Below the pieces are notes generated by a model. The model searched no databases. It saw nothing but the letters and a program-made list of their open reading frames with translations, and was not told where the DNA came from. Positions 1-64,000 of a DNA stretch of 64,000 nt are shown here, one piece after another (positions within the stretch are counted from its first letter, which is position 1; every line of letters starts with the position of its first letter). The stretch lies in the NCBI RefSeq assembly GCF_000002985.6, contig NC_003282.8:12958001-13022000 (forward strand), in the 5' to 3' direction. The DNA comes from Caenorhabditis elegans (lineage: Eukaryota > Nematoda > Chromadorea > Rhabditida > Rhabditidae). The position numbers and the translations under genes were made by a program.

Positions 1-29
1 GTAAGAAAAATTTCAGGCATCATCTCAGA

Positions 30-1594
30 ATGTTGCAAAAATTATTTAGTTGTTTAGTGGTAGCTGCTGCAGTTTCGGCTGCTGGAAGTGGTAAAACTGA
101 ATGTGTTGTACTAATTGCAACTATAAAGGTGAAAATTATAGGTTGCAAAATTGGTAATGTAATCAACAAGCCTGTAATTGATGGTACGCCTGTTTATTGG
201 CCGCCTTCTTGGACCGAAACCCAACCGGCACCTCAACTGGATAAGGAGCAGTCGTGCAGTTGGATTGTAACGATTCCACGTGGATATTATGCAAAATTGA
301 TAATCAGTGGAAAAACAACTGACAAGGATTCAAGATTCCAAACTGTCGATTCTGCAGGAAATCTTATTCAGTGAGTTATTTTCTCATATTTTTCTCAGAA
401 AAAATTGCTCAACAAAATTGATGTTTTATTTGACGGTTTCCCTATGCGTATATTTAAAAACTAGTCAGGTTTTTGATATCTGAGCAACACCACTCTGACA
501 CCTGAAAAATTCCTCAAACTGTAACTTTTGATGAATTTTTACAGAACCACCCAAGAAAACATGGACCCCTATTTCTTCCCGGCTTCAAAGTTTACCTTGG
601 CTGTTTCCAATGAAGGATCAGCTACTTTTGCATTTAAAGTTGTTTGGTTCCTTCGTAAGTTTATATCATAACCCTCTTTTTTTTCTCATATTTCTCGTTT
701 TCAGTTCCATATGTGGGCGACGATGCAGGAATCGGGCCAAGTGGATTGGTTGTGAATGTAACGAGTAAAGTTTATGCTATCGATTACCATTCAACTGACG
801 ACTTACTTACATTGATGACTTTCCCTGCAGACACAAAAAATTATTATTCATTGAGAAGTGCACTTGTATTTGCAGGGGAAGGTTTGTCAAACTATATTAC
901 AAAGTGAGTGATTAGAAAGAAAGAGCTTTCAATTGGAACACAAAAAATCACCCAGCTAGAGGAACCCCTATCATTGACTATTTCTCTCTCTGCTCCAACT
1001 ATCTGTATCTTTAAATTTTTGCAGTCTCTACCTACTCTATCAAACGAAAAAGCCATGGATATCCAGTGACGACGCTATCACAATAGTGAACTTTGAAGCC
1101 GCTAGTTCTAATGATAATCTACTAATTCAATCCTCTAAATGTGAGTAAAAATATTTATTTTTGTTGTTAAAACTGAGAAAATATTCAGATTTGACTGGAA
1201 TCGGTGAGATGGTGGAGCTTCACCCTCAGGCCAATTCAATCTATAACGGAACTGTAAACGGAGGAACACTGATGTCATCACTCGTTGCAGTGACTGATCT
1301 CCCAATGCAAATGATTGATGTTCAGATGAAAAGTGTAAGTTTGACAGAGTTTCAAAGATTTTCATTAAAATCATTTTCATTTTCCAGGACGCTACCGTTA
1401 CAGTTTACTATGGTTCTCCAGACTCATCAACTCTTAATAAAACTTACACGTTAGTCGCTATTAATTCTTTCTACTTTAATGTCTCAATTTTCAGTGGAGC
1501 ACAACTGAAAAATGCGCTTCCATTATCGTTTAGTGGAGACGTCGTGCAGTTTGTGGTCAGCAGTGGCAAAGCTGTATTCACGTTCAAAAGTTGA
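30..1594 (+). CDS. Secreted CUB-like domain protein, gene A (340 aa)
   Basis: I join eight exons: 30-90, 142-370, 545-654, 705-903, 1025-1140, 1189-1334, 1388-1449 and 1495-1594. All have GT/AG borders and keep one frame to TGA. Residues 1-18 form a signal peptide (MLQKLFSCLVVAAAVSA). A CUB-like domain follows, with the N-terminal Cys of GCKIG, the motif QSCSWIVTIPRGYYAK and the strand KLIISGKTTDKDSRFQTVD. The chain ends VVSSGKAVFTFKS with no membrane tail, so a soluble secreted protein is expected. Exon lengths 61/229/110/199/116/146/62/100 match the paralogues B, C, E, G and H. A TTTCAG at 11-16 just before the ATG could be a spliced-leader acceptor. The promoter lies left of the window. 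The family is linked to nematode stress and pathogen responses; the molecular role is unknown. Confidence 0.9.
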
Positions 1595-2535
1595 TTAAAA
1601 TTGTTTTATTTTTTGTTGAAATGAAGTTCACTAACAAATTTATTAAAACAAAGGAATTTGAAGAATTTTTTCCTAAAATACTACATATACAAGTATTTAG
1701 AAATTACACGAAGCCTTGAAACCTTCACAAAACTTTCTTATACAAGATGTAGGGTACATTTTAATAATCTCTAACTAGTTGTCAATAAAATTTTTAAAAA
1801 ATAACAGGAATCAGATGAACAATTAGATTGAGTTATTTTCTTTTTTTACTTATATATCCTTCCTTTCTGTTTTTTCCTGAAATTTTGCTTCAAAGTAGTC
1901 AATTTTATCGAGGTAGGCATTGCTTCAGGAGTGCATACGTACGTGCACCTATTTCATTTCTGTGTTGTCACTTTGGAGTTTGCTCAAAGTATTTTGCAAA
2001 TATATTGCCTTATTTGATACGTTGAATGGGTTCTGATTCGGCGAGTAGGCTCACGTAGGCATGCGTAGGCATCGTTTTATTAGTTGTTATTTTAGATTTT
2101 GTCTAGTTTATATGATTTTCTTGATAATGACGAATTTACAAATTTTAATTGTAACAGTACCTAATGTTGACTTTTCATTTAAATACAAGATAAGAAACCA
2201 TACACATCGATTAAAAAATCAAATGCTCCAAAATTAGAAAACTTCAGTTGAAGGTGGGGTAAGCTTCTGAAAAGGCTGAAAACCCATATTCTTTGTTGTC
2301 TTAAAATTTCCATATACACACAATTTTAAATTTCATGACGCAAAATTGAAAGCACTGGACTTTTGTTCTCCAAAATGCCAAACACCCAGAAATCCTTATC
2401 AAATTCAGTTTAGTTTCATCTTGACATTTAATATTAAAACGCCCAGGTTTTGTAAATTTATGAAAACATTGTCATTCAACGAACACACTATATATTCAGT
2501 TTCAGAGTAGGAAAAATTTCAGACATCATCTCAAA
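1595..2535. other. Intergenic region A-B
   Basis: This stretch holds the 3' flank of gene A, where I see no canonical AATAAA close to the stop, and the promoter of gene B. Degenerate TAGGCAT/GTAGGC repeats lie near 1912-1935 and 2043-2075. A TATA-like TATATATT sits near 2488-2495, and a spliced-leader-type acceptor (GAAAAATTTCAG) ends at 2521, 15 bases before the ATG of B. No coding sequence is supported. Confidence 0.6.
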
Positions 2536-4120
2536 ATGTTGCAGAAGCTACTGGTTTGTTTGTCTGCAATTGCTACAGTTTCAGCAGCTGGAAATGGTAA
2601 AACAAATTGTATTACTTTCATATTATAAAGGTCAAAATTGCAGGCTGCAAACTTGGAAAAGTAATCAACAAGCCTGTAATTGAAGGGACGCCTGTTTATT
2701 GGCCACCTTCTTGGACCGAAACTAAACCGGCTCCTCAGCTGGAGAAGGAACAGTCGTGCAGTTGGATTGTGACAATTCCGCGAGGATATTATGCAAAACT
2801 GATTATCAGTGGAAAGACAACTGACAAGGATTCACGATTTGAAACTGTAGATGCAGCAGGGAATCTTGTTCAGTGAGTTATTTTTTTCCAGCTTTCAAGT
2901 GAAATTTAGAGATTTAGGGATTAGGATTTGGTCTACCCAGTAAAGGTTAAGTGAACACAGGAAGTTAACTTTTTTATCTCAATAATTCTGGCAGAAACTA
3001 TTTCTGACTATTACATATATGGTACCCATTTTCTGGTAATATGATTGTTTCCAGAACTTCCCAAGAAAACATGGAACCGTATTACTTCCCGGGTCCAAAG
3101 TTCACCCTGGCTGTCTCTAATGAAGGATCAGATACTTTTGCATTTAAAGTTGTTTGGTTCACTCGTAAGTTTCGCGTAATCTTTTAATTCGTATATTCCA
3201 GTTTCAATTATGAATATTTCAGTTCCAATTATGAACGACGATGCTGCAATCGGGGCTAATGGATTGGTTATGAATGTGACGAGTCAAGTTATCGCTATGC
3301 AATACTATTCAATTGGTGACTCTCTTACATTGATGGCCTTCCCTGTAAACCCAAAGAATTATTATTCATTGAGAAGTACACTTGTATTTGATGGACACGA
3401 TTGCACCTCTTTTAACTATATTTCAAAGTAAGGGTTAGGGAAGTAATATTGGCTCCAAATCTGCAGGAACATGCGAGTTAAGCGTCCACGCCTGTTCATT
3501 TTTGTTTACCTTAAGGCTTAGTTTTAATTTGAAATTTTACAGTCTCTACCAGCTGTACCAAACGAAAGAGCAATGGGTATCCAGTCAAGACGAAATCATC
3601 ATAGTGAACCTTGAAGCCAGTAGTTCTAATGATAAACTCCTTATTCAAGCATCTAAATGTGAGCCAAAATATAGCCAAAAATATGGTTTTGGTTGAAACT
3701 GAGAAAATAATCAGATTTGACTGGAACCGGTGAGATGGTGGAGCTTCACCCTCAGGCCAACTCAATCTATAACGGAACTGTAAACGGAGGAACACAGATG
3801 TCATCACTTGTTGCGGTGACTGATCTCTCAATGCAAATGATTGATGTTCAGATGGAAAGTGTAAGTTTAACAGAGTTTTGGAGTTTTTCATTAAAATCCT
3901 TTATATTTTCCAGGACGCTACAGTCACAGTTTACTATGGTTCTCCAGACGCATCAACTCTTAATAAATCTTATACGTAAGTCGCTATTAATTCTTTCAAC
4001 TTCAATGCCTCAGTTTTCAGTAGAACACAGTTGAAAAATGCACTTCCATTATCGTTTCGTGGACCTTTCGTGCAGTTTGTGGTCAGTAGTGGCAAAGCTG
4101 TGTTCACGTTCAAAAGTTAA
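2536..4120 (+). CDS. Secreted CUB-like domain protein, gene B (342 aa)
   Basis: Exons are 2536-2596, 2644-2872, 3055-3164, 3223-3427, 3543-3658, 3715-3860, 3914-3975 and 4021-4120. Every splice phase equals that of gene A, and the frame stays open to TAA. The signal peptide is MLQKLLVCLSAIATVSA. The CUB-like core has GCKLGKVINKPV, QSCSWIVTIPRGYYAK and GKTTDKDSRFETVD, and the C-terminus is VVSSGKAVFTFKS. Exon 4 is 6 bases longer than in A and carries an extra Cys (HDCTSFNY). Exons 6-8 are very close to those of A at nucleotide level, which points to recent duplication or conversion. AATAAA at 4140-4145 is a likely poly(A) signal. The start is fixed by a TTTCAG 15 bases upstream. Confidence 0.92.
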
Positions 4121-4882
4121 TTTTTATCGTTTTTTTAAAAATAAAGTATACCAATCTATTTTTTATTCTCAAATCTATTTTGCTATTTTCAAGTTTTGAA
4201 GAAAAACATGAGCGGGCATTGCCAAGCTATGAAAGTTTCTACGTATTTTCACTCTTTTTATCCTTTTTTATTCGATATTTTTTGATTTTGTCAAATTGGT
4301 TCATCATTTTCTCATCTTTAAAGATTTCTCGAGTCCTTTCAGGATTTATTTTAGCGTTTTCTGTGAACAATTTCTGTTGATTTTTTTTGCAGTTTAACTG
4401 TGATCTACACAACTTTTGGTGTAACGAGGTCGCCGCAAGATCATTTTGCAGAACGACCAGGAACTTGTAAATTTTTCCAAAAGTTAATTGAATAAACTTT
4501 TTTGTCGATGACGATTTTACGAATTTTCAGGCACTCTGCACCTGATGATGACAATTTACAAGAAGAGGGGAAAGATAAGACACTGTGGGCAAAAGATTCA
4601 GAAATCAATAGCTCAAACCCTAGACGATTTTCGTTTGAAAAAAAGAATTGCAGTTGCTCTAGTAGTTTTCGATTTGGAAATATGTACTGACAATTTCTAT
4701 ACTCATTATTTGGTCAACAAAACTGTAACCAAAAGGTCATCACTAGTTTATAATTGGCATTTTCTTATCAACTACGTTTTCAATTTTGATGATAACGTGC
4801 CAGTTTTATGCTTTTTCTGAAAACATTGTCATCCAGGTTGTGTTTATATATTCAGTTCCAGAACGTGAAAGTTCTCAACAAA
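4121..4882. other. Intergenic region B-C
   Basis: This holds the poly(A) signal of B and the promoter of C. A TATA-like TTTATATATT sits at about 4842-4850, roughly 35 bases before the ATG of C. Two short open frames at 4502-4820 have no signal peptide, no paralogue in the window and poor composition, and I treat them as chance. Confidence 0.55.
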
Positions 4883-6582
4883 ATGTTACAAAAATTATTA
4901 ATTTATTTGGCTATTGCTGCTATAGTTTCGGCTACGGGAAATGGTAAAACTAGGTTTTATAACTCTTTCTTCAAAGTTAAAACTGCAGGTTGCAAACTTG
5001 GTAATGCAATCAATAAGCCCGTTATTGATGGTCAGCCTTTTTATTGGCCAGCTTCATGGAACGAAACCCAACCAGCTCCTCAGCTTGAGAAGGAGCAGTC
5101 GTGCAGTTGGATTGTGACAATTCCACGTGGATATTATGCAAAACTGATAATCAGTGGAAAGACAACTGACAAGGATTCAAGATTCCAAACTGTCGATTCT
5201 GCAGGAAATCTTATTCAGTGAGTTATTTTTACAACTTTAGAGTGCTGATGATTAAAGCGGCCGAAGGTTAGTTCCGTAATTGAACTTTGGAAGATTTTGC
5301 ACTGACAATTGAATGACTAATTTTTTTTTAACTTACTGTATTTTCTTCGTTTACTGCTATTCGTGTCATGATAAAGTGCTCAACTGTTATAATTTAAAAG
5401 ATATTTAGTTGATTATAAATCTGATAAACCCCAATAGAACGTTGCATTTCTTGAACAATGTAAGATTTAGTTAGCATTTAGTTTATCCAATGTTTACAGA
5501 ACAACCCACGAGAAAATGGAACCTTATTACTTTCCGGCTTCAAAGTTCACTCTTGCTGTCTCCAACGAAGGATTTGCTACACTTGGTTTCAAAGTTGTCT
5601 GGTTTCCTCGTAAGCTCATTGTGCACTTTAAAGTTCTAATTTTTCAATATTTTCAGTTCCATCAGTGAATACCAACTATGGCGTTGGAGCTGTTGGAGCA
5701 GTTTTGGATGTAACAAATGAGGTTCTTGCCATTGAATATGGTTCAACTGGTGGACTCACTTTAATGGCCTTCCCTGCAGACGATAAAAAATATCATTCGT
5801 TGAGAAGCGCTCTCATATTCGAAGGAAATGGTCTGCAAAGTGGAAACTACATTTCGAAGTAAGTTTTCAAACTAGTTAGTTCTTGATATTTTTTCAAGTA
5901 GCAATACTATACTTGAAGTCTAAACTGCAAGTAATAAAAAAGAGAATCTAGGGTATTGCAAAATATCATTTGACATTTTTTCAGTCTTTACTTACTCTAC
6001 CAGTCGAAGAAGCAATGGGTATCAAGTCAAGACAGTATTGTAATAGTGAACCTCGACGCTAGTCAGGTTAACGATAAACTTCTCATCCAAGCATCTAGAT
6101 GTAAGTCTAAGGATCAATTTCAATAGTGACAAAAAAATACGCAGACTTGACTGGAATCAGTGAGACGGTGGAAATCCACCCGCAGTTGAACTCAACCTAT
6201 AATGTAACTGTAAACGGAGGGACACGCATGTCTTCTCTTGTTGCTGTTTCCGATATCACAATGCACATGGTTGATGTTCAGATGAAAGATGTATGTTTAA
6301 CCAGATTAAAATATTTTAAACTTTTAATTCAATAGTATATTTAACTGAGATATATTTTAATTGTTACATTAGGAATCTACCGTCACAGTCTACGATGGTT
6401 CTCCAAGCGCATTTACATTTGATAAAACCTATACGTGAGTAAATTTTATGTTTCTACAAGTTAAGTTTTTTTTTTGTTTCAGCAAAACACAACTTAAGAA
6501 CGCATTCCCACTGTCGTTCGGCGGATATTTTGTGCAGTTTGTGGTCAGCAGTGGCAAAGCTGTTTTCACGTTCAAGAGCTAA
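4883..6582 (+). CDS. Secreted CUB-like domain protein, gene C (341 aa)
   Basis: Exons are 4883-4943, 4989-5217, 5500-5609, 5657-5858, 5985-6100, 6145-6290, 6373-6434 and 6483-6582. The lengths 61/229/110/202/116/146/62/100 match the family template exactly. The signal peptide is MLQKLLIYLAIAAIVSA. The CUB-like core contains GCKLGNAINKPV, QSCSWIVTIPRGYYAK and the GKTTDKDSRFQTVD strand, and the end is VVSSGKAVFTFKS. The last 120 bases of exon 2 and the first bases of intron 2 are nearly identical to gene A, suggesting gene conversion or recent duplication. Likely a soluble secreted protein; biochemical function unknown. Confidence 0.92.
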
Positions 6583-7450
6583 TTTTTAAATGTTTTTTTT
6601 ATAAATAAGACCTACAAATTCATACAGATGGTTTGCAAACTTTGATATTTGAAATTTATACGGTTTAAGATATCTCTGTTCATCTTCAGACTTGGCTTTC
6701 TGCCAATGGAAGGCGTTGGGGGTAAGGGGTAGGGTCGTGAGCTCTGTGAAAATGTAAAATGATGCCCTAAGCTAAGAGATGAAGTTTAAAAAATAATGGT
6801 CTTGTGACAACTTTTAGTCTGAAAATGACATCATTATTGGGACAGGTCGCAGTTTCACTGATAAGTTATGAGTATTTAATACTGATAGCAATGCGAGTTC
6901 AAGAAATCAGAAAATCTTAAGAGTGAGAATGATTTACATTTACACTAATTATCCAACACATGAAGAAGATTCCACCTGTAAACATTTTAAGATGAACTTG
7001 TAACGAACGTCGAGGAAAACAAAATCGTCAATGAAGCCGACACGGATAGAAGTTCGCAAGTAACCGGTCGAGCTCACACTTCTCCTATGCTTTCCTGCGT
7101 CTTTTGAGTAACATACTAAAAAATTAAAAACGTATACCTGTACAACTCTAAGCAGAGATAAAATTTATCCAAAATCGATTGTCACAAATACTTCAGTTCT
7201 GTTCAGTTCAGTCTTCAGTTCTGAACGGCATGTAATCACAAGATAAAAAAAAACAAAAATTTGGCGTAGAAGTAAACGTATAGAAATGCAGGAAAAGAGT
7301 GGAACTACTAGCGATAAGGGTTGATCAAAACGGTTTTAACTTTCTGATCTTTTCTATGATTTCATAGTTGATAAGAAGCTTCAACCACTCCCAGTTAACT
7401 TTACCATAAAAGGACTCTCGGTGCATCGGGATTTTCACTTTTTCTAGAAA
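6583..7450. other. Intergenic region C-D with promoter of D
   Basis: An AATAA-containing end of gene C lies at about 6600-6606. No gene is supported in the rest. A GATA-type motif, TTGATAAG, sits at 7368-7375, about 80 bases before the ATG of D, the same spacing as for genes I, L and N. Confidence 0.55.
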
Positions 7451-9243
7451 ATGCTATCGAAGGTAGTATTATTTCTAGCAGTTTTGTCTTCAGCTTCTGC
7501 ATCCGGTAATTTCTTTGTTAGACATTTTAGACATTATTTTGGCCTTTAACTAATGTTTCATTTAGTTTGCAAGACTGGAAATTTGATCAACAAGCCAGTA
7601 AATGATTCGCCAGTCATTTGGCCAGCCACCTGGGATATGAAATTTGCGCCTCCAAAACTAGACAAAGGACAAACGTGCAGCTGGACTGTAACCGTTCCTG
7701 ATGGATTTTATGCAAAACTTGTTATCAGTGCAAAAGCAATGGATCGGGATACATATTTTCAGACAATTGATTCTGCTGGAAATTTGGCAAAGTAAGTGTA
7801 TAACAATTCCGAAAATTGTTTGTTGAGGTCGCCGCTGTGGTGCCTTACAATTAATCGAAGCCCTTTGAGCAATAATAAATTTCAGAACTGGTAATGAAAA
7901 AATGAAGCCATATTACTTTGTTGGTCCCAAGTTCACAATTGCTTTGTCGAGCAATGCTCCTGCTGCATTCGGTTTTAAGATTATATGGCTACCATGTAAG
8001 CTGAAATATGCCTCCTATTTTCAATTTTTTTTTTAGTTCCAAACATAGATATTGGCTACTCTGGTGTTACTGAAGCAGCCGAAGTTCTTAACGCTACTGG
8101 AATAATTTACAAACAATCAATTTATAGTAGAGGTGGAATACATTTGCTTCCATTTCCACAGGATCCGACCAATTACTTTTCGTTGAGAAGTGCTCTTGTA
8201 TTTGAAGGAGGTAGTTTCCCGGGGTGCAATTATGTGGGAAAGTAAGTAAGCCTTGTCGGAAAATGTTTTCAAAAAAGTTTGAAAATTGCAGTCTTTACCA
8301 AATGTACCGGTCGAAAAAGCCGTATTCATTCTCAAGTGAAGGATCAATTGTTGTTTTTAATCTTGCTGCCAGCGGTAATAGTGACAAGCTCTTGATCCAG
8401 GATACAGAATGTAAGTTTTTTAGTAGTAAGTTCTAAAAAGTTTGAAAAAGTTTAAAAAATGTCTGGAAGGATCATAAAATGGTTGGAAACTTTTGAAAAG
8501 TTGGAGAAAGTTCAGAAAAGTTCAGGTTTTTTGAGGAGTTTATGGAAAATTTTGGAAAACTCTGAAGTGTGATTAGTTTGAACGAATTTTAAAACAAACT
8601 ATGAAATTTTTTAGAAACATCTGAATAGTTAAAGAAAGTTTGGAAAATATTTGGACAAACTGTCCTTCAGACAGTTTGTGAGAATTCTGGAAATTTTTAA
8701 AAAATTGAAACAAAAGTGGTTCCAATATTTCCTAAAAGTTCCAGAATATTTTGAAAAGTTGTAGATTTTGGGGACTCTAAAATAAAGAACATGATATAAA
8801 AACTATCTATAACTTTCATTCAGACGTACAAGACATTGCTCAATTTGTCGAGCTGTACCCAGAAATTAAAACTTCTTACACCGAAACTATCAACGGCGGA
8901 AAACTGAAGTCATCTCTGGTTTCTGTTTCAGGTGCTAATTTCAAGCTGACCAAAGTTAAAATGGATGACGTGAGTTTTTTTTTTACAAGTTCAAATTTTA
9001 ATTGAATAACTTATGAATCTTTCCAGGAAGCAACTATGGCAGTTTACTATGGCTCTCCAACGGTAGGGACTATTGTTAAGAACTACACGTAAGTTTGTAG
9101 CGAGGTTCTTTCACTGAAAAGTATCTTCCATTTTCAGTGCCCTAGAAATCAATAAAGCCGTACCTCTAAACTTCCAAGGGGAAGTACTTCAATTTGTGGT
9201 CAGTAGTGGAAAAGCTGATTTCACTTTCGATGGATGGAAATGA
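7451..9243 (+). CDS. Secreted CUB-like domain protein, gene D (342 aa, D/I subfamily)
   Basis: Exons are 7451-7505, 7566-7791, 7886-7995, 8037-8241, 8292-8410, 8824-8969, 9027-9088 and 9138-9243. Intron positions and phases are those of the A family, but exon 1 is 6 bases and exon 2 is 3 bases shorter. The signal peptide is MLSKVVLFLAVLSSASA. The CUB-like core has VCKTGNLINKPV, QTCSWTVTVPDGFYAK and ISAKAMDRDTYFQTIDSAGN. This ISAKAMDRDTYF version is shared only with gene I. The C-terminus is VVSSGKADFTFDGWK, so no membrane tail. Intron 5 (8411-8823) is unusually long and made of degenerate GGAAAAGTT-type sequence. AATAAA occurs near 9276. Confidence 0.9.
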
Positions 9244-9481
9244 ACATTGATTGTGAAGAGCATATGTCAGATGTCAGAATAAAAATTCAACTTTAGAAAA
9301 ATAAAATGGCATTTGTTAAGCCCTGTATTTTTGTGTTGTTTGGCTCGTCTACTTTTATAAAATGCCATAAGCTGGATGAAACATGAACTTGAGCACAAGT
9401 GAGAAAAATTGCGGAGTTTCAAACACAATAGCCTGAACAGTATTTTTAAAAGTGTAAATCTTTATTCAAAAACAATATGAA
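9244..9481. terminator. Convergent 3' ends of genes D and E
   Basis: Genes D (+) and E (-) converge with only 238 bases between their stop codons. AATAAA on the + strand near 9276-9282 serves D. TTTATT at 9451-9456, AATAAA on the - strand, serves E. Nothing else is seen. Confidence 0.6.
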
Positions 9482-11271
9482 TTAACTTTTGAACGTGAAT
9501 ACAGCCTTGCCTTTACTGACAACAAACTGCACAAAATGTCCATTGAACGTTAGTGGGAGTGCTTTTACCAGCTGTCCTTTGCTAAAATTATAAAAGTTAT
9601 ATATTCGAAATGATTAAGAAGTAACATACGTGTAAGTTTTATCGAGAGTGAACACGTCTGGAGAACCATAGTAAACTGTAACGGTAGAGGCCTGAAAAAA
9701 AGTAAAGATTATCAAAAAAATACAGTTGTTTTAAAATTTACATCTTCCATCTGAGCATCAATCATTTGCAATTTGAGATCAGACACTGCAACAAGTGAAG
9801 ACATCTTTGTCCCTCCGTTCAAAGTTCCGTTATAGATCGAGTTAGGTTGCGGGTGGAGTTCAACTATCTCATCAATTCCAGTCAAATCTGAATATTTATA
9901 AGTTCTAAACTATTGAGTTATTGCTTAGACTCACACTGGGATCCTTGAAGAAGAACTTTATTATTGGAACGACTAGCTTCCAAGTTGACTATATTAATAT
10001 TCTGTTGGATAGTTCTCCATTGAACTTTTTTCTGGTATAGCTGGTAGAGACTAGAAAATATTAGAATCGAAATGTACAACTGTTGAAAGTAAAGTATCGA
10101 ATACTTTTTTCATCACTTTGAATGTTAATACAGTTTTGACTAATTAATAACTGATTTAAAAACTAACCTTGCGATATAATTGGCAGAGTCCATATTTTTC
10201 CCTTCAAAAATCAATGTGCTTCTCAGTGAAATATAGTTTTTCAAATCTTCGGGAAATGATAACAAAGTAAGTCCACCTGGAATATAGAATCCCATAGCAG
10301 AAACAGTTTCTGTGGCGTTGACAACCAGTCCAGTAGTTCCAACAAGACCAACAAATTGTGATGATGGAACTGAAAAGGGAATAGATAAACTAGGAATCTA
10401 TGATATTGATAAACTAACGTGGCCACCATACGACTTTGAATGCAAACGTAGCAGATCCTTCGTTAGTGACAGCGATGGTGAACTTTGAGGCAGGGAAGTA
10501 ATAGGGTTCCATGTTTTCTTGGGTTGTTCTGGAAACATTTCATTTTCTGAGTATTCGAAATTCGGATACGGCAAGGTAGTATTTGAAAGCGATTGTTGAA
10601 GATTCGGTAGGAGCCTTCGTACATTCATCGCAATTCTCCGCCTATATTACTTTCGCGATAGAAAATAAGTCCGGAGATACTGCAATGCCGCAGATTCAAA
10701 ACGGAATTTTTTAGCCGTCGGCGCTGTTTTTCACTCCGAATGTGGTAGAAAAATGTATACTGAAAAAACTATGTGTAACTTATACCACATGTCTGTCATT
10801 TAGTAGAAAACTAGTTTAACCAAAATTTTTTAGATCTTTATTAGATCAACTTACAAGACTTCCCAAGTTCACAGACAATTCCAAAAACACATTTAAAATT
10901 CCATTTGCAGATTAGCAAAATAACTCACTGAATAAGATTTCCTGCAGCATCCACAGTCTGAAATCGTGAATCCTTGTCCGTTGTCTTTCCACTGATAATT
11001 AGTTTTGCATAATATCCATGAGGAATCGTTACAATCCAACTACACGACTGCCCCTTTTCCAACTGAGGAGCCGGTTGAGTTTCGGTCCAAGAAGCTGGCC
11101 AATAAACAGGCGTACCATCAATAACGGGCTTGTTGATTGCCTTTCCGGTTTTACAAACTGTAATTCACAAATTTTAGATAAGTTAATATTTCAAAATTAG
11201 TTTTACTTACCATTTCCAGCGGCGGAAACTACAACAGCAAACGCTAAACAAACCAATATATTCTGTAACAT
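9482..11271 (-). CDS. Secreted CUB-like domain protein, gene E (341 aa)
   Basis: On the - strand the exons are 11271-11211, 11157-10929, 10528-10419, 10369-10168, 10050-9935, 9887-9742, 9691-9630 and 9581-9482, with the canonical lengths 61/229/110/202/116/146/62/100. The signal peptide is MLQNILVCLAFAVVVSA. The CUB-like core has VCKTGKAINKPV, QSCSWIVTIPHGYYAK and GKTTDKDSRFQTVD, and the end is VVSKGKAVFTFKS. Intron 2 (10929-10529) is about 400 bases and holds a short sequence, TACTGCAATGCCGCAG, also found in intron 2 of gene F. A TATA-like ATATAT lies about 40 bases upstream of the ATG. E and F share exon and upstream sequence and look like a tandem pair. Confidence 0.9.
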
Positions 11272-12273
11272 TTCGAACTGAAGTCTGACATTTTATCAAT
11301 TTCTGAGACGAAATATATAGAGCATTTAGGATGATAATGGAAAAGCATGAAACTGAATGTTTTATCATCAAAAAAGTATTCAGAGTTGATAACAGAAGTT
11401 TAGAGAATAAGTTAAGCATGTAAAATGATGTAATGTCTTTTGGACCGCAAGTTCAAGTTATTTTTTCTCAAAATTGATGTTTCGTAGTTACGTCCAACTA
11501 ATTATAAATTTCTCAGTGCTGAAAGGTTTGTACATATATAATTTTTTCGTGTTTTCAATTTCTTGAATTTAGTCTAATGTTGCTTTTTTAATAGCTGTCC
11601 ACGAAGCAGCAACGACAACGACAAGCTATGTAGGCACATTTTGAATTGAAATTTGAAATCTTGATTCTGAGAGAGTTTAATACCGCATTTCATTTTTCAG
11701 AAGCCATTGAAAAATATGTAGAAGAATATTTTTTCTGTGGGAAATATAAGTTAATTTGCACAAACTGATGAAGCATTTTTGAGAATGATGCCATTCAAAA
11801 TCAAGAGCTAACTTATATCAAAGTCTAGATCTTTTTTCAGTTAACATATATCAGCTTCTGGGTGAAGAGAGATATTTGAAAAAATTGCAAGTGCTCATAT
11901 TTGTACGACTAGATGTTTGATAACTCGAGTTCTCTTGATTCTTTGATCCTATTCTTTGTTTCATATCTTGCCGTTTTTTCTGCGGAATTGTCATCTTTCA
12001 AGGGCTCTTTCCCCTACAGTTTGAAAATTGTGTTATCGCCGAAACTGCAGAAACTGCAATCTATTTTTTGTAGTTTCTGTAGATAAAATAAAACTTCAAG
12101 ACTGTAAAACTTTAAGCTTTAAACTTTAAGGCTAATAAAGGTTTTGCATATATTGAGGGGCTCAGTTGGAAAATTGTTGCAAAAATTGCAAAATTTTGAA
12201 ACACAATCGTCTGAACCATATGTGAAAAAACATGTATACAACTTTTTATTCGAAAACAATATGAGTTAACTTT
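11272..12273. other. Intergenic region: promoter of E and 3' flank of F
   Basis: TTATCA motifs at 11293-11298 and 11362-11367 and a TATA-like ATATAT near 11312 form the E promoter. A block at about 11824-12030 (from TCTAGATC to the CTTTCCCCTACAG region) is a diverged copy of the block upstream of F at 14181-14390. TTTATT at 12246-12251 is the - strand poly(A) signal of F. No coding sequence is supported. Confidence 0.6.
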
Positions 12274-13974
12274 TCAACTTTTGAAAGTAAACACAGCCTT
12301 GCCACGGCTCACAGCTGAACTGACCACAAACTGCACAAAAGATCCATTAAACGACAATGGAAGTGCGTTCTCCAGCTGTCCTTTGCTGAAATGATCAAAA
12401 TTCTAGATTCAATATGATTAAAAAGTGACATACGTGTAAGTTTTATCGAGAGCGAAGATTTCTGGAGAACCATAGTAAACTGAAACGGTAGAGTCCTGGA
12501 AACAAAATTATTTGAAAAAAACTGAATTTCAGTAAATTTTACATCTTCCATCTGAGCATCGATCATTTGCAATTCAAGATCAGACACTGCAACAAGTGAA
12601 GACTTCTGTGACCTCCGTTCAAAGACTTTCTGTGACCTCCGTTCAAAGTTCCATTATAGACCGAACTAGATTGCGGGTGAAGTTCAACTATCTCATCAAT
12701 TCCAGCCAGAACTGAATAGTTATGTTCTCTCTTTAACTGCTGAGTTGATGTTTAGACTCACACATGGATCATTGAAAAAGAAGTTTATCGTTGGAACGAC
12801 TGGCTTCAAGGTTGACAATAAAAATACTCTCTTGACTAGTTGACCATTGCACTTTTTTCTGGTATAGCAGGTAGAGACTGTAAAAATGTTAGAATTGAAA
12901 TTCCAACTGATTCAAAAACTTACTTTGAAACATAGTTTGCCGTGTCCAAATTGTTTCCTTCAAAGACCAATGCGCTTCTCAATGAATAATAGTTTTTCAA
13001 ATCTCCTGGGAATGTCAACAGAGTGAGTCCGCCTGGTCCCTCGTATTGCATAGCAAAAATAGTTTCTGTGACGTTGACCACCTGACCAGTAGGTCCAACA
13101 AGATGAACATATTTTGATGGTGGAACTGAAAAGGGAATAGATAAACTAGGAATCTACGATATCGATAAACTAACGTGGCCACCAAACAACTTTGAATGCA
13201 AGCGTAGCAAATCCTTTGTTTGTAACAGCAATGGTGAACTTTGAGGCTGGGAAGTAATAGGGTTCCATGTTTTCTTGGGTTGTTCTGGAAACATTTGATA
13301 TTATGAATATTCAAACTTCGCAAACTTCAAACTTGTTGTTTAAAGCGATTGCTGGCAAACTTGTAGACGTTTGCGCTTATTCAGCGCAATTCTTTATCAA
13401 TCAATAAAACGCCAGAACAAATGAACCATGAGTACTGCAATGCCGCAGCGTTGTAGCACCACATTGTAGAAAACTGATGGCGGAAAAAACCGCGTCCGGG
13501 CCTTGTACGTGGTGCCCCAACCCTTCAAGGATCAATCGATCTGAGGCTACAGTATGAACCCTCAGATGTGCTTGGCGCCTAACAAGTCTAAGCGTAGATT
13601 CTATGAGAATTCCACCTTGAAATTTGTAAAATAACTCACTGAATACGATTTCCTGCAGAGTCGACAGTTTGAATGACTGAATCGTTTCCTGTCGTCTTTC
13701 CACTGATTATCAGTTTTGCATAATATCCGCGTGGAATCGTTACAATCCAACTACACGACTGACCCTTCTCCAGCTGAGGAGCGGGCTGGGTTTCGTTCCA
13801 AGAAGCCGGCCAAAACACAGGCGTGCCATTGATTACAGGCTTGTTGATTGCCTTACCAACTTTGCAGACTGTAATTTTTACGTTAAAATATGAATCCCTA
13901 AAACCGATCTTACCATTTCCGGCGGCTGAAACAGCAGCAACCACGGCTAAGCAAGTCAATAGTCGTTTGAACAT
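12274..13974 (-). pseudogene. CUB-like gene F, probable frameshifted pseudogene
   Basis: The eight family exons are present on the - strand: 13974-13914, 13868-13640, 13284-13175, 13125-12924, 12877-12762, 12711-12543, 12495-12434 and 12385-12274. Exons 1-5 are intact (signal peptide MFKRLLTCLAVVAAVSA, then VCKVGKAINKPV and QSCSWIVTIPRGYYAK). Exon 6 is 169 bases instead of the invariant 146. A near-perfect 24-base tandem duplication (TGTGACCTCCGTTCAAAG repeated at 12607-12648) plus a 1-base loss gives +23 and breaks the frame, with a TGA at about 12565-12563. The conserved SDLELQMIDAQMED continues in another frame. Exon 8 also has an extra 12 bases in frame (VVSSAVSRGKAVF), and exon 2 has the deviant GNDSVIQ where paralogues have DKDSRFQ. 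A truncated secreted product or a rescued splice form remains possible. Confidence 0.7.
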
Positions 13975-15658
13975 TTCGAATTGAAATCTGAAATTTTCAT
14001 GTTCTGAGACAGTTTATATACCGCATTTTGGGAGCCAATGAAACATACGAAAAAGGGCGTTTTTTTTTCATAAAACAGTTATCAATTGTTTTTGCAAAGA
14101 TAATTTAGTGCTCAAACTGATAAGGGATCTTTTTTATGTGTGGCGTCATTTGAAATCAAGTAACTCCATGTATACCAAAGTCTAGATCCTCTTCTGGTTA
14201 ACAGATATCAGCTTCAACATGTTTCTGCGTGTGAAGAGAAATATTGTTACAAGGTGTAGCTACTCATCCACAACTAAATGTTTAATTTGATAACTAGAGT
14301 TATCTTGATTCTTTGATCGTACTCCTAGTTTCTTATCTTGCAGTTTTTGCGGAATTGTCAGCTTCCGGGGGCGGTTTCTCATACAGTTCGTAATTTTTTT
14401 TTTTTGAAACGGCAGAAACCACATTTTGTTTCTTATAGTTTTCTGTAGATCAGATGTGGAGATCGCACGGATTGGTAGCGCCATTGTACCCGGAAAAAAA
14501 CGTGGACAGATTCTGCTAAAACTTCCAGATGGGGTTATCAAAAATTAGTCACCAAAATAAATTTTCAATGTGACAGTATGATTTTATAAGAATCTTTCTA
14601 GATTTTTGAACAAAAAAAACAATATGTTATGTTCTTGGCTCAAGTAGAAAACATGAGTTTCGAATTTCTTGTTTTAAAGTTATACTGGCACCTAGGACTG
14701 TTATACAGACACCAAAATGCCTGCTTGCCTTCCTGACTGCCTGACTTTTAGGTGACCCCACCTGCCTCTTCCTATTTTCAAATATACACGTGGAAAACTT
14801 GTGAAGTGGGATCCGGGCAGGCGAAACCGCGCCTGCCTCCCATGAATCACACAACACATCATCACATCACACTCGTTCAAAAGTCATTTAGCTTTTGATA
14901 AACCGTGCACATTTCCGGTCCGACTTATGTGCTTCAAACTGTTTGCGACCAGCACGACTGTAGTACTGCAACTTTGACCATCAAACCATTTACATACGAA
15001 CTGTTGAGGAAACCGCCCCGGAAGCTGACAATTCCCAAAAAACTGCAAGATAAGTAACCATGCGAGGTATCAAAAAATCCAACAAAAAAAACACACAGAG
15101 AAGCTCCTAGCATAAACATCTAATTGTAGCTGAGCGCCACCTGCACTACGCCACAAATCTCGCTTCATTCAAAATCTGAAATCTGATAATGAAGTCGATC
15201 TAGATCTGAATTTCGTCTCGGCATTTCGTCCCAACTTTTACACCAACTTTAGCAACTTAAGCGCCAACTTTAGCGTTTTGCAACTTATCCACCAACTTTA
15301 GCAACTTTTTAACCAAGTTTAGCCAATTTTAGAAAAATTTTCAGTGCAAATTTTGAGGGCATCCCCAACTTTAGCCTATTTGCCCAACTTTAGCAACTTG
15401 TTTACCAAATTTTAGCAACTTTTGCACTTGGCATTTCTAAAGTATCTAAAGTTGGTAAATAAGTTGCGGCAATTTGCCGAGGTGCTACAAAACGTCATCC
15501 CACCTACTAATCCCTTATCAGTTTGTGTTCCTTATTCTCTTATCAACAACAATTGATAACCGTTTTCATGATCCAACGCCCTTTTCGTATCTTCCAAAAT
15601 TGGTATATAATCAGTCTCAGAATATGCAAAATTTCAAGTTTCAAGATTTCACTCTGAA
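13975..15658. other. Divergent intergenic region F-G
   Basis: The F side has a TATATAAAC-type box (- strand) about 40 bases upstream of its ATG and GATA motifs near 14078-14084 and 14117-14124. The G side has TTATCA at 15515-15520 and 15540-15545, TGATAA at 15554-15559 and a TATATAA near 15603. Between them lie the F-type upstream block (14181-14390), a short inverted copy of it (14999-15058), TGCCTGC-type repeat sequence (14708-14840) and a degenerate CAACTTTAGC repeat (15229-15470). The - strand open frames at 14260-15119 fall in this repetitive sequence and are not supported as genes. Confidence 0.6.
15229..15470. repeat. Degenerate CCAACTTTAGCAACTT tandem repeat
   Basis: About ten imperfect copies of a 16-20 base unit (CCAACTTTAGCAACTT and variants) run through this stretch. 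The right end carries an inverted fragment (AAAGTTGGTAAATAAGTTGC), so the block could fold back on itself. It sits just upstream of the GATA motifs of gene G. No protein is encoded. Confidence 0.75.
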
Positions 15659-17563
15659 ATGTTTCAAAAACTATTGGCTTTCTTGACTGTGGTTGTTTTT
15701 GTTTCGGCGGCTGGAAACAGTAAGACTGAATTCAAATTTTGAAATTTGAAATGTTTTAAATTTCAGGCTGCAAAATCGGTAAGGTAATCAACAAGCCCGT
15801 TATTGATGGTACCCCTGTTTATTGGCCAGCTTCATGGAACGAAACCCAGCCTGCTCCTCAGCTGGAAAAGGAGCAATCATGCAGTTGGTATGTGACAATT
15901 CCACGTGGATACTATGCAAAACTGATAATCAGTGGAAAGACAACTGACAAGGATTCACGATTCCAAACTGTAGACTCTGCAGGAAATCTTATTCAGTGAG
16001 TTATTTTTGGATTTTAAATGGTGTTTCTATATAAAGTATGGTCCATGGAAATCTCGTAAATCAAATAATTTATAGCGTTTGGTCTGTATATTTTGAAAAC
16101 TGTGATAGCTGGCATTTTGCTCGATCCTTTCCCGAAATTGTTAAGGAAATAATGAGTACTTGAAAATAGTTGATAGAATAAAATAAAATATTCAGTTTGC
16201 TATTTGTAAGGCTTCAGCTTATAAAAAATAAGCATGAAACAATTTTTTGATATGTTTATTTAAATTTTTTACATAATTTGTTGCATATGCAACAAATATC
16301 AAAGTTCGAATCTGCGCACATTCGGATCATATCATTTTTTAAATTAAGCTTCTTTGAATGTTTCAAAATTTAGTTATTCATGGCATTTCATATTTACAGA
16401 ACTACCCACGAAAAAATGGTACCTTATTACTTCCCGGCTTCGAAATTCACCCTTGCTGTTTCCAATGAAGGATCTGCTACGTTTGCATTCAAAGTTGTCT
16501 GGTGGCCACGTAAGTTTACCAGTATTATGCATTTCTAGCTTATATTTTCCTTATTTCAGTTCCAACAGAAAAATATGTTGATATTGTTGCATCTATTGGG
16601 CAGGTTATTAATGTCACAGAAACAGTTGTTGCTATGGAATACGCTGCACCAGGAGGAATCACTTTATTGACATTTCCAGAAGATTTGAAAAACTATAACT
16701 CATTGAGAAGCACACTTATATATGATGGAAGCAGCTTGACCTCTGCAACCTATGTTTCAAAGTGAGTTGTAAGACTTTTCATCAGTTGCTCCTTTTTCGG
16801 AGGTGCTCCAGAATCTAAGTCGAAATTTGTTTCGGGTACCCATTCCAGCTGTCCAGTTGGATATTTTTAAAGCATTTTTGTTAACTTTGTTTTTCTACCC
16901 GCCTGTGTGTTTGCAGTATTCACAGATTTCGCATGGTTTTGTTAAATCTAGTTTAGCCATGACATCATGGATGTATTATTTTCAGTCTATTCCTTCTCAA
17001 CCAGTCAAAGAAGCAATGGACATCTAGTCAAGACGGTATTGTCGTAGTGAACGTCGAAGCCAGTCGTTCCATGAATAAACTTCTTATTCAAGGATCCGTG
17101 TGTGAGTCTAAACAGCAACTCAGCCGTTGAAGTGAGAGCATAACTATTTAGATTTGGCTGGAATCGATGAGATAGTGGAACTCCACCCGCAACCTAACTC
17201 GATCTATAATGGAACTGTGAACGCGGGAGCACATATGTCTTCACTTGTTGCAGTATCTGATCTCGAATTGCAAATGATCGATGTTCAGATGAAAGATGTA
17301 GAGTTTAATGAAGTTGAACTTTTTCCGTCAAACTAAATTTTGTTTTTTTTCAGGACTCCACTGTCTCAGTTTACTATGGATCTCCAGACGCATTCACTCT
17401 CGATAAAACTTACACGTATGTTATTTTTAACTACAGTCGATTCTAGAATCTTGATTATTTCAGAGGAGCAGAGCTGAAAAAAGCACTTCCACTGCCATTT
17501 GGCGGATATTTTGTGCAGTTTGTGGTCAGCAGTGGCAAGGCTGTATTCACGTTTAAAAGTTGA
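15659..17563 (+). CDS. Secreted CUB-like domain protein, gene G (341 aa)
   Basis: Exons are 15659-15719, 15767-15995, 16400-16509, 16560-16761, 16986-17101, 17152-17297, 17354-17415 and 17464-17563, again 61/229/110/202/116/146/62/100. The signal peptide is MFQKLLAFLTVVVFVSA. The CUB-like core has SCKIGKVINKPV, QSCSWYVTIPRGYYAK and GKTTDKDSRFQTVD. The C-terminus is VVSSGKAVFTFKS, with AATAAA at about 17576-17581. From memory its architecture is that of C. elegans DOD-24-type proteins, but I could not confirm identity. Three GATA-type motifs and a TATA box sit within 150 bases upstream, the richest promoter of the cluster. Expected to be secreted by intestinal cells; function unproven. Confidence 0.92.
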
Positions 17564-18307
17564 TTTACTGTTTTTAAATAAAAATTTGAACATTTGATGC
17601 ATATGTACTGTTTAGAGCTTTTGAGCTTTTGGTGCAAAGACCACCGATTTTGCAACTTGGCAACTCGTACACAATCATGTTTTAAAACATTGTGTTGAAG
17701 ATTAAACCCTCTCACTAAATTCAGAGCCAGCAAACATTTTTTCGATTCTTAAAATTGCAAAATTATTTACACGTGTTTCCTCCTAGCATTATCCAACTCA
17801 GGTTTCACTCAAACGTATCCTAGAAGTTTAAAATTAAAATTTTTATTATTTGTGGTTATTCCACGTGCTATGTTTTACAAGTTTTGTTCAAGATAACTGC
17901 ATATTAATATCGTTCAAAGAACTTTTTTATAGCAAAATGATTCTAAAAGTTTTAGACCAAATAATGAAAATTCCAAAAAAGATAAGGAGCATTAGACCAA
18001 GATCAAGAAATTAAACTCGAACAAATGATTTTGAAGTTTTTATTGCAACTCTGTTTAAGCACTGAGAAACTTCCTATCAATATTCTGTATGCATTGAGAA
18101 AATATTTGTTGAAAAAATACTTGAACTCTTGCGCTCCAAGAGACATTACATCAGTTTACACTCTAAACTTATGCTTTAAACTTTTGTTATCAGTGCTGAA
18201 TACTTTTTTGATGACAAAACGCCCAGTTTCATACTTTTTGATTATCATCCTAAAAGCTCTATATATTTCGTTTGGGCACTTGATAAAATTTCAGACTTAC
18301 GAACAAA
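17564..18307. other. Intergenic region G-H with promoter of H
   Basis: The poly(A) signal of G is at about 17576-17581. The H promoter has TTATCA at 18187-18192 and 18242-18247, TATATAT at 18260-18266 and TGATAA at 18281-18286. The 115-residue open frame at 18025-18372 only overlaps the promoter and exon 1 of H in another frame and is not a gene. Confidence 0.6.
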
Positions 18308-20234
18308 ATGTTACAGAAACTATTCATCTGTCTAGCGTTTGCTACTGCAATTTCGGCCGCTGGAAATGGTAAAACTAATTATAGAAGTTATAATTTTGAA
18401 ATTGGCTAATTAATTAATTTCAGGTTGCACACTTGGAAAATCTGTCAACAAGCCTGTAATTGATGGTACGCCTGTATATTGGCCAGCTGCTTGGAACGAG
18501 ACTCAGCCTGCTCCTCAGCTGGATAATGGGCAGTCTTGCAGTTGGATTGTGACAGTTCCACGTGGATATTATGCAAAACTGATAATCAGTGGAAAGACAA
18601 CTGACAAAGATTCACGATTCCAGACTGTGGATGCTGCAGGAAATCTTATTCGGTGAGTTATTTTGCTAACCTGCAAATTAAATCTGAAATGTGTATTTGG
18701 AATGGTCTGTGAACTTGGGAAGTCTTGTAAAATGATCAAACAATTTTGGTTGAACTGGTTAGTGTCTGGAAAACGACTGGTTGTTTTTTTTTTCGATGCA
18801 AAAAATAGCAAATTATATAACATTATTCTAGTGTAGAGCTAATACGATTTTGTTAACAGAGAAATAAAGACAAGCTCATGAGCTTGTCCCGTTATGTGGA
18901 TCATATGATGTATCCAACGTTTTTCAATTTTTCCAATTCAGGACTACTCAAGAAAACATGGAACCATATTACTTTGCTGCTCCAAAATTCACACTCACTG
19001 TCGCTAACGAAGGTTCAGCTACTTTTGCATTTAAAGTTGTTTGGTGGCCACGTGAGTTATCCCTACATTTCTATAAATTGTTATGAGCAATTTGTCAAGT
19101 ATCTGTGAATTTCAGTTCCAACAGTAGATTTCGAATACAGCACAGGACCGACTGGATGGATTATAAATGCTACAAATGCAGTATATGCTCATGAATACAG
19201 TGAAGGTGGTGGCATCACTTTGATGGTTTTCCCTGAGAACGAAACGAGCTATTCTTCGTTGAGAAGCGCGTTGGTGTATGAGGGAAGAAGCTTGAGTTCA
19301 GCGAATTATGTTTCAAAGTAGGTATTTTATTCGTGAAAAAAATAAAGTTGCTCGTAAGTAAAACAAATTGAATACTTGTTTTTTTTATTTCAGTTAAATA
19401 AAAAATTCTTTTTGGCAATAAATCAAAGACGGTTCTGAAAATAGTATTATATGAAACTCGAAGAAATCAGGGTAATTTCACAACTAATTTTCAACAAATT
19501 GAATAACATCAATAAAAACAAAATGAGGTCGGAAAATTTCAAATTTGAACAAAAGTTGTTCAGAAATGCCGAGCTAATTCGAAATGTTCTTTTAAATCTT
19601 TGTACTTAAATTTTAGAGATAAAATCCAGCTTACTTTTTGATGATTATTGTCTTGAATTATTACAGTCTCAACCTTCTCTGCCAGACGAAAAAACAATGG
19701 GCTTCTACCCAAAACGCTATTTTTGTAGTGAACCTTGAAGCTAGTCTCTCCAAGGATATTCTTCTAGTTCAAGCTAACAGATGTGAGTTTGAGCGTGAAT
19801 TTAACAACCACAACTGGCAATAAAATCTCAGATTTGACTGGAATCGATGAGATGGTGGAACTCCGGCCGCAATTGAACTCGATCTATAATGGAACGGTAC
19901 ACGGTGGGACACAGATGTCTTCTCTTGTTTCAGTAGCTAATATCAATATGCAAATGATTGATGCTCAGATGATAAATGTAGGGTTCGAAGTTTTAAGAAT
20001 ACCCTTAAACTTACTAATTTTTCAGGAGTCTAACTTAACAGTTTACCGTGGTTCTCCAGCCGCATACACCTTTAAACAAAATTATACGTATGTAACTTTT
20101 AAACCTTTCAAATATAAATTTTCAATAATTTCAGGGGAGCACAGCTGAAAAGCGCACTGCCTTTGTCTTTCAGTGGTACTTTTGTACAGTTTGTGGTCAG
20201 CAGTGGCCAGGCGGTTTTTACGTTTAAAAGTTGA
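18308..20234 (+). CDS. Secreted CUB-like domain protein, gene H (341 aa)
   Basis: Exons are 18308-18368, 18424-18652, 18942-19051, 19116-19317, 19667-19782, 19832-19977, 20026-20087 and 20135-20234, with canonical family lengths. The signal peptide is MLQKLFICLAFATAISA. The CUB-like core has GCTLGKSVNKPV, QSCSWIVTVPRGYYAK and GKTTDKDSRFQTVD. The end is VVSSGQAVFTFKS (Gln for Lys compared with the paralogues). Intron 4 (19318-19666) is enlarged and contains a decoy TTTCAG at about 19388-19393 followed quickly by a stop; I chose the later acceptor because it restores the 116-base exon. Soluble secreted product expected. Confidence 0.9.
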
Positions 20235-21016
20235 TATATATTATATTGATTTGAATGAATGAAAGTAGATTTTTTACTTTTTGAAATAATTAAGCCAAAA
20301 AACGCCGACATAGAAGCAAAGTTTGAATAAACTGTTAGCACTTTATCGATTAATTGTCCACACGGCAAGGGGAGAGGAGGACGAGTGAAAGGCGCTCTCA
20401 AGACATCCCACAATGTACCACTTCTGTGTTTCAAACACTGTTTAAATTTAAAAAGATAAAGTCATACTATTTCGTCGACTGGAATCAGTCTTCAATCATG
20501 AAATGACATCATATCGAGCAGAAATTTCAGTGATAAATGTTTATTTCCAAATACTGATAAGATCAAGACACCAGAAAACACTCTGAAAAATCAAAAACGC
20601 CTGCCTTCAGGCATAACTTGTTTGCAATTTCTCTGCTTAAGTCGCCATATTTAACTGGCATGTCGAACCCCAATAAATCGATTAAAATGAAAATTAGAAC
20701 CTCATAAATTCACTTCGTGCGAACACCAAAACTGTATCTTTCGCCATAATGCGAGAAGAGGCAGGATTACGTGATCGTCTGAAGACGTCTCTGTCTAACA
20801 TGAAAATCCTGCTGCTACAATTTCCTCAGTAGAAATGCACCGAAAAGCACAATAAAGGCGGAACTTTGGGTACATACAGTTTAACAAACGCTTTTGACAT
20901 TTTGAGCCCAATGATTTCATACCTGATAAGACCGTCTTCTCTCATAAGACTATCGATGACCTTCTACAATATAAATAACATTTCGGTGCATCGGAATCAT
21001 CACTTTCGCTAAAGTA
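20235..21016. other. Intergenic region H-I with promoter of I
   Basis: A CTGATAAG motif lies at 20933-20940, about 80 bases before the ATG of I, and another GATA motif lies near 20556-20562. CGTCTGAAGACGTCTC near 20786 is a small imperfect palindrome. No open frame here resembles a gene. Confidence 0.55.
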
Positions 21017-23940
21017 ATGATTTCAAAGGTAATATTGTATTTAGCTGTTTTGTATTTAGTTTTTTCATTGGGTAATTTTTTTTGAAAGACTTTGTGTGTT
21101 TTTGTGTGTTCATTTAAGATACAAAGTGAGATAAAGTTATTCATTTTCTAATGAACTTTAGAATGTAAAACTGGAAATGTGATCAACAAGCCACTAGATG
21201 ATTCACCTGTAATCTGGCCTGCCACGTGGGATCCGAGAGTCGCGGCTCCCCAACTCGACAAAGGGCAAACATGCAGCTGGACTGTAACCATTCCTGATGG
21301 ATTTTATGCAAAACTTGTTATCAGTGCAAAAGCAATGGATCGAGACACCTACTTTCAAACAATTGATTCTGCTGGAAACATGGCAAAGTGAGCTTGACTA
21401 TTTATAACTCGAAAAACACCAAACCTGAGCCAATGAAATAACTGAATAATAAAAGTTTAGAGATTTATAAAATATTATATGTATTCAGAACGGCTGTCGA
21501 AAAAAAAGAACCGTATTACTTTGTCAAACCTAAATTTACAATCGCTGTTTCTAACAACGCTCCCACTTCATTTGGTTTTCAAATTAACTGGCTCCCATGT
21601 ACGTTTCTTCATATTATTAGGGTGTTCGATAAGTTTTTTCGTTTTTTCTCAATTTTGATTTTTTCTCAAATATTTTTTTGTGATTACATAGTAGTCAGTG
21701 AGTAGTAAAAAAATTATAAATACCAACCAGTTCCGGCAACTTCCAGACTGCATCCTCTGCCTTCGAGTGGCCGAGAAGAAAAAATAATTTTTCGATTTTT
21801 TTGGATTTAGGTTTGAATGGAAATGTTAGTGTTTCATGCAGTTGGAAAACTTTTGTATAACGCAGATTAAAAATATCAGACAACGAAAAGCACTCCTTGA
21901 TATCTTAAAATTTGAAAAAGTACCGAAAATTAGTAGCAAAAATGACAATTTTTCCTTCAGAGGGGTATATCTTGGACTGCGTGACATATTTCTATCTATG
22001 AATAACTACAAAAATGTTAAGCATTTTGAAATGAACAAATTATATGTTGACAACTTTTTGGTATCTTTCATCGTTTAAAAGTTACACATCTGAGAAGCCT
22101 GCCAACTCGAACTTTTAGAGTTCTGAAAATTGGACGTTTGTCTGAATATCTCGATTTCTAGCAAATCTATCAAAAAATGTATAACTACAAAAATAATGAC
22201 CAACTGTTTCTACATATTTTTGTTGTTGTCCATTTTAAGATATCTTCCATAGCAACAGAGATATCGCTCCTAAAAAAAAACTGATAAATGTCATAATTTG
22301 ATGGAAGAATGATAAAAATACGTTGAAGAATGAAATAACTTGTGCGGAAATTGCGTTTTTTTTGTTTGATTTCTACAATATTTCCATAATAAAAACATTT
22401 TAACTATGTTTCATAGAAATAAATTTTTTTCGGTTTTCAATTCAATTTTTTCAATTAAATTATCAAAATTTTTCAGTTTTTTTCTTATAGGGGCGGTAAC
22501 TCTGTTGGTATAGAAGATATCTTAAAATGACCAATTACGAAAATGTGTAGAAATAACTGGTCATTTTTTTTGTAATTATAAATTTTTTGATAGATTTGCT
22601 AGAAATCGAGATATTCAGACAAACGTCCAATTTTCAAAACTTTAAAAAATTCGAGTTGGCAGGCTTCTCCGATGTGTAACTTTTAAACGTTGAAAGATAC
22701 CAAAAAGTTGTCAACACATAATTTGTTCATTTTAAAATGCTTAACATTTTTGTAGTTACTCATAAATAGAAATCTGTCACGCAGTCCAAGATATACCCCT
22801 CTGAAGTAAAAATTGTCATTTTTGCTTGCCGGAACTGGTTGGTATTTATACATTTTTCACTACTCACTGACTACTGTGTAATCACAAAAAAATATTTGAG
22901 AAAAAATCAAAATTGAGAAAAAACGAAAAAACTTATCGAACACCCTAATAATAATGTGTAAAATTTACTTTTTGTTTCAGTTCCAACAACAGTTTCCGAA
23001 TACTCTGATGTAACTGAACGAGCTACAGTCCTTAACGCCACAGAAACAACTTTCACCAAATCAATTTTCGATAGTGTTGGGCTATCTTTGCTTTCGTTCC
23101 CACAAGACCCCACTAACTATTTCTCATTGAGAAGCTCGCTTGTTTTTGAAGGAAGCTCTTTCAATCAGGGCAAATATGTTGGAAAGTGAGCTTAGTCGAA
23201 TATTTAAAAATCTTGTAGTTTCAAAATTGCAGTCTTTTCCAAATGTATCAAACCAAAAAGCAGTGGTTCTCAAAAACTGGCTCCATAATTGTTGTAAACC
23301 TTGCTGCAAGTGGTAATAGTGACAAGCTCCTGATTCAGAAATCAATTTGTAAGTTTAATTAGGATATTGCTTGTTTTAAAGGGCCTTCAATCCCCAAGTT
23401 GCTCAGTGACGGCGCACCAAGTGAGACGTCGGCCGCAAGTATTGTGATTGATAGGCGCGGGGTAGACTTTGCACGACTCTGTGGATACCTAATCAGTTTT
23501 TATAAATTTTTTTTAGACGTCCAAGACATTTCTCAATTTGTGGAGCTGTACCCGGAAATCAACACTTCCTACACTGAAACTATCAACGGCGGAAATCTTA
23601 AATCTTCTCTCGTTTCCGTGTCAGGTGCCAACTTCAAATTGACAAAAGTTGTCATGAATGACGTTAGTTCTAAGTTTTGCTAACATGTTTTCCAACAGAA
23701 TATTTATGCAGGGAGCAACATTATCCGTTTACTATGGTTCTCCAACTGACATGACACTTGTGAAGACCTACACGTAAGTTGGATGCAGATGTTATAGTCA
23801 CTTGAAAAAAAAAACTGAAAACTATTAATGACTTCAGTGGCCTGGAAATCAACAAAGCCGTACCTCTGAACTTCCAAGGAGATGTACTTCAATTTGTTGT
23901 CAGCAGTGGACAAGCTGACTTTACTTTCAAAGGATATTAA
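21017..23940 (+). CDS. Secreted CUB-like domain protein, gene I (340 aa, D/I subfamily)
   Basis: Exons are 21017-21071, 21162-21387, 21489-21598, 22981-23185, 23233-23348, 23517-23662, 23712-23773 and 23838-23940. Exons 1-3 have exactly the lengths of gene D. The signal peptide is MISKVILYLAVLYLVFS. The CUB-like core has ECKTGNVINKPL, QTCSWTVTIPDGFYAK and ISAKAMDRDTYFQTIDSAGN. The C-terminus is VVSSGQADFTFKGY. Intron 3 is 1382 bases because it contains a long palindromic element (21620-22945). Intron 5 holds an unrelated GC-richer stretch (about 23390-23500) that creates a misleading upstream start for exon 6. D and I are closest relatives although four A-type genes (E, F, G, H) lie between them. 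Confidence 0.9.
21620..22945. mobile_element. 1.3-kb palindromic (foldback) DNA element in intron 3 of gene I
   Basis: The ends are long inverted repeats: GGGTGTTCGATAAGTTTTTT at the left and its complement at the right, ending CACCC. Matching segments continue inward, including AGTCAGTGAGTAGT, ACCAACCAGTTCCGG, TATATCTTGGACTGCGTGAC, TTGACAACTTTTTGGTATCT, GCCTGCCAACTCGAA and GATATTCAGACAAACG with their complements. The left arm reaches about 22270 and the right arm starts about 22490; the right arm lacks roughly 190 bases present on the left (about 21737-21940). A TA flanks both ends, as expected for a TA target-site duplication. No transposase is encoded, so it is non-autonomous. The open frames inside it are chance. 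Confidence 0.85.
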
Positions 23941-24206
23941 GACATTGATTGTTAAATAAGTGCATTAAGTCAAATTAAAAATTCAAGCAAACGCGTAAGA
24001 AATACATCAAAACGTGAGCTCCCTGGGTAATACCTGCATACACATAACGTTTCCTATGCCGAGTGAGGAATTGCTAGCATTGTTTAATTTTACTCAAATG
24101 TATTCTTTAAACTCTTTTAAAACATGATCAATTTTATTCAAAAAATTACCAGAAAATAATATATGACAATTACAGTTATACCAGTAGGTGTGAGTTGTCG
24201 ACGTTT
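23941..24206. terminator. Convergent 3' ends of genes I and J
   Basis: Gene I (+) and gene J (-) converge across 266 bases. TTTATT at about 24132-24137 is AATAAA on the - strand and probably serves J. No clear AATAAA is seen for I. Confidence 0.5.
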
Positions 24207-26453
24207 TCAATATAACAGTGGAAGAAATAATAATAAAAATGCAGTCATGGTGAAATCTAAAATGTAAATTCAAATTATTGAATTGTTGGCAAAACTTACA
24301 ATTTCCTGGGCACCCGTTGTGAGCCTCGATTTTGAAGTGCAAATAGAATCCGCTAGTTTCTTCACCGTTCGAATTATATTGCACTGTCATATTTCTACCA
24401 ATTCCTTGAAATACTCTGGATTGATAATTATTTTCTTTGGAGAATCTGAAATTTTTTAATTTTTTCTTGAAGGCTGTGTGCCTTCAAATCGTCCTCAGAC
24501 GACCTTCGCCTGCATTGCCGTAGCTTTTAAAAACTTAAGTTAACTTACTTGTGTACATCTTCACCGGTTGCGTTCTTGAAACTTATTACCAACTCTGCAG
24601 AATTTGAAACATCGAGGCGGATTACATTGATTTCAAATGAAAACGTTTGATTAGAATCTAAATTTATTCCGTTAAAAAAATAATTATTTAATATTTACCC
24701 AATCCTCCAATTTCCTCCTTGACATCTTGGAAGAAATCAAGTTTTCCATATCTTCTAGAACTTATGAATCCTTGTCTCCCGTCTGACGCGTCATTCCACC
24801 GAGCTGAAAATTGTAGTTGTTTTTTTTTTAAATTTTATAATCATGTTTCTATCTTAAAATGAAACTACAACTCACTGAAATTAGAATCTTCCGCAAGCTC
24901 GACCAGTGCCGTTCCATTTGCCAAGTAATATGTTACGATAGTTCCATAAAACTTTTGTGGAATACTTGTTTTTGACTGCTCACAGCTGTAAATGGTACTA
25001 TAATCTAATTGAAGCTCATGTTTTTGTGGCGGTATTTTTTATTCTGTTCATTTTTTGTCGCAGTACCCGATTAAATTAAAATCTATCTCTTTCAAAAAGC
25101 CTTTCATTCAGAAAGAAATGGACTTCAACTCACTTATACGTTGTGATTAGATTCGAATCATCACCTTCTCTTCTTGCTCCGTTATATATTTTCAAAACTG
25201 AATTTGGACTCAAAGCCAACTGCTTAACATATTGTTTCCCATCATCTGGATTCAATGTCATTGCTGAAACTGGGCCTTTCGCTGCGTTCAGAGTCACCGG
25301 ACATGAAGTATCACTCCAACAAGTCACACCTTTTGTTGCCGAGAGGCTTTGAACATCTGAGTTCAAACCCGTAAAGTGTCGGTTGCAAAACAAAAGACTT
25401 ACTATAATAGTCCTGAACAACAAAGTTGGATCCAACAATATAATTTTCTTGAAACGTAAAAACTGTCATTTGCTTCGAATTAGACACCATTGGCTTGTTG
25501 GAACGCAAGGCTTGGAATAAAGTTCCAAGGTATGGAGAATTCAAATCAGGGCCATCGAATACCAGTGTAATACGGAGGAGTGGCGTGAAGTCTGGATACG
25601 TTGAGGGAAAAGCCACGATGGTCGCCTGGAAAAAGTTTTAGCTTATAATTTTGCACTGGAAAAATAAAGTTACTCTAGTTTCTGCAGTGATTGTGACGGA
25701 GTTCTCGTACAGCATTTCATCGAAAAATAAAGCTGGACTAGTTTTATTGACATGGTAGAATACTGGATTTGGGGTTGGAACTGAAAGATTTTCTGGTTTT
25801 TTAGTTATCAGTTTATATACTCACACGGACTCCATTGCACCACAAATCCAAATTTCGTTGAGTTCCCGTTGGCACCAACTATCAAATTGATAGTGAACTT
25901 GTTTCCAACAAAAACGTACGGCTGGAGATCACTTGTCATGATACTGAAAAAAACGTCACGATAGCACACTTTCATTTATTTTTTTTTACGTTGCCGGTGT
26001 TTAGATGAAATTGTGACGTTTTACCAAAAACTCTATATATATATAATTTAATCAAGACATTGGGTTAATATCAGCTATTACCTAGTAGATATTTGTAACA
26101 ATATTAATTTTGCTTACAGTTCGGTGTTTCCATTACTATCTGAAATCGTTAAACTATTATCCCCTCCAATATCAGCTTTCATTGCAAACGTTGCATAGTA
26201 TCCCATTGGTATATAAATGGTCCATGAACACATTTGATTTGGTGCATACATTGGAGGATTCAGGGTCTGATTCCATGAAGACGGATAGAAATAAGGCTCG
26301 TTCATTAATACGGGAGCATCATTCTCTCGCTTGCAAACTTCAAAAATTTCAAGAATCAAGTTCGAAACCGATATGCGCAAACTCACTGAGCTGGGAGTCA
26401 TCGAAAGAATTAGTAATCTTAAAAATTGTGAGTAGAAAAAATAACTCATACAT
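24207..26453 (-). CDS. CUB-like protein with hydrophobic C-terminal tail, gene J (492 aa)
   Basis: Eleven - strand exons keep one frame: 26453-26387, 26337-26118, 25943-25825, 25780-25674, 25625-25403, 25356-25134, 24985-24876, 24803-24699, 24657-24549, 24445-24300 and 24256-24207. The ATG at 26453 gives signal peptide MYELFFLLTIFKITNSF, better than the ATG at 26449, which is out of frame. The N-terminal CUB-like half has WNQTLNPP, APNQMCSWTIYIPMGYYA and DIGGDNSLTISDSNG. The middle has LRITLVFDGPDLNSPYLG and CWSDTSCPVTLNAAKGP. The chain ends FTMTAFLLLFLPLLY, a hydrophobic tail at the extreme C-terminus typical of a GPI-anchor signal. Exon 5 includes a 147-base tract identical to gene M. K and L lie upstream as extra copies of exons 1-2. 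Confidence 0.85.
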
Positions 26454-27038
26454 TTTTAGCGTAAAGGCTTTACGTTAACCTATGGAAGCCTAACAATCGA
26501 TAACCCGGGAAAATGATGATTTTCGAATCAGAGAGCAATGGGAAAAGTGTCATAATCCGATGAAAAATCAGAAACAGCGTGCCTCTCATTGGCTGATAAA
26601 ATGGAAAATATGATAGAACACATCATCTTTGTAATATAAGTGTAGTTTCCTTTTGAGACCTGTTTTTGAAGACTATTCCGCATTTCTCTTGCCCGGAAAA
26701 CGCCTTCAGTAGGAAATGCACCAAATCAGAGTTTTGCTACGTGGTGGACTAACGGTTCGGACAATTTCGAACATATGGACCCAAAATAGGCTGAAAGGAC
26801 CGAATTTCGTAATGAGACTGCTCAAAACATTTTCAAACATTTTTTATGGCGGTTCAAAATTTCGAAAAAATTACACTGATTTTAGCTAAAATCTCAAATT
26901 TCGTTCTTTTTTCTTGGTCGCATCTGCCCGAAGTTTACAAAAAAGTCAGTTCAGAAAAATCGATTTATACCATGATACCGCCCTTATACCACTACCCTCA
27001 GTTCCCCAGTTATTTCCAACCTAATCAGTTTCACTTAC
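26454..27038. promoter_or_regulatory. Promoter region of J, between J and module K
   Basis: A GATA-type CTGATAAA lies at 26593-26600 (reads GATA on the + strand). A 31-base block at 26541-26571 (GGAAAAGTGTCATAATCC..GAAAAATCAG) recurs upstream of K at 27460-27489 with one internal difference. The rest, about 26640-27000, is unrelated sequence without a gene. Confidence 0.55.
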
Positions 27039-27373
27039 ACTTCGGTGTTCCCATTACAATCAGCAATCATTAAACTATTATCCCCTCCAATATAAGCTTT
27101 CATTGTAAAGATTGCATACAATCCCATTGGATTGGAAATTGTCCATGTACACATTTGATTTGGCGCATACACCGGTGGATCCAAATTTTGGTTCCATGTA
27201 TACGGATAGTAAAAAGGCACGTCATACCATATGGGGCCTTGATTATCTCGTTCGCAAACTTTAAAAATTTTAAATTTAAGTTTGGAACAGATATTCGCAG
27301 ACTCACCAAAATGAGACGTATCGAAAGAGCTTGAAAACTTTATAATTACGAGTAACAGGAATAACTTATACAT
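27039..27373 (-). CDS. Orphan N-terminal CUB-like module K (exons 1-2 only)
   Basis: Two - strand exons are seen, 27373-27307 and 27258-27039, with the same lengths (67 and 220) and phases as exons 1-2 of gene J. They encode signal peptide MYKLFLLLVIIKFSSSF, then VCERDNQGP, WNQNLDPPVYAPNQMCTWT and YIGGDNSLMIADCNG. Exon 2 ends with a good donor (GTAAGTG) in phase 2, but none of the J-type exons 3-11 follows before the start of J. It could splice to J exon 3 (25943), giving a J protein with another N-terminus, be a short single-module protein (a stop follows at once if unspliced), or be a truncated duplicate. Confidence 0.6.
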
Positions 27374-27704
27374 TTTTTTTCAATGAAATAGAGTTGACAT
27401 ATGAAATACTAACATTCGATAACGCCGATAAATTTTATTTTTAGAGGAGAGAGCGGTACGAAAAGTGTCATAATCCGCTGAAAAATCAGCAACAGCATAC
27501 ATTGATGAAATGCAAAAATATTTAAGAACACATCATCTTGTAGTTTTTGTAGTTTGATTTTTACACTTGATTTCGAAATCATTTTTTGGAGTTGTTCTAC
27601 AGGTTCTACATAAGTTTAATTTCATACAGCCCGTACTTTCCATTTTGAAACGCTATGGTAATAAACAGAGATGTAAGCTTTTCAAAATTTTTGAAAAAAC
27701 TCAC
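27374..27704. promoter_or_regulatory. Upstream region of module K
   Basis: This contains the block GAAAAGTGTCATAATCCGC (27460-27478), shared with the J promoter, and a TTCGATAACG just upstream of the start, also shared with J (ATCGATAACC). No further exon of module L is recognisable here. Confidence 0.5.
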
Positions 27705-28088
27705 TTCTCTTGATTTCCATTACTATCGGTAATCATTAATGCGCTATCATCAGCAATATCCGCAATCATTGTGAAATTTATAAATGTCCGGTCTGGAATT
27801 ACGACAGTCCATTTACAAAACTGATTTGACTTGTAACGTGGAATATAGGAATTTGGCCACCAAGGATATGGATAGTAATAGGGATTGTATTGATCAGTTG
27901 AAGAATTATTATTTTTAGTTGGAAATTGGGTGTCTTGGGTGGGGCATACTGAAAATTGAAAGGAAATGTTACTAGTATAGAGACATTTATAATGAGCACA
28001 GAAAAAACAACTTACACACAAAAATGTCTTCACCATTAAAAGCAGAAATCAATTTAAGAATAAAGCTGAAAAACACAAGCCAAATCAT
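27705..28088 (-). CDS. Orphan N-terminal CUB-like module L (exons 1-2 only)
   Basis: Two exons, 28088-28016 (signal peptide MIWLVFFSFILKLISAF) and 27948-27705, encode a CUB-like start with CPTQDTQFPTKNNNSS, YYYPYPWWPNS, SNQFCKWTVVIPDRTF and DIADDSALMITDSNG. It is closer to exons 1-2 of gene M than to K. Exon 2 ends with donor GTGAGTT in phase 2, the same phase as J, K and M. No downstream exons follow before K. The options are the same as for K: an alternative N-terminus for J, a short protein, or a truncated copy. The signal peptide and domain are intact, which argues against old decay. Confidence 0.6.
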
Positions 28089-28830
28089 TTTTCTGGTAGA
28101 TAAAATCTGTTGAGTGTCTCCTGCACAGTTGATACCCAGGAAGGTGTGTTAATCTGCTAAGAAGTTTACTGATAAGGCAGTAAGAGGAATGACAATTTAA
28201 ATGATTCATTGATTTTTGGAAATGTTTTTTCCGCCCTTTTTGGTTTCTTTGGTTTTTTTATTTCTAAAAAGTTTTTTTTGTAAATTCGTATTTTTGATAT
28301 TTGTGGAAGAGTCGGTGGCCGACTTCTCTCTGTTTTCGTTTTTTCTCCTCATTTTTTGTTCAAAATATTTAGTATAAAAAATTATGTATCCCTAGCAAGG
28401 GTGTCGGTTTTTTGATTTTTTTTTAATTGAACATTTTAAATTTTTAAATTTTTAAATTTAAATTTTTCGATTTTTCGATTTTTGATTTTTTGATTTTCCC
28501 TGAAAAACATCGAAAAATGACGCCTGGCCCAATTTTGACCACTGTCACCACTACGGTCGCCTGATGTTGCATGCTGTCAGCAAAGGTTTTAATCTTCCAG
28601 AAAACACATTTTTGTGGCATGTAACGCTATTCAGAACTTTTCAAAAACCCCAGCAAATTTTTAAATTGTTCGTCTTTTACCTTAGCTAATTTTCGAGTAA
28701 GCCGAAAAAATTTTTCGAAAAAAAAATCATTAAACTTTTATATCTCAACATCACCCCAGTCTAGGGAAGAAACACATAATAATTATGAGAGAAACCAGTA
28801 TTTAGGATTTATAATCAGCAGTTGCAATTA
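28089..28830. other. Intergenic region between L and M
   Basis: The L promoter contains AATCTGCTAAGAA (28151-28163) followed by ACTGATAAG (to 28176), a combination repeated upstream of gene M. The rest, about 28200-28800, is very AT-rich with runs such as TTTTTAAATTTTTAAATTT near 28431-28460 and a CACCACTACGGTCGCC patch. No coding sequence is seen. Confidence 0.55.
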
Positions 28831-31365
28831 TTAAAATAACATCATTGAAAGAACTGATATGACCAATATCACTTTTGGATCTGAAATTAAACAATTTTCT
28901 TAAAAGTGACGGGGCATAACTTACGCTTAAAATTAGCAAATTTTGTTTCCAGAGAACTAATTTTAAAATTTAAGAAAAAACCATTAGTCGCTGTGCCATT
29001 TGTAAAATACGATACGGTCATATTTCTTCCGACTGCTTCAATAACTTGTCCCAGTTGAAAATTGGTCGAATTTGAGATTCTGAAAAATTGAAATTCATCA
29101 GAAAAACTGTTAAGATTAGTAGCTTACTGATGAATAGTAGGACTTCCAGTTTCGTTTCCAAAAGTTAATGTCAACACAGCTACATTTGAAACGTCTAGGT
29201 GGGTCACGTTAACTTCAAATTGAAATGTTGAATTTAAATCTGCAGTTTAAATTTATTTCAAATATTTTCAATTATCTGAACACGCTACTCACAAAAACCT
29301 CCAATTTCTTCATAGACATCTTGATAAAACTCGAGTTCTCCAAACTTTCTGGAACTCATAAATCCTTCCCTTCCACTTGATGCATCATTCCATCTTGCTG
29401 AAAATTTCAAAATTTGAGTTTAAAAAATTTGAGGTTGAGTACTGTAGTTCGAGTCCTCTGCAAGCTCAACGAGTGCAGTTCCATTTGCCAAATAATAAGT
29501 CATAATGTCGCCGTAGAACTTTTGTGGAATATTTGTCTTTGATTGTTCGGCACTGAAAATTAAAATTAGAAAATAAATAAAAATAGAAAATTAGAATTAG
29601 AAAAATTTAAGATCAAAAACAAACTTATAAGTGACAATTAGATTTGAATCATCATCCTCTTTCTTGGCCCCACAATAAATTTTCAGGATAGAACCTGGGC
29701 TGAGATCCAGCCGTTTGATGTATTCATCTCCATCGTCTGCATTCAAGGTCATTGCTGAAACCGGACCATTTGCAGCGTTCAGAGTGACTGGACAGGATGA
29801 TTGACTCCAACACGTTATTCCCCTACTTTCTGACAGGTTTTGGACGTCTGAAAATTATTTGTCGGTTTTCTTACAGCTCATCAGAAGTGACTTCTCAAGT
29901 TTTAATTTTCAAAGTATCAAAAATTTATCAGAGGATAAGAAAGAATATGATTTTGCATGAAACTTAATACAACATATGTATAAAATATACGAAAAATGAT
30001 TGCGACTATGTAGCACCAGGCAATTTTTGTTAAAGCCGTGAAATGTCAGCTGCTACCAAATGTTCAACTAATTGAGTATCATATTTGCCTAAATAACTTT
30101 TATAACTAACAAATCTTACTGTAATAGTCCTGAACCACAAAGTTTGACCCAACCAAATAGTTCTCTTGAAATGTGAAAATTGTCATTTGCCTCGATTTAG
30201 ATACCATTGGCTTGTTGGAACGCAAGGCTTGGAATAAAGTTCCAAGGTATGGAGAATTCAAATCAGGGCCATCGAATACCAGTGTAATACGGAGGAGTGG
30301 CGTGAAGTCTGGATACGTTGAGGGAAAAGCCACGATGGTCGCCTGGAAAGTTTTTTAGCTTATGAATTTGCACTGGAAAAAAATAAAGTTACTCTTGTTT
30401 CTGCAGTGATTGTAACCGAGTTTTCAAACAACATTTCATCGAAAAACAAGGCTGGGCCGGTTTTAGTGACCGTGTAGAAGGCCGGATTTGGAGTTGGAAC
30501 TGAAATTCTTCCATTTTTACAAGTATACATATGATCAAATCAATTTACAATCGCTCCATTGAACCTGGAAAGCAAATCGTGTATTATTTCCATTTGTCCC
30601 AACAAGTAGGCTGATGGAAAACTGGCCCCCCACAAAAACATAGGGCTGAAATTCACTAGTCATCACTCTGAAAAATATCTGATTTTTGCAATAAACACTG
30701 TACAATCTGCTAACATCCTGTTACTGATAAAATGTTCCCATGAATAGCAGGAGAGAAACGTCATAAAAACGTTTGGTCTTCCTCAAAGTCATCAAATTTT
30801 TTCCCCTTACATTTCAGATTTTCCATTGCAATCGGTAATTGTTAACATACTATCGTCGTTAATATCAGCCATCATTGTGAAATATGCATATTGTAATTTG
30901 GGAATTTCCACGATAAATTTACAAAATTGATTGGGCGTGTAGCTTGAAATAGTTGAATTTTGGTCAAAGGGATATGGGTAATAATAAGTGTTTGATGGAA
31001 GAGCCAGATCAGGTGTTATTGTAGAATTGAAACTTGGACATTCTGAAAAAATTAACATGATTTGATGCGTGGCCGCGGAAAAAAATCATTTTTTCAAAAA
31101 ATATAACAACTCTGCCACCAATTTTTGATGGAAATATAAAAGCTCAAAAGCTAAGCTCAAAAATCTCAAAAGCCATCAATTTTTTGCGGCAAAATTCGGC
31201 CTCCGATTTTTTGTAAAAGCTTAACTTCGAGGAATTTAAAATTCAGTTTAATTTTCAAAACTTATAGAGTCAACATTTTCAACAATAAAACTCACGAATT
31301 TGAACAGGATCATTAGAACCAAGTGCCAAAACTATAAATAAAGAACACAATAGAATCCCAATCAT
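28831..31365 (-). CDS. CUB-like protein with hydrophobic C-terminal tail, gene M (501 aa)
   Basis: Eleven exons align one to one with gene J: 31365-31296, 31042-30811, 30667-30549, 30499-30393, 30342-30120, 29847-29625, 29552-29443, 29397-29293, 29239-29128, 29079-28925 and 28880-28831. The signal peptide is MIGILLCSLFIVLALG. Next come YYYPYPFDQN, PNQFCKFIVEIPKLQYAYF and DINDDSMLTITDCNG, then LRITLVFDGPDLNSPYLG and CWSQSSCPVTLNAANGP. The end is HPKVILVISVLSMMLF, a GPI-signal-like tail. Donor usage is sometimes weak (GTTTGT after exon 6, GTACTC after exon 7). Likely a paralogue of J tethered to the outer face of the membrane; ligand unknown. Confidence 0.85.
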
Positions 31366-31725
31366 TTTCAGATTTCAACCTGAAAATGACCTAAAATAAA
31401 AAGCTAAAGCGGAGAATGACTTGGGTGTCACATAACTGCACAAAAAAGGTATTATAATCTGCTAAGAACTTGACTGATAAAACACGAGACGATAATGACG
31501 TTGATGGTTGGAGAAGTTAATCTTTTTTTAGTGAACTGTTTTTTTTTAATTCTAAACCGTACAGTGTCGGGTGCCTTGTTTTGTAACGCGATGCCGACAT
31601 GTATTCAGGCCATCCGCAAACGATTCGCATGAAGTTGTTTTTTTTTTGTTAACGTTATTAGCGAATGGGCATGGTTCTTGTAAACAAATTTTACAAATTT
31701 ATTAAGATCTTCGTCAAAATAAAGT
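31366..31725. promoter_or_regulatory. Promoter of M and 3' flank of N
   Basis: The M promoter has AATCTGCTAAGAA (31456-31468) and ACTGATAAA (to 31481), about 110 bases upstream of the ATG, matching the L promoter. AATAAA on the - strand at about 31697-31702 is the likely poly(A) signal of N. An inter-gene patch (31555-31640) has GTGTCGGGTGCC and CGATGCCGAC, of unknown meaning. Confidence 0.55.
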
Positions 31726-33780
31726 TTAGTTCAACCTCAAAACAATAAAAAAATAAAATGAAATAATTACAAAGATCCTGGGAGCTCCAGAAGATTTCAG
31801 AAGCTCGTAGTTCATATAGAATCCATTTGTACTGTAACCATAAGTATTGTAACTGGAACTAAATCGATCACCCAGAGCTTGAACCTTGACGTTTAGTGTT
31901 GGCTGGTTGGAAGATGTGTAACTGAAATTCCAGAATTTTCATACCTCTAAAAACATTTTTTTAGATTTACTTACGTTTGGTTATAAGTACATTTTGATCC
32001 ACTATAAACTGAAATTCTCAACGTCGTGTTTCCCACAAAATATGCTTCTACAATGGAGAAGGAAAAGTTGACGACTTGACTGTTAGTGGTTCTTAGGAAA
32101 TCGTTACCATCCTGATATTTAGACGGTGAACCTGATTTGAAGTAACGCGATGCAAAGAATCCTTTTCTCCCAATTCGAGCATTGGAACTAAATTGAGAGG
32201 AGGATCTTGTGAAGTTGAGGAATGCATTTGTTCCCGTAAGCACATAAGTTCTGACATATCCAAGGAATTCTTGTGGTAGGTACAATGAAGTTTCATTTAG
32301 ACTGAAATTCTCAGGAATTTAATTGAATATTTATTCAAACTTACTTGTATGTAGCAACCACATTGGCTTTTGACGTAGTTTTTCCACCGATATAAACTTC
32401 TAAAGTTCCAGACCCAGATGCACTATTTAAATACTCAGCGCCAATGGTAGAATCATCCATGACAGTTGCAATTGCAGCTGGACCATTTGTTCCATCCATA
32501 CTAACCGTCCCGCAAGCTTCAATACGATCACAAGCAAATCCCTGGTACTGTACCACATCCTTCGTATTCTGATAATCTTGGAATACAAGCATGGTTCTTC
32601 CAGTTTGCGGATATGGGCTTAGCATGCTGACAGACATATACTGTCTAGAAGAAACAAGTTGCTGTTTTCTTTTTACAATTTCTAGCAGATTTCCAAGACA
32701 CTTGGAATTCCAGTCAGGTCCGTCATATACCATTACACCACGCAAAAATTGAAAGGTTTCATCATCACGTGGAGGTTTCACAACAAGGGATACTCTGGTG
32801 TCTGCTTTAATTTGAATTGGAGACGTTAGATAAGCCCAATATGTGGCTGGTTGTAAATCCGAAACAGTCACGTTTCCATGCGAAGCATCGAAGACAGTAG
32901 CACCTGGAAAAATGTGAACAATTGGATTTTTAAAACTTTTGACAAAATACATACTTTTCACATTTTTGACTTTTAAGCCCGATTTAGAGAAATTCTATAA
33001 TTTAATGGTTTTTCTTTTGCACTATGGCGTTGACTGTGGTGTTTAGAACTTGGTATAGGTTTATGTATTTTTGAATTATTAATTTTCTTATTAGTTTTCA
33101 AAACGTTCAGCTAGTTTGGCCTAGAAAAACCAAAATTTTCCAGTTTTGCAAAAACAAAAAACGTACTTTTATAATATCTCAAATTGAATCCAAATCTGAC
33201 ATTTTGTTGTCTAGTGTTCAATTGAATACTTCCACCGTTTGAAATGAAATAGAAATGTTCGTTAGTCGCTGTGTACACCCTGAAATACTATGGCATTGTA
33301 CTCACAAAAAATCTTCAATAATGTCTCATTTACTCGAATTTGTATATAAATTCGGTAAATCGTCCGATAAGAATAAAGAAAAAGACACCTACGCATCAGA
33401 ATTTCCGTAATTATCGAAACCTCGTACTGATACTGCAAAGTCACTCGGTATTGTCATATTCATTGTTAGTCTCACAACTGCACTCCATCCAACTGGGACC
33501 ATAATCTAAAACTGGAAATTATACAATTGAAAATTATACAAAGAAAAGTTACGTTAAAGAGACAATTGAAGTTGTTTGGAAACAATGGTGGCTCGGTTTC
33601 GTTGAAATTTAAAGGGTACCATGTTGTTGTTGAAGTGTCAACTGGGGCATTGAAGTGGCCAGCCTGACAGTCTAAAATTGATATTTTAAAAGATCAAAAA
33701 CTTAAAAATATCTTACCGAAGGCATTTGCATTCACACTGAAAAGTAATGCTATCAAAGCACAAATTGGAGTAAACTTCAT
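31726..33780 (-). CDS. CUB-like protein with hydrophobic C-terminal tail, gene N (496 aa)
   Basis: Seven - strand exons: 33780-33717, 33671-33553, 33505-33393, 33279-33167, 32903-32345, 32301-31975 and 31921-31726. They sum to 1491 bases in one frame. The signal peptide is MKFTPICALIALLFSVNA. The N-terminal CUB-like half has DCQAGHFNAPVD, FNCLFNIMVPVGWSA and RGFDNYGNSD. Exon 5 is a long fused exon covering what J and M spread over exons 4-6, with VMVYDGPDWNSKCLG and ACGTVSMDGTNGP. Exon 6 has the RKGFFASRYF motif, matching RKGFLTSKYW in gene O. The C-terminus APRIFVIISFYFFIVLRLN is hydrophobic, a weaker GPI-type tail than in J. A TTGATAAC lies at 33859-33866, about 80 bases upstream. Confidence 0.85.
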
Positions 33781-34156
33781 GTCGAACTACAAGAAAAAAC
33801 GGGTGAGACTGATAGATGGCGACAGTTTTATATGCTTGATAGTGATTCAAATTTGCTCTTGATAACGTCACATCGTCACTTGGTCTCTAAAACCGAAAAG
33901 TGATTCACTGGTAACTTATAATTCAATCTAAATTGGGAAATACCACTTTTCACAAGACATATGTGCTAATGCTGAGTCAAAGGAATCTTATGAATAATAA
34001 TTTGGGTTTGTTGCTGAATAATGTGGAACAAATTTGGGAATTACAACCGTAGCCCTCAGCAAAATCAAAAAACTGTAAAAAGTAATGTTTCAAGTAAAAA
34101 TACTGGTGAGTGGTGAATATTTTGCTTTTATGTAACATAACAATGATTTATTCATT
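33781..34156. other. Intergenic region N-O
   Basis: This contains the N promoter with TTGATAACG (33859-33867) and the 3' end of O, where AATAAA on the - strand (34146-34151) lies immediately after the stop. Nothing else is recognised. Confidence 0.5.
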
Positions 34157-36462
34157 TCAGACCAAATAAATAACAATATTACAAATTAAAATCCAAATTG
34201 AAAATTTTTGAAAAGCAGAACTTATTTCAAACTCCGCAAAAAATCCTTTTGACACGGCAGTATTTGAAGAATAAACCAGTGAAATCGAATGACCATAATG
34301 TGAATGCCATTCAGTATCGTTTGTGTACTCGGTTGCACTTCGGCTGAAAAAAAAACTATATTTATTTTTAAATAAACTAATTAATCAGCGTCAATTTCAG
34401 AAAAACCAGTTTTAACAGTGACTAGATTAATAAATTAGTTTTAAGCTCTACAAGAACATGGGAATCTGTGAAAAATACTTTGTAAGAAATATATATAGAC
34501 TGGGTTTGATATGTGTTCACCAAGATCATAAAGCTCAAATTTTGTCCTTTTATATGTATGATTCTGTTGGGACACTATTCAACAGTTTTACATAAATATT
34601 AAAACAAAATTTACTTACTGATCGTAATAGAGTATCCTCTGAGCATTATCAGCTACCACCAAGTGAACACTATTATCACCAGCCAAATCCGCCTCCAAAA
34701 CTCGATAGAGAAACTTGTACAGAGTTGAATTTTTAGTCTCCACACCGATGAAATGAAACGAATCCTGCTCCAATTCAGGGTTATCATTCTTCCAGTACTT
34801 TGATGTCAGAAATCCTTTTCTTCCCGCAAATGCATGTTCCCAGTTGGACTTCCCTTTGTCTCTAGTCAATGACAAAGAAGCTTTCCCAGAAGTCAACATA
34901 TAATACCTGATGCTACCTTGAAGTTTTTGTGGCAAGTTAGTTCCATTATTTTTGCTTGTATAGGTTGCAACTTTTTGAGTTTCTTTGAGCCCTTCAAAAT
35001 ATACTTGAAGCTCGGCACCTTTGTCGATTTCCACCGAAATGAGATATTCATCAATCAAGTTACTTTTGATATGGGTGAAAAGGACTGATTTTCCGGATGA
35101 GGCGTTTAGGTGGACCACTTCTACTCCGAACTCGTTGAGGTTAAGGCTGCTTATTTGACTTATATTTTCGTACACTGAACTTATTCCATAGACTTGGTAA
35201 ATTGTTTCGTGTCAACTCACTTGAGGCATCCTGAACAATTACATGATGGTGTGAAGGAATTGGAACTATTGAGAAAATAGTGACCGTAGAGCCAGATGAC
35301 AAAAGTTGGGAGTGAGATTGACTGATGGAATATAAACTGGAATTTTAAAAATGTCTTCAGTAAAATCTCTCATCAAAAAAAAAACCAACCTTCCCAAAAA
35401 TGGACTGTTAACATTTGGACCATCAAAAACTATGCCGGTTCTGAGATATGTGTCTTCTTCTCGTCGATACCCTGGCAAACATAAAATTGAAACTTTTGTG
35501 GCTGCTTTGAAAACGACTGGGCTGTATGTGTCCTCATGATCCAGCACCACCGATGAGCCGCCTTTCTCTAGAGTGTAGTTTTGAGATGTCATGTTTTCGG
35601 TGACTGTAATGGCTCTTTTAGATGATGCATCTAAAATCAAGAAACTCACATGGCTGCCATTGCACACTGAAATTGATTCCTCCGGAAGAAGAGTTTCCAG
35701 AAAACCAGTTGAGCTCAAAACTTGGAGCCACGAATAACAGAGCAACTTCAACATGTGTATCGGTGAAGCTTAAGAAAAAAAAGTATTATCTACTTCAGTA
35801 TAATGAGTTTTGCCAAATCAACCTTTCTGTATGATTTGGAGCCTGAGTTGCTCGTATTCTTCCGGCCGGCGGTACGGTGGCATTGATATACAGAATGACA
35901 AAAAAGTTCCCAGGAACCAGAATAACCCAAGAACACGATTTATTCGCCAAGAAGACAACTGATTTGTTATTGGGAAATTCGAATTCTTCTGAACTGTTCA
36001 CTGGCTTCTTCGGCTCAACAACCTGCTTTTCCAGGCATGCTGAAACGGGAAAATTTTTTTTGAAATTTTTGAAATTTTCTTACTATAGGCACAGAGACGT
36101 ATCTACCCAAAGAAAAAGTACGTTTACCTATACGACGACATATGCCTGCATAGATGACCACCTACGCCTACCTACTAAGCTATTTCAATAAGCCTGCCAA
36201 AAGTCCTGCTTAAATAGCGGTTTAAGTATGTCTTTGCTTTCCTATAAATACCTACAAAAAACTATGCGCCTACGCCTGCATAAAAGACAATCGAAGCTTT
36301 CCTACAAGATAACGTACATCTACCTACAAGGCTACAAAGTTGTCTACCTGCAAAGTGGTTGCTGTCAAACCAGTCTATCGCGACAGCTTTGATCTTACCG
36401 TTTTCCGGGACCACGTCGTCGCCGAAAACTGCAAAAATAAGTAAAAAACCTAGCAAAATCAT
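34157..36462 (-). CDS. CUB-like protein with hydrophobic C-terminal tail, gene O (490 aa)
   Basis: Seven exons: 36462-36399, 36039-35823, 35768-35650, 35603-35390, 35336-35221, 35174-34619 and 34343-34157, summing to 1473 bases in frame. The signal peptide is MILLGFLLIFAVFG. The CUB-like half has ACLEKQVVEP, NKSCSWVILVPGNFFV and GGINFSVQWQP. Next come TGIVFDGPNVNSPFLG and GRKGFLTSKYW. The end FSIWILICNIVIYLV is a hydrophobic tail. Intron 3 is only 46 bases (35649-35604); it contains an earlier TTTTAG that would leave an impossible 19-base intron, so I use CATTACAG, which sits at the same phase and position as in J and M. Intron 1 is filled with degenerate CTACCTACGCCTGC repeats. Confidence 0.83.
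36075..36358. repeat. Degenerate CTACCTACGCCTGC repeat in intron 1 of O
   Basis: Imperfect copies of CCTACCTA, CTACGCCTGC and CTACAAGG fill most of intron 1 of gene O. They are the reverse orientation of the TAGGCAGG/TAGGC sequence found at several other places in the window (for example 47278-47345 and 62570-62730). No coding potential. Confidence 0.65.
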
Positions 36463-36675
36463 GACCGGTCGTGTTTGAAACTGAACTTGGCATTTTCAAG
36501 AAATGGAATTTCTTCTTTCCAGCTATGCATACAAATAACCCGGAATTGACCCAATGTTTGAATCGGCATGGGAAAATGGAAAAGTTACGTCATCATACTC
36601 CTTTCAAAAAAATTAAAATTCGAACACTTTTAATAAAAGTTTATTGGATTTTTTGAAAAAGCAAAGAACCAGCAA

Positions 36676-37924
36676 TTATTCATCTTCTTCTTCCATTTCT
36701 TCGCCTCCTTCCTCAAGATCAATTGTCTGAAATTGTAGACTGAACTTCAGATTTCCAACATCCGACGCTCCAGGGTACCAGAAAATATCAAAACTTGGCG
36801 GGTAGAAAAGACGAGTCACTTCCATATTATTAACAAATTTTTCCGTTTTATTCATCTTCGGAGTCTGAGTCATGGTGACATGTCCTCCATCTGAAATTGT
36901 TGCTTTCAGATGGACAGTGGCGGTGTAGTTACAGGGTATATTGACCTGAAACAAAATTATTTAAATTTGTTATATCAATTTCAAGAGTTTGAAACTTACA
37001 AGCCACGTGCATGCAGAATTAACTGGAAATTGAGTGAACGCTTTGCTGGGGAAAGTGTAGATTGCATCGGTGTTGATCGGAAATTTCGGAGTTATCGTCT
37101 GGTGTTCAGGGCATTCTAGAAGTTTTTAATGATCAGAATTGACCGCCAAGTGAAATAAAAGTTCAATGTATGCCTATTTAACGTAAGTTTCAATTTTTTT
37201 TTAATACGATTTTTTGTTAGCGAAACTGCAAAAAAATGGTCCAACGGTGATCAGAGTCGAATTTGAATATAGGCAAACTTTTTTAGACAGTTTACATCAA
37301 ATTTTCTCAAAATCATCCTTTTTTTTGGTTTATCTATGGAGTTTTTGGGGCAATTCACACCAAAAATTTCACAAGTTACAGCTCATTTTTTAAGGATAAT
37401 TTCGTATATTTTCAAGTTTCTTCAAAAATTTGCAAATATAAAAAGATTTCCAGCTCCTACGAAATACAAACTCAATCGTTGTGATCTTTTGATATTTAAG
37501 TGTCGATCTGTTTGCCAAGGAAATTTGTATTATGAGACCAGCTACAAAACATTTCAAAATGAAAAATAGAGCATTTGGAGCAAAAATTTTGGTAGGTCCA
37601 ATCAGTAGCACTATAAAAAGATATTTCACGATGAGCAAATAACATTACTGACAATAATTTATATATTTTTGCAAAATTAGAAAGTTATCACACAGATGAT
37701 ATAGGCTCCTAGGCTTACAAAGGCTTGTTCAATACCCTAGAAATTTGCTAACAAAATGGGGAACTTTTTCAGTTTGACTTGAAGATATTCTACAATTAGG
37801 TTTCATTTAAAGCTCCAGATTTTGCTGTTGCCCCGATTAAAAACCAGAACTTACCGTACACGGCATGCTGAACCTTAGCCGATGTTACAGAGAAAATCAC
37901 TATTAAAAGTATAGAAAATTGCAT
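36676..37924 (-). CDS. Short single CUB-like domain protein with acidic tail, gene P (151 aa)
   Basis: Three exons: 37924-37855 (signal peptide MQFSILLIVIFSVTSA), 37115-37000 and 36945-36676. The product keeps only the N-terminal CUB-like unit: ECPEHQTITPKFPIN, SACTWLVNIPCNYTATVHL and ISDGGHVTMTQTP, which parallels IPPGGRIRATQAP-like sequence in gene O. It ends FSLQFQTIDL followed by a very acidic EEGGEEMEEEDE, with no membrane tail. A single unit this short, about one third of J, M, N and O, may be a truncated relative that gained a new stop or a distinct small secreted protein. AATAAA lies at about 36641-36646 on the - strand. Intron 1 is long (739 bases). Confidence 0.8.
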
Positions 37925-40800
37925 TTTGACTATGTGAATAAAAACTTGAGTTTTTGAATATTTTATTTTCGATCAAACATTCAAAAAATATGAATCGAAT
38001 GAAAAAGCACATGAAAAGAGGCAACGTCATGTTTTCACAAGGAATTGGTGCAGCGGCGGGAAGGGACTAAGCGGATTTACTTCTTCTGGAGCCCCGGGTG
38101 AGCATGTACGAACTGTATGCAAATACACATAATTACAAGGCGACGGAAGGGCTCTTTTCAAGTAGTTGCACAGCCGCGCACAATTTGTCTGGTTATTTCT
38201 TATCGTTTCTCATTATTTTCCCCTTATTTCCCTTTGTCTTTTGCCACTCTTTTTTACATTCAACTTGTTGTAACACTCATTTCTCACACACAAGAAATTA
38301 ATGGTTCTTTCTGTCTGTGTTGTAGTTGTATTCTTTTGCGCTAAACCCCATTTTCGATCTCTTCTTTTCACCAGTATCAATTGCCATTGACGTGATTTTT
38401 CTTATCAATATGGGAAATTCCTGTAAATTTTTTGAAAAGTTTCATGACCCAAGAAATATAATTTTTTAATTGTTCACTGGTTTTGTGCTCACCGAAAAAA
38501 ACCGTCTTAGAAACAATAAAATTTGAGGAAAACATAATAAGAAGCAATGAATATCCCTATTACAACATTATGTGCAGCCGACATTGACGATGTTCGCGAT
38601 GGACTACTCAACAATTCTCTGTCGGTTTATCTGCGATTTTCAAATTTTCAATAAAATCAAATCTAGGCCCCGTCCATTTCTCGGCTCTTGCTCATTTTTG
38701 ACTGGATTTTTTCTGAATTATTCCTTTATGCATTCCTATTTAGAAGAATTCAGAAGCAAATATTAATCCCCAGAGGAATGTTAATCCAAAAGAACGCCGC
38801 ACAGTTGCCATTCATAAATCAGGTGTTAATTACGGTCCAAGTGGTGATGGGCAAATGATTTGACAAATTTGACGCTCGTTTCTAATCGAATCATATTGCC
38901 GTGTAGTATTCACCATCACCCCAGGATCCCCCTCACATTCTCTTCTTTCAAACGGGTTTATCATCTTACAATTATCCATCTATCCCCCGGGGGGAGAATA
39001 GAGGGGAGGGCTTCACATTTTGAATTTTATACCTTCCGCTTCGAATGATTTATCTATTTTTTCTTCAGGTCAAATTTGAATTATGTATATATCGTTCATC
39101 GAAGGAATCTGGGAAATATATAAGAAAATTCATTGTTTCCTCGCCTATTTTTGTACATATCAATTCAACCCTCTTTTTTGGTAGACAAATAATTTCGTGC
39201 TGGGTTCACAGTGTAATATATAATTTCCTAATTTGAAGGTTTGATGTGTGTTTTAAACTTGGCGGAAATGAAATTGCCGGTGGTCTTAGTGAACTTTAAA
39301 AAATGTTATGCCTGCCTGCCTGCTTACAAGTCTACACCTTTTTTGGGGTGGCTAACGACCAATTTTATAGGCGGAGTCTCTCAAGCAACACCCCTTTTGT
39401 GGGTTGGGTCTAATTAGAAACCATTTTTTGTTTTGAGATTTATGGAGGTCAGGCTCTTCGTTTCAAGGCAGTTATATTCATGGTTAATTTAAAATTTTAA
39501 ATATTTTAAGATGATTTTGAGGGAGACTCAAAACTAAAGTTACAATTCGGTTCAATAAATTTCATTTGTATGCCCTACTAAAAGAAGAATTAGGTTACTC
39601 AAAAAAAGGAAAAATCCTATTAAATTCAGTGTAGTAAACAATAGTAAGTCATAACCCGATGATCCGATTTCATGTGGAAGAGAAAAAGAGAGAGAGAGAA
39701 AATGGTAAGTTAATCAAAACTGGTTGGAAACAGTTACTAAATCAGAGATATATTATCACTATCATTTAATCACGGGCAGCCGAAATATCAATCAATCACT
39801 TCGTGACCGTCTTCACCTCCTTTTTCTTTTTTTTTCGATTTTGTTGTTGTTTGTGTTTTGATTTCACTAAAAATTTAAAACAAAAAAGTTCCATTGCTCG
39901 CCGAGTTCTTGAATGTTATTTTCATTCCTCTTCCTTTGCGATGATTTGCATTCTTGTTTGAAAAAAGCAGACTTACAGCTACTTTGCGTGTGTATATGGG
40001 GGACCTCTTGTGAATAGACAACTGCAGGAAATGTTGTTATTTCTTCTTTTTCAGGCTCTCCGTGACGGAGAATAGGTGGACGTGTTTTTCTTGAAAAAAT
40101 AGTTGCTTCTTTTCGATTTCAGATATTTTAATTGAATATTTTACCCAGAAATTGTTAAAAATTATACTAAAATGAGGAACAGTTACATAGAGACCTATTC
40201 CGGGTGGAGGCATTTTTCTGGTATTTGGTCTATTTTTCATGTTGTATCATTTCCTGGGTTTGGCTCGTGATTTATGTTTTTGATTTTGGTTTTAGTTTTT
40301 AGTTTTTCTACAACGGTTTTCCTCTCAAAAAACAATGAAATGAATCACATTGTACAAAATTTTCACATTAAGCTTTTAAATCTTGTTCCGGTTGATTAGT
40401 TTGAAATTCTTGCAGAAAAATTCTCCAGAAGTTTGGAAACAAACCAAATTGAAAGCAAGATGTAGGTGGAGCCTAATTAAAAGGTTTTATGTGTTTAGTC
40501 AATTCTTAATCTTTTATTGTGATAATCAATTTTTCAACTAACATCCTACTAAGAAGCCCATTTTTGGTGAAATTTTTTTTTCGAAATGTAGCCTTTTTTG
40601 AGCAATTTCGAGCATTGCTGCAGATTCGTACTTCTAGAATGTTTAAATACAAAAACTTGAAACGCATTTAAAATATAAAACGAAAAAAAGTTTCCTAAGT
40701 TATGATAGGCGAAAACTGCGTTTGCCCCTCGTTTGTAAATAAAGCATTTCAAAACAATTTGAAAATTTCAACTATGATATTTTGGCATTCTAGCACTATA
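37925..40800. other. Non-coding region upstream of P
   Basis: No gene is supported. The stretch is AT- and pyrimidine-rich. It holds a TGCCTGCCTGCCTGCTT repeat at 39309-39325, a GA tract (AGAGAGAGAGAGA) at about 39688-39700, and CTCTCCGTGACGGAG near 40056-40070. The open frames here have no signal peptide, no splice support and low-complexity composition. It probably holds the P promoter and distal regulatory sequence for gene Q. Confidence 0.5.
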
Positions 40801-40849
40801 GTAGCAACTTTATATAATTTCCTAATTGACCATACCTTTAACACCGTGA

Positions 40850-41420
40850 CGACAAATGCCTTCCGGTAGGGTGCAAAGAAGACGCCTCGGATCACCTCGC
40901 AAAGAATCTCAAAAAAAAAACAGTATTCAGTAAACTAGAACTCATCGTTCAACCGCTTCTCTTTATTTTTAACGATTCTGCCCTATTTCCTCAATAATAA
41001 CCGTTCGCCGTCCGTCGACTGCGTCCGCTAATCGTGCAAGCCGATCCGATGTATGGATGTCCAGCAGCAGCAGCTGATCCGCATCTCCATAAAAAAACGA
41101 ACTTTTCACATTTGAATCTCTGCGTTTCCGAGCTTTTCCATGATATTCCGACATTGAAAAAGAACAGTCAACGGACGGACGGATCGGGGGGAGACGTCGC
41201 TTCCCCCCATCGCCCGTATTTATATTATACATATATACATACAGTGGCGGCCCGTTCAAGTGCCCACCCTCCATCTCTATGACAATCCTTTTGCACTCTG
41301 CGTCTCCGTGATCAGTACAGTACCTCTGTTGTACTGCACGTCTCCGTTTCTGAATGAAAGCGCAAAGAGTGAGTGAGAGGGACCGTTATTGTGGTCAGCA
41401 GCCGATTGTGTGTACTACAA
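40850..41420. promoter_or_regulatory. GC-richer promoter-like island
   Basis: This stands out from the AT-rich surroundings by its CG dinucleotides (CCGTCCGTCGACTGCGTCCGC near 41007, ACGGACGGACGGATCGGG near 41171). A TATATACATACA patch follows, then CTGCGTCTCCGTGATC (about 41298-41313) and CACGTCTCCG. The CTGCGTCTC-type motif is a known common GC-rich element of C. elegans promoters. Overlapping open frames on both strands (40969-41282) reflect this GC content. I cannot tell which gene it serves; upstream Q transcripts or a non-coding RNA are possible. Confidence 0.45.
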
Positions 41421-44400
41421 TGGAAGTTTCAAAGTTTCCTGTCACCGAGTGCTCTCTTTTTTTTCGTGAATTGATACTGTACGTTTTTGAGTTTGGGGAA
41501 AGCTGTAAATTATAAAGTTGAGAAGCTCTAGGCTATGTATATGTATTATACATCTAAAAAATGACAGTTTTGAGTTTAAGGCTGAAACAAAAATTCAAAT
41601 CCGCGCGCAAACCGGCGACGGCCAATCAGCGTTCTGTGCTGGCGCGGGGCTGATTGGTCGGTGCCTCCCATAATGATTTTCAGTGTTTTTCAAGCGTTTT
41701 CTACCGACTAAAAGGGGTTTTATACCAAAAAAATCTGCTTTCAACTTTTGGGAAATATTATCAAAAGGAATTTCTTCCTAAATTTATTGAAAAAAAAACC
41801 TAAATTTTCAGGCAAAAACAAAAAATGGAACAATTTTAGTTCAAATTTCCTGCCTAAATTAAGTTCAAAAAACTAAATGGCGCCAATTTGTTTTGAAAAT
41901 TTAGATTTTTTGGTGGAAAAGTCAAACTCTTTTTTTTCTTATTTCTTTGTTCTCAATCCCAGCCGAATCCTAAAAATGGGCGTGGTAAAGCAAGTCACGC
42001 CCATATAACGGTTATGAATTTTATAGGACTTGCAGTCACAGCAATGAACGGAATTTTTTGTTGCTGATTTTGTTTTTACTCCATTCTATATTTTGATCCC
42101 CCTGTCAAATACTCTTTCGCTCCGAATTACTTGCTCATTTGTCACTCACTCACTTCTTCTTCTTTTTCAGCCCCCTTGATGATCCCACAAATGAGTGATG
42201 GGTTCTTTTTCTTTTTGACCGCCTTTTCCTTTCTTTGCACACCCTAACCCTAACCCATAAATTTTTGATTATTATCCCCCCACTCGTTTTGCCTTTCCAC
42301 CTCTCCAGCCAGTACTAGTTGGGCCTCCCCCGATTTGTCTGCAAATCCGAAAAGTGCAATTGGCCGGACAAATTACCTTCATTTTTTCTCTGTCGGTGGA
42401 CACTAGAGACTGTTTGACTAACCTATTTAGAAGACAAAAAAGGACTATGCAAACTGTTGTACTTGAACTTGGCACACTACTACCTGCCCAGTCTCAAGGT
42501 TATCCGGTGGCTAAATAGAGCAAGTTCCACTTATTTATTGATCGTTCACACGTCATTTATGGTTCATCGGGAGAGATTAAGCACTGTGGGAAACGTGACG
42601 TAGGTTCAGGAGATGTTTGCTAACATATTTAATAGATTGGGAAAACAAACATTTTTACTACTTCTGATACAGTAACCCCCACAAGACTCTGGAATGGGCT
42701 TTTAGCTTACTTGTTAGGTTAAGCTAAAAATTAAGCTTCAACTCCTAGAATTTCGATCTGAAAATTTTCAAGGTCTTTAGAATTTTTCCAAAAGCGATTT
42801 TCACACATTTTTTTAATTGATTTTTAGAGTATTTGAAATTTGAAAGCTTTGTTTTTGAAAATAAACTTACAATTAATCTAAATTTTCCCGTACATTTTTC
42901 ATTACTTTTATTCTGATTTGGAAACTCGTAAAATTGCTCCAAAAATGGCTTTTATTAGACTTTTGATATTTTTAGAGGTATATACTTTTCTAGAAGCTTT
43001 TTGGAGTTCTTATTCAATTTTTTCTGAAAAAAACAATTGAATTTTTTGATCGAAAGTATTTCCGAATTACCAAAAAAAAACATATAGATGATCTTTGGAA
43101 TTAAAACATCTGAACAAATTTCGGCTCTTTAACCAATCTAGTTTCCTCACTACTTCCTGTTCTTATATTCCAAAAACTCATTAACTCCTCATTCTCTTAT
43201 CCATCTTTTGATGTCCACCAGAATGGTGTTCAGGACATTCCCACAAATTATGGCGCCGATCATCATCATATCATTGAGTGTCCCTCTCTCTCTTCCTCTC
43301 ACCCACTTTTTTTCTGTTTTGTAGTACTCCATTCCCATGTGTCGTCGCCCCGCTCTCATTCGTTCTCCACATGGCACCCACCGGCACTCTGTCCATTTTT
43401 TTTGCCAACGTGGCAAGTGACCCAGACCATCTGGCGTCGGTGCCCCATCAGCACCTGCTTCTCCATCACTACCACCACCTGCATCCGCTCTTCAGTTCAT
43501 AATTTTCTTTCCGATTCTGGAGAAATATTCAAAGAGTCCCAGTACTAATTGAACGTGACTTGTCTTTCCCCCAAAGTTTTTTCTTCGGCTTTACACTTTA
43601 GCTTTTGTTTGGGTGCAGGTCTTCTCCCTACTCGTACACATATTCAAATTTATTCCTGGAATCTTCTTCTTCTTGTTTTTCGGAAATCGAAACCGTATCT
43701 GATTCCGCAACACGCCAGACAAAAGAACCACATTTCACGCATCGCAGGCATCATTCAGACTCCCTTTTCGTTGTCGGTGGCAATCAAACATCCTTTCTTT
43801 GACTATTTGATTGCAATTTTCTGATTTTTGGGAACACTTTCTAATTATTTGATAGTTTTATCCTAGTTTACCTTTGTTTTTGGTGGCTTAGTTCCTGCCA
43901 GAATTTTGTAGGCAGTAGGCTTACTTGGCGCTGACTTTGTCTAATCCTGAGTTCCATCAGGCTAACCTCAATCGTTTTTCTGTAATTTTTCTACAGTTTC
44001 AGCAGAGTTTCAGCACATTGTTCTAGGCAGTCTTTTTCAAAAAAATGTAATCTTTTTTGAAAATTCATGATCTTTCTTCGCGGCTTTATCTCCGCCACTC
44101 AACACATCCTCAAATTCTCACCTTTTGACTATGAACCATCTCATTCGAGCTCTTCGGAGCATTCTCCCCCATATCTCTTGTTTTCCACTTCTCTAACTGA
44201 TATTTGCATGTGTGTGTGTGTATGCGCAGGAGACACTAGAAAAGGGGGTGAAGGAGCCGCCGAAATATGCTTGAGGCGATCTTGAGATTCTGATTGAAAA
44301 TGTCTTTTTGGTTTTTATTGCCCCCACACACACATACAACATGACACGGATAGGGGTGAATCGTAAATAAAAGGCGCTGGAAATGAAGAAGATGATGAGG

Positions 44401-47277
44401 AGAAAATTGAAGCGAAAATAAAAATGTGCGTGGTTGATTTCCCATAGATTTCATTTTGTAATCAAAACTGACAAAAGCCAAGAAGCAGACGGGGTTTATT
44501 CTTCATTTTTTTCTTTACTGCTGATCAATTCGTTCAAAATTTGAATGTTTGAGTTTTAAAAAATCACCCAATTTAGGCTCCGCCCACTTTTTGGCTGTTA
44601 ATGTTTAAACACCGAAATTTCCTTCTTTCTAAAGGGTTTTTTCGTAATTTTTCCTAATATTTTTTTTACTTCAACTTATTTTGTTTGGGCAAAACTGTAA
44701 ATTTAGGTGTTTTACTCATAGAGTTCAGATTTTTTTCTTGGCTTTCCGAGTTTTTGAATCAATTTCTCTTATACCTGTTGGTATTGTTTGTAATTTTTTC
44801 ATTTTCCCATGACCTCAACCAATTTTCCAATAAAAATCTTTCACTTCAGGCATTTGACTCAATGCTTTCAGAAATTTTTGAACAGGCTCCTCTAGGCTTT
44901 TAAAATTTTTGAATTTTTCATGATTTTTTCGTAATTTTTTTCTAATGCTAATTATTTTTTAGATACTGTAACCCAAAATTTCATAAGTTTAGGAGAATCA
45001 AAAACTCGCAAACTTCCATGAAAACCGGAAAAAATCGTGTCTCATTGAAATATTGGTACTATCAATTGCATATACCATCAGGATGACACATTTTTTCAGG
45101 AATAGTACAAAAGTAATGTCCCCCCCTACCTCCCCCGCTCTAAAAATTTGTGATTTTTTTGAGAATGGTGGACAAGAGTTTTGTGTGGTATTTATTTGTT
45201 TTCTTACTCTTACCACTGGTTTCTTTCTCAGTTTTTCTCATACAAGTTCGCGTGACAAGGGTCCACTTTGTTGTTTTTTTTTTCTTTTTTTCCATCTTCT
45301 AGTCTCTAAATATATGTGAAATTCCAGAAAACCAGAGGAGTTCTTAGAAAAATTATAAACAAAAATATTAAAGTGTAGAATGTTCAGACTTGTTTTTCGC
45401 AAAGAGTGATAGTTTTAGAGCATTGTTCGACTTTAAAATTTATAACTTAAATAACTTTAATGCAGGAAACTAGAAAAATACCTAAACGAGATAGAGTAAC
45501 AGTGAAGTTTAGAAACCAAAAAGTTTTGGATTTTGATTTTCGATTTACAATGTGACCTAGTTATACGTACGCAGATATCTGAAAGAAGCAAGAATCCCGT
45601 GAATTTTAGTTCCTTTGTTGTAGTCATGATTCGATTTTCGTTTGAAGGGGTGTATGTGTGAAAGCATCTCCTTTTCGATCCCTCCTTCTCTACAAGATTC
45701 CCCCACGGGGCCATTCGTCTTGAGCAAAACCGAAAATATCTGACACTGACTAGGGGTCCCCCGCCACACACTTTTCTCAGATTTTCATGAGGCAAATTCT
45801 CTCTGTCTTTTCGCCCATTCAAACGAATCATTCAGTTGTCATTTTGTAGCTTTTCTGTCATTTTTGGAATGTTTTTGTCAACTATCGAGAACGTCATAAA
45901 ATTTGTGGTTTTTGGGGTTTTGAACATTTTTGGTGCTTTTTTGGCAATTTCGAAAAAAGTTCATTTTTCGTGAAAATTTATACAAAAATATGTTGTATCT
46001 CTGAAAAATTTATCAGGTTTAATGGTAAGTTAATAAAAATTCTTAAAAACATAAATTAACTAAATTTCTGTCAAAATTTTTGTTTGATGACGTTTCAAGT
46101 TGTTCAGTTTTCCAAAAAAGTCTGCATGCACAAAATGACAAAACAGTTATAACATTTAGCTAATATTTACTTTTTCTAGGATAGCGACTAGGAAATTTCT
46201 ACATTTTCAGAAAAAAAATTTACGGATAACTTGTCCTTATTCCTTTTATATAGTCAATTAAAAAAAACCTAGCAATCAAATTGTTTAAGAATACCTACAG
46301 GACACATTTTTCTCATAATCTCAATTACTCTCATAATCTCATATTTTCTTTGAAGGGAGATACATTTAGCTGCCAAGACATCGCTACTCACCCCATAAAA
46401 AGAGATGTTTACAACCCAATGACCTATACATTCAAATATTAGCTCTATTATAAAGGTATCTTCATTTTTTATCTTTCCTGTGGGACCCTTTTTGAATAGA
46501 TTTTTACAAATCCTTACAACGAGACACATTGTTTTCTAGAGACCAACCATCTTAATGGACCTTTTTTGTTTCCTAATTTTTCTTGCCAATTTAATTCTAA
46601 TAAAATCAACTATTATTTTGTTTTTGTTGTTTGAAAAGTACAGTGATTTCGGCTCTATATTCTGAAATAGAATTTCCGTTTGAAAATTGCAAGAGAACTA
46701 GGTCGCAATTCGATCTAGATGAAATCTGAAAATTCATAAATTGCAAAAAGAAAGAAGCCCCCGTCAAACCTTCTTGACCATTTGTATGAAACCTGACTTT
46801 CCTAGTACACATTTGGTAATTCTAGGTCTTTTTTTTTACCCCCAACCCGTTATTGTTTTACCCTTTCCTCTATACACTCAGCTTCTTCTCGCCTTTCTTA
46901 CGACCTCCTCTATCCCAACAATTACGACATCAACAAATGTTGTTCGAATGGAAAAAAAGGAGAAGCTTCATATTTCAACCCATCAAAGCTTTCTTTCGGC
47001 TTTTCAAATGCATTCACGCATGTTGCCTCGTTATGCCCTCCTCCTCCCAACCACCACCACTTCTTATCTTCCGGAATCTAAAATCTGTCTTTCCCTTTTT
47101 TGGTGGAAAATGCTCAAGAACACTTCAGTTCCGATTTGTTGCTTCTTTTGAAATTCTTTTTTTTTTGTAGAATTTCTGAACTTTTGAATTCACTGGAGTC
47201 TAGAAGCAGTCTGGGAAATCCACTGAGCAAAGTTAGAGAATTTTTTGCTTCAGCTAGATTCTGTGGGCATTTTTGTA

Positions 47278-47331
<54 letters not shown>

Positions 47332-49400
47332 GCAGTAGGCAGTGTTGATAGAAAAAATTATACTTTTTATAGGTAAATTTTTTGTTATGCTGAATTTTCA
47401 CTGATTCTTGTTAAAAACTTGGAAACTTTATCAGACATTTTTTGAGGACTATTACAATTCCATTAGGCTTCTCCCATTCTCCTCTGCATTTTCTCAATTC
47501 TTTACCGATTAACTCATGCTCGGTCGACTCCGCCCCTCTTTCTCTATTCATAAATTCTTTTTGCCACTCGACCTTCAGTTTTTTTTGTTGTTGGATGATT
47601 CGCTTCTCATCCTCCACTTTTCTTCCGTATTCCACCCGTCAATTCCTTATTGTTTAGTTTAATATCTCTTGACAATCACTTTTTTTTGCTTTCAGAATAT
47701 GTCGAGGATCGAACACTGGAACAACTTCATTCATTGTAACATTCTCCTTTTTTGACTAATTCCTTAAAGGGAAGCCGCGCCAAACATACTGATGGCGGCT
47801 GCTCTTTTCCTAATCATTTCCCCTTCCACAATATTTGCTCAGTTCATCCGAAAATTGGCATTTTGGACGAAAATTTGAGATTACGGTATTGGTTCTAAAC
47901 ATAATGATATTTATGTTTAAAATGTTTGATATTGAAATTCAGATACTATAAAAATTTAGGAAAATGTTTAGGCGTGCATACCTGCCTACGCATCTGCCTT
48001 GGTATACATCCAGTTTACATTTTCTATGTAAACAAAAAATTTCTCGTGCACTTTTACAGTTTTCGCGCATGTATGCAGGAGGTAGGCATAGGTTGCCTTA
48101 AAGGCTTAGTAGGCAGACAGTCGTTTTCACCTGAAAGAGTCAGGTGAAAAGATCTCAGTCTAGATCTCACCACAATTTTGAATTCTCCCATTTGTACTCC
48201 CTAGGTTTTGAATATGTTATAGTATGGGAAAAGTGACTCACTCATATGAAATTTTCGCATAACTTTTGGAACTTTCTTTCTGGAAATGCAAATATAGTTT
48301 TTAAACTCTGAAATAATGTGGACGTTTCAAAATGTGGAAGTTTTCTTTCGAAACTTATCAAAAGTCAAAAAATTTTTGAATTATGTTTGGAAACTCTTAC
48401 TTAACTTACTAACATATAGCTGTAACGTTTTTTATAATCTCAAAATAATGATATTTTAAGATCTAAAATCTGACATTTGAAAAAAAAATCTAAACAAATA
48501 GCATTTTGTAAGCTATGCAATTTAGAAATTTTTTGAGCGATCAACTAAGCTCCCGGGCTTCAAAATTGTCGGTGAAGAGTGAAATAATTTTAAAACTTTC
48601 AATTCCAATTTCTATTACCTACATGTTTCTGTCTTCACTAAGACACCCATTCCGGTGTTCTCTTACCATGCTAATAAATAAATCACGCACCGTCCGAATG
48701 GCCCTTCCCGTCCGTAAATGCCGTGCCATTGGTTCCGCCCGTCTTTACCTAGATATTCCATCAGATACAAACACTCTCATTCATTCGATTATAATCGTCG
48801 ATACCAGTCATTTTTGTACCCCCTTTTCTCTTGTCTCTTCCCCTCACTCACCCTGCTCAAACACGCCCAATTTACTATGACCCCGAATGCACTTTTTTCT
48901 TCTTCTTCTTGTTCTATACCATTCTTTCACTCTGAGGGAATACGCCTTCGCCCCGCCGAACCACCCTTCATCACATATCCCTATGAATCTTTCACACTTT
49001 TCTCTTCTTTCTCGCTCATCCATTTGCTTTTTTTCTTTGAATTTCTAATTACCAGGCTGCTGTTTTTTCTTTGGTTTTTGGTTTTACACGTGATAGAATT
49101 TAAGGTTTTCAGGCGTTCTTGTCTAGTGATTTATAGGCCGTAGGCTCGATACAGTCAAATATGCCTACCTGCCTCGAGTTAATTTCATTTTTCTAATAGG
49201 AAACACATTTTAAAGGTTATTTAAGTGAAACATAAAATAAACTTACGCAGTCATCCATGTGTTAATAAAAAATACGGCCTACATTCCTGCCTTGTTGTAC
49301 GCTGGGGGTAGGTACGAGTCATTCGTTGGCAGGCAAATATGCCTACTTACCTCGGACCAACTCAATTTTGAAAATTGGAGAAAAAATTTTAAACACTTAC
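41420..49400. other. Long non-coding region with pyrimidine-rich tracts
   Basis: No protein gene can be supported. Notable contents are an inverted pair of CCAAT boxes (41620-41662), two CCCTAA units (42244-42257), CT-rich tracts (43280-43310, 48800-48920), a short GT repeat (44209-44222), and the TAGGCAG array (47278-47345). Open frames such as 43278-43502, 46741-47151 and 48515-49143 lie in such biased sequence and lack homology to each other or to known domains I recognise. Confidence 0.45.
47278..47345. repeat. Seven-base TAGGCAG tandem array
   Basis: Six to eight near-perfect copies of the heptamer TAGGCAG run head to tail, with one interruption (AGTGCAG) near 47330. Single or few copies of the same unit or its complement occur at 39309, 48062-48110, 52331-52350, 59941-59958 and 62570-62730. 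Confidence 0.9.
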
Positions 49401-49411
49401 GTGAAAGGTTA

Positions 49412-49513
49412 AACCGGTTTAGGCAGGGTAAAACCGGTTTAGGCTTTGTTAGGCTTGTGTTAAGGCTTGGGTTTAGGCTTGTGTTTAGGATTGGATTCAG
49501 GCTTGGGTTTAGT
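49412..49513. repeat. Degenerate interstitial telomeric repeat, first block
   Basis: Repeated TTTAGGC, TTAGGCTTGTGT and AGGCTTGGGT units resemble the nematode telomere unit TTAGGC. It begins with two AAACCGGTTTAGGC copies. It is separated by about 340 bases from the larger array at 49850-50222. Confidence 0.75.
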
Positions 49514-49849
49514 TTTTTTGTGCTTGCCTACCACATATTTAGTTAATTTTAGCAGAAGCTCTGGTTTTCATTTAGGCTTGCTTTTGCCAAGCAAATATGC
49601 CAATTTTCCTCGAGTCTACATACTATGCTAATTGGAAAATTTTTCAAAAAGTAACTTTGCGTGAAACCCAAAATAAACTTACACGGTCATCCACGTGGTA
49701 TGAAATAAAAATAAATTGCCTTTGTTCAATTATTTTATTACTTTCAATTCTTCTCACTTTTTGCACATTTCGTTAACCGTCTCACAATCAGGAATCCAAT
49801 GCCAGATAAGTTATTTGTACACAATTAAGCTTCAATAAGAGAGAATTCT

Positions 49850-50222
49850 CAGGTTTAATCTTAGGCTAGGGTTTAGGTTGCTATAGGATTTTAGATTTGC
49901 TATGGGCTTAAGCTTTTGTTTATGATTGGTGTTAGGCTAAGGTTCAAGATAGGGTTGGATTTAGGCTTGAGGCTTGGGGTTAGGCTTGGGTTTAAGTTTG
50001 GGTTTAGGCTTGGGTTTAAGCTTGGGTTTAGGCTTGGGTTTAGGCTTGGGTTTAGGCTTGGGTTTAGGCTTGGGTTTAGGTTCAGGTTTAGGCTCAGGTT
50101 TAGGCTCAGGTTTAGCCTCAGGTTTAGGCTTGGGCTTAACTTTGAGTTTAGACTTGGGTTTAAGTTTGAGTTTAGGCTTGGGTTTGGGCTTGGGTTTAGG
50201 CTTGGGTTTAGGCTTGAGCTTA
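49850..50222. repeat. Interstitial telomere-like array (TTAGGCTTGGGT)n
   Basis: The core from about 49964 to 50222 is a tandem array of a 12-base unit, TTAGGCTTGGGT, with variants TTAGGTTCAGGT and TTAAGTTTGGGT. The unit is one exact and one mutated copy of the nematode telomere hexamer TTAGGC, all in one orientation. The long open frames across it (RLGF and GLGL on +, KPKPKP on -) are artefacts of a 12-base repeat without stops. Confidence 0.9.
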
Positions 50223-51157
50223 TCCATTCTTGGTCCCTATCCTCTATGCCTTCCCTAACTTCTATTTTTTAAATTTCAGCCTGTTTATTTCTAGACTCCC
50301 CTTTTTAATATTTCCTGCCGCTGATCATATGATATCCATATTTTTGCATTTTATATCAGACATCAAAAACTATTAGCATTAAGTTTTCATAAGGCATGCT
50401 TTGAAAACATTTGGAATGCGCAAAGATTATGGGAAGAAAGTTTTGGAAAAGTTCAGAAATTTCCCTTACAAGGGGAAGTTGAAAAAAAACCATTTTGGTC
50501 GGTGCCAGCTGATGCTCCTCTCGTGACTCTTGATAAGCCAATTGTTAGTCGTAAAAATGGGGAGAAGAACTTTAAAAGTGCGTAAATATCTAGTTATCTC
50601 GTTTTCTTATCACTGTTGTCATTGTGCATCTAACGTATTTCGGTTCACTAATAATAAGTTTCACGCTATTTTGTTTTTATATTATATTGTATTTTCAAAG
50701 CAAGTTCACTAAAAAGTTTTGCTCCATGCGTTCCAAGCATCCACTGCCTGCCTATCAATTTATCATCGTTCTCCACCCCGTTAGGTGTACCATTCAAAAA
50801 ACGTTTGTTGCTCCGTACTCTATGTCTCCAATTCCCATATGCTCTTCCACAAACCCGCAACACAACACAAGTTTCTGCAAAAAAAAAATTTGGTGGATTC
50901 CTCCTAGAGAGTAAAAGAGAAACAGGGGGAGAAAAACGGACTCTTCCAACATCATTTGCCCCTTTTTCTTATCTGCTCCAACTTGTCCCCACGTTCGGTG
51001 AGGTGTTTCTCCCATTGATAACAAAATGTATTTGATCCGATTACCCTCTACTCGTCGTCAACTCTCTTATTACCCCCTACCACAAATTGTATTAAAAAGT
51101 ACAAAAAATTTTTAGGAATTCTCTCCCAAACTTGCAGCAGTCTAGAGTAGTTGAAGC
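50223..51157 (+). promoter_or_regulatory. 5' region of gene Q
   Basis: This lies between the telomere-like array and the first coding exon of Q. CT-rich stretches occur near 50940-50995 and 51035-51085. A CTTGCAG at 51131-51137, 20 bases before the ATG, could be a spliced-leader acceptor or the acceptor of an upstream untranslated exon. No open frame here is convincing. Confidence 0.4.
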
Positions 51158-54100
51158 ATGGCTGCTCTTGCCTCGTTCACACGTAACAGTCGAAGTTACG
51201 GGCAACAACCGATTGATGTTACACAACAGGTGGGTGTGCTATACCTCTATTAGTAGTGCATGTAATTATAGTTTCAAATTGAAATGGAGTTTGAAAATTT
51301 TTAAATTTCTCCTCTGAAAAAGTAAAGATATTGACTTTTTTCTGAACTTTTGTGTGATTTCTTAAATGTTCATTTTTGATATTACTAGTTATTATAGTTC
51401 TACTAGGATTATAAAATTCTAAACAAATTGCTCCTAAAATTCAAAAAAAATCATTTCAGGGTCAGCGAGATCGCAGTGTAATGAGTCTGGATGCACAAGG
51501 AAGATCAGTTTCACAGTGAGCTTTTGATTCTTTTTCTCTTCAAATTTTTTCTTCAATTTTCCCACTAAACGTATGTAGTTTAAAATATTGCAATTTCGAA
51601 TTACTTTGAAGTTCTTAAGGAAATTTCTAGAAATATTCAAAAGTCGTGCCTGCAGCAGACGGTCATTTATTTTCCTTGAAAGCCCCCCCCCATTGACCAC
51701 CATATGGATCCCATTAAACTTTACACCCTGTGGGGTCCTTGAGAAAACTTTTTGATGTTTTTTGTCCATTTATGCTTAACCTGATTAGTTGAAAAGCTGG
51801 TGTAAAGGGCCTAATTAGTTGGAAATTGGAACATGTTTTGAAAATCACAATGTATTATTGTAATAGAAATCTAAAGGCGGAACAAGGAAAAAAATCAATG
51901 AAAATTGAGATCGAGAACCCTTCTCATTCAATGAAGAGGTGTTTTCTTTTCAATAAAAAGGAGGAGTGGGGGGAGTATTTGTCATCAAGAGTACCCAAGA
52001 ATGGTATACCAGCGATTTCACAATTAGATTCACAGTCAATCATTTCTTTTTTGATTCAGACCTGTTTGATTTTGCAATTTTAATCAGGATTCAATACATT
52101 TTTGTTAAAAATTTTGTTTTTCTCCCACTTTAATAGTTTCAAAACATTCATTTTCTGAAAACAGCTGTTTTAGAATACCTTGAAGCTTACATACTCTAAA
52201 ACAAAACAGTTAGACCTAAGCTAACGTAGTTTATTGGCATTGGCGTTTGAGTAAGGCGGCCCCGTTGTCTAGTCACAATAGAAAGGGAGTAATGTAAATT
52301 GTTAAATTGTTGGTAGGTATATCCTTATGCCTGCCTGCCTGCCTACTGTTTGCTGATTTCCTTTATTTTAAGTTGAACTCTGGCCTTTAGTGTTCACCTC
52401 ATGTAAGTTTACGCATATTTTATAGTAGACGTAGAGGTCGGTATTTTTTTGGTTAAAAAAAATTTTAAAAAAATCAAATCACTTCCTCAGCCACTTGCAA
52501 TTTTAAGCGACTTTTCAGTAGAAACTTATGCTTCAATTGAACAATTTTTCAAATCCTATCTCTCGTCGATTTCTCACAATTTTGAATGTAACAACATTTT
52601 AAACGAGACACACAAAGTGTAAAAATGCTCAAAGAGTCAATCAGTGTTCCCTTGGCCTTTTTCTCCCTTTACCCTCTCTTCGAAGAAAAATGATAGGAAA
52701 ATATCCGGGAAGGGAGAATTTAGTTGCACGTCATGATGTTCTCATCAGAAGTTTTTTCCTCCACTTTTTGAAAATGGAACTTTAATGACTCCTTTTGTGC
52801 TTGCCCCCTTAACCCTATCCAATTTCAAGACGTTTTCTGATTGTTCTTCGAAGTACGATTTCAATGTGTGTGAGAAGAGGAAAAATGAGATAGATTGTAC
52901 TTGAAAGTAGACAATTTACAGAAAACGAACATTTTATGGTTTCTTGAAAACAGGTTGATTTTAGAGATTTTTAAGTGTCAAGAGATTTGTTCACTTGAAC
53001 GAAATAATTATGGAACTTTTTGATCTTGTTAGATTTAGTTAAAAGAAAAATTCGCAAGCCTAAGAGCAAATGTGCAAAAATTTTATTTTGTTCGTTGTGA
53101 TACAAATGTTGCAGAAAACTATTTTTCCTGAATTTCCATACATCAAGAAATTGACCAAGAAAGGGTTTTTCTACAAATTTTCAGTTTTAATTTTTTTAAA
53201 CATTGTGAAGGTTCTGTTTGAAAAATTCAAAGTTTGCAAAAAATTTTGCCAATTCGCCAAACCTTGTGCTGAAGTTTTCAGAAAACTACGATATTTTTTT
53301 CCAAAAAAAAGCGTTCCTCACAAAAGTACCGTATCAAATGTTGGTCATCAAAAATCCGCACCGAATCTTTCCGATCTTTGTCTCTCTGTATCACTTGTGT
53401 TAGTCTTCAGTCCCGCTTTCCCCACCCTCCCCCAGATAAGGTTCTCGCGTTCCCCTATCTATCCCCACACACACACATTTTTATTTTAATTACAAGTACT
53501 AATTCGGTAGTGTTTTCTGTTTTCTTTACCTGTATGGTGGAGACTAGGAGGACCTTGCGGTCGGGAAAATGAGGCATCGTAATCAAACCAACCGAGGCAA
53601 CACACACGCCGGGCCATGATGGAAACAACTCGTAAAAAACCCGTCTTTTCTATTCTTCATCGTTCTTCGCCTCTCTCACAGGGATTCCCTTTTTCATTAG
53701 TCGTTAGGAGAGGCTTTCCATACCTTTTATGATTGTATACAGTGATCTACAGATTCTTGAGATGTATGTACAATTTTTTTTTGTTTTTGATCTACCTGGT
53801 CAACTCGCAACGATCCTCCGCTAGCTGGCTTTGTGTGTTGTTTAGCACTTTCTGTAGTTTTAGAAATTACTTCCTATTGTGAATGACCAAATTTCCAGTT
53901 TTTCAGTAAAAATAAATACTTGTCCTATTTATTGCCAAAATGGTTGGAGCTGTAAAAACATACAGTTTTTGCAATTTTTTTTTTGGCTTTTCTCCGAGAT
54001 GTCACAGTTTGCAATTTTTAAACTACGGTTTTATAATAGTTGTAAATCAAAAAGTTTACTGTAATTTTTTTTAATTCTCAGTTTTAATTATTAGTTTTTG

Positions 54101-57100
54101 ACTTACTAACAAATTTCGGAGAAATTTTTTTTGATCCGAAACGATCTAACTTTTTCAAATTAAAATTTTTAATATTTGCAAAAATTAGTTCTACAAAACA
54201 ACTACAAACCTGCTTGATTCTGAAATTTCAGCCAAGTTTAGCACTTTTGATCAAATTGCATAAGCTTATAAGTCCTCCTCCTCCTCCTTCTCGAGAGCCC
54301 CAAAACTCTTACAAAGCTGTGAGATTTGTACTTAATACTACACAATAATCGCCTGTAAATGTAGTTTCCAACACAAATTCTATCTCCTCTTTTATCGCTC
54401 CCTGCCTTCATTCATTCCTTCATTTTCTTCTGGAAAGAGGCGGCTCTTCCTCGCGCGCGCAAAAGCAGGGCTCATTCCTCTTTGCAAATATGAAGAATTC
54501 GCTGACTGATTCGAATATTTCTAAGAAAAATTTCAAAAAACTTCCAAGTCTTCCTGATGTTTCGAGGTGAGGTTTTGCATATAGTAAAAGTCGTTGAATT
54601 TTATTTAAAAATAGTTAAAAAGTTAAAAAGTTAGTAAGTTTAGTTAAAAATTTAAGTATCTGGAAAACTGGCAGGCTTTCAAATATAATTCCCATAGAGA
54701 TTGTGAATATTTTTTTGAATTTGTGAACGAAAAGTTTACAGTGGGAATTCCGCCCAGCCAAGGCGTCACGGAGACGCTTCTCATTCGCCTCTTCGCCCTC
54801 CCCTCACATTTCCGACGGCATTATGAGCAATTTGTCACATTTGTTGTATTGAATTCAGCGTTGCACAAAATTACAATTCTTTCTAATTTTTAAACCGGAA
54901 TTTTTAGGCCCCTCGTTTCGTTAAGCCTTGATATTTTTTTGCCATTCGAATCACTTGACAGGCAGGTGCTCGAATTAAGGAACGGCGCCAAACCACATAT
55001 TTCTAATCAGAACATCTGTAGTCTGAACGATTATATTACACTTGGTCAGGGAAAGATTTTTGATAATTTTTTTGTTTCACTGCAAAATAAGTTAACATAC
55101 GAGGGCGGGGCGACATGTCTCGGGGTCTGAAAACGCCTCCATATACCCGGAAATGCCTCCCCTCGTCTTATGTCCTTCGTTCAAAACTGCCGGTAGGACC
55201 CGATGCTCCCCAATCTTCGGGATTTCTACTTTGTAAAAAATATTTTTCGAACTTCTACCATTATCCCTCCTTCTCACTCTTTAAAGATCGGACACCTCGA
55301 TACCCCCTCCCCGTGTAGTTTATTACCATTGAAAAGTTTTAATTGACACCAGTTGTACCTCTACCATCACGCCTTTTCTTTCACCGTCTATGTCTCTGTC
55401 TCTCTCAATTTCCATTCAAACGTTGGTCGATCTCCTGCCTGTGTTTCCATGCGAAAGTGAAAACGACGCCGCCAGAAGGCATCGTACCTATTAATAAAAT
55501 GGGCAAAATGTTGATGATGGCAATTGATTTATAAAGAGAGAGAGAATTGGCCACCACACTGAGGAATAGATTAGCCGAAACGTTCACTCTCTTCTCCGAT
55601 TTTCACGGTGCTTCTCGTTCTTTTCGCATGACTAATAAGGTGTGGAAGGAGGCTGGAAAGAAAGTGAGAATGAATGAGAAATGAATTAGGTGTTCATTTG
55701 TTCAGTTAATTTATTCAATGATGATTAATCCAAGTTTTAAATTTTTAATTCAGTGACCTCAATTTTTATTTGTGTTCAAAATTACCCGAAAATAGTCGTT
55801 TTCCCGTAGCCACATATTTTCTATCTGAGCCCGTGAGGTGTCGGGTGCTGTAGCAACGGTCAAGTAGTAGCGCCCGACACTTTCCGTGTTCCGCAGTTTT
55901 GGCAGCCTCCACACATTGTTCTGATCCCGTGAGGTGTCGGCTGCATTGCATTTTGTAGCTAAATTTTCGACAGTAGGAAGACACGTCTTCAGATTCATGT
56001 GCATGGCTTTTTTTTGGCGCTTATCACGTGTACCTTTATTTTGCTAATAATTTTCAAAGATCATCCATCATTTGTAATTATTCTCCATCACCTGATGTTG
56101 TACTTCAACCCTTTCACCTCTTTACACCATCAAGATCTAATTTTTAATCGACTTTTTAGATCTAAATTCATTGATTTTTAGATAAAAACACTTTTTTCCC
56201 TTACCGACTGATTATCTCTATGTCCTCTCGTTAATCGCTGCCCCTTCTACTTAACTGTACGTATTACAAAATTGTGTTTTTTTTTTCTTCTTTTTCTGAG
56301 TTGTTTTTTGATGTTTTTACAGATTTTGAGATTAGCTGTGGGGCTAGTCTTTTGGTACGCATTTTTACATTGTAGTGGGATACATTTTTCATTCATCCCA
56401 TTTATTGTTTTTCAGTCTAGTCGGGGGGAAAATTGTACACTTTCACTATTTGGCATAAATCGAACTTACAAGCCAATTTAGCAAACTTTTATGATGGTTT
56501 AATTGGGAAAATTAAGGGTTTAGCAACCTCGATTTAATTTTAAATTTTAAAATGTGAAATTCTTCCACCCCAATCAAATAATTCTACCTAATCACATGTC
56601 CCATTTTTTTCAGTGAGTGTCCCACATCAACAACTCTTGTTCGGCAACTCTATCTGCCGCAGATTCCACAATCGGCGTCGTTTGCCGCCGCGCCAACCTC
56701 CTTCTCGGGAGCATCATCGTCCAGCTCCAACCATCATCATCCGGTATACCATTCGCAAAACTCGTTGCCACCAAATCTGCTCGGAAGCTCACAGAACTCG
56801 GCAAGCAGCAACAGTCTTGTACAGGTAAGGAATGCTGGATGTTGGATACACAAGATACTAGGCTGTGCGGCGGTTAAAATTTAAGGAATTTTTTCCAGGG
56901 ACACCGTAACCCGGCTCTCGGCTCCGGAAACACGCTCACTCGAAGCTACCATCAACCGTCGTCCACGAATTCGTCGACCAACAATCTCTATGGACCACTA
57001 GGTACAATTTCTCGTGATTTGAAGCAATCAATTCGAGATATTTCTCCTCCAGTTATCAACTCGTCTGCAAATCCGCATCTCGTCAACTACGTGCAGACGT

Positions 57101-60100
57101 CATCGTTTGACAACGGTTAGTTTTTTTTTTTCAAATATTTTTATCATCATTCATATTTACGTCAATTTGTATAATATATTTCATTTTGTAGTTCCCCACA
57201 TTTGTCTTAAAATAGGAAAAGTAGGCGTTCTGACTGAGAATGTAGTGCTTCGAAATTCGAAATTCCAAACTCTGTTGCTCGGTTTTTGGCCACTTGCGCA
57301 ATCGAGGGAAATTCCAATTTTCCTCGTCAGTTTTCTTATTCTTTTCACAGGAAAGCCGGGCACTTTTTCCTTTCGTTTTATGCGTACTAGTACTATGTGT
57401 ATGTATCCAAAAGCACTTTCTCCGAACACACACATGAAGAGAAAGCTGATGCATGAAAGTGTCTCTCTCTCCTTTATTCTTTATGTTTATGTGCGGTAAT
57501 CGATGCATTTGATTCGCGAATTTCTATTACGAACAGCAGCTTTAGGTCTATTAATAAACAATGTTGAGAGCGAATCTAGTTTGGATAGAAAACTATTTCG
57601 AAATTTCTCCGGAAATTCGATTTTTTCGCTTTGGCTTTGCTTTTTCACAAACGTTTTGTGGTCAGATATGTTTTCTCTAGGTATTCCATGGTAGGCAAGC
57701 TCTGGAGGCAAGAAAATTTACTTGGAAGCTCTACTATTAGACATAATTTCATCAGGCAGATTGCCCGAAAAACGCCCTGTTTTGCCTCGAACGATAATAT
57801 TTTTTTTGCCAATTTTTTTCTGCCCGTTCGCTTGTCCTTTTCTAATGTCTCTCTGGAGACCGATTTCTCAACTTGTTTCATTTTCTCTCTACTGCTTCTT
57901 CTTCTTCTACTCTTCAATCTCGTCGTCATTTAAAATGGCCCTATATACTTTGTCGTCTTTTTCTTCTTCTCCTTCTCTATTTCTCTGCATCTCTCTCAAT
58001 TTTCTACTCCTCAACCAGCTGTCTAATGAACGAAGAAGCTGAAGAATAAGAAGAAGAAGAAGAAGCAAGGGCGCGTATTACATTGTTCATTGCATAGAGA
58101 AAGCTAGAGCTCAATTTGAGACTGCTGCCTCTTTCAATCTTTCGTGTGGTCACTTATTTCAAATAAAGCCAATTTTTGCTAAGCTTCTGTTAAGCTTTTC
58201 TGAGATTTCTTGGAAAAATGCAAATCTCTTTATTTTTAGTATGATCAGTGAGGTTTTCCTCGCCTTTTTTCTTGTTTTCCTATTTCCTTTCACTCCACCG
58301 TTAACAATTCTTTAGTGCATTGGAAAAATGCACTTTTTTTGGCAAAACTTGGACTATTTCTATGAATTTTTTTGACAAGCCAAGCCAGTGCTCTCAGATT
58401 CTTTGCCTCTCCCCACATCAAAAATTCCAAGAATTTATGAAATTTCTGGAATATTCCTTTACTAGACTTGTTATTGAGGAGCTTCATAATTTTCTTATTT
58501 TCTTATGGGAATTGGAATTTTTGTTTTGAAATGGTTATCAGCTTGTCTGGGCCCTTATTTCAAGAAGGTTTGGGCATAGGCATAGGCTTAGGTTTATGCT
58601 TATGCTTAGGCTGTCTTAGGCTTAGGCCTAAATTGATGATTCTTATCATCACCTTCATCAAGAATTTTTCCACCATTTGTTTGTTCGTCATCGCAAATGT
58701 GTTCTTCTTTTCGATAATATTTTCTTTAAAGTTAATGACCCATATTTTTTATTAAAATTTGGAACGTGTTGACTTTGTAGTTCGACCTTCCATCTTTTTC
58801 TTGGAGTTTTATCTCTTTTCTGTCTTTGCGAAGACGTCATGCTCCTTGAAAATATATTCCTTTGCCTAATTTCTTCCCAGTCGGCTCTTCTTCTTCTTCA
58901 GATCCTCCATCTAGATATCACTTTCCTCCTCTTCTCTATCTCGCCTTCTGCTCCTTTTCATTCCCTGTTCTCCGCCAATTACCCCCTTTTCGAGGCTCCT
59001 CGTCGGCGCGCGACTGCTCAAGTTTTGTTCTTCCGAATGCAAATCTGATTTGGTTTTTGCGTCCTCACTCTTTTCACAGCTTCACGCCCTTTTTCTTTCC
59101 TTTTTCGTTTCATATTCTTTATTCTCACGCTCATCATCACCCAATCATGGAGGACACAAGCCTCTTTCATTTTTGCCCTTGGCTTTTTCAATAGAGAAAG
59201 ACCAATAACGCCAGTTTTTTGTCTGTCAATGGCCTCTTCCTTCTCCTCCTGCTACTGGGCACGGCGGCTTCGAAAGAACACTATAGTAGTGGTAGTAGCC
59301 CCTCTGGGAGAAAACGATGGCTTCTTCGCATTATTTTTTTTAATATTTTCAGCTGTCTATTTTAGTTATTGTTATTGTTGTTGGTATGAAAATTATGAAT
59401 AATATATTTTAACTCCACTAAAACATGTGGAAATGCACTCTGAAGTTTACTAAGAAGTTCTGACGTCGTTGAATTAAATTTAGAAACTTTTTAGCTCAAA
59501 TATCAGACCAAAATGTTTTGCTCTGTTTAAGAAACCAATTATGAAGCCAGATAATTTAAATCCTCACACCTTTATTTCCAAGTATTATATTTTCTTTTTC
59601 ATGATTAGAGACGGAAGAGACGGGGAGGCAAAAAACCGGAAACTGTACTCCAAATGCTTTTCACTTTCTCGTGTATTTGTATTATTGAATAGTGAAGCTC
59701 TGAATGCACAAAGTAGTCAAATTTCATTCGCAGCTCGGCGAGCTGTTACCACGTGAAACACAGTTTCTGGAAATGAAATCTAATTTCCGCTTTTGTTGCC
59801 ATTTTTGATTAAGTTTCAGAGGAGAAGCTCTGGAGCTTGGAAAATAGAATTTTTGAATTTCTATTGTTGATATACTAGTGCAGAGCAATGCTTTTCATAA
59901 TTTTTTAAAATTCTATGACAGACGAGCATGCCGATTATTATGCCTACCTGCCTGCCTACTATCTATTCTTCGCTTTTTTGCATAAACGTCGGTGTTTGGT
60001 GGTTACTATTAAGGTCTCAATTGAGATACTGAAAATATTTTCGCATACTTTTAGAGTAAGCACAAATCAGGCGTAGGCAGCCTTGAAGGCAAGAAGTTGA

Positions 60101-63100
60101 GTTTTGTTAGGTTCCTGTTATCCCGACCAGTCTTCAACATGGCCTAAAGAGTCCACGTGACCTGTACTTCTTCTCGAATATTCCACCCGAAACGTAATGT
60201 ATCTATGTTTATTACTTTTTGAATGACTCTGAGCCCCGCCAGATACACTCTCTCTTTCTGTGCATGAGCTTTTCCCCCGCGGCGCTGGAGGAGCTGCTTC
60301 ACCATTTTTGTTTGTTTTTGCATAAACACTCACCCACCACCAACACGACGACTTCGACACTCTTTTACGACGTTTCTATAGTTTATTCATATTTCTTTTC
60401 CTAGTTTTATTAATATTATTATGTTCTCAAAAAGGAAATTTTCTTATCCTAAATTTCTTTGTAAATCGTTTTTTTTTCTGGAAATCTAATGATAACAATA
60501 ATATCTGATAATCCTTGCGGATTATTTGGTTAAAGGGGTTGGCTGAAAGCTTTCTGTTCATATTTTCTCTGGAAAAGAAGAGAATTTTGATTTCTGTACG
60601 AAGAAAAAACCATTTTTTCAATTTTCAGTTCGCCTGACTCATAGTTAAAAGGTTTCCTCTCCTGTTTTCTAAACTTAACTTTTACTACTTTTAGACAAAA
60701 GCTTCAAGAAAAACAATGTGCTTGAATTATTCATAATGGAGGTTTTTGGTTGAATTTTGGCGGAGGGCATTTCCAAATTGGATCTGAAATTTCAGTAAGA
60801 AGCATTAAAAAATTGCCACGTCACTTTTTTTTGGCCTCAATGTCAACAACATGCCCCGTATGATGTTCGACTGCCATTAGGCGCTATGTCTAGTTCTTCC
60901 AACCACCATTACTGCCCCCATGTTGCCATTAGCTATGCTTCCAGTTGTCTTTTTTGATAATGACAACCTACAACTGCTTCTCGTACATTTATGAGGTTGT
61001 ATTCTTGGATACCGCAATTTCTTGACAAAGCTGGATTGATGTAGAGACCGGTTTTATGAATTTCGATTTAGGAATTTGAGCTCTCCCGACTGTGAGCTTT
61101 AATTCGAGCATGAGTATTTCAGTGTTTAAATTTGTCTAGGTACCGCAATAGAGCCCTACAGTACCTCGTGATTGTCGTACCGGAGCCTAATTATCTATTT
61201 ATGTCATAATTACAGTTTTGTTAAGCTCTTGATAAGCGGAACTCAATTTTTGCTGACAAAATTCTGAAACATGGGGTCTTACCGCGAGATCTTGGCCTTG
61301 GTTTTCTAATTATGGATTTTCCACCTTATTTTTTAGGAGTCATGTACGATAGTTAAAAGTTTTTGTGGCTCAAGCTCGCCTATTTCTCTCCCGGAGAACG
61401 CCTCCGAAAATATTAGAAAAGGCTTAAAAATGATTGTTTTTATGTCAAACAACGTGCAAACACCTTGGCGATAAAATGCACACAGGGCGGTCATTAGGGC
61501 GCCCCCGTCAAACCGCAACTACCTCTCTCAACTTTGTTTTTCATCTGAATTGACTCATCTCCCAGCCAGTTCCTCATTGCAATTTGTATCCAATTCATGC
61601 GTAGAACACCATCTAATACGTGCCAAATGCACGCGGATTATCATTTTTCCCCCTTCACCACCGCTTTTTTCTCAATATAACGTCTTCTGCTTTTCTCTTC
61701 TTTTTTCTAATGCTCTGGCGGCGACAAATCACGTGCTTGCCAGATTTTGGATACTTTTTGCACGTTTATTACATCCCTTGGTTCTCAAATTTTATTTATT
61801 TGTTGTGATGATGATATATATTTCCTAAAGTATGCCCGGTTTTGATGTCTGCTGCCCTTCGAAGGAGGGGTAAAGCCTCTCGAAATTGGTCAACAAGCGC
61901 GCTCTCCGGAGAGAATGGAGAGGAGGTGGCAAAATGATCATGTTTTTTCGAAATTTCTGAAGACAGTACCAGTTCCTCCTACCACCTTCATTTCATCATG
62001 AAAACAGAAAGAATTGAAGGAAAAACAGGGAAATATAATTCTTTACGGTCGAGGATGTAAGATGAGAAAGAGGAGAAAGGCGTCGTCTCATCGCCATGAC
62101 AATGTCACCTAGTTACCCTTCTTCCTTTAGTTTTCAGCTGTTCATGTTTTCTGATCTGGAAATTTGTGAGTTCCTGTCAATGAGAATGCCAGTTTGACAT
62201 TCAATTGCCTCTGCAAAATAATATTTTGTGGCAAACTATACATTTAGTCCGAATGAATTTGTCATTCATGTTATAATAATCTCTCTGAAATCTAATGTTA
62301 ATCTAATTGATAGGGGCTTTCTGCCTAGATTTTGAGAATTTTCTTCTGTTTAGATAAACTTTAGCAGAAACTTATTCAAAAAAGTTCGTTTTTCCAAAGA
62401 ATGTGAAAACGTAGATTTCTCGTAGTAGGTGGGCACATTTTAGGAGTACTTGAGCAGTAGGCTCGCGGTTATGCACCAAACAAGTAGGTATGTTTTTATA
62501 GAGCAAACTTAAAATGTTACTGAATTTTGGTTTAAATTTCTGCATTATCAAAAGGAGTGCTACTTAGGCTTTTTATGGTTAGTAGGCGCGTCTTACGCCT
62601 GCCTACATCGTTACCTACTTACCGCCTTCTATATGGATTTTTAAGTCGTGTAGATTAGCTTTTTTTTAAATTTTAATTTGTTTTAAGAAAGCTGACAAGT
62701 ACTTTGGCAGTAGGCGTTCAGGTAGGCACAATGTCGCCTTGATGGCAGGATTTTTTCAATCATGAAAACAAATAACATGCAACTGAATTTTGGCATATCT
62801 TTGGCATTGCCAAAAAACCTTCAACACAGGTACTATACACATTTTCAGGCGTAGGTGCCTGTTTCATTCCTGTTCGCCTACTTGTCTGCCTGCCTACTAT
62901 TTTCCAGATTTTTGCGTAATCTTCAACATGCCCTTGCCAAGAATTTAGAGATATAAGCAGACTAATTCTGCATAAATCCCTCCCTGCTTTAAATTCGAAT
63001 TTCCGCAAAACATTTATCAAACGTTTAACCTCTTAAAATCCCCCTGCAAACCAACTCTTATCCATTTTCCCCAATATCCTGAAATTCAAAAATCTCTTGG

Positions 63101-63993
63101 TATTTTCCGATTTTCTCAAAATAAAGCTTTCGGGTGATCTTTCAGAATGAGCCCGCGCCACAGACTGAATTAAATTAGGCGACCGACGTCTTTTGCCACG
63201 TCACTGGGAAAATGATATAGGAAGGTGTGTATGCGTAATCTCATGAGCATGAGCTTAATCCATATTTCCTTCTTTCCTCTTTTTTCTATTTCACCTGGAA
63301 GTTTTTGTTATGCTTCACCGATTTTACTAGGACGCACACACACACACACACACACCTTGGCAGCAAACTTGAAACTTGCTGAACTCGACGAAAAGTACAC
63401 TTTTTCCCTCTAACGCGTTTTGTGATCAGCAGTTCTCTGCGGAAAAGAGCGTTGTTGCCCCCTCTCGCGCGCGCATCTTTTCCTTCCGCGCCTATATACT
63501 TTTGCTCTATTATTTCTTTTTGCCCATTTTCGCCCGTAATGTCAATACACAGTACGTCGTCAATGTCTCGGAGCGCGCGCGCCAACGTTCTACGCTGCGT
63601 GTATATGGATGACGAAAGCACTAGCTCTCCGAGCACTCACACGTAAACTGCCCAGTGTCCATTGAGCCGCGTGTGTTTGCCTACTGTTTCGGCTTGATCT
63701 GTTTGGCAATGAGCTGTTTTGTTTTTGAGCTGTTGCTGCTGCTGTTTTTTGTGTATGTGACGGGCGCAGCGGTAGCGGCTCCCTAGAGAAATGTTGAATT
63801 GGAATTTCAAATGGAGCAGGGTAGTGACACAGAATACGAAATTGGTATCCATAGCACCCTTGATTTTGGAGCTTCTTCTCTTCTTTCTGAGAGCTGAGAG
63901 CACAACACTCTGTCACTGAACAGATATTTTGAAATTCTCAGGCAGGTCACCTGTTGGTCAGCCGGCTCGCGTCCGCAGAGCAAAAGTCGTCAG
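51158..63993 (+). CDS. Large gene Q, 5' exons (low-complexity N-terminus; possibly a DYRK-type kinase)
   Basis: Five phase-compatible exons are joined: 51158-51229 (MAALASFTRNSRSYGQ..), 51460-51515, 56614-56824, 56899-57115 and 63942-63993. The last ends at donor GTGTGAG on the window edge, so the gene is incomplete. About 202 residues are seen. There is no signal peptide and no folded domain; exons 3-4 are rich in Ser, Asn, Gln and His (SSSSSNHHHP, SSTNSSTNN), then comes GTISRDLKQSIRDISPP. In exon 3 the other two frames are also open, but only the chosen one fits both flanking phases. Introns of 5.1 and 6.8 kb contrast with the compact CUB cluster. From memory the start resembles long isoforms of C. 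elegans mbk-2 (DYRK family); this is a tentative recollection, not shown by any domain here. Confidence 0.7.
51516..54400. other. First part of the 5.1-kb intron of Q
   Basis: No exon is supported. It holds a TGCCTGCCTGCCTGCC-type repeat at 52331-52350, a CCCCCCCC run near 51685, and AT-rich sequence. The open frames at 51434-51769 (-) and 53070-53489 (+) have no splice context or recognisable domain. Confidence 0.45.
54437..54566 (+). CDS. Alternative first exon of gene Q with its own GC-rich promoter
   Basis: ATG at 54490 opens 25 codons (MKNSLTDSNISKKNFKKLPS and a few more residues) that end with donor AG/GTGAGG at 54566 in phase 2. That is exactly the phase needed to join exon 56614 of Q, where it would read Ser-Glu-Cys-Pro. 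Exon 51515 leaves the same phase, so the two starts are interchangeable. Just upstream, 54437-54480 contains GAGGCGGCTC and CTCGCGCGCGC, a GC-rich patch that looks like a promoter. The exon is basic (many Lys), unlike the longer form. Confidence 0.6.
54570..56613. other. Rest of the 5.1-kb intron of Q
   Basis: A GC-richer patch at 54740-54830 holds GCGTCACGGAGACGC, an inverted repeat that reads as CGTCTCCGTGACGC on the - strand. Two copies of CCCGTGAGGTGTCGG lie at 55829-55843 and 55926-55940, with an inverted GCCCGACAC between them. A palindrome-free AT-rich tail leads to the acceptor at 56613. No other exon is supported. Confidence 0.45.
58571..58632. repeat. Short interstitial telomere-like patch
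   Basis: GCATAGGC, GCTTAGG and TTAGGC units (about seven) lie in the same orientation as the array at 49850-50222. It is about 60 bases long and lies inside the large Q intron. Confidence 0.6.
63333..63355. repeat. CA dinucleotide repeat
   Basis: About eleven CA units (microsatellite) lie immediately left of the GC-rich island. It is likely length-variable between strains. Confidence 0.85.
63420..63900. promoter_or_regulatory. GC-rich island before the last Q exon seen
   Basis: The stretch has TCTCGCGCGCGC (63465-63476), TCGGAGCGCGCGCGCCAACG (63569-63588), CTACGCTGCG and many other CG dinucleotides, against AT-rich flanks. It ends about 40 bases before the acceptor at 63941. The position suggests an internal promoter for shorter Q isoforms starting at or after this exon. 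The open frames here (63286-63916) run on both strands and are composition effects. Confidence 0.5.
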
Positions 63994-64000
63994 GTGTGAG

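Follow-up and report, generated by a model that had tools for sequence, protein, structure and literature searches.

We propose that L, K and J, three cassettes of CUB-like genes lying in tandem on the minus strand of a 64-kb window of the Caenorhabditis elegans genome (the whole stretch of 64,000 nucleotides that was analyzed, in which all positions are counted), form the alternative 5′ ends of a single transcription unit that is chosen by promoter, and on the sequence evidence we lean moderately toward this reading. Each cassette would consist of exon 1, encoding a signal peptide, and exon 2, under a putative promoter of its own. Transcription from the chosen promoter would yield an RNA whose exon 2 is spliced past any downstream cassettes to J exon 3; this exon would complete a CUB-like domain, and exons 4-11 would then supply the common DUF7592/DUF7591 body and a GPI-like tail. 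The predicted outcome is one surface protein with three selectable heads.

The order on the minus strand is M, a complete neighboring gene model of 11 exons (31365-28831), followed by L and K with two exons each and J with 11 exons. The L gene model has exon 1 at 28088-28016 (donor score 9.9) and exon 2 at 27948-27705 (donor GTGAGT), and K has exon 1 at 27373-27307 and exon 2 at 27258-27039 (donor GTAAGT). The J gene model starts with exon 1 at 26453-26387 and exon 2 at 26337-26118 (donor GTAAGC), followed by exon 3 at 25943-25825, with the acceptor that would be common to all three cassettes, and by exons 4-11 at 25780-25674, 25625-25403, 25356-25134, 24985-24876, 24803-24699, 24657-24549, 24445-24300 and 24256-24207. 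The J model is open, with a translation of 492 aa and a stop codon that ends at 24207, and a motif scan places an AATAAA, the candidate poly(A) signal of the shared body, at 24138-24133 on the minus strand. The original prediction had described the L, K and J exon 1-2 modules as standing in tandem before a single set of J exons 3-11, each with its own signal peptide and a phase-2 end, and we found its coordinates to be correct. Exon lengths give a phase-2 end of exon 2 in L, K and J and a phase-1 end of exon 1 in 3/3, and all three N-termini, read by eye, are hydrophobic and signal-peptide-like.

As had been anticipated, every cassette is in splice phase with J exon 3, the first shared exon, and joining any of them to 25943 gives a predicted open protein of 492-502 aa. 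We then followed the reading frame through 14 exon orders. Six of these remained open to the J stop, all containing a single exon 1 and a single exon 2, and the eight that stopped early comprised four with more than one exon 2, three without exon 2 and one with an internal J exon 1. Under the alternative-head reading, mRNAs with two exon 2s would be unproductive through their frame.

Splice signals were scored with a donor matrix trained on 19 J and M donors (mean score 8.1) and an acceptor matrix with a training mean of 9.5. The four predicted K and L donors ranked 1, 2, 3 and 5 among the 92 GT sites in 28088-26454. The exon 2 donor of K scored 10.06 (rank 1/92), that of J 8.38 and that of L 6.60 (rank 5/92), the last being below the training mean, and the J exon 3 acceptor was strong at 10.7 compared with 9.5 in training. 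Intron 1 ends atypically in both K (AAAG) and J (GAAG) instead of in CAG, and because the K acceptor is unusual and the reading frame stays open through K intron 1, the boundary between K exons 1 and 2 is less certain. The best acceptor between L and K is TTTTTCAG in the K 5′ flank, with a score of 8.5 and 27477 as its first exon base; it is lost in J, where the counterpart is TTTTTCAT, and L spliced to 27477 would reach a stop after 3 further residues. Position 27477 is also a candidate SL1 site for K, as is TTATCTACCAG, directly 5′ of the L start, for L. A hairpin within J intron 2, with its arms at 25950-25962 and 26010-26022, was considered as a splicing switch and rejected, with a fold no better than that of shuffled sequences (z 0.57) and inverted repeats of such length common locally (34 pairs in 2.5 kb).

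The original prediction spoke of CUB-like heads, and the cassettes do match the CUB_2 family (PF02408, 120 positions), although they are not whole heads. Alone, exons 1-2 of K matched positions 14-80 with 54.9 bits and those of L positions 13-80 with 50.2 bits, and the rest of the domain is added by J exon 3, which encodes its last third. When exons 1-2 were joined to J exons 3-4, the match extended to positions 14-120 for K (99.5 bits) and 13-120 for L (94.1 bits); both chimeras, like J itself (114.2 bits), exceeded the curated cut-off of 23 bits. The junction between cassette and J exon 3 falls inside the CUB_2 domain, with the cassette providing about two thirds of it. Each cassette carries two cysteines at comparable places (24 and 59 in J, 24 and 59 in K, 26 and 69 in L), with one extra in K, and these cysteines may pair. 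J exons 4-11 encode DUF7592 and DUF7591 (Pfam), then a hydrophobic tail that by eye, from the translation, is GPI-like.

We next asked how other members of the family in the window are arranged. A set of N-terminal modules (n = 14) was obtained by tblastn with J exon 1-2 and exon 3 peptides, with J exon 1-2 matches of E 4.1 and 6.5 dropped. Tblastn with six exon 3 peptides placed an exon 3 of its own within 113-423 nt of 11/14 modules, and a diverged exon 3 was recognized by eye for the module at 33693. In the two gaps that separate L from K and K from J, tblastn found no exon 3. In both K and L, and in no other of the 14 modules examined, exon 3 is missing, and the L/K/J locus differs in this from the other 12, with which it shares family and cluster and each of which has a single head and a single exon 3. 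There is in addition an exon 3 at 35737 for which the tblastn queries used found no N-terminal module.

Upstream sequence was copied along with the cassettes, that of K from the J type and that of L from the M type. The K 5′ flank (27577-27374, minus strand) is homologous to the J 5′ flank by blastn, alignment and shuffling, and the K and J upstream regions aligned with a score of 170 compared with a maximum of 40 in 500 shuffles. For M and L the score was 85 compared with a maximum of 53, also in 500 shuffles. Upstream of L, at 28175-28151 on the minus strand, lies a promoter-like module consisting of TTATCAGT, a GATA site, then TTAGCAGATT, which by exact matches is common to the M upstream region. 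Searched as TTATCAGTN5-12TTAGCAGATT, it matches the 64 kb exactly at three places, one upstream of M, one upstream of L and the third within M intron 2 (30730-30704, minus strand), and the shuffle mean is 0.00. TTATCAG is the complement of CTGATAA, which contains the GATA core TGATAA that has been tied to ELT-2 targets in the available text of PMC4446034, and GATA-type sites are present in the cassette upstream regions. A single promoter motif for M, L, K and J was rejected, as 31, 91, 138 and 400 shuffles out of 500 reached the scores between M/L and K/J regions; upstream similarity is confined to M with L and to K with J. We suggest that the unit, like F55G11.2 in the same cluster, is probably expressed in the intestine and subject to GATA/ELT-2-type control.

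To determine whether the cassettes are under coding constraint, codon models were fitted. In pairwise comparisons omega 1 was rejected for J-K (omega 0.33, p 0.001, 95 codons) and for L-M (omega 0.15, p 2e-6, 94 codons), which shows purifying selection in the J-K and L-M divergence. A four-taxon model with a single omega of 0.24 likewise rejected neutrality overall (lnL -1127.1 compared with -1147.4). Assigning constraint to K itself by codon-branch models failed, in that setting the K branch alone to omega 1 did not worsen the fit (LRT 0.74), and the tests were marginal for L (LRT 3.87) and M (LRT 4.37). The branch test has little power, because J, an undoubted gene, is likewise not distinguishable from neutral (LRT 1.51). 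K and J exons are 76% identical overall (67% in exon 1 and 80% in exon 2), and outside the exons identity is 76% in the 5′ flank, 81% in intron 1 and 69% in the first 39 nt of the 3′ flank. Since identity in the exons as a whole does not exceed that of the flanking and intron sequence, K cannot be recognized as coding from nucleotide conservation alone. In 20000 simulated runs of neutral decay at rough rates, a K-like ORF survived in 0.6-1.6% of runs and one like that of L in ≤0.04%. The indel rate in these simulations was counted by eye from one alignment, and another aligner puts the gaps differently, even inside exon 2; the L run was started from M's cassette, with the rate doubled.

Several comparisons bear on the origin of the cassettes. 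In trees of exon 2 peptides (10/14 modules, 59 columns), L grouped with the M cassette (94 ultrafast bootstrap, 0.99 FastTree). K joined L and M rather than J, with weak support (72 and 0.90), yet the highest pairwise identity is that between J and K. The body of J shares 70% identity with that of M over 397 codons, and the M body is the best match to the J body in the window, at 56-58% over the main pieces (intron-spanning frames included) compared with 25-27% for the next two. Because L groups with the M cassette and the M body best matches the J body, L could be the original head of the J body and not a fragment. L and the J body would then be a tandem copy of M, with the J and K cassettes inserted into the former L intron 2, a suggestive reading only, limited by saturated synonymous distances and a weak intron match. 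For dating exon loss, the L 3′ flank and J intron 2 were each compared with M intron 2, and no match rose above shuffles.

M intron 2 itself aligns weakly with the K upstream region, over most of the intron's length, and of the 20 listed J and M introns it gave the top score with the K upstream region and also with that of M. Of 4000 shuffles, 15-25 reached its score with K and 6-12 its score with M, and nothing was found with the J upstream region (score reached by 648-659 of 4000). Among 639 stretches on the minus strand of the window, 17 reached the score with the K upstream region, a count that includes true copies. We offer as a suggestion only that M intron 2 may be the relic of a lost second cassette, from a similar multi-cassette state.

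Instead of alternative heads, K and L could be partial duplications, or remnants of full genes minus exons 3-11, that give no functional product and leave J as the sole gene, an account that is possible although we doubt it. The blastn homology between K (27577-27008) and J (26670-26087), at 74%, stops at 27008, 31 nt past the K donor, and the K 3′ flank continues only weakly into J intron 2 (score 33 compared with a best shuffle of 32), as would be expected of a truncated copy. A K branch not distinguishable from neutral and the similar identity of K-J exons and flanks point the same way, and the cluster holds a described pseudogene, F55G11.3, according to the available text of PMC4446034. 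The cluster is in general rich in duplications. However, K and L do not have the disabled frames of truncated pseudogenes: their ORFs and start codons are intact, both exons of each end at consensus donors, and the atypical K intron 1 acceptor is also present in J. Intact ORFs are equally expected if K and L were complete genes that recently lost their 3′ exons. The significant pairwise constraint and the upstream sequence that K and L each kept from the parent copy argue against such duplicates, which the rough neutral simulations also disfavor. The alternative-promoter switch of the original prediction is supported in part: it is favored over a dead truncated duplication by intact ORFs and donors, by K and L alone being without an exon 3, by chimeras that complete the domain, by a frame that in the tested orders is open for a single exon 2 and by copied upstream sequence, and gains nothing from K's own branch or from K-J exon identity.

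Two further accounts give the upstream cassettes a product or an effect of their own. K and L might be separate short genes whose secreted peptides, 96 and 106 aa long, end at a stop in the donor, which we consider very unlikely. Each exon 2 donor does contain an in-frame stop (GTG TAA in K, AAG TGA in L), so that an unspliced reading stops immediately after exon 2, and an AATAAA follows L at 27439 on the minus strand, between the L donor and the K start. The product would nevertheless end at position 80 of a 120-position domain, and because the J donor also has one (CTG TAA), the stop is a by-product of the donor consensus. From the K donor to the J start the minus strand contains no AATAAA at all, an absence that means little in such AT-rich DNA. 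Slightly less credible still is a regulatory role, in which transcription of K or L would produce unproductive mRNAs, with a double exon 2 or spliced to 27477, that tune J. The early stops in 4/4 tested orders with multiple exon 2s and the strength of the acceptor before 27477, which sends L to its stop, would suit this account; the coding constraint on the cassettes is left unexplained by it. The AATAAA at 27439 and the strong acceptor at 27477, both after L, count against the alternative-head reading of L.

Published primers were used to identify the locus. The cluster gene dod-22 we take to be F55G11.5. Both dod-22 qPCR primers given in the available text of PMC2553839, PMC4111578 and PMC7679379 match the 64-kb window exactly, at 7918 and 8070, as do three F55G11.2 promoter primers from PMC4446034, at 12960, 12934 and 11214, one of which also has three 2-mismatch matches elsewhere. 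Because the dod-22 and F55G11.2 primers match exactly, we identify the window as the CUB-like gene cluster F55G11 of C. elegans. Primers for C32H11.4, dod-24, F08G5.6, F35E12.5 and B0024.4 had no match with <3 mismatches in the window, nor was a match found there for a pair that PMC6316807 prints identically for dod-22 and dod-24. In this attempt to name the J gene, only dod-22 and F55G11.2 could be placed. Among the matches listed in a literature search on the CUB-like family, no title concerned alternative heads, and K and L may already be annotated in WormBase as isoforms or pseudogenes; the main text of a long-read RNA paper (PMC11213008), as available, names neither F55G11 nor CUB.

With several homologous first-exon modules before a single set of downstream exons, L/K/J has the layout of tandem 5′-cassette loci. 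In mammalian UGT1A, tandem alternative first exons with their own promoters precede common downstream exons. The F55G11 locus is similar in its tandem first-exon modules, and differs in that UGT1A is an enzyme, whose first exon carries the substrate-binding half. In protocadherins the ectodomain comes from the variable exon, and the constant exons encode the cytoplasmic part; the constant part of the L/K/J locus, in contrast, would be most of the ectodomain plus a GPI-like tail. Vertebrate clustered protocadherins do resemble the proposed arrangement in using alternative promoters, with variable first exons spliced to common exons (PMC4835542). Chelicerate sDscam is described in the available text of the same paper as having tandem multi-exon 5′ cassettes, a promoter before each, followed by constant exons. 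The L/K/J locus likewise has tandem multi-exon cassettes before constant exons, each with a putative promoter, and in both cases the cassettes would encode part of the extracellular region. The sDscam genes encode Dscam-related Ig-domain proteins for which promoter activity and junctions were demonstrated, whereas the L/K/J locus has three cassettes with predicted promoters and junctions, and a CUB-like domain cut internally by the shared junction. Downstream sDscam cassettes can also splice to the constant exon (PMC4835542), and by analogy mixed transcripts may occur at L/K/J.

For many pathogen-induced CUB-like proteins of C. elegans the role is described as unknown (e.g. the available text of PMC3527274). 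We entertain, tentatively and with more doubt than belief, that promoter choice swaps the variable part of a surface CUB-like domain so that the heads are induced by different microbes, and that multi-cassette loci are old in the cluster, with the stretch in M intron 2 as the relic of a lost cassette. If real, the L/K/J locus adds a nematode immune family to the tandem 5′-cassette loci, a known arrangement. One body with a varied head would suggest that the cassette's part of the CUB-like domain is the recognition part, and C. elegans allows single cassettes to be deleted in the laboratory.

Primer matching within the window placed the published promoter primers of F55G11.2, a member of the same cluster of CUB-like genes, at 11000-14013, and the upstream gene in this interval is presumably F55G11.3. 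F55G11.3 is termed a pseudogene in PMC4446034; the presumed F55G11.3 here retains an open exon 2 and a match to exon 3. A large, nested inverted repeat resembling a foldback element lies at 21935-22826; one of its arms measures 182 nt (95%) and the other 168 nt (88%). Further along, a 12-bp unit, AGGCTTGGGTTT, is repeated in tandem 20.6 times at 49970-50216, where both strands are open, and a GTAGGCA array occupies 47281-47343.

Between the K cassette and the 11-exon gene J, short antisense matches to exon 2 of both were found at 26716-26771 (13/13 nt for J; 92% of 13 nt, two times, for K), which may reflect chance or an inserted repeat. Intron 2 of the neighboring gene M carries, at 30704-30730 and on the same strand, a copy of the promoter-like module found upstream of M and the L cassette (a GATA site and TTAGCAGATT). 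This copy may be what remains of a cassette since lost, or it may serve as a promoter or enhancer within the intron.

Comparison of J with M identified 147 identical bases (J 25632-25486; M 30349-30203) that run from the 3' end of intron 4 into exon 5, unlike exons 3, 4 and 6-11, which are 46-81% alike. This pattern suggests recent gene conversion or exchange between J and M.
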